A stretch of 64,000 nucleotides of DNA, taken from Daucus carota subsp. sativus (Eukaryota; Streptophyta; Magnoliopsida; Apiales; Apiaceae). The DNA lies in the NCBI RefSeq assembly GCF_001625215.2, contig NC_030386.2:39001296-39065295 (forward strand), written 5' to 3'. Shown in pieces: positions 1-64,000 of the stretch (position 1 is its first letter; every line of letters starts with the position of its first letter). The notes below the pieces were generated by a model, which did not search any database, was not told where the DNA came from, and saw only the letters and a program-made list of their open reading frames with translations. A program made the position numbers and the translations under genes.

Positions 1-85
1 AGTAATAACTTTTGCTTGTAGCATATACTGCATTAATTTATCTTTCCGCAAGCCTGTCACTGAATTCTGATGTATCGCCTTGTAG

Positions 86-1170
86 GTAGCTCAAGAGATT
101 GAATCTGAGGCAAAATATCAGAATGATGCTATCACTCAGCTGGTATGCTATGAACTTTATGCATGTGAATATGTGATATTATCTATATCTTACGATTAGC
201 TCGGGTACACATCTAAGATATCATATCAGTGAAATATATCAAGTTTGGCTTCCCTGATTTGATAAAGAAATAATCACTATTGTACTTGAGTGGTCCACTT
301 TGGACACAACTGGATTTGATTTAACTGTTAGAATACATCTCTTGTTACTGTGTACAAGATGTGATTGTATGGACATTTTGAGGACATGGCTTTATGAATG
401 GTACTATGGTGTGACAGGAATTAAGATTAGAAAATAAAGAAGTGGGCATGAAAAATTCATTGTAGTTGCATGATGTTCTTTTCAGTGACTCTCTCAATGC
501 TTACCTTGCACAAGTAGTGCTGACAGTGTTATAAGTGAATTCCCCCTCCAATTCATGTGAACATTAATTGATATCTTGCCTTCAAGTTTTTATCAAAATT
601 TCAGTTTCATGTCCTCCACTGGAAGGTTTAATCTTGTGGTTGTACAGGTAACTTCAGAAAAAAATGCATGTCATGTAGATTTTGTTGCGGGGAAGATGAT
701 TAAATGCTCTACTCTTAGACTTTCAACTTTTTGACCTTATATGGCAGTGATCTATAGATAGTAACATTAATGAAAGATTTAGATTGCATCAGGCAACAGC
801 ACAAGCTGTTCCTTATACTGCTCTTACCTGGACATATATAATTTGATTTTCACATGTATTTGTTTGTACATTTTTATTTATCTTCTGACCCTTCTAATAT
901 TGCAACTTATCATACACCACCTAAAATTATACTGATGTACTGTACCTGGATCCCGTTAATACAATTCTTTCTTCTTTTTTTCTTATTCAATTTTAATTTC
1001 TTTGACAGCAAATGATGCTGATAAAAGCCCAAGCAGGGGTGAAGAACAATGTGAGAAAGTTAAACAAGAGTATTATCCAGCAAGGGTCCAGTCATGTCAT
1101 GCATGTAGTTCTTTTTGCACTAGTTATATTTTTCATATTGTACTTATTGACGAAAATGTCACATAGATGA
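86..1170 (+). CDS. Bet1-like SNARE protein, 3' part (5' exons outside the window)
   Basis: Two exons are visible, 86-142 and 1009-1170, joined in frame across a GT-AG intron. They encode the C-terminal half of a Qc-SNARE: VAQEIESEAKYQNDAITQL, then QMMLIKAQAGVKNNVRKLNK, and a hydrophobic tail (about HVVLFALVIFFILYLLTK) ending MSHR*. This matches what I recall of the plant Bet1-like SNAREs of the Arabidopsis At4g14600/At1g29060 type: half a coiled-coil SNARE helix, then a C-terminal membrane anchor with almost no lumenal residues. Such proteins act in ER-Golgi vesicle fusion by contributing one helix to a four-helix SNARE bundle. The upstream exons, including the start codon, lie left of base 1. 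The family call is fairly strong; the exact paralogue is not determined. Confidence 0.75.
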
Positions 1171-1585
1171 ATGCTTGCAGCTTCCTAGTACTGGTGCTCG
1201 GAAAATCTTGTTTGTACTTGTTATCATGGGGAAATAAGGAATTTTTTTCGGTCCCTGTTCTGATATATGTTCATACACAATGGACAGTGTAAAGCCGTTT
1301 TTTTTTTTTCAATAGCAGGTCCGAGTCCTTTGTTTTATCAGGAATCAATTTAAACTTAGTATGTTTATATCCCCAAATATCCCTTGCATATCTCCCAACA
1401 GAGAAATCTATGTTTGTCTGGCTCTTGAGGGTTGCATCTTACTTTTGACGCGCACAATATTTGTAGACTTTGTACATGATTTATATTACACAATGGAAAT
1501 GTTACCTTAGTTTCAAGATTTCATCTGTATAGCATTTCAGTATAATGTATATCTAAAGTTTGCGTAAAATTGAAGATGAATAGAG
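1171..1585. other. Intergenic spacer between convergent genes
   Basis: This 415-bp stretch lies between the SNARE stop (+) and the GT61 stop (-) and should contain both 3' UTRs. It has a poly-T run near 1299-1309. I see no coding sequence and no repeat. Confidence 0.5.
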
Positions 1586-3101
1586 CTAACAAGCACAAAC
1601 ATTGTTGCTCAACTGTTCCTTGGCGATAGGGGTTTTGGTTGCTTCTAACTTGCTAACTCTTACTTCGTGAAGAACTTTCCTAATCCATTCTGCGAAATAA
1701 GTTTCATTAACACCAACCTTTCCATCTTTATGAAACAAGAAACACTTCCGGTCATCTTTAGGTGTTGGACAGTCCTCTCCGGTAGAATCGCACCACGCGC
1801 CTTGGTGTTTCATTCCAGATTGATTCGCCATCCAGTGGTGCGCATATTGACCTACACCTGCGTGCTCCAACCATCCCTTCGGAAAGAATTCCATCACACT
1901 GCTTCCACGGTCCATGAAGAACATGTTCGTCAGCTGTGCTCCGTGCGGAGATGCAACGACGTCTGTGTAAGTCATTACTTTAACCTACAATGACACAACA
2001 AGCTGTATCAAGTAAGTTTGCTTTTACTCTGAAACTCAAACCATGATTTGTTTTTTCTTGGTCTGATCAGAGATTCTTTAACTTAGGACAACGTACCTGA
2101 TCGCAGAAGCTGAGATCTTCAGACTGGAATACCTTCAATACACAGCCCTCTGCTCTATCACACTCTCTGGAAAATATATCCGTGACAAGTGTGGCGTTCT
2201 TGAATGACCTCGAGCCTCTCCTCATCAACAAAGTTAGTCTAATAACCGGTAAGCCTCTTTCATCAACCTCCATGGATCTCTCAGGAACAAACAAATTGCA
2301 AAACTCTCTCGCCTTGCACCTCATCATATCATAAACCTTCAACTTATTATCCAACCCCATCGATCCCAAATCATGTCTCATCACAACCGCCTTCTCAAAA
2401 CAGTAAGGCCCGTCCCCCTTGTCGAAACCTTCAAACTTAAACTCTCCATAGTTAGCTAGCATGAGCTGCTGAATCCATGATCCTGTTCTGATCTCAAGCT
2501 CTCCCCAATGAAACAAAACCCATCTATCCGGTTTTATACACTTGTTTTTCATCGTCCATCGGACAAATGGTGTCATTGCACACAATCCATGCCATAGATT
2601 CAAGTAGTTATAGTACGTATTCGATACATAAGTGAGGCCACTCAGTAGAGTAGCATTGTTGGGAAGACTTTCTCGCCATGCTAATGCATAAAAATTCTTC
2701 GTTCCATCGCTCATATCGCGTCCTCTGATGCACAGAAGCCTGCCTTTCGACACTTCTGATGGAAAATAAAGATACTCAGCTTCATTCATCTCATAACTAT
2801 CGTTCAACGAGCTCATGAACCACGTGTTCCCGATCATGGCAGTCTCAGAAAACCTTAGATCTTTGAGGGGTAGGAAAGTGACCGATTCACGGAGCTTTGC
2901 AGCCATGGTTTCAATGACACTGGACTGATCAGAGTGGCTGGCGCCACTGCCATTTTTACGCGAAATAAGAGAAATTGAAGTGAGGTTTTGGTTGCGGAAA
3001 AGAATGAGTAGTAGTAACAAAGTTGAAATGCATATAACACATTTAAGTAAACGACTATAAATCTTTCTGTAGTTAGCATCAACTTTGAGCTTCCCTTCCA
3101 T
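1586..3101 (-). CDS. Glycosyltransferase family 61 (DUF563) type II membrane protein
   Basis: Two exons, 2097-3101 and 1586-1984, are separated by a 112-bp intron (donor GTACGT at 2096-2091, acceptor TTGTAG). The product is 467 aa. The first ATG is at 3101; the codon further upstream in frame is TTG and was not used. A short basic N-terminus is followed by one transmembrane segment (about residues 19-37, rich in Leu/Ile), giving the type II topology of Golgi glycosyltransferases. The GT61 signature SPHGAQLTNMFFM and the following EFFPKGW lie at the start of the second exon. GT61 enzymes transfer xylose or arabinose to N-glycans or to cell-wall polysaccharides such as xylan; the acceptor cannot be read here. 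Several cysteines near the C-terminus fit a disulfide-bonded lumenal domain. The gene is convergent with the SNARE gene. No damage is visible. Confidence 0.82.
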
Positions 3102-4433
3102 TTTCAATCTCTATGTTTCTCAAGGATTCAATAGAAAGTGCAAATTCCGATATAAGTATGCTAGGCCTCGAGATCGAGACATTAAACTAATAATAGTGGT
3201 GGCAACCGGAGATTCTGTACATATCAGATCCACAATTGATGCTCCCTTCATTTAATCCATATGCTTTCATCAAATCAGGAGGCTGTAGCATAACTTTTAT
3301 GTGTTAGATATGAAATATATTGTTTTAGGTGTGATCGAGGAGATGATCAAGTGTTTACTTGTTTTTCATAATTTTTATTGGTCCATTGCCTACTCCATTA
3401 TGATTTATTAAATGATCAGGTGTTTATTTGTTTTTCGTAATTTTATATGTTTGTTGTCTATTTAATTAAGGATTTATTAGTAGTGTCATTATATTTTCAA
3501 AATAAAAGATAATTACATCCATTTTGACACGTGTAATTGAGTACGATCCCCATTTATTAATCAAAAACCGTTCTGAAATTGGACAATTTGAAATGTGTAG
3601 TTGAGTATGATCTCCATTTAATAATTGAAGACGGTTTCGAGATTGTAAAAAACAATCAGTATTTAAGTATTAGCAAGTACTTAAAAAAATCCATATTTAA
3701 GTATTCAATCAGGAGGATAGACAATGTGCATGTGCGAATCATATTGAAGAGCGAAGGAGTGGCTCCCAATCATGTGCCCTATGTGTAACACAGATATATA
3801 ACATCCAACTCACTTAAATAGAAGTGAGAATAAAACTACATGCATCTCCTGGTACAAACAAGCTACTTGTCACAATTTTGAATTGCAAGTATTTCGACTT
3901 ATATGGAGCATAACATAATTGAAATTATTTGTTTCACATAAAGCTTTTCAAATGCACTGGTTTCAAGTATCAGGGAGCGGGGAGGAAAATGTTCAAAGAC
4001 ATAACCTTCTGGTACGGAGAAAAATGAAACTTGCACCAAGCCCTCAAAGCATCCCACAAAGCTATTTGTTTTACCAAGCCAAGTTCATTACTTCTAGGTC
4101 TCCGAACATGACATTTATTGTAAGCAGAACCAATCAACATATTAGTGTCGGCACACTTTTAGCCTGCCTAAAGGTAAGATTGGAGTTGAAAATATAAATC
4201 TATCCTTGACTTCTGTACATTATCATTAATCCTCATATATCTAATCACTGTAAGACATCAAATTCTACTTCAAAGACCTGCTGCAACTGGGATCCACTAT
4301 TCGGCATTGGTATGTTGATATGTAGACACAAAGCTACTTATTTTCGGACATGAATGGTTGGGAAGGTGAGTACTGATCCCCTTTCAAAAACCGGAGATAA
4401 TGATTGTGTGGTGCGTCAGTCGGCGTATAAGAA
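3102..4433. other. Intergenic region with small local tandem duplications
   Basis: This is AT-rich spacer between the GT61 5' end and the PEPKR2 3' end. Two short imperfect tandem duplications are visible. Near 3345 and 3415 the units start GATCA(A/G)GTGTTTA. Near 3530-3660 two ~65-bp units each contain a TTGAGTA(C/T)GATC core. Short ORFs here have no recognisable similarity and look like chance. Confidence 0.4.
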
Positions 4434-6405
4434 TCAGAATGCTTTGCAAAGATTGTTAGAAGTCACGTTAGATGAACACTGCTCCCGTATTGGGCTGGTG
4501 GGACCACACAACCTGCTCCTCTTTGGTTCAGAGATAGTCACGTGTGAGATTGCAACAGCAAGTGCATCAACGAAACCACAATCATCCTGCTCTGCTCTTT
4601 CCTGGCTTGAGCTACCAGAAGATGAATCTGAACTTGAATTATCCCCAAAATTGTTGTCTCCTATCTTTCTATTTGAATCTGGAAAAACTTTAGTTACTGG
4701 TAGCTGGTGAGATCCTGGTTGATTCTTCATTTTTGACTTGATAGATAACGTCCTCAAGTTGCGCTCGGTGTAAAACAAAATCCAAGGATGTGCTGAAATA
4801 AATAAAATACAGATTACCTCAATATACATAAGCCAGTTATCACTAGTACAAAAGATTTACAAGTAAAAGCATGTAATAAATATGTGGAACTTAGCGGGGA
4901 CTCCAGCTTAACTAAATATGTCATCATAAATGAAAATATGATGCTTGCGGTTCTAAATTGCTTACTTAAAACTTCATCAGCTGTAATTCTTGAAGCAGCA
5001 TCCCTTGTAAGTATCCGCTCAAGCAAATCTCGTGCAGGTTTCGATACGTGTTCCCATATCCCTGCTTGAAAATCAAGATTTGCAGTCTTGATTGCCTCAA
5101 ATACATCTTCTAGCGAATCTCCTTTAAATGGAAGAACTCCAGCCAGCAAAGCATACAAAAGGACTCCAGCACTCCAGATATCCACTTTTTCAGAGTAATT
5201 CCCTAATAACACCTCTGGGGCAACATAAGCCGGGCTTCCCGCCAATCCGTTTAAACTTTGGTCTGTAGTACAAATTACATGTATCAAGGAAACGGCAAAA
5301 AGAAGTAAAAAATAATAATAAAGACACGCTGGCGTTATCCTTTTAAGACAGTGAAAGAAGGAAATAAGATAAAAATCCTTAAATCTTTTGTCCCGTAATT
5401 GTTACGAATTATTAAAATCAACTGGAAATGCTACACATATATTCTTATCGTCAAATACGATTACATTTAATGAATTGGGCCCAGCAGATAGGGCAATGGA
5501 GGTAATTTGTAAAGACCTAGCCTACAGAATGTAACTGATTAGGGCTGACAAGTAAGCAGGTAAAAATATGAGTACTGAGAGAATATTTTACTACAAAAAG
5601 CATCAGAAACATAATTACATACAAATATAATGTTGAAGAAAAGATATTTACCATTTGTAATCCTCATGGCTAGACCAAAATCTGCAAGCTTCATCTTCCC
5701 AGAATTCGTCAGTAGAATATTTTCAGGCTTTATATCCCTATGAACAACTCCCATCTCGTGACAATATTTCAAAACCACCATCAAATCCTTAATAATATTA
5801 GCCGCCTGATGTTCCGAATACCTCCCCTGCTTTCTCATCTGATCAATCAACCTTCCCCCCGAACACAACTCCATCACAAGATGAAAGCTTTCTGCATCCT
5901 CATACACTGCCTTCAACGTAACCACCCCTGAATGCCCTGACAAATGCTGCATTATCTCCACCTCCCTATGCACTGTCTCCTCCCCTTTTACCAACGTCTT
6001 ACATGCAAAATCCTCCTCCGTAACCCTACTCCTACACAACCAAACCGACCCAAACTTCCCCTTCCCAATCGTCGCTCCCCTAATATAATCCTCCTCAATC
6101 TTATCCTTCCTCCCCATCTGCGTCGCCACATCAATACACCCTATCTTCCTCTTAATCCCCCTCCCCGACGACAACGACGTTGCACAAGCTGGAGCTGTAG
6201 CAGCAATCCTCCCAACAAACCTAACCCTAGACGACTCAACTGTCTCGACATTCTCCACATTCTCCTTAAACCTCTTCTTCAACCTATCATAATCCTCCAA
6301 CGAATAATTCCGCCTCAAATTACCCCTCACACTCCCCGAATCACTACCATCTCTTTCCACTCTTTCGGGCCACAGCAATTCACTCCCCTTTCTCTTCTTC
6401 CTCAT
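4434..6405 (-). CDS. PEPKR2: Serine/threonine protein kinase, PEPKR2-like (CDPK/PEPC-kinase-related, no EF hands)
   Basis: Three exons, 5652-6405, 4966-5262 and 4434-4792, splice to 469 aa, matching the roughly 470 aa of Arabidopsis PEPKR2. A basic, low-complexity N-terminus (about 1-105) precedes the kinase domain. The glycine loop GKGKFGSV is at 114-121 and the ATP-binding lysine in FACK at 136. The catalytic HRDIKPEN is at 222-229, DFG at 242-244, and [10 protein letters not shown] of the activation segment opens exon 2. All catalytic residues are present, so it should be active. The C-terminal tail (about 110 aa) is rich in Ser, Asp and Asn and has no calmodulin-like EF hands. That separates it from CDPKs and fits the PEPC-kinase-related group. 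Substrates are unknown. The 5' UTR probably extends towards 6720, where a leader intron may lie. Confidence 0.85.
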
Positions 6406-8127
6406 TAATCACTCTTTCTAAACACTCAAACCCTCCAATCAACCAACATAAACAATTCAACAATAATCCCCAATATAACCTGTAATTAACAACAAAAACA
6501 ACACAAATCAAGCTTACAAGATCAATCACACAATCAAAACACGTGATTCAACGAAATCAACACAAACAAACAATTGAATTTGATTATTAAACGAACAGAG
6601 AGATACAAATTCATATATACATGTGTGTGTGTGTGTACAAACGAACCTTAACAGTGCAAAATCACGAATCGCAGGTGAATTGAGAAACAAGAGCTCAAGA
6701 TGAAACCCTAGAAAACTCGAATTGAGGAGATGCAACAAAATAAATAGTATTTATACACTTTGTTATATTTCTTTTTAAGTGATATAATGAAAACGAAAGT
6801 GAGTAATCGGTGATGTCGGAAAATAATATACCGGTCTTTAAACTTAAAATTTTTTAAAAATTTTATTTTTAAAATCATGTATGATATATTTATTAAAACA
6901 ATACTGATTTTTAGCTGTTGTTTTGGATTCAGGAGAAACAAATTGAAAATTGCTATAAAGTTTTAAGTATATAGTAGCATACACTTTTAGAAAAATAAAT
7001 TTTTTGATTAAACCTTGCCTTGCAAATTTTCACAATTTTTATAATAATTAAGTACAGGAAATTAGTTCTCTAATAAATGATTTTATTAATTCATTTTTAA
7101 AATATTTTAGGATTTAATCCTCTGAAGTTTCGGATTTCTATGTTTCTGATTATTCTTATTTATAATTTAATTTATTATTATAATTATTCTATGGAACTTT
7201 TCGATTATTCTTATTTATAATTTAATTTATTATTATAATTATTCAATGGAACTTTTCTGATCGTTTTCATCAATGTGAAGACTATTTTGTTAATTTTTTA
7301 AAGAATGGATGAAAATTCGTATCATCAAAATAGATTACTTCGAATAAAACAAGGATACGTTAGTTACTCTGCCGGGGTTAGAATACTTGCAAATTTGCAA
7401 CTGATTTAAGAATATGCTAAAATTGGAATATATTTATTATTTAAATTAGAATTCCTAGGCTACAATTTATCAAAGGCATCTCATCATATTTATTTTATAT
7501 ATTATATATATACAAATTGTGTTTATTTATTCTGATTTTTAATGTGTATAACATTTTCGACAAATTTTCCGATGACGAATGCCTCTTTCCTCAAGTTCAA
7601 AAGAGCTTGAGTTCTAAAATTTACAAAACAGAAAAAAAAATAAAAAAAATAATGCAAATTGCATATTTGATGCATAGATGAATCAAACAATGGTCATATC
7701 ATTTTTGTTAAGCAACACAAACCTCAAGTTTGCATCACATAGCAGAGTTTGTAAACTTGTAATGCTCGAGGCAAAAATCGAAACAATGCTGTGTAGAGGC
7801 TAGATTGATCTTTCAAGTTCCGAGAACACGGAACCTTAGTATCTGCTAAATATTAGACAAATGCTGTCAGGATGTGTTTGCTCTGTCACAGGACAATGTT
7901 GATCTCCTAGGTACATGTTAAAAGTTTCCGATTTTTCAACTAAAATTTGACCATAACAATCCCGCTTTGGACAGTTTAAACTAGATGACAAGATCCTAAC
8001 AAAGGACGTATAGCTATGCGGGGAGGACACTAAAAGCAGGATAAGAACCACTTGTTGATTGCTGGTAATGATTGTCAAATTTACGGCTCTGTTAACTACT
8101 TGGTGTAATCTGCAATACTCGCATAAT
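6406..8127. other. Intergenic region upstream of the PEPKR2-like kinase
   Basis: The part next to 6405 probably holds the kinase 5' UTR and promoter, with a short (TG)n tract near 6623-6637. The rest is AT-rich. A perfect-looking 55-bp tandem duplication is annotated separately. Region 7836-8127 is likely the 3' UTR of the PPR gene. No further gene is supported. Confidence 0.4.
7148..7257. repeat. Tandem duplication, two 55-bp units
   Basis: Two adjacent nearly identical units, 7148-7202 and 7203-7257, each run from GATTATTC to GGAACTTTTC. They differ at about one position (TTCTATGG versus TTCAATGG). This appears to be a simple recent local duplication in AT-rich spacer. Confidence 0.85.
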
Positions 8128-10855
8128 CTACTGATTTTTTTGTACCTCAGTTGACTGAATAAGAGTGAGCACTTCTTCGTCCAATTCCATATTATCCTTC
8201 TGCATCATGACAATGATCTTGTCAATTGGCCTTTGATTGCAGGTATGCAGCCGAAGCAATGATTTATAAACCGGCAGACTTGCAAGACCAAAACGTTTGA
8301 TAACTCCAACATACCTAGTTGCACCTCCAATGTCTCCAGTCAGCTCAAAGTGCCGGGCAATAGTCTCTACTATGCTTGATGATGGCCTCCATTCACAATG
8401 CTTCAACATAGCAAACCCTTTTTTCATGGCATTAACAGCTTTCTCCATTTCTTGGTTTTTCACCCATCCTTCCATGAGTATTTCCCATGTTTTATAGTTA
8501 GGTTGCCCACCTCTCTCTGATGTCCGAAGATGTAAGGCTTCTGCTTTTTCTGTATTTCCATTCCTCATATACACGCCTAGAAGTATATTGGAGACTCTGA
8601 TATCATATTTCCTACATTGTGACTCCCACTCGGTAAAAATCTCCTCAGCTTCATAAATATGGCCAAGCTTCACAAGAGATGAGATTACAGTCATATAGTT
8701 GGCACAAGTAATTTTCCTATCTACTTTTTTACAAGCTTCCCAAAGCCGCAGAATGGCATCTTTATTGTTCAGAGAGGTGTAAATGGTCATGAGAAACAAA
8801 TAACCAAGGTGATTTACTGCAGATAGTTTTTTCTCTGCAGCTTTTACAGCCCAAGTAGCCTTGTCAATAAGTCCCTCCTTTAAGTAGATATTAGCCAAGG
8901 TAGCTAAAGTGCTCCACCCCACTACAACATGTTTGTCTATCTCCATCAGCTTGAAAACCACCTCCACTGAAGAAACCCCAGACACCTCAGCGCATGCAGT
9001 CATCCAGAGGTTGTATGAAAGGACAGTTCGAGGTATCATATTTCGTTTCATGTGCTGGATCACAAACACGACTTTCGCAAACTGAGATGTAGCTACATAC
9101 AACTTCATCATCTCATTTAACGGATGAGGGCTAACAATCATCCCTGAGTCATTCATTTTTGTCATAAGGTCTTCGGCTTTCTCAGTATCTTTCTCTTTAA
9201 CATAAAAGCGAAGAAGATGAAGGAAAGCATATTTCTGGGAAGGACTGGGAATACTAGCAAAATACTTTTCAGCCTCATCTATAGAGTGCTCTTCAGTGAT
9301 CAATTTAAGTCTGATGGCATGATCAGCTGCAGTCATTTGAAATCTATCTTGAGTCTCCATCCAGTTGAGTATCTGTGCATTAATGTGAACATAATTAGAC
9401 TGGAGTCGAGATCGTTCAACTATATTTTATTCAATGACCACTAAAGTTACTTTAGCTAATATATAATATAACTCTAAAAATAAGGTGTTTATATATGAGT
9501 GTGAAGAAGGTAAAGAAGCTGGGTAAATCAAATACTGTCATGAATAGTGGTCATTAATAACTAGCCATCACAGTTACTACTCAGTTACTGGAAACTTCGT
9601 GCTCACAAGAATCTTGAAACGGGTGAACAAAATGGAGTAAAATATCATATAGAAATTCACCAAGTTAAATTTTAGATAAAAAGAACTAATCTTATTAATA
9701 TCTCCTCTAGCACTATGATGTAAAGAAAAAATTGATATATTCCTGATGTAGAAGGGTGCTAGATTATCTACACAAATTATATCTTAACATCATTATGTGT
9801 AAATATATATATATGTCCTATGTCATCAAACCGCATCAAGCTGTGAGAGTTTTTTCACAATGTAGGAAGTTAATAATTAGATGAATCAGGAGTTATTCGC
9901 AAAGATTAGAGAGATAAGGAACTAATTGCAGATATAATAGTAACGTCAGGCAGCCAATAGAGGAGAATGATTCATGTGACCGGACCCAAAATTTTCAAAG
10001 GCTTAGTTATTGTTGTTTAATGTGAATAGAAACCACAAGTGCACGAATCTTGTACCAAAAATTGTGCATTCCATACTTTGTATCAATGAACATTACGACA
10101 AACTAGAGAATATTGTTCTTATGTCTCAGAAACAGAGAGGTTATATGTTTCATCTTCTTCAAACCTGCGTTAACCAATATGGCCTTTTACATTAACCTTA
10201 TTTTCAAGTTCATTATCTAGACCTTATCGACTAAGATCCCAAACGAGCCACAAAAAAACAATCAAAATACATACATGTACATAAAGCAATTTGCCGTATT
10301 CAAAGTTATCTCTAATCTTCAAACGAAATCTTAATTACTAGCAGACTTGCTATCAACAACCATTTCCAAGAAACACGGTACCCATGAAATCCCGAATTAA
10401 AGTTTCACATTAACAGCATTACCAACTCAAATCACACTACCCTTTCCGACTTTCCGTTCACTTTTAATTCAAGATTTTTTTTAGCATGCTTCAAGATTTG
10501 TCAAATAAAATTTAAAGTTTTCCCCATTCTAAAATTCACAACAAAGTCAAAATAATTATACCTCAAGAGCATGTTTATAGCGCTTAAACTTAACAAGCTG
10601 CGTGGAAATCCTCCGGAGCTCCGACCCAGAAACCCGATTACCCTCTTCAACCCATTTCTCAATCACCATAGTTGCACTTCGTTTCCGAAAAACAAGCCGA
10701 AAAATTCGGGACCCAAGATCATTTTCTGTGGCTGTGGATGGCTCAAGTTTAGCGCAAGAGGAGCGTGTTAAAGAGGGTCCGTTTGTGTGTGTGTATAATG
10801 GTCTGATTTGTGTGTATATGCGAGTTCTGTAGTGATTATATATGGTTTTGTACAT
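8128..10855 (-). CDS. P-class pentatricopeptide repeat (PPR) protein, probably mitochondrial
   Basis: Two exons, 10562-10855 and 8128-9372, flank an intron of 1,189 bp and join in phase 0 to encode 512 aa. The chosen ATG at 10855 gives an N-terminus rich in Arg, Tyr and Thr with few acids (MYKTIYNHYRTRIY), typical of a mitochondrial presequence. The next exon starts ILNWMETQDRF, the usual junction in the At2g20710/At4g21705-like subgroup. The body is a run of about ten degenerate 35-residue helical repeats, for example a repeat containing YNLWMTACAEVSGV and one ending GNTEKAEALHLRTSERG. No E, DYW or SMR domain follows, so it is P-class. Such proteins bind organellar RNA and affect its stability, splicing or translation. 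The RNA target cannot be inferred. An in-frame ATG further upstream (10942) exists but is less likely. Confidence 0.82.
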
Positions 10856-11705
10856 GGTATTTTCACTACATTCAGCAGTTCGAAAAGTGAGTTCTGTTTT
10901 GTTTTTTATCGGAAGCTCTGCTTGAATATCGGGTTGATGCATGCCGGGTCGGGTTATTTTGTCCCCGGACCTTTTTTTTTGTTTAGTTTTCTATTATCGT
11001 ACAAAAAAACAAATATTATTATTTGGCAAGTATTTAAGTTTGTAACATATCGAAAATTATTATAAATATTATAGTGTCGTCATATGACCGAGATATTATT
11101 CAATAAAAAATATATATATTTTTATTCAGAAAAATGTTAATTTCGTAATTGAGAAAAGATTAATTTTTAACATATGTTTATTTTATTATTGTCTTTGAAT
11201 TGAGATGGAAAACCGAAAATTTTATTAAAAAATCGCGAATAAGAAATATAATTATTGACAAATTTTCACCGATATGAAACTGCTTTTCTTATTTAAAATT
11301 ATATAAATGTAATTGATAAATATTTATCTTGTTCTTGTTTGAGAAAAATTAATTTATAATACATTTTGAATTACAATATGCGTTTTTGAATTGACATGAT
11401 AAATTTTAAAATTTTAAAAAATTGTGAAGAAAGAAAAATAATCACCGACAAAGTTTCTGACGCTATAAAATTGTCTTCCTATTTTGAAATTATAAAACTG
11501 TCATTCTATTTGATAAATATTGCCCGAGTTCTTTCAAATTTTGGTAATGTTACAGACTAAACCTTAAACTTGCGAGGGGCAATTTGTCAATCCATCAGCT
11601 AACTATAACCTTTCAAAACAGTGAATGTAAATTTCTTATTGTCCATGCAGGTAGTACATGAACTGCAAAAACATGATCTTTCTGTTCTCTCTGCAGCCAG
11701 TTGGA
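10856..11705. other. Intergenic region between the PPR promoter and the MATE 3' end
   Basis: The proximal part should carry the PPR 5' UTR and promoter. From about 11000 to 11520 it is extremely AT-rich and contains two diverged ~180-bp similar stretches (around 11220-11340 and 11400-11520). Each has an AAAATTGTGAAGAA or AAAATCGCGAATAA core followed by a GACAAA(T/G)TTTC motif, so an old tandem duplication is likely. No coding potential was found. Confidence 0.35.
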
Positions 11706-14700
11706 CTATTTTCGCAATTCTTGTTGTTCATCATTGGATCGAATCCGTGACCACTTCTCTATATGGTTCACAGCTTTTTCAGCCTGCGAATAAAAATTTG
11801 TTATAAATTTGTTTTGATTGAGGAATGCCGAAGAATTAGTTCAGTAATGGAGTGTAGTTTTTCTTACCTCGAGTTCCCAGTTGCACTGTATTGTCATGAT
11901 GGCCAATATTATGGTCTGCACCGCAGTTCCTCCGAATATCATCCCTCCCCAGATTCCCTGAGTTACAAAAGATTGTGTTAGGCAGGGTTAGGTTGACTCA
12001 CCGCAAGGACGGATCTAGAAGTGTTTACTCCGATCCTTCTATAATTTTGTAAAATTTAGAATGATGAGAAAATATCAAAAAAAATTAAGAAAGACACATG
12101 TCCCCGTGTCTCTTACTAGATCCGCCCCTGCATACGCTCATGGTAAGAACTGGCAATTAAACATGGTATCGCAAGCAAAATGAATTTCTGGGCAAGGATT
12201 TAACAGAATAAATTGCAGATAGTAACGTACCCCTACACCGAGGTGGAAAACCCAACCAAGAATAATTCCAAGGGGGATTCCGATAAGATAGTAGCAGCCT
12301 AAATTTACGTAAGCAACTTTGGATTGCCAGCCTGATCCCACGGCCACACCTTAATATTTCAAATATAGATAGATGTATTAGTTGATGATCAGTTTATACA
12401 ATATTATCAGTTTCGCAATTTTAGTAGTGTGTAACAATTTCAGTACCAGATAAAACAGGTTGAACGCTGTTTAGAAGTATAGTGAAGGCCAGGAGATAAG
12501 TTAGCTTCTCAGTCGCGTTGAGGATATCAGGACTTGAGGTGAAGATCATTGTCAATGGAACTCGGAATATCATAATAAGTATAGCAAATATGAGACCGAT
12601 GATGGTCGAATGTAGGACTGCAACAATTGTTGCAAATTGTGCTCCTTTTCCGTCTCCAGCACCGAGCTCATTAGCAACTCTCACTCTGTAAATTTTATAA
12701 AAAAACATTTATTCAAATATTATAACAGTGTAATGGATGTTAGGACAACAGAAATGTGAAGATACCCGGTTGCAGCGAAGAACGCAAGAGGAATCATCAT
12801 TTCCCATGAATTGATACTCATGCTGCAAAATTCAAAGATTAGTGTCAACACTCAACATTGCAATATATCAAATCCAAAGGTCCGAATGCAAATCAATGCT
12901 CGGGTTGTTTGGTCGGGTCAATGTAATAAAATATGAATAAATTACTGTATCAAATCGATTATGAAAATAAATACTGTAAGATACTTGCATACCATATCGA
13001 CAATGCATCCACGGCCAGAGTAGCATCCTCCAAGTTTCCGGTCATCAGTATCAGGATTCTGTAGTACCAATTCTCCAGGCTGCAATAGTTACTCAGTTAT
13101 CCATACACAGCCAATTCTAGCAAACTGTTGACAGTGCTTTATAATCTATCCGTTTTTCGAGTCTGATATTTATGTCACGAACTAAGTCGAGCCAAGCTAA
13201 AACTTTTACAGTTAAACTCATTCTTGCAATTTCTTAAGCCCAGATTTCCAGTAAAGGTTTACAAGTCACAAAAACATACATATTAAGCTTTTCAGCTACC
13301 ATGACCTTTTACTATGCGACAGATACCAAATTACACAGCCTACCACATACCCATCTATATTAATTCTGATCAACATCACATTAAATATTCCTATATAATG
13401 CCAAATTACACACCTACCATATATCTATATTAGTTCTGATCAGCATCACATTGAATATTCCTATATAATGTTTGATATATATTTTTATCATCCGATTTGC
13501 TCTTACTTGAGCTCGGAGTGCTGATCAGTAACTTGACTTTGTTCAAGGGTATATTAGTTCGGTACATTATTATTATCTCACAGATTATTTGTATTCTTAT
13601 CATCAAGTTCTTAGTTACTTTGTCTCTTACCGCCCCATCTTAAAATTGTTTTCTTCTGTAATGCCTTGGTTAGTCCGTCCCCGTCCTTATCCATCCAGTG
13701 ATGCTATGTCAATGTCACATGGCAGTCGCATCATCAACTTGAACAGTTTGGTTTTATGTAGACGTCGAGTTTGTTACTACATTAATGCAATTATTGTTGC
13801 AGATTTGCTTGTATGCATTCTGAATTGTCTAGTAGTGATTAATATCGGATGATCAAAAAGTATACGAAAGCATGACACTAAGACCAGCTTGACTATCTGA
13901 CTAATAGCTGTTAAGTGACCAATTCTCCCAAAACCTCACATTTCCCCTCATTGAGGGAGTTGAACCCGAATCTCTCGTGCCTGAGCTCTGATACTATATT
14001 AAGTGACCAATTCTCTCAAATTCTGAAGGTAATGGGAGGAGAGCTGATCGATCATATTATATGCTAACAATAGCTAATGAACATGGGGCTTAAAACTTAC
14101 CAGAGCATAACTCCAGATGCTGCAGAGAGTTTGACGAATTCCCATAGGCCGGAAAAGGCTTCCATTGAAAAACCAGACCATGTTTCCCCACACCAGCCCC
14201 AATAGACATATCCAAATTGAAATGCAACCAATAGCCACCACGCCACATCCAGAGTAAGGGCAATTCCAATAACTCCGAGCTCTAACTGGTACACAAAGAG
14301 CCAGCTAATGAAAGCATGGATGATAAACACTACCAGTGAAATCCAGGCTGTCACATTAGCTTTCAGCTGGCTCTGCAAGAACCTCTGGACCGGAAACACA
14401 AAGGCAAAACTGAAATGCAACGGAATCAACCATACAGCCACTATTCCGGATTGTTCAGCAACGTCGTCAGGCTGTCCCATGAGCTTCAAAACTGGAGTGG
14501 CGAAAACGTATAAAGGTAATAACAGAAAGCAGCAAAAGAAGAGTACAATCCATGATCTTTGCATGTATACCCCCATCATGCTATATCTCTTGGCTCCGAA
14601 AGCTTGTCCACATAACGTCTCCAGTGCACTCGCCATCCCTAGCTAGTACACATTCACAAAAAGTACGTGATCAATTATATAGCATAAAAATATTTCAACC

Positions 14701-15102
14701 AGTTCCAAAAATGTAAAACACTACAAAAATCCGACAAAATCAAACTCACGTGGGATATACCGGATACATTTCATTTTATTTATCAGTCACGCGGAAATTT
14801 GCAATATATTTTGATGTACTTACCAGGAGGCCGAAATTGAAGCCAACAATGACAGTATTAGCAATCGAGATTGAAGCCAACTCAACCTCACCAAGATGGC
14901 CAGCAAAAGCCTGAGTAACAATATTCATGGTAGCAGCTGCAACACGGCTGAAGATCGACGGGGCTGTGATCTGCCATAACTTCCGCGATTCAATCCAGAA
15001 TCGCGGAAAAATATTTGCCTGATCATTTCTCTGTACCACCGCCCGGCCTTTCTCCTGTAACAACTTCTGGCTCAGAAGCTCATCTTCACCTCTGTATGCC
15101 AT
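11706..15102 (-). CDS. MATE efflux transporter (DETOXIFICATION family)
   Basis: Eight exons were traced: 14824-15102, 14101-14642, 12993-13079, 12766-12822, 12447-12685, 12231-12349, 11868-11957 and 11706-11783. They join in frame to 496 aa, the normal length for plant DTX proteins. Family landmarks appear in order. Exon 1 has the first helix with [19 protein letters not shown]. Exon 2 opens with [20 protein letters not shown]. Exon 3 has [17 protein letters not shown]. Exons 4-5 encode [19 protein letters not shown] and [12 protein letters not shown]. Exon 6 carries [18 protein letters not shown] and the last exon a charged tail. Twelve transmembrane helices in two MatE halves are expected. 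The best match by recall is the DTX24-29-like group. These proteins are proton-coupled exporters of flavonoids, alkaloids or xenobiotics at the vacuole or plasma membrane; the substrate is unknown. Intron 2 carries TE-like debris and intron 6 a MITE. Confidence 0.87.
12004..12130 (-). mobile_element. hAT-type MITE, copy 1 (internally deleted), in MATE intron
   Basis: The ends are CAAGGACGGATCTAG and CTAGATCCGCCCCTG, the same imperfect terminal inverted repeats as copies at 17833-18011 and 57023-57204. It is 127 bp against about 180 bp for the others; the missing part is the segment next to the left end. The internal CTATAATTTTGTAAAATTTA is shared with the other copies. No clear target-site duplication remains. 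It lies wholly within intron 6 of the MATE gene. Strand is arbitrary and set relative to copy 3. Confidence 0.7.
13326..13470. repeat. Tandem duplication (~75-bp units) in MATE intron 2
   Basis: Two adjacent units start CCAAATTACACA at 13326 and 13401. Both end ATTCCTATATAATG, at 13400 and 13470. They differ by a few substitutions and a short deletion. Confidence 0.75.
13911..14015 (-). mobile_element. Possible TRIM-like LTR remnant in MATE intron 2
   Basis: A 17-bp direct repeat (TTAAGTGACCAATTCTC) occurs at 13911-13927 and 13999-14015. Read on the minus strand, the right copy is followed by TAGTATCAGAGCT, close to the initiator-Met tRNA primer-binding site used by many plant LTR elements, then by GATTCGGGTTCAACTCCC. 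This arrangement resembles a tiny LTR-PBS-LTR (TRIM-like) relic, but the LTR ends are not defined. Confidence 0.35.
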
Positions 15103-16034
15103 TTAAGAATGCAAGACAGAGCAACAAAAAATACTGAATAACAAGATTACAAAAAACAAAAAGTTTATTTGAGGACAACACATATTCCATGTGTTATATA
15201 GAGATTAATTATTGGAGATCTAGATATCCCTGAAATTTTCCTTATCATCTGCATCTGCACTATTCACTTAAATCCAAACATTATATTCTGTCAGTTTAAT
15301 TTTTAATGTTTCGGTTTTAAAATTCGAGATATGCTAAAATAGAAAAAGAAAAATAATTGAAAACTACAATCCGAGGAGAGACAGATTTTCAGAACACTGC
15401 CCAGTACATCAAATAAAATTTGATCACATACTTAGCCATCAACATTGGAAAAGTTTCGCCCGATTTTGTGGAAATTATTAAATTTATTTATACTTTATAA
15501 AGAATATTGCGTATCGTAAAATATAATAAGAAGAAGTTAAAAGCTGGGAATGCTAACTTCTATCTCACAGCTTCTGCTTGTTTTCCAAACACTTTATTAA
15601 CTTATTTACTTCTCACTTCTGCTCCACTTCTTTAATTTAAGCAAAGAATCACTTCTTATAAGTTTGCCCAAACGGCCCCATTATTAGAGATTTACTCTGC
15701 AGAGAAAAGTTCATGAATATAATAATATCTTTGTGTTGATAGTTTGAATCTCATTTTTTGTCTATTATAATATTCATAGTTCGAATCTATCAGGAATTTG
15801 TGCAGAGTTTTCTTTGTTAAAGATTCGATTCTATTCTGAACATCTTCGGTATATAAAATACAAAATATATTGTGAGAATAATTCAAAATAGTTGGGATAT
15901 TTAATATTCCAATTACCCGGTGACGAGACGTCTTTCGCCTTTGTTCAAATCGATGGCTGGATGGGTCCGACAAGAAAGGCACTCTGCTTCCATTGTCCGA
16001 CTCAGACACAATATTCCGTCAGTTTCGTTTATAA
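15103..16034. other. Region upstream of the MATE gene
   Basis: The first few hundred bases should hold the MATE promoter and 5' UTR. An antisense open frame (15692-16009) encodes about 105 aa with a basic stretch (FEQRRKTSRHRV). I do not recognise it, it lacks domain features, and it may be a TE relic. Confidence 0.35.
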
Positions 16035-16410
16035 GAGCATCTTCAACGGCATTGGTTAAAATTTGCTGAACCTGTAAGACATTTTGCTTTAATGGTATTG
16101 GCTATATTGATTGGCTATAATTTAAAAATAGTATGTTATTAATATTTAGATTGTTATAAATAGAATATATCAGTTTAACATGGTAATAAATAATATGTAA
16201 TCAGTGGGAAGTAGGAAAATAAATTGCGAGAGATGACGTGGAATTCGCTACAGATCTGTAGCGGATCGACAAATATAGTCATCCATAGGAGGATGGCTAT
16301 AATTATACCTAAGGGTTGGAGTTATTTTTTTGTGAATATTGGCTATAAAATTTAATTTTAGAAAGCCACGTAGACTTTTAGCTAAGGGCTTGGGAGGGTT
16401 GGAGATGCTT
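16035..16410. mobile_element. Tourist/Harbinger-like MITE (376 bp)
   Basis: The terminal inverted repeats are GAGCATCTTCAAC at the left and GTTGGAGATGCTT at the right, whose reverse complement is AAGCATCTCCAAC. The element is bounded by TAA on both sides (16032-16034 and 16411-16413), the 3-bp target duplication typical of PIF/Harbinger MITEs. The interior is AT-rich with repeated GGCTATAA motifs and has no ORF. Confidence 0.75.
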
Positions 16411-17752
16411 TAAGGATTCGCATGTATTTTGAGATTTTTTTAAAATATATTTATATAAATTATTTAATGTTTTTATAGAAAAATTTAATATTTAAATTTT
16501 ACTTCAGAAATAATTTTATAAAATAATTTATACTTTATAAAAATATTAAATTATGTGTCAAATAATTAGAAAATTGTATAGAAATTTCTGGAATGAATAA
16601 AATATAATTCTCCTAAAAAAAAAAAGGAAGGCTCTCTGCTGTCAGATGAATTTGAATTATTATCCCGACCAAACCAGAAGTTACCAAGGAAGCACGGGGC
16701 CTGAATCCTGATTGCTGTGTCACCTGGTTTTATGAATACTCACCAAATGAGTACTATGATAAACAGTGTATTAATCTGTCTTTTCACTTGCGCGTGAAAA
16801 TATTGTGTGTGGAAACATGAAATTGAGTACTGTTTTCTCAGATAAGGATTTTAAGGTTAAGCTTGAGTTGCGCAGCAGAGATACGGTGTTTCTCTTACGC
16901 GATTCGATTCGAAATTCGCAAGCAACTCATTTTCCAAAATCTCAAGATGCTGAAGAGAGTTTGGTAGAATCATATTAAATTTTAATATTTTTTTTGTTAG
17001 AAAGTCCATGTTGGTCTAAAATGGATCATGGCAGAATCTTTTGAGACATAAATTTGTCTTCATTTGTATAAAAAATGATAAAAATATTGGGGTTATTGGG
17101 AGTCGAATCCCAATCGAAACATTAAACTCGAATAGATTATAAAAATGATATCGGACATCGAATCCGATAAAGACAATAAATTTTGGATTTTAAAAAAATT
17201 ACGAGGATTATATTTATTATAAAAAAAATTAAATTTGTATATCTGGAATGCTGAAATTTTTTAATTTGACCGTTCTATACTTCTATCAAAAATTGCTTAT
17301 AAGTGTAATTTGCAATTAACCTACTTGATGAAGATCTTATTTTTTTAAACTTCTGCGGGTGTTATAATTTGCAATAGAATATATAAAATCATATAAACAA
17401 TAATATATTTATGAAAAAAAATGTTATATTAATTAATTAAAAGGAATTATAGGTATCCGTGAGGAATTTCCCCAAAAAGCCTTGACCTCGCCTCGGAGAG
17501 TACTCAAAAACGCTCGTAAAGCGCCTGTTTTAAGCCAACGAAAAATTCGACATGGTAAATTTGACTTCTATATTCCAATTGAAGGACATGAGTCCTCTGT
17601 TGAAGCCTTGGAGGCTACTCAAATACAAACTTTTTCATGAGCTTTGTGCTATATATTTTATATGCAATTCTCATTGCCTGATCACAAAAATATTTCATGC
17701 ACCTCTGCAGTTTATGCAACAGAATAATCTCTGCTCTCAGATGCAGGAGATA
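16411..17752. other. AT-rich spacer upstream of the zinc-ribbon gene
   Basis: No gene was found. A short stretch near 17100-17165 (GGAGTCGAATCCCAATC, GACATCGAATCCGATAA) resembles the tRNA-like debris common in plant retroelements. The 3' end probably contains the promoter and leader of the gene starting at 17753. Confidence 0.35.
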
Positions 17753-20700
17753 ATGGCGTCCTCGGCCTCCTCGGACTCAACTCGAAACTCGAACAATGCT
17801 TCTTCGTTCATGTATGACCCATTATTCGTATGCAAGGGCGGATCGAGGATTCAAATCTTGGGGGCACCAAACAAATTTAGAAAAACACCTATATATTCTT
17901 AAATTTTGTGGGGCACTTCTATAATTTTGTAAGATTTAAAATAGTGAAAAAATGTCAAAACTTTTTTTAGACGAACATGTGTCCACGTGTCTCTTACTAG
18001 ATCCGCTCCTGTTTGTAAGCAACTATGCCATGATCTCAAACCAGAGAAAGTTAGTTACAAAGTAGTGGATGTCAACTTAATGACAGCTGTATATAGACTA
18101 TAGTCGTGTATAGAATTAGATATATAGCTTAGCTTTCAGTACTTCATTCATATCTTTCTGTAGACATTTTATTCTTGAGTATCAATACAAGAGTACTTTC
18201 TCTCCTCCATTAGAGTACACAAACTATCATGGTATCAGAGCCAAACATCGCTCCTCTCACATCTCTTCCGCGTTCTATCTGATCTCTCTCTCTTCATCTT
18301 CTTGCGAAATCAAGCTGAAGTGAGTAACAATGGCGTCATATGCCTCTGCAGCAACTGGATCTGCTCTTGCTTCAATCATTGACTGTAATCATCCATATTT
18401 TCTTAACTCTTCTGATCATCCTGGTATGATTCTTGTTACTGTTACGCTTAATGATAACAACTACACTCAGTGGCGTAGATCTATGCGAATTGCTTTGTCT
18501 TCCAAGCTGAAATTAGGTTTTATTGATGGAACTGCAACTCAGCCTCCTGCTAATTCTAATATGCTGATTTACTGGAATCGTTGCAATGATATTGTGATCT
18601 CATGGATATTGAACACAGTATCACCTGATATTAGGCAGAGTATCATGTATATGGATTCTGCAGCAGATATGTGGAAAGATTTGGCTACTCGCTTTTCTCA
18701 TACGAATGTGCCTCAATTGTTCAATCTCCGTAAGGAAATCTCTCATCTCACTCAAGGAACAATGTCTGTTTCAGCATACTTTACGAAATTTCGATCGCTC
18801 TATGATGAACTTGATACTCTCTGTGAAATGCCTAAATGCACTTGTAATAAGTGTACTTGTGAGATTAACACAAAATTGATCAGGTTCATCAAGTCAATTA
18901 TGCTGTCACAGTTTCTTATGGGCTTGAATGAGCAATTTACTGCTACCAGAGGTCATATCTTGATGATTACGCCGCCTCCTTCTCTTAGTGAGGCCTATGG
19001 CATTCTACTTCAAGAAGAACAGCAGCGTGATAGATCCTCTGTACTACCTCCTGAAAATGTTGCTTTGGCTGTTAAACAATTTGATTCGAATCGTAAGACT
19101 GCTAAGAAGTCTGATTCTGCATCTCTATACTGTGATTTTTGTCACACTTCTGGTCACAATCGAGACAAGTGTTTTTGTATTCACGGTTATCCTGATTGGC
19201 ACAAATTGTTTGGAAAACCTAAACCTAAACCTAAAAATCAGCAGAACAAAGGCAGTGCTCAGGCTAATAATGTGACTAATGTTCCTGCATCTACTCAGCA
19301 GGACACTGGATCTACTGCTGAAACTACAAAGGCATCTGGTTTTTCAGACTCTCAATGTCAGCAAATTATGCAAATGATTCAAGCTGGATTTCGTGAGTTC
19401 ACTCCATCCACTTCTTCCACAAACTGGAACAATACTGCAAATACAGTAATGGCAGGTATTACATTGCCTTTTGTTGCCTTTACACATAAGCAACAAAGCT
19501 CGAAATCAATGATATGGATCATTGATTCTGGAGCTACGGATCATATAACACCTCATGTGCATTTGTTAACTAATCCACAACAGATTCAGTCTAGTCTGCA
19601 CTTGCCAAATGGAAATACAGCACCTGTTACTTGTGTTGGTAGCTTACATCTGACTAATGGATTAGTTCTTGAGAATGTTTTAGGTGTACCTACTTTTGCA
19701 TATAGTCTGCTGTCTATCACTAAGTTGGTAGCTTCCAATTCCTGTTCCATTCTCTTTGATAATGGTACCTGTTATCTACAGGACCCTTCTATGAAGATTG
19801 TCAAAGAGATTGGTAAGCAGAATGGAGGACTCTATCTGCTCAATGCTGCTTTACTACCTAGTTTCTGCAATTCAACTACTGCATCAAAGTCAAGTGCTCT
19901 CTCCTTGTGGCATGCCAGACTAGGACATCCCTCCATATCTTCTATGAAATTTTTGCCTTCTGAAGTGGTTAGTTCTAATACCAAACTTGATGATTGTGAG
20001 GTGTGTCATCTTGCTAAGCAAACAAGAGTTGTTTTTCCTGATAGTCAAACTCGGTATGATAAGCTGTTTGACTTAGTACATGTTGATGTTTGGGGCCCCT
20101 ATAAATACAAAACTCATGGGCATTGTGCTTACTTTCTAACTGTGGTTGAAGCTAAATCTCGTGCAACTTGGACTTATTTGTTTGCTGATAAGAGTCAAGT
20201 ATCTACTATTCTACTTGCTTTCTTTAACTATGTGCACACTCAATTTGATGTCACTGTTAAAGTCCTTAGGTCAGACAATGGAGGTGAGTTTATTAATCAT
20301 AAATTGGCCACTATACTTCAGAATTTGGGTATTATTCACCAAACAACCACTCCATATACTCCCCAGCAAAATGGAGTGGCTGAGAGAAAACATAGGACAT
20401 TGCTCAACACTGCCAGAGCCCTTAGAACTCAGGCAAATTTACCAATTTCTTTTTGGGGTGACTGTCTCTTAACAGCAACCTATTTGCTGAATAGAACCCC
20501 ATTGGCATTATTAAATGGAGTGTCCCCTTATGAGATACTTTTTCATAAACCTCCCTCATATTCTCATCTTAGAATATTTGGAACTTTGTGTTTTGCCACA
20601 AACCTCAGTCCACACAGAGACAAATTTTCTGATAGGGCCATTAAGTGCTTGTTTCTTGGCTATCCATTTGGTAAGAAGGCCTATCTAGTTATGGACCTTG

Positions 20701-23372
20701 AGTCTAGAAAAGTGTTTACATCCAGAGATGTCACTTTTGTGGAAGACAGCTTTCCTTTTAAACAATTGCCTCCTGTACACTCCACCTTGCCACTGTTCAA
20801 CACAGTTGACACCTATTCAGAAGAAAGTCCTCTATCGTGTCCTGTTTCTGAACCTCCTAATGACTCAGACAATATAGGAGCAACTCAAACACAGGCTTCT
20901 GCTGAGCAGTCACCTACTTCTGAGTCTTCACAGGTCTCTGAACCCACTCCTGCACCTGCTCCTAGACCTTGTCGAGTTAAAAAGCTTCCTGCTAAACTTC
21001 TTGACTATACTGGTCTTCCCTCTACTGTACACAAATCAGTTGCCACTGTTGACTCTCTTTATCCTTTATCTATTACTTATAATCATCTGGCACCATCTTA
21101 TCAGCATTTTATAGCTAACATTACTCATGAATCTGAACCACACACCTACAAGCAAGCCTGTCAGAGTAATGTATGGTGCCAAGCTATGACCACTGAACTT
21201 GCTGCTCTTGAAGCTAATCATACATGGGATTATGTTGCTTTACCTCCAGGTAAAAAGGAGGTTAGCTGCAAATGGTTGTACAAAATTAAGAGAAACCCTG
21301 ATGGTACAGTCGAGCGTTACAAAGCTCGACTTGTGGCCCGTGGCTTTACTCAAACAGAAGGGCTGGATTACTTTGAAACCTTTGCCCCTGTGGCAAAGAT
21401 GGCTACTGTGCGCACTGTGTTATCTTTAGCTGCTATACATGATTGGAATGTCACTCAAATGGACGTTACCAATGCGTTTCTTCACGGAGAACTACATGAG
21501 GAAGTCTATATGTCCATTCCTCCAGGTGCGGTTATTCCACCTCATCTACAGCATATCCCTAACCTTGTGTGCAAATTAGTCAAGTCATTATATGGTCTTA
21601 GGCAAGCACCTAGGGAATGGTTCTTGAAATTCTGCACTGTGCTTATTCAATATGGTTTTAAGCAGACTCACTCTGATCACAGTCTCTTTGTGCTTAATCA
21701 TAATCAGTCTATGGTTGCAGTACTTGTGTACGTAGATGACATACTTGTCACTGGCAATAACCTCAATCTGATATCAACTGTTAAAGCTCATTTGGCGAAA
21801 CATTTTCTCATCAAAGATCTTGGACCACTTCGTTACTTTTTAGGTATCGAAGCTGCTAGATCCTCTGCTGGAATTTTTCTCAACCAGAGAAAATATACCT
21901 TGGATATTATTAAAGATCTCAAACTTCTTGAGGCTAAACCATCTTTGATTCCTATGGAGCAACATCACACTTTGTTGTCTAACAAATCCTCTCCATTTAT
22001 TGACAACATTACCACCTACAGGAGACTTGTCGGTCGTTTGATTTATTTGACAATCACTCGACCTGATATTTCATATCCTGTACACATACTCTCTCAGTTC
22101 CTCTCTGCCCCTCGTGCTTGTCATCTGGATGCTGCATTCAAGGTTGTACGCTATCTTAAACATACCATAGGACAGGGTATTCTTCTCTCTGCCAATAGCA
22201 AAATGAACTTAACTGCTTTTGCTGATGCTGACTGGGGGGCTTGTCCGTTAACACGACAATCACTTACTGGATACTGTGTAACCTTGGGTCAGTCTCTCTT
22301 GTCTTGGAAAGCAAAGAAACAACCCACAGTCTCTCGATCTTCTGCTGAAGCAGAGTATCGGGCTATGGCTGATACATGCTGTGAGATACAATGGTTACTA
22401 AATTTGTTCAAAGAGCTTGGCTGCCCTAAGCTTACCCCTGTTACACTATATTGTGACAATAAATCAGCTCTCTACATAGCCTCTAACCCTGTGTTTCATG
22501 AGCGAACTAAGCATATCGATATAGATTGTCACATTGTCAGAGCCAAACTACAGGCTGGTGTTATTCGAACTGCACACATCTCTACTACCATGCAGCCAGC
22601 TGATCTATTCACCAAGTCTCTTGCTTCCACTACTCTAGCGTTCCTTCTGTCCAAGATTGGGGTTGCCAATATCTTTCAACCCTCACTCTTGAGGGGGGAT
22701 GTTAATATACAGGAGAATGACAGCGAAGCAGAGAAGAATATTCTGGAGAGAAAGTTAGTTACAAAGTAGTGGATGTCAACTTAATGACAGCTGTATATAG
22801 ACTATAGTCGTGTATAGAATTAGATATATAGCTTAGCTTTCAGTACTTCATTCATATCTTTCTGTAGACATTTTATTCTTGAGTATCAATACAAGAGTAC
22901 TTTCTCTCCTCCATTAGAGTAGAATACACAAACTATCACTAATCTGCGTGTTGGTTTTGGTTCAGGCAAGTAGAGTTGTGGTGCGATCATTGTGCATGGC
23001 GTGTTAGAGGACAACGATTCGATGATGGCATAGTGTAAGGCCTTTTCTTTTGTTCTGGTGTCATAGCATATGTGAATTTTTATATTTTTTTGAAATCTTG
23101 TTTTTAATACAGAGGTTAACTTGACTGATTGTGTTTTTTCTCAGATGCTGTGGTTTTTGCGGAAAAATTCTTGAGGATTATTCTACTGTCACGGATAATG
23201 CAAGAGGCCGGGTATGACCAATACTAGCGTTCTGCTATTCTGGTCTTATTTGCTCTAGTTTCTGTTAATTTTTTTATCGGCACAGATGAATATGAAATAT
23301 GTTTGTTTTCTGCAGAAGCGTGCACGACGCCGCAAGGCTTCGTCTTCTGCAGGCTCGTATGAGAAAGGATAG
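17753..23372 (+). CDS. Small TFIIB/BRF1-type zinc-ribbon protein gene with a transposon-filled first intron
   Basis: I propose four exons: 17753-17827, 22976-23034, 23145-23211 and 23316-23372, giving about 85 aa. Exon 1 encodes a Ser/Asn-rich start (MASSASSDSTRNSN). Exons 2-3 encode WCDHC...VCCGFCGKILED, with two CxxC knuckles 20-odd residues apart and a DDG before the second. This is the N-terminal zinc ribbon of TFIIB-family factors, most like BRF1 of RNA polymerase III. Exon 4 ends with a basic KRARRRK tail, perhaps a nuclear signal. The cyclin folds of a real BRF/TFIIB are absent. Exons 2-4 are well supported. The exon 1 junction is not: the best acceptor (after 22965) shifts frame, and frame is kept only by the AG ten bases later (22975). 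Intron 1 (5.1 kb) contains a hAT MITE and Copia-1. The gene may be functional, truncated or dying. Confidence 0.5.
17833..18011 (-). mobile_element. hAT-type MITE, copy 2, at the splice donor of the zinc-ribbon gene
   Basis: The ends are CAAGGGCGGATCGAGG and CTAGATCCGCTCCTG. Flanks TTCGTATG (17825-17832) and TTTGTAAG (18012-18019) match at 6 of 8 positions, consistent with an aged 8-bp hAT target duplication. The interior (GGGGCACTTCTATAATTTTG) is shared with copies 1 and 3. Both flanks contain a GT that could be a splice donor for exon 1 of the host gene. Confidence 0.75.
18043..18229 (+). repeat. Copia-1 5' LTR (truncated, 187 bp)
   Basis: Matches 22747-22938 throughout except for a 5-bp gap. 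It begins AGAGAAAGTTAG and ends ACAAACTATCA directly before the primer-binding site. The left part, corresponding to 22700-22746, is replaced by unrelated host sequence. Confidence 0.88.
18230..18241 (+). promoter_or_regulatory. Copia-1 primer-binding site
   Basis: TGGTATCAGAGC directly follows the LTR end. It is complementary to the 3' end of plant initiator tRNA-Met, the standard primer of copia reverse transcription. Confidence 0.92.
18330..22769 (+). CDS. Copia-1 gag-pol polyprotein (1,479 aa)
   Basis: A single uninterrupted ORF starts at the first ATG after the leader. Domains in order: retrotransposon gag (from ~20); CCHC zinc knuckle CDFCHTSGHNRDKC (~268); aspartic protease WIIDSGATDH (~396); GAG-pre-integrase LWHARLGHPS (~526); integrase core HVDVWGPY (~584), RSDNGGEF (~647) and AERKH (~682). 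These are followed by reverse transcriptase QMDVTNAFLHGE (~1044) and YVDDILVTG (~1134), then RNase H DADWGAC (~1299) and CDNKSA (~1374). The order protease-integrase-RT-RNase H defines Ty1/copia. All catalytic signatures are intact. The frame runs through the polypurine tract and about 70 bp into the 3' LTR before stopping. Confidence 0.95.
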   Translation: MASYASAATGSALASIIDCNHPYFLNSSDHPGMILVTVTLNDNNYTQWRRSMRIALSSKLKLGFIDGTATQPPANSNMLIYWNRCNDIVISWILNTVSPDIRQSIMYMDSAADMWKDLATRFSHTNVPQLFNLRKEISHLTQGTMSVSAYFTKFRSLYDELDTLCEMPKCTCNKCTCEINTKLIRFIKSIMLSQFLMGLNEQFTATRGHILMITPPPSLSEAYGILLQEEQQRDRSSVLPPENVALAVKQFDSNRKTAKKSDSASLYCDFCHTSGHNRDKCFCIHGYPDWHKLFGKPKPKPKNQQNKGSAQANNVTNVPASTQQDTGSTAETTKASGFSDSQCQQIMQMIQAGFREFTPSTSSTNWNNTANTVMAGITLPFVAFTHKQQSSKSMIWIIDSGATDHITPHVHLLTNPQQIQSSLHLPNGNTAPVTCVGSLHLTNGLVLENVLGVPTFAYSLLSITKLVASNSCSILFDNGTCYLQDPSMKIVKEIGKQNGGLYLLNAALLPSFCNSTTASKSSALSLWHARLGHPSISSMKFLPSEVVSSNTKLDDCEVCHLAKQTRVVFPDSQTRYDKLFDLVHVDVWGPYKYKTHGHCAYFLTVVEAKSRATWTYLFADKSQVSTILLAFFNYVHTQFDVTVKVLRSDNGGEFINHKLATILQNLGIIHQTTTPYTPQQNGVAERKHRTLLNTARALRTQANLPISFWGDCLLTATYLLNRTPLALLNGVSPYEILFHKPPSYSHLRIFGTLCFATNLSPHRDKFSDRAIKCLFLGYPFGKKAYLVMDLESRKVFTSRDVTFVEDSFPFKQLPPVHSTLPLFNTVDTYSEESPLSCPVSEPPNDSDNIGATQTQASAEQSPTSESSQVSEPTPAPAPRPCRVKKLPAKLLDYTGLPSTVHKSVATVDSLYPLSITYNHLAPSYQHFIANITHESEPHTYKQACQSNVWCQAMTTELAALEANHTWDYVALPPGKKEVSCKWLYKIKRNPDGTVERYKARLVARGFTQTEGLDYFETFAPVAKMATVRTVLSLAAIHDWNVTQMDVTNAFLHGELHEEVYMSIPPGAVIPPHLQHIPNLVCKLVKSLYGLRQAPREWFLKFCTVLIQYGFKQTHSDHSLFVLNHNQSMVAVLVYVDDILVTGNNLNLISTVKAHLAKHFLIKDLGPLRYFLGIEAARSSAGIFLNQRKYTLDIIKDLKLLEAKPSLIPMEQHHTLLSNKSSPFIDNITTYRRLVGRLIYLTITRPDISYPVHILSQFLSAPRACHLDAAFKVVRYLKHTIGQGILLSANSKMNLTAFADADWGACPLTRQSLTGYCVTLGQSLLSWKAKKQPTVSRSSAEAEYRAMADTCCEIQWLLNLFKELGCPKLTPVTLYCDNKSALYIASNPVFHERTKHIDIDCHIVRAKLQAGVIRTAHISTTMQPADLFTKSLASTTLAFLLSKIGVANIFQPSLLRGDVNIQENDSEAEKNILERKLVTK
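22691..22699 (+). promoter_or_regulatory. Copia-1 polypurine tract
   Basis: GAGGGGGGA immediately precedes the TG of the 3' LTR and would prime plus-strand DNA synthesis. Confidence 0.85.
22700..22938 (+). repeat. Copia-1 3' LTR (239 bp, complete)
   Basis: Begins TGTTAATATACAGG after the polypurine tract and ends CAAACTATCA. It carries the 47-bp left end and a 5-bp segment that the 5' copy lacks. Only 27 bp separate it from the next host acceptor-like CAG at 22965. Confidence 0.88.
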
Positions 23373-23759
23373 TCGTCGATGAAGAGAGATCTTGTCATGC
23401 TGATTAAAGTCCGATGGAATTGGTTACTGCAACAATAACGCTCTCTACCGTTGTTATATTAGGCTAGTTATGTTACTTATTTATATTCTGTAGCTGATCT
23501 AACACTGCAATCATGTGAAATATATTGTATATAATCATATCAAGGCACCATAAGCGCGCTTAAATTCAAACATAACCGTATATGCAAATCCGATTAACAA
23601 GAAGATCGTCCAATTATATCTCCTTTTCCAGTGGAGCAATGTTTTTAACAGTAATTGGTTACTCATATGCTGCTAATCCTTTCTTCGGGAATCTTAAGGT
23701 TTTAGAGGTCGGTAACTTCATAATGCAGGCTAACACAAAGATGAAACCCGATATATATA
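23373..23759. other. 3' flank of the zinc-ribbon gene
   Basis: This 387-bp stretch presumably includes its 3' UTR. A short open frame near 23582 continues into the adjacent LTR and is not supported as a gene. The last five bases (23755-23759, ATATA) are the target duplication of Copia-2. Confidence 0.4.
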
Positions 23760-24055
23760 TGAAAACATTTGAAACTATTCTGTTCAAACCAGTTCTCCAT
23801 TTTCATTCATCTTAAAAACTGATTACAATATGAGAATTCATTCTCTACATAAAGGAAGTCTACAGAATGCATCCAAACCATTGGACAGGACCACTATCCT
23901 ACTGACATAAACATGCAGACAAAAACTATAACTAATACTGCTAGACCAGACAATTAACCATAACGGACTCTGGCCCTTTCTGGACTCATGCATGCTACTG
24001 AATTTCTTCTGGACAGATGGTCCTTTGACTTCCATAAAGACCTTTGGCTTCATTA
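23760..24055 (-). repeat. Copia-2 3' LTR (296 bp)
   Basis: On the plus strand it runs TGAAAACATTTG...GGCTTCATTA. Both LTR copies share the final TTA, so in sense orientation the LTR starts TAATGAAG rather than TG. The 71-aa frame inside it is repeated in the other LTR and is not a gene. Confidence 0.92.
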
Positions 24056-27000
24056 CTCCCCCTCAAGCTGAGAGTTTGGAACATTAACTCCCAGCTTGTT
24101 CAATAAAATCTGGTGTTGTCCTACAGTTAGGATTTTGGTAAACACATCTGCCAGCTGTTCTGTAGTTGGAACATAAGTGGGATTAATATTGCCTTCAACA
24201 GCTTGTTCCCTGATAAAGTGGCAATCAATTTCCACATGCTTGGTTTTTTCATGATGAACTGGATTTGCTGCAATAGCCAATGCAGATTTGTTATCACAGA
24301 AAATAGTTGTTGAACCAAGATGAGTAAGTCCCAAATCTTTAAGCAGTTGTTTCACCCAAAGAACCTCACAAACAGTCATTGCTAGAGACCTGTATTCTGC
24401 TTCAGCTGTGGACCTTGCCACTACAGATTGTTTCTTTGATTTCCATGCAATAGGAGATTTACCAAGCACAATGCAATAACCTGTAGTAGATCTCCTTGTA
24501 TTTGGGCATCCAGCCCAATCACTGTCACAATAGGCTTGTAATTCTGCAGCTGAGCTAGAAGCTAGTAAGATGCCTTGATCTTTGGATCCTGATAGATATC
24601 TGAGAACTCTTTTAGCAGCTTGGAAATGAGCAGAAGTAGGACTGTGCATGAATTGGCTTAATACATGAACAGTAAAAGCAATATCTGGCCTTGTAATAGT
24701 CAGGTAAATTAATTTTCCAACCAATTTCTGATATTCCTCAGGATGAGAAAGTGGCTCACCTGCAGTTGAAATCAGCTTCACATGAGTATCCATAGGTAAT
24801 TTCAGAGGCTTGCACTGTGTCATCTTGTACTCATCCAGAATATCACAGATATATTTCTTTTGTGATAGAAATATTCCTTGATCATTCCTATCCACCTCTA
24901 TTCCAAGAAAATACCTTAACTCACCTAGATCCTTCATCTTAAACTGTGAGTTTAGGAATTGTTTTGTTTCATCAATAGCAGGCATGCAGTTTCCAGTAAT
25001 CAAAAGGTCATCAACATAAGCCAATACTGCTGTGAAGTTGCTGCCTTCTTGTTTAGTGAACAATGTGGAATCAGCTTTGGACTGCTTGAATCCATCTGAC
25101 TTCAGAGCCAAGCTTAACTTTTCAAACCACAATCTTGGTGACTGCCTAAGGCCATATAAGGTTTTGAGGAGCCTGAGTACCTTATTCTGAAACCTTGACA
25201 AATCTTGATGCTCCCCCTGAAATTCAGTGTTAAATCTGAAACCAACTCCTTTATAGCCTGGTGGGAATTTCATGTACACCACATCTTCCAATTTTCCATG
25301 TAAAAAAGCATTTTTTACATCCATCTGGTGAGTATACCACCCCTTAATAGCTGCAACAGCTAATAAGGACCTCACTGTGGTTAATTTGGCTACAGGGGCA
25401 AATGTTTGATCAAAGTCAACACCATACTTCTGCCTATTTCCCAAAATTACCAGTCTGGACTTATACCTTGTACTCTCTCTCTGGGGATCATATTTGGTAG
25501 TATACAGCCATTTACAGCCTATGGCTGTCTTTCCTGCTGGCAAATCAGTGACCTCCCATGTATTGTTACTTTCTAAAGCATCAAGTTCTTCATTCATAGC
25601 TTGGAGCCAGTGACTGTGCCTAGCTGCTTCCTTAAAATGTTTAGGGTCTGGAATCTTTCCCACTGTATTCATAAAGCATGAGAACTGAGAACTAACTTGA
25701 GCCTCAGTCACCTTTGTCACACAATTAGCACTAACATGATAATCATTATGCCATGTTGGTGCCCTGTGCTCTCTGCTAGATCTTCTTACATTGGAATCCA
25801 CAGCAGTTGTATTTTCCTCTTGAGTCCCTGACTCACTTTGGTCTATTGTTGTTGTGTTCTCTGGACCCAAATCAACCCATGTATCTTGAGTAACACCTGT
25901 TTCTTCCCTATTTTTATCTGCAGAATCTTGAACAATGTGATAGGGAAATATTGCTTCATAGAACTTGACATCTCTGGATACAAAAGTAACTCCAGTAAGC
26001 AAGTTATGCAATCTATATCCTTTCTGTGATGGGGAGTACCCTATAAATACACATGGTACTCCTCTTGGTTGGAATTTGTCCTTGGTTCTACTTGGATTGT
26101 ATGCAAATGCTAAGCAACCAAATACTTTCAGGTGCCAATATTCTGGTTGCTTTTTGTGAAGGAGCTCATATGGAGTTTTTCCTTTAAGCACAACACTAGG
26201 TAGTCTATTGGTGATATGTGTTGCTGCAAGTACACAATCACCCCAGAATTGTAGTGGCAGACCTGCTTGGAACCTTAAGGCTCTTCCCATTTCAAGTATG
26301 TTCCTATGCTTCCTTTCTGCTCTTCCATTCTGTTGGGGCCTATCAACACAAGATGTTTGGTGAATGATTCCCAATCTTTCAAAAAAGGCTCTACAATAGT
26401 GATCATCAAACTCTAGTGCATTGTCTGACCTTATGATTTGGACATATTTCCCAAACTGCCTTTTGGCCATCCTTACAAAGCTTTTAATTGCACTTAGGGC
26501 ATCAGACTTCAATTTTAATAAATGAATCCATGTCACCCTTGAGAAATCATCTACAAATGTGAGGAAGTACCTGTATTTTCCTCTATAATTCACCTTATAA
26601 GGTCCCCATGTATCAATGTGCACCAGACTAAACAGATCTGCAGCTCTTGATTCACTCTTCTCAAATGGCTGTTTAGTCAGTTTTGCAAGAGGGCAGGCAA
26701 GGCACACATCTTGACTCTCCTTTTCAACACCAATCTTCTTAATCAAGTTGAGCCTTTTTAAAGGTGTGTGTCCTAGTCTCTGGTGCCAGAGAGTATTCTT
26801 GCTGATTTTAGGCACATCTTTGATGACAGTTGGCAGATTCTCACAGATATTTGCTGACATAGCAACCTTTGCAGTCTTATTGTTGCCATAATTCTTTGAT
26901 GCACTTAGAACTTGTTGTTTTACCTCAGTTAAAATTCTCTCAACAGGTTCATTTATCAAATAATACAGACCATTTTCTCCTTTTCCAACACCCCTTACTT

Positions 27001-28441
27001 CATTTGACACATTACTCTGTATAATGCAATAGTTATTATGAAAAACAACATTGCAATCTTCATCATGACAGAGTTTGTTTACTGATAACAGATTATGTTT
27101 GAATGCAGGAATGTACAGAACATTTTTAAGGTTCATGTTGTTTTTCAAGTGCACTTCACCACTGTGTGTGATCTGTGATGTTTCTCCAGTAGGCAAATTA
27201 ATCTTTGTATCATTTAGACAAGCAGTTGTATTTTTCAGACTACCATTCATGCCAGTCATATGATCTGAAGCCCCAGAGTCTATAATCCATTCATTACTCT
27301 TAATGGAATCAGCAAAGTGACATGAAACCATACCTGCATAGTTGCAATCTATCTCATCATCAGTATCTCCTCCTTTAGAGGTTGTAGGAAGCATCCTTAG
27401 TAGTTGCTCTAGTTGTTGTGGAGTTATTGTTCCTGTGCTGCTTGCAACAGACCTTGCATCACCATGTAATTGACCCTGAGCATTTGCAGCAACTCTTGCA
27501 CCACCATTTGTCCTTCCCTTGTTCCACCTAGGCTGGTTGTTGCTGCCATTTCCTCTTCCTTTTCCTTTGAATAAGGGCTGAGTCTGAGGTTTTGCTTTAG
27601 CATGCCAGCTTGGATATCCTACTACTGTCCAGCATTTATCAGAGGTATGTCCTCCTTTTCCACATGCTCCACACTGCACTATTGGGGAAGTCTGTTGCAC
27701 ATTTGCTGAAAGACCAGTAGTTCCTTTACTAAACATTGCCAAACCTTCAGTTTCTTCTTTAACTTGGCCCAGCACTTCTCTTTGTGCCTCTTCCTGTTCC
27801 AAGTAACTACAAGCTATTTCAACAGATGGGAGTGTAGTCATCATTAGAATCTGACTTCTCTGAGCTCCATATATTTCATCAAGGCCATTCAAGAACTGAA
27901 ATAATTTTTGCTCTTCTCTTTGTTGATGAAGGGCTGATATTAGATTTGTTATATCAGCAGTCACAGAACTGATTTCTGGAAGAGCTGTGAGTGATTCCAA
28001 CTCTTCCCATAAAGCCCTCATCTGAGTGTAATACTCACTGACATGCTTTCCTTGTTGCTTGGTTTCATACAGCTCTTTATTGAGCTTGTATTTTCTGGAT
28101 CCATTGGTGAGAGCAAATCTCTGTTCCAGATGTTTCCAGATTTGGTGTGCACTGTTGACAAACATTATGGATTTTTTGATAGATTCAGACACAGAACCTA
28201 AAATCCATGAGATGATCATATTGTTACAAGTATCCCATGCCTCTCCCTTGACAGCATCTGCTACATCTTTGGTGAGAGTTCCATTAACAAACCCTAACTT
28301 TCTTTTAGAAGATAGAGCTATCTCCATAGATCTTTTCCAAGATCTATAGTTACTTGATCCTTGGAGCTTATCTATAGCCATGAAATTGTTTCCATCAGAA
28401 GGATGGAGATACAAAGGGCTTGAGACATCTATTGTTGTCAT
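24053..28441 (-). CDS. Copia-2 gag-pol polyprotein (1,462 aa)
   Basis: One uninterrupted ORF from ATG at 28441. Domains: gag with LQGSSNYRSWKRSMEIAL near the N-terminus; CCHC knuckle CGACGKGGHTSDKC (~255); protease WIIDSGASDHM (~384); LWHQRLGH (~547); integrase HIDTWGPY (~610), RSDNALEF (~672) and AERKH (~710). Then come RT QMDVKNAFLHG (~1040) and YVDDLLITGN (~1144), and RNase H DSDWAGC (~1309) and CDNKSA (~1382). Every catalytic signature is intact, so the element could be autonomous. The stop codon TAA is formed by the first three bases of the 3' LTR, and the polypurine tract itself encodes the last residues (LEGE). Confidence 0.95.
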   Translation of the reverse strand: MTTIDVSSPLYLHPSDGNNFMAIDKLQGSSNYRSWKRSMEIALSSKRKLGFVNGTLTKDVADAVKGEAWDTCNNMIISWILGSVSESIKKSIMFVNSAHQIWKHLEQRFALTNGSRKYKLNKELYETKQQGKHVSEYYTQMRALWEELESLTALPEISSVTADITNLISALHQQREEQKLFQFLNGLDEIYGAQRSQILMMTTLPSVEIACSYLEQEEAQREVLGQVKEETEGLAMFSKGTTGLSANVQQTSPIVQCGACGKGGHTSDKCWTVVGYPSWHAKAKPQTQPLFKGKGRGNGSNNQPRWNKGRTNGGARVAANAQGQLHGDARSVASSTGTITPQQLEQLLRMLPTTSKGGDTDDEIDCNYAGMVSCHFADSIKSNEWIIDSGASDHMTGMNGSLKNTTACLNDTKINLPTGETSQITHSGEVHLKNNMNLKNVLYIPAFKHNLLSVNKLCHDEDCNVVFHNNYCIIQSNVSNEVRGVGKGENGLYYLINEPVERILTEVKQQVLSASKNYGNNKTAKVAMSANICENLPTVIKDVPKISKNTLWHQRLGHTPLKRLNLIKKIGVEKESQDVCLACPLAKLTKQPFEKSESRAADLFSLVHIDTWGPYKVNYRGKYRYFLTFVDDFSRVTWIHLLKLKSDALSAIKSFVRMAKRQFGKYVQIIRSDNALEFDDHYCRAFFERLGIIHQTSCVDRPQQNGRAERKHRNILEMGRALRFQAGLPLQFWGDCVLAATHITNRLPSVVLKGKTPYELLHKKQPEYWHLKVFGCLAFAYNPSRTKDKFQPRGVPCVFIGYSPSQKGYRLHNLLTGVTFVSRDVKFYEAIFPYHIVQDSADKNREETGVTQDTWVDLGPENTTTIDQSESGTQEENTTAVDSNVRRSSREHRAPTWHNDYHVSANCVTKVTEAQVSSQFSCFMNTVGKIPDPKHFKEAARHSHWLQAMNEELDALESNNTWEVTDLPAGKTAIGCKWLYTTKYDPQRESTRYKSRLVILGNRQKYGVDFDQTFAPVAKLTTVRSLLAVAAIKGWYTHQMDVKNAFLHGKLEDVVYMKFPPGYKGVGFRFNTEFQGEHQDLSRFQNKVLRLLKTLYGLRQSPRLWFEKLSLALKSDGFKQSKADSTLFTKQEGSNFTAVLAYVDDLLITGNCMPAIDETKQFLNSQFKMKDLGELRYFLGIEVDRNDQGIFLSQKKYICDILDEYKMTQCKPLKLPMDTHVKLISTAGEPLSHPEEYQKLVGKLIYLTITRPDIAFTVHVLSQFMHSPTSAHFQAAKRVLRYLSGSKDQGILLASSSAAELQAYCDSDWAGCPNTRRSTTGYCIVLGKSPIAWKSKKQSVVARSTAEAEYRSLAMTVCEVLWVKQLLKDLGLTHLGSTTIFCDNKSALAIAANPVHHEKTKHVEIDCHFIREQAVEGNINPTYVPTTEQLADVFTKILTVGQHQILLNKLGVNVPNSQLEGE
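24056..24066 (-). promoter_or_regulatory. Copia-2 polypurine tract
   Basis: On the minus strand CTTGAGGGGGAG directly precedes the 3' LTR, as in other copia elements. It is also coding sequence for the pol C-terminus. Confidence 0.8.
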
Positions 28442-28526
28442 CTTTTCCCTCTGTAATACTGAGCTAAGCTGATAATGATACTAACAAGCTATTCTAGTAA
28501 GTGTTTGTGTGTTTATGGAGAACCTC

Positions 28527-28538
28527 GCTCTGATACCA
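28527..28538 (-). promoter_or_regulatory. Copia-2 primer-binding site
   Basis: GCTCTGATACCA on the plus strand, i.e. TGGTATCAGAGC on the coding strand, abuts the 5' LTR. It is complementary to initiator tRNA-Met. Confidence 0.92.
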
Positions 28539-28834
28539 TGAAAACATTTGAAACTATTCTGTTCAAACCAGTTCTCCATTTTCATTCATCTTAAAAACTG
28601 ATTACAATATGAGAATTCATTCTCTACACAAAGGAAGTCTACAGAATGCATCCAAACCATTGGACAGGACCACTATCCTACTGACATAAACATGCAGACA
28701 AAAACTATAACTAATACTGCTAGACCAGACAATTAACCATAACGGACTCTGGCCCTTTCTGGACTCATGCATGCTACTGAATTTCTTCTGGACAGATGGT
28801 CCTTTGACTTCCATAAAGACCTTTGGCTTCATTA
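28539..28834 (-). repeat. Copia-2 5' LTR (296 bp)
   Basis: Identical to 23760-24055 except at one base. It is flanked on the right by the ATATA target duplication. Confidence 0.92.
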
Positions 28835-28839
28835 ATATA

Positions 28840-29340
28840 TGATCTTTCTGGATAATCATCAACATTTTGAAGCAACAGGGGTTAATGGCTCAAGACTTGT
28901 TAAAGCTGGCAAAACAGACCGACGATTAAAAATTAATCAAGAAAAAACATGAACACTGCGCTCTCATTCGCCGTCCTTTAGATTCAATCACTAGACACAA
29001 GCTGTGCTGAAGCTGGGAATTAAGCATTAATCTGGTTTATCATGCCTCATTAACAGATCACAAAACTAAAATTTCTATTCATCTTTAAAACATCGACATA
29101 ATTACATTAATCAAATTAACCCCAGTATCTAACTTTCTTCTACTTGGATGCCAGAACAAGCCAAGACTTTTAAACATCGACATAATTTACAAGAAACAAT
29201 AAAAAACGAGTTAATAGGCTAAAACATCATTAAACTGACCCCTAGTTGCAGTTGGATAACTTAACTCAAAAAATTTGCAGCCAACTCATGAAACTGATAA
29301 AGATTTGCATTCAACTCTACTCACAAGCAAAGGCTTTTAG
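28840..29340. other. Intergenic spacer right of Copia-2
   Basis: About 500 bp of AT-rich host DNA between the target duplication of Copia-2 and the stop of the kinase-like gene. A 13-16-bp phrase (AACATCGACATAATT) occurs twice, near 29089 and 29174. No gene is seen. Confidence 0.4.
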
Positions 29341-29970
29341 TTATTTTTTGCCCAATTTCTTGTGAAGCAGATTCTTCAACTCCACCTGATACAGATCAAA
29401 CTCACCGAACTTTTTAAAGAACTCATGATTTATTACCTCCCGTAGTGTTGGCGTATGCGATTGATACAAACAAAACTTCGCGAAATCTCTTACAGCCGAT
29501 CCCGTCAGCAGCTCTTTCCTCCTCGTCTTCCCGTAAAAGCACCCCAGAACCAATCTATCACGAACAAATTTATCACGGTATTCATCATTAAACAAGCACA
29601 AAGCTAATCCTCCAACCATCCGAATATCGGCCTTCTGCTCCTCATCCTCACAATTCCTCCTCACAGGCAACTCAAGCTTCACCTCACAATCTTCATCCAA
29701 GAAAACAGTATTCAAATTAATGTTCCCATGCACGCGATTTTCACGTGCATGAATATACTCCAGTGCTTTGAGGACTCCCATGATCACGAAAGAAATAAAT
29801 CTCTCGTGGCAGCCACGTCGAAACAGGGAGAATGAGTGCAGAGACTTGGCTGGCTGGATCGATATCGAAAACTCGTGATTTTGTACAACAGGTATCAAAT
29901 CCAGGATGTTTTTGTGTTGGCGATAGATGGTGTCAGCTTCAACCAAATCAGAACTTTGAGTTGATGCCAT
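29341..29970 (-). CDS. Protein-kinase-like single-exon gene, probable pseudokinase
   Basis: A single open frame. I prefer the ATG at 29970 (MASTQSSDLVEADTIY, 209 aa); an ATG at 30012 would add 14 residues. The middle resembles a kinase C-lobe: MGVLKALEYIHARENRVHGNINLNTVFLDEDCEVKLEL aligns in order with the αE helix, the catalytic loop and β7-β8. The catalytic HRD is replaced by HGN, the following K/N pattern is lost, and there is no DFG after VKLEL. No glycine-rich loop or ATP-binding lysine is visible in the short N-lobe. A later HEFFKKF resembles the end of a kinase domain (HPFF). It is therefore either a pseudokinase or a decaying fragment. The parent family and role are unknown. Confidence 0.5.
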   Translation of the reverse strand: MASTQSSDLVEADTIYRQHKNILDLIPVVQNHEFSISIQPAKSLHSFSLFRRGCHERFISFVIMGVLKALEYIHARENRVHGNINLNTVFLDEDCEVKLELPVRRNCEDEEQKADIRMVGGLALCLFNDEYRDKFVRDRLVLGCFYGKTRRKELLTGSAVRDFAKFCLYQSHTPTLREVINHEFFKKFGEFDLYQVELKNLLHKKLGKK

Positions 29971-30012
29971 TGGAACCGAAACACTTGATCGAGATTGACA
30001 GAAAATATACAT

Positions 30013-30672
30013 GAGAGATGTTGATTATCTAGTGAAATTATGATACGGAAGTAGTTTAAGGTATGATCCCCGTATATAAGTACTGGTTTGCACAAATTAG
30101 AGTAGGCTTAGAACTCAAAAGTGAGTAATTTTCCTGGTAAGTGCTCGTTATTTCGGGTAACTGTTCTTGAAAAAGGTAAATCAAATATACGAAGAAATCC
30201 TAATAAATTAGATTTTGATTTGGCATGGACTGAATTTTATAAATATCATCGTCACGCAATTATTTGTATAAATTTATTATAAATACATATACTTCATGGG
30301 TCGCCCTCCTTAAATTAGAACCATAGAACTATTAGGGTTTTGCGGTAGAACTCTAAATTTTTTAGGATCTAAATCTAAATACATGTTTTTTTTTCATTGT
30401 TGTGTGTGTACAAAAATAATTTTAAAATATAATGCATGGATATTGACATTTTTTAGATGTGAAATTCTGCGGCAGAACCCTAACTAATACTAGAACCCTA
30501 ACTAATACTACTAGAAATAAGGTAAATGTTGGGTCTCGTTCTTTCCAGAACATGACCCTATAACTCATTGTTTAAAAAACAAAAACAAGATAATATTTTA
30601 GAATCAAAATATAAAATTTCTCTAAAATTTGAATTTAATTGTTACTGTAAGCTGATTGACCTAATTTTATTA

Positions 30673-30734
<62 letters not shown>

Positions 30735-31930
30735 CAATAAAAATGAACTAAAACACCATGATTATATGTAAAACTAATTGTGCAAATAATATTGATATAA
30801 TTCTATAACGGATTTCATTCTGAATTCTATAATCAGAAGAAGAAGAGGAAATCGGAATTCAACGTGAGCGGGAGGGCAAAGGGCAATGATGGATTGATGG
30901 GCGAAAAAAGAATCAATTGTGAGGTCACGGTGGCGATGTGGGAAGAGGTCGAAGGATAAAATCGAGACAAAAAATATGGATAGTATGATCTTGATTGATA
31001 TAGCTACATGTCTACATTTAGGATTGTATTAGAATTTAAGTTACAATTTTAGTTGATTTGATTTATCTTGTTTCTGAAAATTAGTCGTGTTAATTGTTGT
31101 TGATAGATACTTGAGAATGCAATCATTTAAGTTGAATTTGTGGTCACTATGTTTTTAATAATATGTTTTAGGTTGCGTTTATAATTTTTTTTTATAAGAA
31201 AGATATTTTTTGTATTTTTACAAAAAAATATTTCTAACTTGAATATTTGTGAAAAAATTTATTATTATTATATATATAATATATAATATGTATATATATT
31301 TCTAAATACATATATTATAATTATATATAATCTATTTTTAAGTATATAATATTAATCATGACATAAAAGCATACGAATGATAAAGACGATAATTCCAAAT
31401 TGATAGTATTCAAATTTATCACATATTAAAGTGAACACGAGAATAAATAAATTAAAAAACACGCAACACAATAAATTATCAACTAGTAATTATTAAGTCT
31501 ACATTCATCTCACTTGATAACTTTTATCATCACCCTCAAATTATTTCAGCATCTCTGCAAAACAATAAACTCCCGCAGTAAAATAACTAAATTCGTGTTA
31601 TGACTCCACAAAATGTAAAAACTCGACCATTGAAAATTAAAATATTCATTACCACTCAAAAATTATTTTTTTCTTAAAAAAACTACTCAGCTCGCACAAA
31701 ATCAAAACAGAAATAAGAAAAAAATATAGAAAATAGCAAGCCCTAGAATTCAAATATTTCAAATACAAAATCCGATACACAAACCCCGGCCAGCACAGCA
31801 AAGCAGACTATATTATAAAGGAAAGCAAGCGTAGATAGAGGAGCGATACAAAAATTTGAATAAGTGCCTTTCCGCTCAGCGGAAAATCTAACCGTTTCCA
31901 ATCAAAATTAGGGTTTCGAGATTTCAATCC
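30013..31930. other. Intergenic region upstream of the CHR24-like gene
   Basis: AT-rich spacer with a long AAT microsatellite (annotated separately), AT-palindrome-like sequence near 31260-31350 and no supported gene. The last ~130 bp holds the CHR24-like leader; a TATTATAAAG element at 31811-31820 could be its TATA box. Confidence 0.4.
30675..30733. repeat. AAT microsatellite (~19 units)
   Basis: Uninterrupted AAT/ATA repeat of about 59 bp. Confidence 0.95.
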
Positions 31931-32263
31931 ATGGCGGAGAAGAGAACAGCGGCGAAAGAGCCGATGAGTCTGAATCAGCGTCACAATCGTCTCCTTTCTG
32001 ACCTCTCTTCTGCTCCGCATCCCAAGCCTCCTTTTCATTTCTCAAGTAACATATCTTTTGATTTCGTGTGTGTGTTTAATTTGATTGTTGTGTGATTGTG
32101 ATTGTTTGAATTGATGTGTGATGTTTACTAGGAGATAGAGAGGATGAAGCGAAGGTTAATTTGACTAAGGCTTTTTCGTCGAGTCTTAATTTAAATGATG
32201 ATGATGATGCTCCTACTTTCGCTGGGATTTCTGATTTTGATCCTCCTCCTCTTTCCAGTCCAG

Positions 32264-32298
<35 letters not shown>

Positions 32299-33040
32299 CT
32301 CCCCCTCCCTCCCTCCCTCTCCCTCCCTCCCTCTCTCTCTCTCTCTGCCTCCCTCCCTCCCTCTCTCTCTCTATCTCTCCCCGCTCTCTCTCTCTCTCTC
32401 TCGCCTCTCTATCTCTCTTGCCTCCCTCCCTCCTCTCTCTCACTAGATCCTCCCCCTTTCTCTCTTCCCCCCCCTCTCTCCCAGCAGCTATACGTGTGTG
32501 GATTAATTATTTATGTATATGTATATGATATATCGTCTGTTCTAGTGAAGGACATGATACTATGAAGTATGAAGTACGCTGCATCATTAGTCTGTGTATA
32601 TAATATAATTATAGCTGATTGTATCGAAGTATTACCAGAGAATGGTTTTTAATTTATAGATATAACTTGTAATCGTATTAAATATTAAAATTGGAAACAA
32701 TGTATGTGAATATATTGTATAATGTATTTGTTCCAGGTGCGGTATTAAGGATTTAACTACCATTTCTGGTTTATAGGTTTTAATGAAAGATGCTATACTG
32801 AAAAGATTATATCACCTCTTTACTGTTATGATCTGTTACAAATTTTAGCTGATTTCATTTATATATCTTGTTTGGTATATTTGTTGTGTAATAATGTTTG
32901 ATTAAAAACAGGCGGAAAAGAGGAAGCAAAGATGAATGTCACCAGGGAATTCTTGCCAAGTGTTACTGTGAATGATGATGCTCCTACTTTCTCCCGTATT
33001 GGTGATTTTGGTTCTCCTTCTCCCCCTCCTCCTAAATCAC

Positions 33041-33124
<84 letters not shown>

Positions 33125-36100
33125 GCGCGCAAGAGTGTATAATGTTTCTGGTTAGGTTCAATAAAAGTTATATATTTATCATTTTGGGTTTTTTGTATTT
33201 TTAAGTGAAAGTACTATACTATAAAATGATTATCATCCGAGTGCGATGAAAATACTATACTATAAAATGATTATCATCCGAGTGCGATGCTTTAGTACGG
33301 TTTTAGCTAATTTTATCCATGTATATTTAGAGAAATGATTTTCGATTGACACCTATAACTAAAATTTTTAAATGAGGAAACATAATGTGTGTCTCTATTT
33401 GTATAATTTATTTTTTCAGTCATAAATTTTAGAATACAGTACCCTTTTTGGGTGTATAGTTATTTTAATACAAGATACATGATACTGTGAAGTGTGAATT
33501 GGATATCATGTTTTTACTTCTAGGAATTTTTACAGTTTTAGCTGATTTCATTTATATGTATATATCTTGAAGACAAAATTTCCCTTAAATTTTTATTCGA
33601 ATTTTTTTTTCCCACGTACTTATATTTGAATATTGATTACAATTTGTAATGAGGAAGAGTTTATCTCAATAATCTTTTTGGAATTATTGTTTTACTATCA
33701 AATTATGAATTACAACTACCACTTCAGTAGTTGCAGGAAATCCACCAGCTGTTGAGCATCACGTGGAGTGCTGGAGTGATGCACACAACTCTTTTGGTAG
33801 ATCATAGTGTTTTCCCATACGATAATGCCGCTTTAGTTTTACGTGTGTTTCAGTGTTTTGCTTTTCTCCTCACTCTCTTGTTAATGTTTTCATTAATGAC
33901 TTTTTTATAGAAGAAGAAGATTCACAATTGAGTCTCAGCAGAGCTTTGTCATCAAAGGATACCCAAAAAGATGACGCCCCTCATTTCTCCGGGATTGTTG
34001 GTTTCGACTCTCCTTCACCTCCTTGTGGTAAATCTTCTCCCTCCCTCCCTCCCTCCCTCCCTCTCTCTCTCTATCTGTCTATCTGTCTGTCTGTCTCTCT
34101 CTCTGTCTCTCCGTTTGTCCGTCCGTCCGTATGTATGTATGTATGTATTTTGCCTTCTCCAGTTTTGGGGTTTTTTAGTCTAATTTGAGATGATGGACGT
34201 ACTATGAAGTTTTTGTTATCTCATTACAGATTAGAACGATATTAGCTGTTGTTGTGTACTTGTAATTTTCTCTTTTTGGGTGGTTAAGTGAAACTTTTCA
34301 TTACTATTGGGCCATTGGCTTTTAGAAATTAAGTTCTATTGTTAATGGGAAGTTATATCTTTGCATGATGTAAATATGATTTCGTGCTTTCATATACACA
34401 CTTAACTACTAATGCTAATAGATGCAGGAAATTCATAACCGTTGAACATACATTATTGTTTTCTCATCTACGATAATGCAGTTTATCTGTTTTCCTGATT
34501 ATTCTGTTTTCGTATTTTGCTTTTGCATTTGACGTGTGCATGTTTTTGTTAATGTATGTTTTATTTGATCAATGTCTTATACCTGAAACAGAAGATTCAA
34601 AAATGAATCTCAGCAGAGCTTTGTCATAGAACAATACAGAAAAAAGTAATGCCCTTCTTTTTTCCATAACTGTGATATTGAGTCACTTTCCTCCTTGTAT
34701 GCTGTTTCTCTCATCTTTGTGTACATAAATATCGGCCAATCAAAGTATTAGCATACTCTAGTCATTCTGGGTTCTTGGTCTGTTCGCATAGCAAGGTACC
34801 ATTAACTTGTATCACATCATAACTTGCCAAGATAAAATCTAATGAACTCTTTAAAAATATTTAGGCCTCTTTTGTTTCGTCAACTTTCAAGTTGCATAGG
34901 AAATTGAACTTCCTTGTAACTAAGTTGCATCACAGAGTTCCAAGTTAAATAAGATGTTTGTGTTTGGTTCATCACTATGTAATTAGGAGTTGCATAATTA
35001 ATTTTGGTAAGTAATTAATATTTTTATATTAAAAAGCTATTCAACTTGGAGTGACTATGGTGAACCTAGGTGACTAAGTTCCCATGTTTTGAGGTAACTA
35101 CAAATATCATGGAATTTAAAGTTCCCTTATCATATTTAGATATCATGTAACCAAACACTTGCACCCAATTTATATCCAAGGAACTTCTAGTTACGTAGTT
35201 GGGTTACATCGAAACAAACAAGGCCTCAGTTTCCCATTAATATTTAATATGAAAATTTTTAAATGGGATGGATATATTAATATTTTCACATCACGTGTTT
35301 TCATATGAACTGAACTACTAATGTGTTTTATTGCACAAATTCCATCAACACATGAGCATCAAGGAGGCTACTCACACAGCAGTACTGGTACTGTATTATA
35401 TAGTTGTTTCTTGTCTCAAATGGCTTAGATCCATACATATAACAATTTGATTGCCCTTTTAGAACATTATTACCATCGGAATCTCCTATTATATTTTTTG
35501 ATGTAATATATTAATGCACTCTTTTATTTTTTCCTTTTCGCTGCCATATACCTCCTTTTGAACTATCTTTATTATCTGAATGAAAAATGATTGCAGAACT
35601 AGAATCAGACGTTGGTATTAAAGTCAGCAGTTCCTTAACCGAGGGTGAATACATGCCTTCCCTTAACAAAGTTGAGAAGGCCGAGTTTCATAAGTTTGGT
35701 CATCCACCTGGTAATCTTTTGTACACACAGGCAAATACGAGTCCACACACAGACACACATATGTATTGTATTGTATTTATTTTAATATGTGTACCTTGTA
35801 GAGTGTAAGGTAGGAGCAAGTCAGCATACATATAAAGCAAAGAGACTATAAAGCCGTGAAATCTTTTGAAGCTCATTAATCATAAATTAGCATTAATAAT
35901 ATGCTTCGTAATGATTTTTAACATGTATAATAGAGGGGCGTGTCATGTAATATTTTTGTTAACTGAAATAATACTTATAATTTTGGTTGTATCGGGTTAA
36001 CTAACGGATTATGTAATGTACAGCAGAAGAGAGGAAGCCTTTGAAGGTTAAGCTTGAAGGTAGACGTCGACTCTGCAAAACAGTTTCATCAATTAATGAC

Positions 36101-39100
36101 TGTGAAGAAGATGACAGTAGCACTTTTTTGAACGATGAACCAGACAATTCAGGGGTAGCAGATTTTAAATCTCCGCCCCCACTGAAGAAAGACCTAAATA
36201 GTGGTGATGAAATCATGGATATTCTTCATGATTTAAGTGCTAAATTTGAGGTTCTCTCGATGGAGAAGACTAAGAGACCATTTTCGACGAAAACTGGGCT
36301 AGTGGAGGATTTATCTGCTTCACGTATGAATAAGGGTACTGCATTTGACAAAGAAAATGAATTGCATAAGAATGCTGGTCCTTCGCCAAGACCTGATAGC
36401 TTTGGCAGTTCTAGTGGATATGATTTCAGCAAAGCCAAAGTGTACGATGATGTGTCTGAAATCAGGAGAGATGGTGGCATGTTGGTAAATGATATGAAGA
36501 ATTGTGCAGGAGATAAAAAGAAGAATGGAACTAGGCACATGAATAATCACATCTCTAATGCAGGACAATCTAATAATTTAAAACATGCTCATAGAAGAAA
36601 AGACCGCAATGATGATGACTGTGTAGTTATTAGTAATCATAACTTTTTAAAAAGTTTAAATGCACGGGAAAGCACAGTAAAGTGGGAGCCTGATGATCGT
36701 GACAATATAAATAAATTGGACAAGGCTGGGGAAAATAATTTTGGAAATGAAGATTCTATTGTTTTGAGTGATCCTATCTCTCAGTTCAAATTAAATGGGA
36801 AAATTGCAAAAATGCTGTATCCTCATCAGCGTGATGGATTGAAGTGGCTCTGGTCACTTCATTGTCAAGGTAAAGGAGGCATATTGGGTGATGATATGGG
36901 TCTAGGGAAGACAATGCAGGTAAATATTCTGAATTTACTCCCAAGCTTTTTCTCATAATTCATTGAATATGTAAATGACACTTAAGATCATAAATGACAT
37001 CTTTTTACACTTTATTTCAGATATGTGGTTTTTTAGCTGGGCTGTTTCACTCACGTCTTATAAAAAGGGTTCTAGTTGTTGCTCCCAAAACACTTCTACC
37101 GCATTGGATCAAGGAACTATCGGCTGTTGATCTTTCTCACAAGACAAGAGAGTGAGAATGCTTTGTTTTATTTTTTTATTATTGTAGTGTACTAATAACC
37201 TTGTCGTTAGATGAAAAATATGAAAACAGAAATTCTGAATATTTTTATATTCCAGATATTATGGGACATGTGCAAAAGCCCGGGAATATGAACTTCAATC
37301 CGTTTTTCAGGTGCTCCCTGTACTATATGCTTGTTCCTGTGACTGAATACCACTATAAGAATATATTGGTCTAGTTAGCAGGCCCTTTTAGGTTGATTGA
37401 CATTGTTTCAAAAATAAAACATTGATCTTATAATGGTTCCATTATTTCCTCATGTTCCTAAAAAATCACCTTTATGTCCTTCATTTTCGACTATGTTGGA
37501 AAAGTAAAGGATTTATCTATTTTGTCTACCAAAGTATGATTTTCTTAGCAGACCAGTTTTCCGATTAAGTCTGGCTTCTTTGTGCCACTCTCACTTGGAT
37601 TTCTAATATTATAAATTTAGAAAGAAAAGTGTTGGACTCATATCCAATGTTTTAGGTATGATCCATGTCATAATTTTGACATTTTAACTATCTTCCCTTC
37701 CTCTTAGGACAAAGGTATTCTTTTAACAACTTATGACATTGTCCGGAACAATACCAAATCTTTACGAGGGGACCATCACTTCTTTGACGATGAAGATGAA
37801 GAGACCTGGGATTATATGATACTTGATGAGGTATTTATACATCTTTGGTTTATGGTTCTGTTATCTTATGTAGGCTGCTTCAAATAGACATACCATTTCA
37901 TTTAATAGGCTAGATCGTTCTACATGAATTAATACCTATATGTTGTTTAGTAGATTGATGTGTTATGTGGTTATTAAATATTTGGTAGGTGTACTGATTG
38001 ACTAATGGAATAATGTGTATGTTGATGCTAATTGGTCTTGTCTGATGTGTTTGTTATGTGACACATGCTGTTTACACCTAAAAGAAAATGTTATCAAATT
38101 TTCCTTTGGTCACGATATCTCTGCCTTCCTTCATAAAAATATAAAGGGTTGTGCTGGGGTTTTAATTGTAGTTGAAGTGACAGGTATTAGATTAGCGATG
38201 ATAATCAATTATGACGTATTACTTAGAAAATATATTTTTCTTCGTGGGAATTGTAATTTGTATGTTTTATCCACTAATTAACAAGTATTGATCTGGAACA
38301 GGATTTTATAGCAAATGAAAGTAAAAAATTATTTAAATAAGTCTGCATGCTGCCATGGTAGCAATCACAAACTGGAAAGAAAAGTTCAAAAGCAAACACT
38401 CGGGTATTCTAAAGTGTTTTTGAAACTTTTTAAATAGGAGTTGCTGTCATTTGGTCATTATTTCTTGCTTGCTAATGGCTTATACTTTATGGAGGTCGTT
38501 GTGTTACTTACTGAATAACTTCATGCACTTCTTTTATTATCCTAGAGGTAGGACACCTGTCTTAATTTTTGTATTTAAATATCAGTTTATAAAATTGATT
38601 GTGTTGCATTGATGCCATTATAATTGACAATTGGTGTCTTATTGGACATGAAAAATTATGATTAGTTAATAGAGTATACCTTTGTTGACATAAACAATTG
38701 CAGGGTCATCTCATAAAGAATCCTAGTACGCAGAGAGCCAAAAGTTTGCTTGAGATACCAGCTGCTCACCGTATAATCATAAGTGGCACACCTATACAAA
38801 ATCACCTCAAGGTACTGACTGTATTTTGTGGCAATTAATCAGATATTTTGTAGTGTACTCTGTTTCACAGTTAGACTCCCAGTCAAGTTACAAGTGTAGT
38901 CAACTTCTAAAGTGTCAATACCAAATTTGATACTTATTAAATATATCTACCAAATTTGATATGATTTTCTTTGATCTGTGATCATTGTAAAACCAAGAAT
39001 TAATATCACAAAATATGATACTTTTTAAATATAAATACCAAATTTGATCTGATTTTCTTTGAATTGTATTCTTTGTAAAAACTAAAAATTAATATAACAA

Positions 39101-42100
39101 GATCTATTAAAACTTTCTTACTTTGCTTATTGATGAAGTCATGCCAACACTTGAATCTTTGTATTTTACAAACACGGTAAAGCAGGCATATCCTGGAATA
39201 GAGGGCACACGTTTTGTTACTTTATTAAGCAGTGACTATAATCCTTTCTTCTATAAAATAATTGTAGGAATTGTGGGCCTTGTTCAGCTTTTGTTGCCCT
39301 GACCTTCTTGGTGACAAAAAATGGTATTTCCATATCTCATGAATGTGTTTCAAATTTTGTTTATAAAAAGAAATGATGGTCATTTATTCTGTTTTAGGTT
39401 TAAGGAAAAATACGAAAATGCTATTCTTCGTGGAAACGAGAAAAATGCTTCTGATAGGGATAAGCGTATTGGTTCGGCTGTTGCAAAGGTGATATTAATA
39501 TGATCAAGATTGTATATTATTAATATTTTTATATTTACAGTCCATGAATTGTAAATGAAATTCGTTTTCTTGTGCATGTTTAGTTAAGTCTAAGATTACC
39601 TGATCATTGTCCTAGCTCCTACTGCATGTAATTTTCTGATTAAGGTATTAAAAACAAATGTATTTTTGTTGCTATTATATGTATAAAGTATACAAAGTAC
39701 AAATGCTTGGACTTGGATGTGAATTTTGGCTTGTTACCCTGTCTTAAAGCCATCCACAAGTAATGATAGTAAATTTTATGTTTTGTTATTTTGTCGCATC
39801 TATTCTTTTCTTAAGATTATCCTGAGATTTGTTAATAGTTCACTGTTACATTTATTAATAGTTTGATTTGCTACTTATAGTGAAAACAAGTATCTCAATC
39901 TCCTAATAACCATGGATTTTGTCTTGTCACTTCGACATCTAGTTGACTATTTAAAAGCACCAACGTTTGGTTTATCTTGTTGAAGCTTGTCCGTTGTAGC
40001 ATAAGAGTCAGTCATCATCATACGCTTATCTTGACAGGAATTGAGAGAACGCATTCAACCTTATTTCTTACGTCGCTTGAAGAGTGAGGTGTTTTGTGAT
40101 GATGATGGCACAAACACGGCCAGTCTTTCCCAAAAGCATGAAATTATTGTGTGGTTAAGATTAACTAAATGCCAGGTACTAGCTAAAAAAATCTGAATTC
40201 TTTAGAAACGGTGATGACATATGTCTTATAGCTATCTATATTGCTTCATGCAGAGACAACTTTATGAAGCTTTTCTAAAGACCGAGTTGGTTGTTTCTGC
40301 CTTTGATGGATCTCCATTGGCTGCGCTAACGGTAATATCTATATTGTTTTTGACACACTTCATCTTATTGTGTGATATACTGATATCCATATCTGTAAAT
40401 ACAGTATCTACTATTTAATATTTGCATAATTAGTTATATGTTTGTGTTATGTGCGTATGTACTGAATATAGCTGCTCAATATGGATATTCTTTTGGTTAG
40501 AGCTCATTAAATTTTTTTATATTATGGCACTAAGTACAGAGAGTTGAATGAAAGAGGCACATTTAAACCTAAAAGGAATTCAGAAGTATTAATGAGTAAG
40601 CCATGTATGCTCGCAATGTCTGCTCAAGTTAGAATTCCACCCCACATTAATTGCTTTGCTTGCTTTAAATTTTTAATTATTGACCGTCAATTGCTGTCTA
40701 TTCGGTCCAGTGGCCAGATATTACCATGCCATTAATGTCAATAGAAGAATTGGTATGGCTGTAGTTGGACACATGTAAGAATGTGATATAGCCTCTGGGG
40801 CTGTTTCTATAGCAAGAAGGGAAAAATGCAATGGATAAAGTGATGAACAGATTTGTTTTGTGTGAATTTATTGGAGATGAAGAGCTGTAGTAATAAAATT
40901 ATAAAAAACTTCTGAAGGAGAAGAAACGAAAATTAGAATGAGATTGACATCTCATCTGGTAGTTTTAAACCGAGCAAATACCTGAAAACATATTTCTGTT
41001 TTCCATCCAATGTCCATTGCTACACAACACAGTAAAAGTTCAGCAAGCTTGATGTTATAGAACATGTTAGATTGTCTTTTTATGGATCTGTGAGGATGCC
41101 CTGTGTCACAATAGAAGGTCTGTATTGGTCAAACAACTCACCACACTATAACCTGCGCAACTTGATGAAAAACTTAAAAAGCGAAGTGTACGGGTATATA
41201 TGGCTTTTATGTTACACACAGTTTATATATTTCTAAGAAAACTTAGGCCAGTTCAATAACTAAGTGCAAACAGAGGAATAGGTCAGAAAAGAAAGAGGCA
41301 AAAGGTGCCACAGTCATCGCCAATATCAAGCAGTGCTGTACAATGACGGCTGAATATTTAATTTTTTTTTATTTGTTATATCCTTTGTTGTTAAATTCAG
41401 CATCTTCTATATATCTAAGTCTTTGTTGGTTTTCTTTAAGGTTAATTGTTTTAGTCTTTGAAGTATCAGAATTTTGATTACATGTACGCAGTCTAATTTC
41501 ACTTCATAATATATATCTTAGTGTCTTTCTTTCTCTCAAGTAGATCCTGAAGAAAATATGTGATCATCCATTGCTTTTGACGAAAAGAGCTGCCGAAGAT
41601 GTATTAGAAGGGATGGATTCAATGCTTAACCCTGAAGAGCATGGCGTGGCTGAAAAGTTAGCAATGCACATTGCGGATGTGACTGAAAGGCTGGATTTTG
41701 CAGAGAAACACGACTATGTGTCCTGCAAAATCTCTTTTATATTATCGTTATTGGTTAGACTCCAACATTATCTATAAAAATATATAGATATATGCTCCTT
41801 GAAATGAAGCCACACTACTCACTACTAGTAATACATTGATAACAAATATTCTTACAACTACTAACAACCAAACAATTCACTCGCAATATTATTCGGCATA
41901 GACATGATTACTCATTTTTTGAACATCATCTGAATTTGTTATATCTCTAATGTTGTTTCACAGCCAAGCTTAATCCCCAGGGGTCATAATGTTCTCATCT
42001 TTTCCCAGACTCGAAAGATGCTTGATCTAATTCAGGTTAGTTTAGCTAATTAGTTTCTTGAAGTTTTGTCCATTACAAATTAACATATACACTAAATATT

Positions 42101-43359
42101 GTGTACATGCAATTAACGGTGATATGAGTGTAGATTTTACCTTTTTTTGGCTAAACGCAAGCTCATTGACTCACAAAGTTACTTAGTATTAGAATCTATA
42201 CTCATTAAGTGAAATCCCCTTTTAGTGGAACATCAGAAGTACCAAATACCAAAGTACCAAAATTTGGCTGTTATCATGTAATTTCTTTTATTTGATAATT
42301 ATTTTTTTATTATTCTCCGATAAAAAGACTTCCATATTGACCAGGATTTTGTAATGTAATGATTATCCCACCAACATAATTATATCGCCAACAAAACTAT
42401 GTGTTTTAATTTTTAAAACTCAAAACAATTTAATTTACAAACAACTCTATAAAATTCCTATTGCATTTCAGAATTCTAATAAATAAGGAGTCCATATTGA
42501 TAATATCAGCCAAATCCATATTAATATGAAAATTAATTCAACCTCTGCCTTTCACAAGATTGCGATAAAGACGAAGAAGGTGGGGTAACACGATAAACGC
42601 AAACTCTGTCAAGAATTAAGCTATTGCCACTACCACTATTAGAAAGATTGTCCCTGTTGCAACGTATAGTAAAAGGATCGAAACACAAGACATTGACAAA
42701 AAAAATTGATAACAAATTAGTTCTAAATTAGAGTTATTTAGGTTAAAAGCTCTTCTGTTAGATGTGTATATTAATATATTAATTTGTCAAACAACTACCA
42801 CTACTAGACCTAAAACTTACACATAATATTCACCTGTTCGACTTTTATATTAATTTGTCAAAAAACTATTGAAATAACATTTGATCCTATGAATTTATTT
42901 TAGAACGATACGTTTTATTTTAGACCTACAAAAACTCCGACTAACCTTACACATAACATTTACCTATCAGGCGTCTAAAACAATTGCAAATTTAAAATTT
43001 TTAATTTACTAAAGATTAAAGACCGTACAAGTCAACTAATATTTGTTGGTGCTGAATATTCTTTCCATCTCTTTAAAAATCATAAAAAAGATAATGATTT
43101 TGCTAAAATAAAACATATTGTTCTAAAATAAATTCATAGGATCAAATGTTAATACATGAAAAATATTATATCTAAACAACAATAGTTTAAATGAGTATAT
43201 GAAAAAGATGATAGTGTAATTAAATAATAAGACCTTATAATTCTAATAAATAATAGATTTAAAAAATTCATATAAACCGTGCTTGGCACGGGTAATAAGC
43301 TAGTATGATTTATATGCATGATGCTAATGGCTAACTTGTACACACACACACACATATAG

Positions 43360-43391
<32 letters not shown>

Positions 43392-46300
43392 GTTTGTATA
43401 GTATCACTATTATTTCTTAGCTATGATTTCTGTAGCATAATTATTCACCATTCTAAATCTTTGTTTTTTTTGGGCATTGAATAATCGCACATCAGAAGTT
43501 TAGCTATAACATACTTCTGTTTACTTTTAGCATCACTATGACCACAATAGTTCTATTTCCAAAGAACACAAGCAAGTACTTGTAAACCAACATTGTAAAA
43601 ACTAAAAGCAAATTGCTAAAGGCTTGATTCGATATATATAAACATTCATTACATTTACAACGTAAATAATGGAGGTTAGGGGCAACAGTGCATATATATA
43701 ATGTTTTTATTGCCTGCCAATGTTCTGGGCATTGAATTGTTTAGTATATTCTGCTTTATCTTATTCTTTGTTTCCTGTTAATGTGTTCAGCATTATGGGC
43801 GCCTTGTGTATTTTTTTTTTGGAACATGATTACTGCCTCTGTTCATTAGCATCCATTATTATTGTGCCTTATTTGCAACTCCTGTCTAAAGTGGTTTTTT
43901 TTATCACATTTGATTATAGTAAAGCTCAGTTGCATTAAATATATTTGGCTATTAGGATATTATTTGCATTTTTTTGGCTAAAATATTGTATGTCGCATAT
44001 TTTAGTATTATGTGAGTGATCTTTTAGTTATATTTTTGTCTAATAATTTTACATCGGGTGCTCTGACTATTGTATTGGTAACGGTTGATCCAGATTCGAA
44101 TCCGAGGTGATATTTAGTAGAATTTTTAGTTTTCTGATTAATCTTTATCTTTTTTTTTAGGATTCCCTAATATCTAACGGCTACAAATTTTTGCGGATTG
44201 ATGGGACTACCAAAGCTAATGACAGACTGAAGATTGTTGATGTGAGTGTGCTAAATTATGCTAAATTAATTATCAGGAAATATTAAAAAAAATAGTTTTA
44301 GTGACACAAACTTGCATCGCAACAGGATTTTCAAGCAGGCGGAGCTCCCATTTTTCTACTGACTTCTCAAGTTGGCGGACTAGGACTTACACTAACAAAA
44401 GCAGATCGTGTCATAGTAGTTGATCCAGCTTGGAATCCAAGGTGAATGTTCACAAAATGTATACCGTTACATTATAAAGTCGGATCTAGTTTTCGAGTTG
44501 GTTAACTGTTTTGAGTCTAGTAGCAAGTTTAAAGTTTAATCTATTTTTCAAATATTGCTCCGTTTGCAATTAACTTCAAGTGCAATAATCTGTTTCAATT
44601 AATTAAAACGCATAACTTCTCTGTATACTAATATACATTCCCAGTATTCTTTGCACGGCATAAGTTTATTTGTTAGTGAAAAAAAGTCAAATACAATATT
44701 AGCGGTCTATTTGTATTTATCTTAAAAGTACTTTGATTTTCAGTATGTATAACTTAAGTGCTAATACTAATTTATTTATATTTATAGAATTAATAAAACT
44801 TTGTGCGATAATGAGGGACTAACTTAAGTACATTTTTGTACATTTAAAATTGTGAAATTCTACACATATATGTATATATATTATTTTCACAACTGTATAA
44901 TAATTTCACGACATGGTGTCCTTCGTTTACAAATTGAATAACTTATAAAATACCAAGATAAGCTACTTTAGAAGTGCATTTCATAGTCTGAAATTAGTTT
45001 TGATGTGGTAGCTCTGTATAAAGATAATGGAATTCAAAAAGTAGAACTATGAAAAATTAGTTTTGAATCTTTTGTGCTGGTCACAAAGGAGTATTTATAT
45101 ACATGTGATTGAATTTGATTAAAACTTGGACTTTACCAGAGAAAATGAAAATAACATACTTTTTTTTATGCTCTAAAAGCAGCGACTGTAATGTACCAAA
45201 AATAAATTATGCGATTGTTGGATTAGCTTATGACATGAATTTTTAGCTGATGACTTTCAGATAAGATTTTGCCAAATCATTACCATGCATAAAATTATTC
45301 CTTTCCAGGTCTCCGTATGTACCCAATAATTTATCTACATAATATAACTGTATAATATGATACAAGTAAAACTTTTCTAAATAATTATAAAATATGTGTA
45401 AAAATTAAAAGTTTAGCTCCTCTCTCTGCATGATCTATATAAACATGAAATGCATTTAATATTTTATTTTCCATATCTTTTGCAGCACCGATAACCAAAG
45501 TGTTGATCGTGCATATCGTATTGGACAAAAGAAGGATGTTCTAGTGTATCGATTGATGACTTGTGGAACTGTTGAAGAAAAGATATATAGAAAGCAGGTA
45601 GTTTTTTTTAGATATGACTTTACTTGGTTAAGTTTTATGTTAACTTATATTCTGGTGATGCCATATTATGTCAATAAACTGTATGTTTTTTTTCTGATAT
45701 TAAATTATGGGTTGTGGCGGGGATGTGGGTTTCACCCAAGGACTGCTCATATGACTTTACTTGGGTTAAGTTTTATGTTGACTTGTGTTTTTGTGTTGCC
45801 ATATTATATCAATAAACTGTATGCTTTCCTTTTGATATTCAATTTTGGGTGTGGTGGGAATGTGGGTTCGCCCCCAAGGGCTGTTGCCTGTTCATATGTA
45901 TAGAGTATATTTGGTACTTTTTTCATTTACAAGGTACCAATAATTTATATCTTGTATGCCTCAAGAACCTGCTGTTTGTTGGGGCACACGGTGATTAAAA
46001 AAAAACTGAAAGTCAATTTATTTTTGGCAATACATGCAATAGTGTTCTCATTTATTTGTAACTGCCCTCTTATAACCATGTTTTGCTATTTTATGTGACA
46101 TAGGTTTTTAAGGGGGGCTTGTTTAAAAGTGCAACTGAACACAAAGAACAAATTCGATATTTCAGTCAACAGGTACTTAACTAACGGATCCAAGTCATCT
46201 TGATCTCTATTGTTTACTTGAACAACACACACACACACACTCACATAAGACACACAGTCATGCATTTTTAAATTCATATCTTTGTTTATAACAAAATTGG

Positions 46301-48318
46301 ATCTCTTGACACACACACACACACATACATGTCATACTCACATATGAATATGTAAATTCACATCTTTGTTCTTAAGATATATGAATCAGTCAGACTGTTT
46401 TCTCTTCTTTTTTTCCTCCACTCAGTATATGTGTAAACATTTTTATGCAGGATCTTAGGGAGCTGTTCAGTATCCCTGAACAAGGTTTTGATGTTTCTCT
46501 CACTCAACAGCAGTTGCATGATGAGCACGATGGTCAGCTCAAAATGTAAAATCTTTTTTCATAAAGATGTTTATAGCTCTTTTTTGGTGATTTTTGTACC
46601 AGACCTGTAGTTTTAACTTTTAAACTACAATGCTAGTCACTGGGATTGGTATTTAAGTATTTTCATGAATATGCACTTATCTTTTTATATGTAGTACTGA
46701 TAATAAATCTACAGGGATGAGTCACTGGAAAAGCATTTAAAGTTCGTGGAGTCGCTCGGTATAGCTGGAGTTAGCCACCACAGTTTACTTTTCTCAAAGA
46801 CAGCACCTGTAGCAGCAGTGCAAGAAGAGGAAATTACAAGGTGAGCCTTATGCATGTATACTTGCTAGAACATTATGATACACAGTAGTAAATGCAGTGG
46901 AGATTGTGTAAACGTGATTTCTGGTACTATATGTAAACAACTGTTTAACATCTATTTGTTCATCACCATTCAAATTAGGGGATGTCTGAAGTGAGAAATT
47001 TTGACATTCAAATTGTTTGAAAGCCTAGAAATTCTTAAAACATTTGTGTTTTGTGAAGAAATCTTACGAGGGACATTGTCTCTCTTATCTGTAAAAACAC
47101 TGATTTTTGATTGTATGTCTATGAAAGAATGAATATCTAGGTGAGGGAAACTTTAGATGAATCAGGGAAGGAGGAAAAGTTACTACTATTGTCTCCATCC
47201 TAATCGTTGTGTGGTGTGCAGGGTAAATCCTAATAGATTTGTGAGCAGCTCAGCCTCTTTCTCTTCAAATGAACGTGATATAGATGGGTAAAGCATATAG
47301 TGATTGTCAGTTTACTCCCTTCCACAATCATATTGCATTATTAGTTGGTATTAATTTGGAGACTTTTGTTTAAACAGTGCTAAGTATGCATTTAACCCAA
47401 AGGATGTTAAATTGCACACCAAAGTTTCTTCATCAAACAATTCATGTTCACCAAGTGAAAGGGATATTCAGGATAGGATCAAGAGGCTATCTCAAGTTTT
47501 CGCAAATAAGGTACTTCTTCTCTAAAAAATATCTGTTGGTGTTAAAAAACAAAACTGATTTACAATTGCTCGCTCGTTTTCCAAATTTTCCGAAGCAAGG
47601 GACTTCTTGTATGTGATGCATCATGCGAAAACAAAGACACCTTCCCCTTTAAGTCTGTTCAGAAGTTCATTCTGAATATTGTAACTTGAAATAATTCATG
47701 CCCAATCTTACCGACCTGTTAGTTCTTGAACTCTATGAAGGATTGTTCTGCAAATTCATGAAAACAAAACAAAACTGTGAACACCAAACAACAGTAAAAG
47801 CTGGGCTAGTTGATATCTATGATTGCTTTCCCTCTGTGTCATTCCTTTTTATTTTACTTTGCCTGGGATATAAACTTTGGCAAGTTATATTCTATATATT
47901 TATTGCATTATTAGTCTGGTTTGTAGCTTTAGCTAAATCATTGTCATTGGGATATGTATGCCGTAGAAGTGGTATCCCCTCCTTACAAAAAGCATGTAAA
48001 ACTATTTTGATAAAGAGAACTTAATAGATTGATACTATTATACAACTCCTTACTATTTAATGCAATTGCGAAAATTTAGAACCAATAGCACACATCCTAT
48101 AATTATCTGCTGCTTTGTTTGGTTTATACCCTTTCGCAGATATTGGCGTGTCCCTGAGATACCTTTATTCTTTTTTCCAGGTTATGATTTCCAACCTACC
48201 TGACAAGGGAGACAAGATAAGAAAGCAAATCGCTCAATTGCATTCGGAACTTGAAAATATTAGCTCGGAGGCTAGAAATAAAAATAATATAATCGATTTG
48301 GATGAAATATCAGGATAA
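31931..48318 (+). CDS. CHR24: CHR24-like (ERCC6L/PICH-like) SWI2/SNF2 ATPase
   Basis: 25 exons splice in frame to 1,166 aa. Exons: 31931-32045, 32132-32263, 32912-33040, 33911-34027, 35597-35710, 36024-36919, 37021-37151, 37256-37310, 37708-37830, 38704-38811, 39268-39323, 39398-39488, 40038-40175, 40254-40331, 41544-41753, 41964-42035, 44161-44241, 44326-44441, 45486-45597, 46104-46172, 46451-46545, 46715-46840, 47222-47287, 47378-47510, 48181-48318. Helicase motifs are complete: [10 protein letters not shown] (492-501), [15 protein letters not shown] split across exons 9/10 (~604), [60 protein letters not shown]. The C-terminal [20 protein letters not shown] and [18 protein letters not shown] are specific to CHR24/ERCC6L. 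These DNA translocases remodel chromatin or DNA in repair and mitosis. Exons 2-6 repeat an acidic DDAPTF module. Confidence 0.88.
32266..32475. repeat. CT/CCCT-rich imperfect microsatellite at the start of CHR24 intron 2
   Basis: About 210 bp of CT, CCCT and CTGC-type pyrimidine repeats begin two bases after the donor GT. The open frames across it on both strands are low-complexity artefacts. Confidence 0.9.
33044..33122. repeat. Pure CT microsatellite (~39 units) at the start of CHR24 intron 3
   Basis: Nearly perfect (CT)n begins three bases after the donor GT. The length is probably polymorphic. Confidence 0.95.
33207..33288. repeat. Tandem duplication, two 41-bp units, CHR24 intron 3
   Basis: Units 33207-33247 and 33248-33288 share TACTATACTATAAAATGA and CATCCGAGTGCGATG; they are almost identical. 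Confidence 0.85.
34034..34148. repeat. Compound tetranucleotide microsatellite at the start of CHR24 intron 4
   Basis: A series of CCCT, CT, CTGT/CTAT, GTCC and GTAT units follows the donor of exon 4 closely. It looks like a repeat that mutated stepwise from CCCT to GTAT. Confidence 0.9.
34592..34697 (+). pseudogene. Dead duplicate of CHR24 exon 4 inside intron 4
   Basis: After an intact-looking acceptor (CTGAAACAG) the sequence AAGATTCAAAAATGAATCTC, then AGCAGAGCTTTGTCA, parallels exon 4 (33917 onwards). It hits TAG at 34627-34629 in the expected frame and then decays (CATTTCTCCGGGATT of exon 4 becomes CTTTTTTCCATAAC). The GTAAAT donor is lost. Its upstream intron sequence also matches that before exon 4. 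It must be skipped for the gene to work. Confidence 0.8.
34863..35226. mobile_element. MITE with GGCCTCTTTTGTTTCG-type terminal inverted repeats
   Basis: The left end AGGCCTCTTTTGTTTCG and right end CGAAACAAACAAGGCCT are inverted repeats with about 2 mismatches. The interior (~360 bp) consists of diverged internal inverted segments around AAGTTGCAT and TAGTTACGTAG. The target duplication could be TTA/TCA but is unclear. It sits in CHR24 intron 4 between the dead exon and exon 5. Confidence 0.6.
42195..43303 (+). mobile_element. Non-autonomous Helitron (~1.1 kb) in CHR24 intron 16
   Basis: It starts with TCTATACTCATTAAGTG after an A and ends with a short hairpin (CCGTGC TTG GCACGG, 43278-43292) ten bases before the terminal CTAG, followed by T. 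TC...CTRR ends, a 3' hairpin and insertion between A and T define Helitrons. No RepHel coding sequence is present, so it needs a helper. Confidence 0.65.
45613..45898. repeat. Tandem duplication (~137-bp units) in CHR24 intron 19
   Basis: Two diverged copies each run from TATGACTTTACTTGG through ATCAATAAACTGTATG or GTCAATAAACTGTATG to GGGTT(T/C). The second unit starts at 45750. An open frame across them is not a gene. Confidence 0.75.
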
Positions 48319-49650
48319 ATCATTTTCTTCAACTTTAGATATCTGATACTGACACAATTGGTGTTCATGATGATTTCATGTACAACTGAATTACGGGTGC
48401 AGTTGTTTTTCCAGACTTCCATTTTCACGAGCAGTGTAATTTTTCGGTCCATGTACTGCTCGGAGTCTGATAACACATTTCAATATTAATATTTTGTTGA
48501 TATTGAAAGCACAAATGACACTTATTATTCCTCATTGTTACGTGTATAACAAGTGTAGTTGGACACAACTGTACCTGGCCAGTTTTTGGTTCTCTGATCT
48601 AAGTATCTCTTTTTTTTTTTTGGCTCATTTCTCCGATACACTTCTCTTTTGGGGAATTAAGTATAAATTAACCTTGTTTTCATGCTCACTGGCTCAGTGC
48701 TCAGATACCCATATTTATGCTACCCTGCAGCAGCTTTAATGAAAGGTGCAACGTGTTGCAAGTGTTTTATGGTGGCAGTTTCGCGACAGTTCTGATTACA
48801 GATTCTAGCAATGGTGGTTGTAGTATGATGTTGAAGCTGTTTTGTGATGGAACCGAATTCTGAGCTGCTACTCACAAAACTGTTTCAGTATTTTTCATTT
48901 TGGCAATTTTCAGGTAATGTGGCCGGGAATCGTCCCAACTTCCTATTGTTTCCTTGTTTCGTAATTGTTTTGTTAGTTGTCAAATGTTTGCTGCCTCAAG
49001 TTAAAATAAAATGCTCGTGCAGACTTTCGCTCATTCGAAGATTTTCTTGATTTTTTTGATGATCCCATGCTACAAATATCTCAAACCCGTTTATATTTAT
49101 TTAAAAATTTATAAATTCTTGACGTTGATATGTAACCAAAGAAAACAATTCTGTTTTGTATTGTATACACTACAGTATAATTATTTAATGAGATATTCTT
49201 ACGTTACAATCGTACAAGTCATATGGGTCACATTAAGCTGTCAACTATTACTTATGGCCCAGGGGTGAAGGACCCGTAAGTTCATTCCAAGCGTCTTCTT
49301 CCAAAAGGGAAACTAAAAATACTTTTCACATTATTAATGTGGATGAAAAATGTATTAATAACGATTTTTTTAATAATCTAACCGTACGAATGAGTAGATA
49401 CTATAGAATTGAGCAAATATACGAATTTTCATAAAATTATATAACTTGCAACAATGAATTTATAAATCAGAAACCACATATATCGATAAGATATTAATAT
49501 CCGTAAGATTTGATTAAAAAGTAAATCAGAATAGTAACAAAACTGAACTAACTGATAAATTATTAACATAGAATTTGAGATAGTCTTTTCTCTTAAATTA
49601 AGAAAAACTACGTGTATAATATGAATGTTCTAATAGACATGCAATTGATT

Positions 49651-49686
<36 letters not shown>

Positions 49687-50176
49687 TATTAATTGAGTTA
49701 TAATTTTAAAATATTAGATTTTGAAATGGAAAAAAAAATCCAAATTCTTTTAAGTATTCAGGATGCACTTTTAAATAAGATATTCAATACCTCTCGGACC
49801 CAAACGAATATTAAGCCCGTAGATTAGTTCGACTAGCTAGCAGTGGCCAACACTCCTAAAGCCTAAAGTTTTCACCAAAACTCTAAAAGACTTAAAGCTT
49901 GATTTGATTCATCGGTTTATATTTGCATGTAAAAACATCTCATTTCTACGTGTCACCGACCGGCAAATCATGTCATGACTCATGAATACACCAGTGATTT
50001 CTTTGATTGCATGAGTTTACAATCGCGTTTGACTTAACTTATAAATAACTCGTAACCCGGAAAATATACATATTTTTCGGATTTAAGTAGCTTATAAGCT
50101 CGTCCAAACACTCATCAGTCATCACAGTCTATAGGAGTAAATAGAACTAGCTAGAGAATTTGTACAGCAAAAAATC
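48319..50176. other. Intergenic region between CHR24 and the PUP cluster
   Basis: About 1.86 kb. The first few hundred bases are CHR24 3' UTR. An AT microsatellite (~15 AT units) lies near 49653-49683. The last ~100 bp includes the leader of the first purine permease. No further gene is supported. Confidence 0.4.
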
Positions 50177-53100
50177 ATGGAGAACAAGGAAGCCGAAACT
50201 GATGCATCGCTTCACGAGACAGAAGTATCTGTACTTAGCCCCTCTACGAGAAAAATGTTACTCATAATAAGCTGCATATCCCTCTCCATAGGAAACTGCG
50301 GTGGTCCATTGATCATGCGCCTCTACTTCATCCACGGTGGCAACAGAATCTGGCTGTCAAGCTGGCTCATAACGGCCGGCTGGCCTTTGATTATCATTGT
50401 TCTCATCGCCGCCTTCTACCACCGTCGTGCCACCACGGGTGACTACACTAGCAAGCTCTTCAACATGAAGCTGCGCTTGATCCTCGCCTCTGCTGTCGTT
50501 GGTGGTCTCACCGGTGTGGATAACTACCTCTTCTCATATGGAATAGCTAAACTGCCTGTGTCCACATCAGCCCTAGTTATTGCATCTCAGCTTGCATTTA
50601 CCGCAGGTTCTGCATTTATTTTTGTTACGTTAAGTTGAATAATACTCCTTCTGTTTTGTTTTATAAGTCATTTTAGAAAATGTTACTTGTTTATAAATAT
50701 AGTTCGTTCTCTCTTTTCAAGAATAGTGGGGTTGTGTAATGACCATTTGTTAGTCTGCCCATATACACACTGACAACTATTTTTCACTTAGTGGAAGATT
50801 TTATTGGTAGAAATTTTTGCGGGTCATCTTTTTTACTAAGAATATTGTAGCCAATAAAAATCACCACCTAACTAAAAAGTGGTTTTGATGGGCACACGCT
50901 AGAAAATCCGTTTATTTATTAACAAATCCTTTTGTCATTGCAGGTTTTGCGTATTTACTAGTGAAGCAGAAATTCACTTCATTTTCGATTAACGCTGTTG
51001 TTCTGCTGACAATTGGATCCGGAGTACTAGCCCTGCACACGAGCAGCGACAGGCCGGAAGGAGAGTCGAAAAAAGAGTACATTCTAGGGTTTGTGCTGAC
51101 ACTCGGAGCTGCGGCGTTGTACGGATTTATATTGCCGGCGATTGAGCTGATATATCAGAAAGCAAAGCAGGCTGTTGATTTTCCGCTGGTGATGGAGATT
51201 CAAATGGTCATGGGTTTATTCGCCACTCTTTTCTGCACTGTGGGGATGCTCATCAACAAAGATTTCCAGGTATGCATCCTTGTTTTGTTTAACCCTAAGT
51301 TTCTACGTAGTTAAAAATAATTAGTTAGCTTTGCATGCATGCCATGCTTAGTTAATTGTGAACTTGGTATTCAGGACTGTTTGGACAAATTCATTTTTAA
51401 AAAATAATACCTTATTTTTTCTATAAAAAACACAAATATAAAAATAAAAATAAAATGAATTTGTTCCTTCTCATTTTTTTAACTCACAATATGGTATAAG
51501 TAATATATGAGTTCATGAAATATTATTAAAACACCATATATATGTCAATTTATATATTCACTAATTCGTTAAAAATGATAATTTTACTAGATTTCAAAAT
51601 TTACCTGAAACCACTTGAAAATATTTTAAACCGTGAGGTAGATTTGTAATTTCTTTGGGATTGATTTTAGGGGCCGTGGTCAAAGAAAACGGAATCTTCT
51701 TTTTAACAATGGAATCTCGTTATCACTATTACTAGCTGTCTCCCAAATTCAAATTATTTTCATCAGTAAAACAAAGTCACACATGTCACATCTGGTTGAA
51801 CTTTTTCTAATTGCAAATAAAAGTCACCTTTTTTGAATTAAGGTATCTGTAAAATTTGGGGCCTGACAAATTTTTTGTCATTCATAAGGAAAATGGAAGC
51901 GAAATAACCTTTTTTATTGGGTCAGGTTCAGGTATATGTAAGTCTTGTAGCCTAACAACTTCTGGTCACTCACTAAAACCTAGTTGGTAGAAATTGTGGC
52001 TGGACTACCGACTGTATATAACAACTTCCGGCGGTTTTATCAGTCACAAACAAAACACCGTCACTAGGAGCCTGTTTGTTTCGGGCTTGTCGGGACTTAA
52101 AAGTGTTTATAATTTTAAACTGAAAAATATTTTTTTTTGTGATAAGTCAAAAATTGACTTAAAGTCATGAATAAGTAGGGAAACTGACTTATTTTTATTA
52201 AATTTTATTTTATTATTATATTTTTAATAACTCATAATAAGTTAAAATCGTCTAAACAGACAGCTAATAAACTCTCAGCTAATTATATTAAGTCATATTA
52301 AGTTATAAATCATAATTTTCAGTTGAGCGAAACGAATTACTTTTTTACATTCATATAAGAAATCTAGAACTAGTAGCTTGTAACGGTAAAAAGAAGGCAA
52401 AGATGATTAAATCAGTCGCTTGCAATCTCAGACCCGGCTTAACTGCACGAGTCTGAATTCATTCATTCCTACAAGTCTAAAGAAGTTGTCTATTATGAGT
52501 AGATGGGAGAGTAAATAAGGGAAGAGTTGGGTGAGCTAGTGGCGCGCACACAAGGGACCAATATTCAAGTTGATCAGGACAATTCAAACCACTGCAATCT
52601 AACTATTAAATCTTCGACTACATATCATTAGCCCTACCCAAAAATGGACCATCACTGGAGTGTCCTGGTGTTTGTTCATTCCAAATAATATCACAATTCT
52701 TTTACTACAAGAAAACAACGGCTATATAATAAATCTGGGAAAAAACGATCAAATTCAGTTATTTTTCATCATAATCTTCTTTGTCGAAGGTAGCCTTTTT
52801 TTAACGCTCGAAATCTTATTTTATGAGTTGAAGAGTGGATCAGATATTCCCATCTTGTTCATATTTTATTGTTATAGTATTCAGAAATTCAGTCCTCTAC
52901 TAAATCAGAGATCGGATATCATGTTGAAAAATAGTCAATCTAAAAATGTACTCCCTCCGTCCCAACAGATAGCTTACGTATACTATTTGCACGTATTTTG
53001 AGGCTCTTGTAAAGTATAGTTTTATAACGTTTTTTTAAATTTTTCCTTTTTTGAATAAAAAGTTAAACGTCAAACTTTTTTTTAGGAATTTTTAAAAAAA

Positions 53101-53617
53101 TATATACATTTTGCAAATATACTTTATAGCGGTTTTAAAATGCGTACCAAAAAGTAACGTAAAGAACCTAAGACGGACGGAGGGAGTAACATGTTAGAGA
53201 AATACCCTCAATGAATCGTATGTTATATTTCAACGGAGTTCATTGTTTAACACGATTAATCTGCAGGCAATACCAAGGGAAGCAAGAAACTTTGATCTAG
53301 GGGAAACAAAATACTATGTGGTACTGGTCTGCAGCGGAATAATATGGCAGTTCTTCTTTATAGGAGCCGGAGGAGTTATTTTCTGCGCTTCGTCTTTGTT
53401 ATCGGGCATCATAATAGCGGTTTTACTTCCCGTTATCGAAGTATTAGCTGTTATTTTTTTCAAAGAAAAATTTCAAGCGGAGAAAGGAGTTGCTCTCGTT
53501 CTTTCTCTCTGGGGATTTGTCTCGTACTTCTACGGCGAATTCAAACACAGCAAAAATGCAGAAAAGAAAGCCGAAGCTGAAATGGAATTGCAAATAAATC
53601 GAACTGCGCTTCCGTAA
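50177..53617 (+). CDS. Purine permease family transporter, tandem copy A
   Basis: Three exons, 50177-50606, 50944-51269 and 53267-53617, splice to 368 aa. The architecture (phase 1, then phase 0; exon 2 exactly 326 bp) is the same in copies B and C. Ten hydrophobic helices are expected, belonging to the drug/metabolite transporter fold. PUP hallmarks: [17 protein letters not shown] near the start, the [20 protein letters not shown] helix, [18 protein letters not shown] at the loop, and the C-terminal [18 protein letters not shown] and VSYFYGE. PUPs are proton-coupled importers of adenine, cytokinins and related heterocycles; relatives import nicotine or benzylisoquinoline alkaloids. The substrate here is unknown. 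Intron 2 is unusually long (about 2 kb) and contains a Stowaway-like MITE. Confidence 0.9.
52951..53186. mobile_element. Stowaway/Mariner-like MITE in PUP-A intron 2
   Basis: 236 bp with terminal inverted repeats CTCCCTCCGTCCCAACA and AAGACGGACGGAGGGAG, flanked by TA on both sides (52949-52950 and 53187-53188). Matching ends and the TA target are diagnostic. The right end lies 80 bp before the exon 3 acceptor. Confidence 0.88.
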
Positions 53618-56278
53618 GCTGTGTATTATATAGGAGTATTAATTATGTAGCAGAAACTAATGAATAATACTGTGGTTTGTACTTTGTGGCTTGTGCAATG
53701 TATTCCTTTCTGCATTGCAGAAAATACATGAGATACATTTCAGATTCGTAGGTAGTGAAATAGAGTTGAATCTAGTTAATTGAATCTCGATTAAGTAATC
53801 TTGTTGGATTAATATTTTTCGTCGGACTAACAGATACACATTCAATAGAGAACCAAAACTTAAAATAGAACTATGAACCACTAAAATTCCACTGCAGAAT
53901 TCTATTTAATTTTTTACACATATATATAACTTAATAATATTATTTTAAAGAAATTATGAAGTGTAAAGCTTTTGTGGTGGGGACCGGGGAGTAGTGCCAA
54001 AATTTTAGCGTGTCAGCTAGCTAGGTGGTGAATGCTTGAGCAGTTTGTTGATTCCGACGTAATATAAATACTCTCTCTCTCTTATTACAAGACACTAAGA
54101 TTTTTTTACACAATTCTAGGTGCTTTGATCACATACTTAAAATTATTTTTTTTTAATATTTTTTTCTAAATTAAAATATATATATATATCACATATTTTA
54201 ATTCAGAAAAAGAAAAATTTTAAAACAATAATCTTAAATAGATGGTCAAAGCACCTAGAATTGTGTGGAAAAAATCTTGGTGCCTTGAGGGAGTATATGA
54301 TTAATCATACAAGTGCAATAAAACACGAGGCCAAATATAATGGTGAGAGAAAAAAAAACTGAACATATAATCTATCATACCCCACAAATATGTCATTTTT
54401 TTCTCGAATGCAGGTATGCATTACCCATTCCTCAGCAGTCAGCAATGAACAGATTATTTCGTGTCTACGCTATAATCCACCCGATCTTTGTTTAGTCTCA
54501 GATACTTAGTATTCGAAACTCGAATGTCATATCGTATCCAATATCTTGTTGCGAAGAATAAAATTTTAAACTAACAACTCAAATACAAAAGATATTAGTA
54601 TTTTATAGTTGTAACAGAGTGTGTAATCGAGTCAAGCCAATTCGAGATCCGCCAAGCTCAGTCAAGTTCGACTAAAATGTTCGGACTCGAGCGGGAGTGA
54701 GATAAAAATATATTAAATATTTAATATACAATCCGGAATTACGGAGTAGTTAATTTTATGATAGTTATTTTATCTCTCTTTCACTCATAACTGGAGTCGG
54801 TAAATACTCCACTTATCCACCGAGTAGGTATATGTCACATTGTCACTAGAGTGACGGTGATTTCTGATCCAATTGCAGACTTGAAGTAGTAGACTAGGGC
54901 TAGTCAACAAATCGTGGGTCCCACCAATATAATTATTCCTGATTTCACATACATACACAACTAATAATGCAATGTTGTTATTAGCTTATTTGTGAAATAT
55001 AAATAATAAATATACATATATTTCTAGTAAATATGAAATATTTATTAATGTCTATATTGAAAAAAGAATACTTAAATATGACCCCCTAAATTCACAGACT
55101 TTACGATGTATGATAAATTAGCTACTAATTCAACAAATGTGTTGCATGTATGAGCATGTATACACTTAGGAAAATGTCTGAAAACCGAAATATTATTTCA
55201 GATTATTTTCGAATTGTCATTTATATAATTAATAATTTTTTCAGTAACAATATGAGGCTCGCGTGCATACACATATGCTCACCATTTTTTGATTTTTTTT
55301 GTGGAAGATTAACACCGCTCATATATTTATGATTTTTCCACAAAGCACCAATGATAATCGGCAAGCAAATTATCACACGTATATATGATTTTAGTCGTGG
55401 TTAATACCCACACGTATATGTTTACTTCCACTGAAACTCCAACCATTCTTGTTTTGTTAAGAACAGATCAAGATAAATTCATTGTAAGGTCAGCAATTTG
55501 AGATACATATGTGGATAAATCACTCAGGTTACGTAGTATCATTTATATTAAATAGCTGAAAATTAATATAGTTAAATTAAGATTAAGAATACATGAATGA
55601 TTTATTATCATTTTATACTACTGAGGCTTTTTGGCTTCATTTAAAATCGCAGACTGAAACTTATTTTTCAATTTTTAGTTAAAAAATATTTGTTTATAAA
55701 ATAAATTAAAAAACGATTTAAAATTTACTTAAAAGAAAAAATAAATATTCCAACAAATTAATTTATATTTGTGATTTTACAAAATTAAATATCATCATTC
55801 AAATGGATAAACTATCAAATTTATTTTTGTTATATTTGACAAATAAATTATTCGTAATACAAAAAATTCAGACAGACAAATTATTATATCTTTATTTAGA
55901 TTGTGTGAAAATACCATCTTGGAATATTGGATAATTGGAAATTAGTTAGAATAATTGATTAGAGCATCACTTAAATATATCAAAATATAATAACAATAGT
56001 TAATTTATTAAACTCATCATATTGGTCTTCAAAAATATATATATAAGAATTATATATTGGTCTTGAAAAATATTTGATTTTTAAAAATCAAATAGGTGGA
56101 ACCCATTATAATGCTTACAATGTCTAATCAGGTGATTGATAAGTTACATGGGCTATTTTCAGAAGCTCCCCACTATGTTCCAGTGTCACCACAGGGCTTG
56201 CATAGTTGCATGAGTTTATGAATGCACTCTGAGTCTTTATATGTAAAAAAAAAAAAAAAAAAATAGTGCAGAGAAATC
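53618..56278. other. Spacer between PUP-A and PUP-B
   Basis: 2.66 kb, AT-rich, with one hairpin MITE annotated separately and an A-run near 56247-56262 just before the PUP-B start. Short ORFs (for example 55150-55332) have no recognisable content. Confidence 0.4.
54071..54293. mobile_element. Stowaway-like hairpin MITE
   Basis: 223 bp between TA dinucleotides. Long inverted arms: GATTTTTTTACACAATTCTA then GGTGCTTTGA on the left, and TCAAAGCACC then TAGAATTGTGTGGAAAAAATC on the right. The left terminus is a CT run, the right GAGGGAG. Confidence 0.75.
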
Positions 56279-58364
56279 ATGGTGAACATGGAATCAAACA
56301 CTCATGTTTCACCTCATAAAAGCCCCTTGCTCCTTGTCTTAAACTGCATACTCCTCTCTGTGGGCAGCTGTGGGTGCCCACTGCTCATGCGCCTCTACTT
56401 CATCCACGGTGGCAAAAGAATCTGGCTCTCTACTTGCCTCTTAACTGCTGGCTGGCCGATCATCCTCGCTGTCATAGTTTTCACTTTCTACCATCGTCGC
56501 GCCACCACGGGGAACTCCACGGCTAAGATGTTTAACATTAGGCCACGGTTGATCGTCGCCTCGGCTGTCGTTGGTGTTTTGATCGGGCTGGATAACTATC
56601 TGTATTCGTATGGTGTGGCGAAACTGCCTGTGTCCACTGCAGCACTTGTGGTTGCTTCGCAGCTTGCTTTTACTGCAGGTTTACATTTAGATTGCGTTTG
56701 TGAATATGTGTTTTATTTAAATTTTGGATTTTAAATGACATGATTTGAGTTGTAATTTCAAATTATCAGTTTTATACGGGTATTTGAATGTCTTAGATTT
56801 CAAATGAAATTCAAATCAACTTCTTTTTTATCCAAGCATGTCATTTGATTATATTCAGGATTTCAAAAGAAATTTATAGTATTTTTATTTTGCTGTTCTA
56901 ATTCATCAGTATTGTTTGACTATTTGACGTGTTATTTGATCTTTTGTCAAATAGTCAAACAAGACGGACAGACAGTTAAATTGGGACGGAACAAGTAAGA
57001 GTGCTTGACACTGGTCTATGACCAGGGGCGGATCTAGGAAGAGGCGGGGGACACGTGCCCCCCTAAAATTATTTTTTACTTTTTTTCACCATTCTAAATT
57101 TTACAAAATTATAGAAGTGCCCCCCCAAAATTTGAAAATATATAGGTTTTTTTCGAAAATTTGCTTGGTGCCCCCCTAAGATTTTGGGTCTAGATCCGCC
57201 CATGTCTATGACTGATGATTTTGATTGCAGGTTTTGCGTATTTACTTGTGAAGCAAAAATTCAGTTCGTTTTCGATCAATGCTGTTGTGTTGCTGACTAT
57301 TGGTTCCGGAGTACTAGCCCTGCATACGAACAGCGATAGGCCAGAAGGAGAGTCGAAAAGAGAGTATGTTCTGGGGTTTGTTATGACGCTTGGAGCAGCC
57401 GCCTTGTGGGGATTTATATTGCCATTGATCGAGTTGATGTATCAGAAGGCGAAGCAGGTTATTGATTATCCGCTGGTGATGGAAATTCAACTGGTTATGT
57501 GTTTTTTCGCCACTCTGGTTGGCATTGTCGGGATGCTCATCAACAATGATTTCAAGGTATGATCATCGTTTAGCCCTCAACTTAGTCCCCTAGAAAAGGC
57601 TCGAATTTTAGTTTGCGAACAAGATAGAATAATTTGTTCAGTGATTAACAGATAATGAGTTTGTTTGTTGTCTATACTTTAAGCCATGGGCTTATAGCTT
57701 TTTCTGACCTAAAGTGAGAAATAAGTTGGAAACTGACTTAAAACCAGATGTAAGTTTGATGTATATTTGAGTGATTTAATTTTTTATAAATTATTTTTTA
57801 ATAAAAGTAACTCATAAATCATAAGTTACCCAAAATCATTTTTATTTTTATTATTAAATTTTTAATAACCAATAAGTTATTAATAAGTCAAATTGACCTA
57901 AACACACATTTTACGCTCTCAATCATGTCAAGTCATATGTCATAATTTTAAACTCAGCGAAAGGAGCTCAATACTGATATTGAATTATTGATGATTTAAT
58001 CTAAACATTGCAGGCAATACCCAGAGAAGCAAGAAACTTTGATTTAGGGGAAGCAAATTACTACATAATATTAGTCTGCATTGTAATTTCGTCGCAGTTT
58101 TTCAATTTAGGAGCAGGAGGAGTGATATTTTGTTCCTCATCTTTGTTATCTGGCATCGTCGTAGCAGTTCTGCTACCCGTTACTGAAGTTTTAGCTGTTC
58201 TGTTTTTCGGAGAAAAATTTCAAGCGGAGAAAGGAGTTGCTCTTGTTCTCTCTCTCTGGGGATTTGTTTCTTACTTCTACGGTGAAATAAAACACAGCAA
58301 GAAATCAGAGAAGAATAGCCCAGCTGAAACGGAACTGCCAATAAACCAGACTTCTGTGAAATAA
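56279..58364 (+). CDS. Purine permease family transporter, tandem copy B
   Basis: Three exons, 56279-56678, 57231-57556 and 58014-58364, give 358 aa. Exons 2 and 3 have the same lengths as in copy A (326 and 351 bp). It carries the family landmarks [58 protein letters not shown] and [18 protein letters not shown]. The N-terminal region before the first helix is shorter than in A. Intron 1 has been expanded by a hAT-type MITE and Stowaway debris (a GGGACGGAACAAG end near 56982). It is a tandem duplicate in the same orientation as A and C and is apparently intact. Confidence 0.9.
57023..57204 (+). mobile_element. hAT-type MITE, copy 3, with 8-bp target duplication, in PUP-B intron 1
   Basis: 182 bp; ends CAGGGGCGGATCTAG and CTAGATCCGCCCATG. 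The perfect 8-bp duplication TCTATGAC lies at 57015-57022 and 57205-57212, which assigns the family to hAT. It is inverted relative to copies 1 and 2. Only 26 bp separate it from exon 2 of PUP-B. Confidence 0.9.
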
Positions 58365-59240
58365 GTACATACTTAACTAGCATGTATAATCTTGTCTTTT
58401 TGTATTCGTGTGATATTTGGAAACATCTCTTCTAACAACATTATGCAGATATGTACTTGACGAAAACAATTTTAAAAAGAGGATGTTACAATTTAGCTAT
58501 GTGTTCTTCTCTACGCGCCTGATTTCTTCTGAAGTAATTTAATTTTATTAGATTCTGCGATGGCACCTTATGTCGTAAAGAGAAGCATTGCAGGGGGAAG
58601 AGGAAGTGTCTCGGCCCTAAGCACTGAGAAACATAGCGGGGGCAGAGGAAGTGTTTTGGCCCTAGACTCGTGCACTATTTTTTTTTCTAATCGGACTGAA
58701 TAAGGAAGGAGTCCGCCTAATCTCATGATCTGAAGTCTTATAACATACACAGTATAGAACAAGATATGAAATTCTAGAAAAATTTTATTGAAAAGCCAAG
58801 GTGAATATGAAACAAAAAGCCTAAAACACAGAGTCTGGACTAACAATATTTCTACGTTTAGTACGCTTGGAACACTAATAATATAGTCTGGACTGCCGGA
58901 CACTCCTAAAAACCGTTATCAACAACAGAAAATCACGATTTGTTTAACTGCACTTGTAGTAAAATATGCACTAGATACAAAATTCCACTCCTAAGAATGT
59001 CAACAACAGTATAAAAATGACTTGATTGCATAACTTAAAAAAGAAAGATAAATATGTTTAACAAAAAACAACTCTTAACTCAATATCAAGTAGTCATCAT
59101 TCTTAGTTAAAAAATAAACTAAAAATGTTTGAATTTTGCTGTTAAACTAGTAGTTAGCACGTCTGATTCTGATCATTAGTCTTTAATTACCAGACTAAAT
59201 TGCAATATTAAGATCATCACAGTAGTTTTGGGATTTCATT
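58365..59240. other. Spacer between PUP-B and PUP-C
   Basis: 876 bp. A short imperfect duplication near 58577-58665 contains two AGAGGAAGTGT(C/T)(T/C) phrases followed by GGCCCTA. An antisense open frame over it has no recognisable domain. The PUP-C promoter should lie at the right end. Confidence 0.4.
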
Positions 59241-60843
59241 ATGGTGGACATGGAATCAGATTCTCAAGTTTCACCTCTCCAAAGGCCCTCTGCAAAAAAG
59301 GCTCTCCTGATATTGAGTTTCGTAGGACTCTTCATAGGGAACTGCGGTTTGCCACTGATCACGCGCCTCTATTTCATCCATGGTGGCAACAGAGTGTGGC
59401 TATCAAGTTGTCTCTTGAGTGCCGGCTGGCCATTTATTCTTGTTATTATGATCGCGGCCTTTTACCATCATCGTGTCATCAGGGGGGACTCCAGTGCCAA
59501 GCTGTTTAACATGAAACCACGGCTGGTCCTCTTCTCGGCTGTCCTTGGTGCTCTCACTGGTGTTGGTAACTACCTCTATGCATATGGCATATCGAAACTG
59601 CCCGTGTCTACATCAGTACTAGTGATTGCATCACAACTTGCATTCACTGCAGGTATGCTTTCTCTTAAGATTAGTGGCCGAACCAGGACTAGAAAACAGT
59701 TGTGGCTAATTTTAGATAATACTAATTTTTTTTCATATCAGCTCGGGCTAAAAATGATTTTTCACTAATTTTTAGCTAAAAGTTAGGAACTGAAAAAAAT
59801 TCTATTAAATCATGGAATTTAACACTAGCCTAATATTGAATCCTATGATTGCAGGTTTTGCATATCTACTTGTCAAGCAAAAATTCAGTCCATTTTCAGT
59901 CAATGCTATCGTTTTGCTGACTATAGGATCCAGTGTTCTAGCACTGCATACGAACAGCGACAGGCCAGAAGGAGAGTCGAATAAAGAGTACGTTCTGGGG
60001 TTCGTTATGACGCTTGCAGCATCGGCCGTGTGGGGATTCATATTGCCATTGACTGAGTACACATATCAGAAGGCAAAGCAAATCATCGATTTTCCATTGG
60101 TAATGGAGATTCAATTGTACATAAATTTCTTTGCTACTCTGTTTGGCATCGTCGGGATGCTCATCAACAATGATTTCAAGGTATGTTTATCTGTTAGTTG
60201 ATTACTCCCTCTCTTTTTGAAATATAAGTTGTTTGACTTTTTGACATATACTTCTAAGTTGTTCGACTGCATAGTTAAAATTATTATTTTTAAATTTATT
60301 TTTTTTGATAAAATTATATGATTAATATTAGCATTCAGAAAAAGAAAATTATAAAAATAATGATTTTAGCTACGCGGTCAAAAGACTTAGAAATACATGT
60401 CAAAAAGTCAAACGACCTAGATTTCAAAACAGAGAAAATACTACTTTGTTTGGTTTGTGATCAGGAATTAAAATCGCCAATTTAATCAATTTTTTCAGGT
60501 AATACCAAGGGAAGCAAGAAACTTTGATCTAGGAGAAACCAAGTACTACACAATAATAGTTTGTACTGCAATGCTGTCACAGTTTTTCGCGATAGGTGCA
60601 GGAGGGGTAATATTTTGTGCCTCGTCTTTGTTATCTGGCGTAATCATATCAGTTTTACTTCCAGTAACAGAAGTTTTAGCTATTCTTCTGTACAAAGAGA
60701 AGTTTCAAGCAGAGAAAGGAGTTGCTCTTGTTCTTTCTCTCTGGGGATTTGTTTCTTATTTTTACGGAGAAATGAAACACGCCCAAAACACAAAAGAGAA
60801 TACTAGCCCAGCTGAAATGGAAGTGCCACTGAATCATGGCTAA
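59241..60843 (+). CDS. Purine permease family transporter, tandem copy C
   Basis: Three exons, 59241-59652, 59855-60180 and 60499-60843, give 360 aa. Exon 2 is again 326 bp; exon 3 is 6 bp shorter than in A and B. Motifs: [58 protein letters not shown] and [18 protein letters not shown]. Substitutions relative to A and B include the loop TGVGNYLY in place of D-N and LTEYTYQKAKQ in place of IELxYQKAKQ, which may change substrate preference. Exon 3 opens [17 protein letters not shown]. It is intact. Intron 2 carries a degenerate Stowaway-like MITE. Confidence 0.9.
60205..60438. mobile_element. Degenerate Stowaway-like MITE in PUP-C intron 2
   Basis: Starts TA-CTCCCTCTCTTTTTGAAAT and ends ATTTCAAAACAGAGAAAA-TA. 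Internal arms (AAGTTGTTTGACTTTTTGAC and GTCAAAAAGTCAAACGAC) are strongly complementary. The terminal repeats have drifted. Confidence 0.7.
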
Positions 60844-61581
60844 ATAAGCATATTAGTTTAACTCGCATGTATATAAAACAGGGCTTGTTCTGTTTGCCCT
60901 CCTGCTTTATAGGTAAATTATGTTAATTTTAAGATCAGTGGCCAACTAAATATGTTTATGTCACATACAGTGAACGCAAACTGATACAAATTGTGCAGCA
61001 TGTCTAAGTGTGATGTGAGATTCAACTAAGAAGGTGAATAAATATTAGAGAATTCAAGTCAAATATTGCAGGCGTTTTTGTTGGATGTTCAGTTTCGTCT
61101 TTGATTTCTTTAAATTATTGCGGATTCTCTGATCACAATCATACTTTTAATGGTATTTCCGTTAAGTTAATTATAAATATATTATATGAAATATTAGAAT
61201 CACAGATTTTCACTTGGTTGTGATAATATTCAAGAAAAATGTGCAGAACTCCATAAATATTATTTTTACTCCGAGAAAATATTTAGAGATACATGTATTT
61301 TTTATGACTTTAATGAGATATCCTGTTAAAACCGATGAGTAAAGTGATATATGACCTCTATTCAACTCCGGGTTTATGATCTATTGATTGAGTTGACATA
61401 TCAGAAGGCCAAGCAGGCACTGATGTGGCAGATTAGGCACTTGGCCCAAATTGTCTGCCCTTTCTATTGTGTAAATTTGTTGCATCTAACTTTAGCTAGA
61501 GGTTGGGTTTAAGGCTAAGGATATCCATTGCAAGGATCACATTCCTTTGACATCCAGCCAACAAACGCTCTACGCATCACA
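60844..61581. other. Spacer between PUP-C and the P450, containing a PUP relic
   Basis: 738 bp. It holds the PUP-C 3' UTR, a ~60-bp PUP exon 2 fragment (annotated separately) and the P450 leader. No other structure is seen. Confidence 0.4.
61371..61430 (+). pseudogene. Purine permease exon 2 fragment (relic)
   Basis: TTGATTGAGTTGACATATCA and GAAGGCCAAGCAGGCA align with the LIELxYQKAKQ part of PUP exon 2 (57414-57470 in copy B). Flanking exon sequence is absent. It is too short to be functional. Confidence 0.7.
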
Positions 61582-63399
61582 ATGTCTCTGATGGATTTCA
61601 CCACTATTTTGGTACTTGTAGGACTGGTTTGGCCGTTCATTTATCTGTACCGAACCATCTTCACCATGAAACCGCACCACAACACACCACCGGGTCCTCC
61701 AGGCTTACCGATTATAGGTCACCTCCACATTTTAGGAAAATTTCCTCACCGTACTCTCTGCAAACTGTCCCAAAAATATGGTCCCATAATGTCCCTCCGC
61801 CTTGGTTCTGTTCCTGCCATAATCGTCTCGTCTCCTAGTACTGCCGAGCTCTTCCTCAAGACCCATGACACCGTTTTTGCTAGCCGTCCCAAGTCTCATT
61901 CCGCTTATTACTCATTCAATGGCACAAAAGCAATGGGATTTAGTGATCAATATGGGCCTTATTGGAGGAGTGTGAGAAAGTTTTGCACATTGGAGTTTCT
62001 CAGCGCCTCAAAGATCGACTCTATGGCTGGGCTGAGAAGCGAGGAGCTGAGGTTGGCGGTCAAGTCATTAAAACAAGATGCAGAGAAACAAGTGATAGTC
62101 GATGTTAGTGAAAAAGTAACACGTCTGATAGAAGACATGACTTGTGGAATGTTGTTAGGCAAGAGCAGACACAAAAGGTTTAACTTAAGCGAGATTCTGC
62201 ACCAATTGGCAGAGGTTATGGGAGCCTTCAATATTGCAGATTATGTCCCATTTTTACAAGCACTTGATCTCCAGGTAATAATAAAATTATTTTCCTAAAT
62301 TTGACTTCGACGTTTATGGCCTCATCTGATGATACTTACCCCAAATCTTGTCCCAAAATTTTTCCCCAAATGACGTGGTTAACAAATTGTTGATTTTAAT
62401 TGGATGATTTATGTGCATACAGAGAGTCTCATTATTATCGGTGTGAGTGGAACTAATCAAATAATGTCAACTAGAATTTGAGAACAAATTTTGGGGTACC
62501 TGGAATTTTCCCTCAATATATAGGTTTTGATTATATAATGTTTATCAAAACTAATTATGATTTGTCATCAGGGACTAACTCGCCGGCTCAAAGTTACTAG
62601 CAGAGCAGCAGACGAAGTCTTGGAAACTATCATTGATGATCATGAGCACGACGCATCCAATGAGGACAAAAAACTTAATAGGGATTTCATCGATGTCATT
62701 CTATCTTTGAGAAATAACCCCACAAGTACTCATGAGCATTTAGCGCAGAACATAAATCGATCAAACATCAAAGCCATCCTGTTAGACATGCTTTTTGCAG
62801 GTATTGACACCTCCCAAACTGCAATTGAGTGGACCTTGTCAGAACTTTTACGGCATCCAAGGGTGATGAAGCTAGTTCAACAAGAAATTAAAAAGGTCAG
62901 AGCAGATTGCGAATTTGTGGAAGAGTCAGACTTGTCAGAACTTCATTACCTAGATATGGTAGTCAAGGAAAGCATGCGATTACATCCTGTGGCACCCCTA
63001 TTAGTACCTCATGAGTCGACAACAGATGCTGTGGTTGATGGATATTACATACCAAAGAAATCGCGCATTCTCATCAATACTTGGGCCATAGGCCGGGACC
63101 CTGGAATTTGGTCTGAAAACGTCGAAGAATTCCTTCCAGAGAGATTTGCAGGCACCGACATAGATCTCCGGGGAAAAAGTTTTCAACTTATACCATTTGG
63201 CTCAGGCCGGAGAGGCTGTCCAGGTATACACTTGGGCCTAATTAACATAAAATTGGTAGTAGCTCAGTTGGTACACAGCTTTGATTGGGAGCTACCTCCT
63301 GGCATACTGCCTAATGAGTTGAATATGGATGAATCTTTCGGTCTGACGGTGCCAAGAGCAGAGCATCTCCTAGCCATACCCAGTCTACGGCTACCATAA
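61582..63399 (+). CDS. Cytochrome P450, CYP71 clan, CYP736A-like
   Basis: Two exons, 61582-62274 and 62572-63399, give 506 aa. The single phase-0 intron at the DLQ/GLTRR position is typical of CYP71-clan A-type P450s. An N-terminal membrane anchor (about 6-27) precedes the proline hinge PPGPPGLPIIG (36-46). Then come the C-helix WRSVRKFC (~130), I-helix oxygen-binding AGIDTS (~307-312), K-helix ExxR in KESMRLHP (~364), PERF (~420) and the haem loop FGSGRRGCPG (~440-449) with its Cys ligand. The stretch GAFNIADYVPFLQALDLQ is characteristic of CYP736A-like sequences as I recall them. It is an ER-anchored monooxygenase needing a reductase partner. The substrate is unknown. All key residues are intact. 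It sits between PUP fragments. Confidence 0.88.
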
Positions 63400-63843
63400 G
63401 TTCCACTGATCATCATTACATGTTATTCTGAATGTGATCCCTGAGCACTAAAATGAACGTTGCATCTTAAAAATATAAATTATATTAACAGCTATATGAG
63501 TATTGAGTTGACGTTCTTGTTAGAGCATGTATGAACATCTCCAACATATTAGCTCTATATCATATAGAGCTAATATGATTAGTTACCGATGTATTCTAGT
63601 AACAAATGCATGGATTATATAATTATTGGGCCCTTAAATTTTTTGATCCTGAGCGGTTGACCTGAATGCCCTCCCTCTAGGCCGGGCCGGTCTATGATGT
63701 CATAAACTATGATTTTGAAGATTATGCTACAGAAATTTCCACCACAAAGGGTAGGAGATGTAAGGATTCGAAATCACAACCTTGTCAGAGAGGAGCAAGT
63801 AGATAGTTTTTTCCATTAGCCTATTCTAAATCCTTTTATTGCA
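63400..63843. other. P450 3' flank with a MITE-like palindrome
   Basis: Contains the P450 3' UTR, a perfect palindrome at 63548-63574 (ATTAGCTCTATAT-C-ATATAGAGCTAAT) and phrases GAGCATGTATGAACATCTCCAAC that resemble Harbinger-type MITE ends. The last ~20 bp before 63844 match the 3' end of PUP intron 1. Confidence 0.4.
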
Positions 63844-63915
63844 GGTTTTGCAGTTTTACTTGTCAAGCAAAAAATCAGTTTGTTTTTATCAATGCTGTTG
63901 TTTTGGCGACTACTC
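63844..63915 (+). pseudogene. Purine permease exon 2 start, frameshifted relic of a fourth copy
   Basis: After CCTTTTATTGCAG the sequence encodes GFAVLLVKQKIS, matching the PUP exon 2 start ([12 protein letters not shown]). It then loses one base near 63890, so the INAVVLL motif is out of frame (CAATGCTGTTGTTTTG), and similarity ends about 63915. Exon 1 is absent upstream, where the P450 lies. Confidence 0.75.
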
Positions 63916-64000
63916 GAAGGCGTTCAACATTTCTTATTTAAAAAATTAGTACTCATTTTCAAAAAAGTACATATTTATATATATTATTTTTCAGAAATAA

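Follow-up and report, generated by a model that had tools for sequence, protein, structure and literature searches.

How the N-terminal tail of a plant SNF2 remodeller came to hold several adjacent exons of the same design, and what such repetition could be for, is the question raised by a gene in the window, the 64,000-nucleotide stretch of carrot (Daucus carota subsp. sativus) DNA analysed here.

Results

Gene structure and protein class

The gene, a plant SNF2 gene of the ERCC6/CSB group, which is linked to DNA repair, lies at 31931-48318 on the forward strand and has 25 exons, predicted to be included in an mRNA that encodes 1166 aa (Table 1). Both the SNF2 domain (PF00176, 1.3e-61) and the helicase C domain (PF00271, 2.8e-24) were detected, and the best matches among PDB sequences were ERCC6 (3.7e-98), a DNA repair protein (1.1e-90) and RAD26 (2.3e-90), with others from 6.5e-73. 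Judged from these domains and matches, the remodeller is a member of the ERCC6/CSB group of SNF2 ATPases. The gene name CHR24-like is our assumption. GT-AG borders are present in every intron of the exon 6-25 part, and each of the first five exons ends in phase 1. A charge-hydropathy index, which reflects composition only and is a weak gauge of disorder, places residues 1-450 on the disordered side (-0.086) and the ATPase off it (+0.137); the front end of the protein, its N-terminal tail, is probably disordered.

Table 1. Features of the remodeller gene, with positions counted from the first letter of the window
Feature	Position	Strand	Remarks
Exon 1 of the gene (taken to be CHR24-like)	31931..32045	+	Start codon, open frame, ends in phase 1
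Exon 2, module copy 1	32132..32263	+	132 nt, phase 1-1; protein, DNA and phase evidence
CT-rich tract	32267..32441	+	Starts at position 4 of the intron that follows exon 2
Exon 3, module copy 2	32912..33040	+	129 nt, phase 1-1; protein, DNA and phase evidence
Pure (CT)39.5 tract	33044..33122	+	Starts at position 4 of the intron that follows exon 3
Candidate extra exon, status uncertain	33737..33796	+	60 nt, phase 1-1, no stop
Exon 4, module copy 3	33911..34027	+	117 nt, phase 1-1; protein, DNA and phase evidence
Pyrimidine-rich tract	34033..34111	+	Starts at position 6 of the intron that follows exon 4; unbroken over its first 40 nt
psi4, broken copy of the exon 4 module	34592..34698	+	Self-blastn, protein, DNA and background-window evidence
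Exon 5	35597..35710	+	Phase 1-1; not demonstrably a module copy
Exons 6-25 and introns	36024..48318	+	Remainder of tail, SNF2 ATPase and helicase C domains, C-terminus; stop codon 48316-48318
Diverged module, 5' part of exon 6	36056..36184	+	Protein, DNA, profile and background-window evidence; possible founder

Homology of exons 2, 3 and 4

The initial annotation had read one shared pattern in exons 2-4 and had placed both borders of each in phase 1. Both statements held, and the three exon lengths are all multiples of three. Nine residues are invariant across the exons (DDAPxFxxIxxF..PP), the gaps among these open copies comprise whole codons only, and the protein alignment scores of exons 2-3, 3-4 and 2-4 were each matched by none of 2000 shuffles. 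The same result (0/2000) was obtained when the exon 6 stretch was compared with each of exons 2, 3 and 4, and therefore applies to all six pairs among the four.

At the DNA level, 105 segment pairs were compared with the CT tracts masked and a threshold of z 3.5, which nine pairs exceeded: exons 2-3 (11.4), exons 3-4 (9.3), exons 2-4 (6.7), psi4 with exon 4 (13.8) and exon 3 (5.3), the exon 6 stretch with exon 2 (5.4) and exon 3 (4.1), introns 2-3 (11.1), and the intron before exon 4 with intron 4 (8.6). The pairs exon 4-exon 6 and psi4-exon 2 did not exceed z 3.5. Self-blastn matches were found for exons 2-3, exons 3-4 and exon 4-psi4, the first two of which extend into the CT tracts. Exons 2-4, psi4 and the exon 6 stretch are homologous. 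The introns show homology too, between introns 2 and 3 and between those flanking exon 4 and psi4; by these alignments the arrangement, adjacent homologous exons with homologous flanking introns, is a tandem exon duplication.

A broken copy and a candidate exon

The psi4 copy contains an in-frame TAG (34627-34629) and, within the motif, small gaps that cause frameshifts, and its expected donor is gone. As aligned, the gene holds three open copies and one broken copy. A second element, at 33737-33796, is a possible extra phase 1-1 exon, with an acceptor that scores well (7.3, against a 95th percentile of 6.4 for the region) and a weak donor (2.2, where the region has a median of 0.7 and a 90th percentile of 4.4). 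It showed no similarity to the modules, and no segment pair that includes it was above z 3.5. Apparent remnants of it were seen at 34428 and 35331, based on alignments and one repeat pair; these were covered by the z test only within whole introns. The broken copy, this candidate exon and the pyrimidine tracts at the module donors had not been described in the initial annotation.

Exons 5 and 6

Exon 5 and the start of exon 6 had both been proposed as diverged members of the series, the whole being attributed to tandem exon duplication. For the exon 6 stretch the proposal was confirmed by the shuffles and DNA scores given above and by background controls, in which no window scored as high with exon 2, 3 or 4, either among 171 from further along the protein or among 3205 from other reading frames. 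A profile of exons 2-4, searched with HMMER over 2779 sequences, matched the stretch with an E of 0.015 (0.018 in the masked protein), just outside the HMMER inclusion line; after its own three copies, it ranked the part of psi4 before the stop (E 0.004) and then exon 6, followed by a next match at 1.1. In the protein alignment with exon 4 the N-terminal part is out of register, and the F..I spacing of the open copies is absent from the exon 6 stretch.

Exon 5 was rejected as a module copy on all three kinds of test. Its protein scores against exons 2, 3, 4 and 6 were reached by 1225, 292, 887 and 1361 of 2000 shuffles, no DNA pair that includes it exceeded z 3.5, and 1067, 168 and 549 of 3205 unrelated windows scored equally with exons 2, 3 and 4. 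The proposed tandem duplication is supported for exons 2-4 and the exon 6 stretch, and also for psi4, by sequence homology; intron 2 resembles intron 3, and the intron upstream of exon 4 resembles intron 4. It is not extended to exon 5.

Pyrimidine tracts and splicing

In the introns behind exons 2, 3 and 4, a pyrimidine run of at least 20 nt begins at position 4-6, and none of the 21 other introns of the gene has such a run at this place; one further pyrimidine run lies at position 226 after exon 20. By leave-one-out score the donors of exons 3 and 4 are below the gene median, and that of exon 2 is among the strongest of the gene. Exons 2-4 could on this basis be alternatively included cassettes, whose number and CU-rich donor tracts would tune the length of the tail, for example via CU-binding proteins of the PTB type. 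CUCUCU binds PTB, and such a role would suit the symmetry of all three exons, the restriction of the runs to their donors and the low scores of two of those donors; it does not suit the strong exon 2 donor, and we consider alternative inclusion rather unlikely.

Discussion

Origin of the module exons

The N-terminal tail probably grew longer through the repeated copying in tandem of a single phase 1-1 exon that encodes a putative docking motif, together with parts of its introns. This exon encodes a short acidic-aromatic stretch, DDAPxFxxIxxF, and then a proline-rich end; we take the stretch as a docking motif in a presumably disordered tail, where extra copies would raise avidity for one partner. 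The series may have started from the diverged member in exon 6 and, because psi4 is broken, the copy number would have risen and then fallen by one. A lineage expansion of the module exons is plausible because the pairwise K between copies is about 0.43-0.59 and Arabidopsis CHR24 presumably has one motif. Compared by eye, the Arabidopsis and carrot proteins presumably have in common the exon 1 start and GRRRLCK, as well as one PNFSIITDFCSPSP motif and the start of the ATPase, and the former would have nothing like exons 2-4 between exon 1 and GRRRLCK.

The copies could also be neutral padding: repeats in the introns would promote unequal crossing over, and the tail would tolerate the symmetric exons so gained without any benefit to function. 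We regard this as possible but somewhat doubtful. Long CT tracts in the introns of the module exons could favour misalignment, psi4 is broken in a gene whose reading frame is otherwise intact, and exon and intron distances are alike (K of 0.43 for exons 2-3 and 0.55 for introns 2-3, the latter a rough value from global alignments that include poorly alignable stretches). However, the three open copies are without stop or frameshift, and pN is lower than pS in each of the three pairs (0.27/0.44, 0.31/0.67 and 0.30/0.52), with pN equal to or above pS in 201, 43 and 234 of 5000 bootstraps, in a small test of 35-39 codons per pair that is marginal in two of the three pairs and in which the pairs share sequences. 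Neutrality also fits poorly with the higher identity in the 13-residue core than outside it (9/13 v 12/26, 9/13 v 7/22 and 8/13 v 8/25). When the copies are divided into regions, every pair has its lower dN in the core, but for exons 2-3 the core has a dN/dS of 0.68, compared with 0.29 for the N-terminal half. If the copies are neutral, the locus clearly documents how exons arise and decay: a broken copy stands next to open ones, and every open copy has a pyrimidine tract at its donor.

Possible partners of the motif

If the duplicated exon does encode a docking motif, its partner might be TFIIH. The module would then be an acidic string that fills the two pockets of the p62 PH domain with its invariant Phe and with the Ile at the third position after it, in the manner of the Phe and Val of UVSSA, Rad4 and TFIIE-alpha; with the extra copies, a CSB-group protein could bring in TFIIH on its own. 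We judge this improbable. The p62-binding rule is a conserved aromatic among acidic residues with Val three on (UVSSA F408/V411, Rad4 F95/V98, TFIIE-alpha F387/V390; PMC11266705), and the RPB6 pair is given as F13/V16 (PMC8754651). The open modules resemble this rule, since DD lies upstream of the Phe in all three, which after it read F-A-G-I, F-S-R-I and F-S-G-I, and an acidic residue follows downstream (SDF in exon 2, GDF in exon 3, GFD in exon 4). All three have Ile where the rule has Val; the TIRs of Elf1, p53 and DP1 are described as likewise without Val and as binding more weakly (PMC11266705). A loose pattern of the rule has exactly three matches in the 1166-aa protein, and these are the three modules, but it was composed after the modules had been seen, it permits Ile for Val, and the copies are one event by descent; among 5000 shuffles of the tail, 51 reached three matches and 1928 at least one. 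Because plant UVSSA is reported to be without F408 and V411 (PMC6492544), a gap to be filled may exist. Against this, CSB and Rad26 are reported not to bind TFIIH directly (PMC11266705), and it is CHR8, not CHR24, that is the Arabidopsis CSB homologue according to Al Khateeb et al. (PMC6492544), whereas a review passage names both (PMC12707071). The exon 6 stretch lacks the F..I pair, and the exon 2 module matched no PDB chain by sequence at E<=10. That in this plant lineage a CSB-group remodeller gained, through exon duplication, a multivalent TFIIH-docking tail which replaces TFIIH recruitment by UVSSA, a task perhaps beyond the plant form without F408 and V411, with donor CU tracts letting splicing set the number of sites, seems to us extremely improbable.

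The module might alternatively be a TND-interacting motif of the LEDGF/TFIIS N-terminal-domain type (FxGF among acidic residues, a definition taken second hand), docking elongation factors, for example TFIIS or IWS1, and to this we give little credence. Two of the three modules have F-x-G and then Ile, and a published example of the type is DFxGFDE in JIL-1 (PMC6877644). IWS1 binds TFIIS, ELOA and LEDGF through TIMs within its disordered N-terminal region (PMC13175633), and TFIIS (RDO2) contributes to UV tolerance in Arabidopsis (PMC6492544). The modules read F-x-G-I, F-x-R-I and F-x-G-I rather than F-x-G-F, however, with Ile for the second Phe in all three copies and Arg for Gly in exon 3. 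As aligned, the module resembles both the TFIIH p62-binding rule and the LEDGF/TND rule and matches neither exactly. Acidic-aromatic histone-binding motifs also exist; the repeated stretches would in that case bind histones, and a longer tail would strengthen nucleosome or H3/H4 contact, which we think a slim prospect. Should the module dock a repair or elongation factor, the several copies of one motif in a single gene would allow avidity in a disordered tail to be tested directly, as well as the way in which TFIIH or elongation factors reach CSB-group remodellers in plants.

Comparison with known systems

Arabidopsis CHR24 and the carrot protein are both ERCC6-group SNF2 ATPases with a long N-terminal part ahead of the ATPase, the former being 1,090 aa in length (PMC11132878) compared with 1166 here. 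Pull-downs with CHR24 gave no distinct ARP or NAP1 for residues 1-381, unlike those with its ATPase domain (PMC11132878), and these two are therefore poor candidates for a partner. The likeness to human CSB/ERCC6 and yeast Rad26 lies in the ATPase region (query 455-991 for ERCC6); among the 60 PDB matches listed no best stretch starts before query residue 374, which leaves the modules uncovered.

The exon 6 protein was also searched against genomic contigs, giving two loci, and against viral contigs, giving none. One genomic locus (L001) has a 35% match to residues 241-298 of the query. The other (L002; 22 residues, 64%), at first a possible piece of plant DNA, was dropped as a chance match, as its sole low-E match has a stop codon and the sequence looks bacterial by eye.

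The carrot module shares acidic residues, an aromatic and an aliphatic three on with the TFIIH-interacting regions of UVSSA, Rad4, TFIIE-alpha and RPB6, but has Ile for Val and is repeated as exons; with TND-interacting motifs it shares acidic residues followed by F-x-G in two of three copies, but differs at the second Phe, both being likenesses of sequence alone. Tandem duplication of symmetric exons is a general mechanism, and the carrot gene is like other cases in that an in-phase exon was copied with intron sequence and one copy decayed; it differs in that the unit is a short tail motif and in that every open copy has a pyrimidine tract at its donor.

Gene structure

Joining the 25 exons of the plant SNF2 gene produced a 1166-aa protein without interruption that contains SNF2 and helicase C domains, and all 24 introns have GT-AG borders. 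Among the best 60 of 95 matches, the relatives of solved structure were headed by human ERCC6/CSB, followed by a DNA repair protein and RAD26, and then by other remodellers; the gene is presumed to be CHR24-like. Inclusion of the candidate exon would give a protein of 1186 aa; its acceptor is good and its donor weak, and sequence resembling it occurs near 34428 and near 35331, with no AG at the second site.

Features of the SNF2 gene and of the surrounding window
Feature	Position	Strand	Length	Remarks
Uninterrupted frame	18324-22769	+	1481 aa	Copia-type retrotransposon polyprotein-like by eye
Uninterrupted frame	24053-28480	-	1475 aa	Copia-type retrotransposon polyprotein-like by eye
Plant SNF2 gene	31931-48318	+		Splice sites picked by eye
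Exon 2	32132-32263		132 nt	Phase 1 at both ends
Exon 3	32912-33040		129 nt	Phase 1 at both ends
Tandem repeat, intron 3	33206-33289		41-bp unit	Two copies, 98% identity
Candidate exon	33737-33796		60 nt	Phase 1-1, stop-free
Exon 4	33911-34027		117 nt	Phase 1 at both ends
Broken copy, psi4	34592-34698			Copy of exon 4, DNA z 13.8
In-frame TAG of psi4	34627-34629
Exon 5	35597-35710		114 nt	Phase 1 at both ends
Exon 6 acceptor	36022-36027			NAGNAG-type, +/- one residue
Exon 6 stretch	36056-36184			5' part of exon 6
Purine-permease-like (PUNUT) gene pieces	50141-60201	+		Clustered; PF16913 in all four frames tested
Cytochrome P450 gene, probable	61519-63399			PF00067 match in first frame

Exon duplication

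This plant gene of the ERCC6 group has undergone a genuine tandem duplication of an exon, an event of a known kind; what is new in detail is that one copy is broken and that pyrimidine tracts lie on the donor side. Searches of the open-licence PMC literature (CHR24/SNF2 in plants; exon duplication, intron phase, short linear motifs) returned no title on tandem exon duplication in this gene. The initial annotation had proposed serially duplicated phase-1 exons, and for exons 2, 3 and 4 this is borne out, as these phase 1-1 exons carry one repeated acidic-aromatic module (DDAPxFxxIxxF..PP) with nine invariant residues. In all six pairs among these exons and the exon 6 stretch, none of 2000 shuffles reached the local protein alignment score. 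DNA segments were also compared with CT tracts masked (105 pairs, cut-off z 3.5), and nine pairs exceeded the cut-off. Seven were exon pairs (2-3, 2-4, 3-4, psi4-3, psi4-4, 2-6 and 3-6) and two were intron pairs (2-3, and intron 4 with the one preceding exon 4), indicating that the duplicated units take in intron sequence. The pairs 4-6, psi4-2 and psi4-6 did not exceed it.

The start of exon 6 had also been described as a diverged member, which holds at the protein level and for DNA with exons 2 and 3; exon 4 DNA and the profile search stop short of it. As shuffling disrupts acidic and proline runs, a real-sequence background was added: none of 171 windows further along this protein, and none of 3205 reading-frame windows from elsewhere in the window, scored as high with exon 2, 3 or 4 as the exon 6 stretch. 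An exon 2-4 profile was searched against 2779 sequences (window frames of at least 15 aa, together with the protein after masking of exons 2-4). It recovered the part of psi4 upstream of its stop (E 0.004) and exon 6 (E 0.015 to 0.018, just beyond the HMMER inclusion line); the next match had E 1.1.

Exon 5, the other proposed diverged member, is not supported as a module copy. Its protein scores with exons 2, 3, 4 and 6 were reached by 1225, 292, 887 and 1361 of 2000 shuffles, those with exons 2, 3 and 4 were equalled by 1067, 168 and 549 of the 3205 unrelated windows, and none of its DNA pairs had z above 3.5.

In addition to the stop, the psi4 motif is frame-shifted by small gaps in the pairwise alignment, and its expected donor lacks GT, a GT two bases upstream scoring 0.9. 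These defects, together with the homology of the introns flanking exon 4 (z 8.6), show that at least one copy was made by duplication and then failed.

Pyrimidine runs of at least 20 nt start at intron position 4 to 6 after exons 2, 3 and 4, that of exon 3 being a pure (CT)39.5, and after none of the 21 other intron-bearing exons; the intron that follows exon 20 has one further run, at position 226. The tract is probably part of the copied unit, and may have promoted duplication as a site of misalignment, or may alternatively be a putative splicing-regulatory element.

Age, constraint and possible founder copy

Jukes-Cantor K between exons 2, 3 and 4 was 0.43-0.59, and roughly 0.55 for intron 2 against intron 3. 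With plant rates of between 7e-9 and 1.5e-8 substitutions per site each year, K of 0.43 to 0.6 corresponds to about 14 to 43 My, a rough estimate. In all three exon pairs pN was below pS (bootstraps with pN>=pS: 201, 43 and 234 of 5000), in a small sample of pairs that share sequences. The 13-residue core is more identical between copies than its flanks and its dN is below non-core dN in each pair; dN/dS for exons 2-3, however, is higher in the core (0.68) than in the N-terminal half (0.29). This supports moderate constraint on the module exon, and leaves the core as the constrained part unproven.

The Arabidopsis CHR24 N-terminus presumably carries the motif PNFSIITDFCSPSP. In this presumed sequence the surroundings of the motif aligned with exons 3, 4 and 6 (0, 1 and 2 of 2000 shuffles); the match to exon 2 was poorer (84 of 2000), and exon 5 did not align (1250 of 2000). 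By eye, the motif lies between GRRRLCK and an EIM.IL stretch, the position that it has in carrot exon 6; the global alignment puts it opposite exon 4 and does not itself show the exon 6 placement. If the presumed sequence and this placement are right, the exon 6 stretch would be the old copy and exons 2-4 additions, which is a lead. The carrot protein is longer than Arabidopsis CHR24, given as 1,090 aa in PMC11132878, and this fits.

Possible function of the motif

Docking, as initially proposed, is one possible function of the duplicated motif. Residues 1-450 fall on the disordered side of the charge-hydropathy index. In PMC11132878, Arabidopsis CHR24 1-381 gave no distinct ARP or NAP1 pulldown, unlike the ATPase domain, so a different partner would be required if the motif docks. 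Histones are a further putative rival, as a supplementary figure title there has GST-CHR24 binding H3/H4.

Docking to TFIIH p62 is worth a test, since PMC6492544 reports the Phe and Val used by human UVSSA to be absent from plant UVSSA. The rule asks for an acidic setting around an aromatic residue, which in many cases has Val at the third position after it (PMC11266705, PMC8754651); all three carrot modules have F..I. A search pattern for this rule was drawn up after the modules were known, and at least three matches to it arose in 51 of 5000 tail shuffles, so it carries little weight. PMC11266705 reports no direct TFIIH binding for CSB or Rad26, and CHR8, not CHR24, is named as the CSB homologue in PMC6492544, although both are so named in a review (PMC12707071). 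The modules also come near the LEDGF/TND rule, which is FxGF (PMC6877644), where two of the three carrot modules have FxGI.
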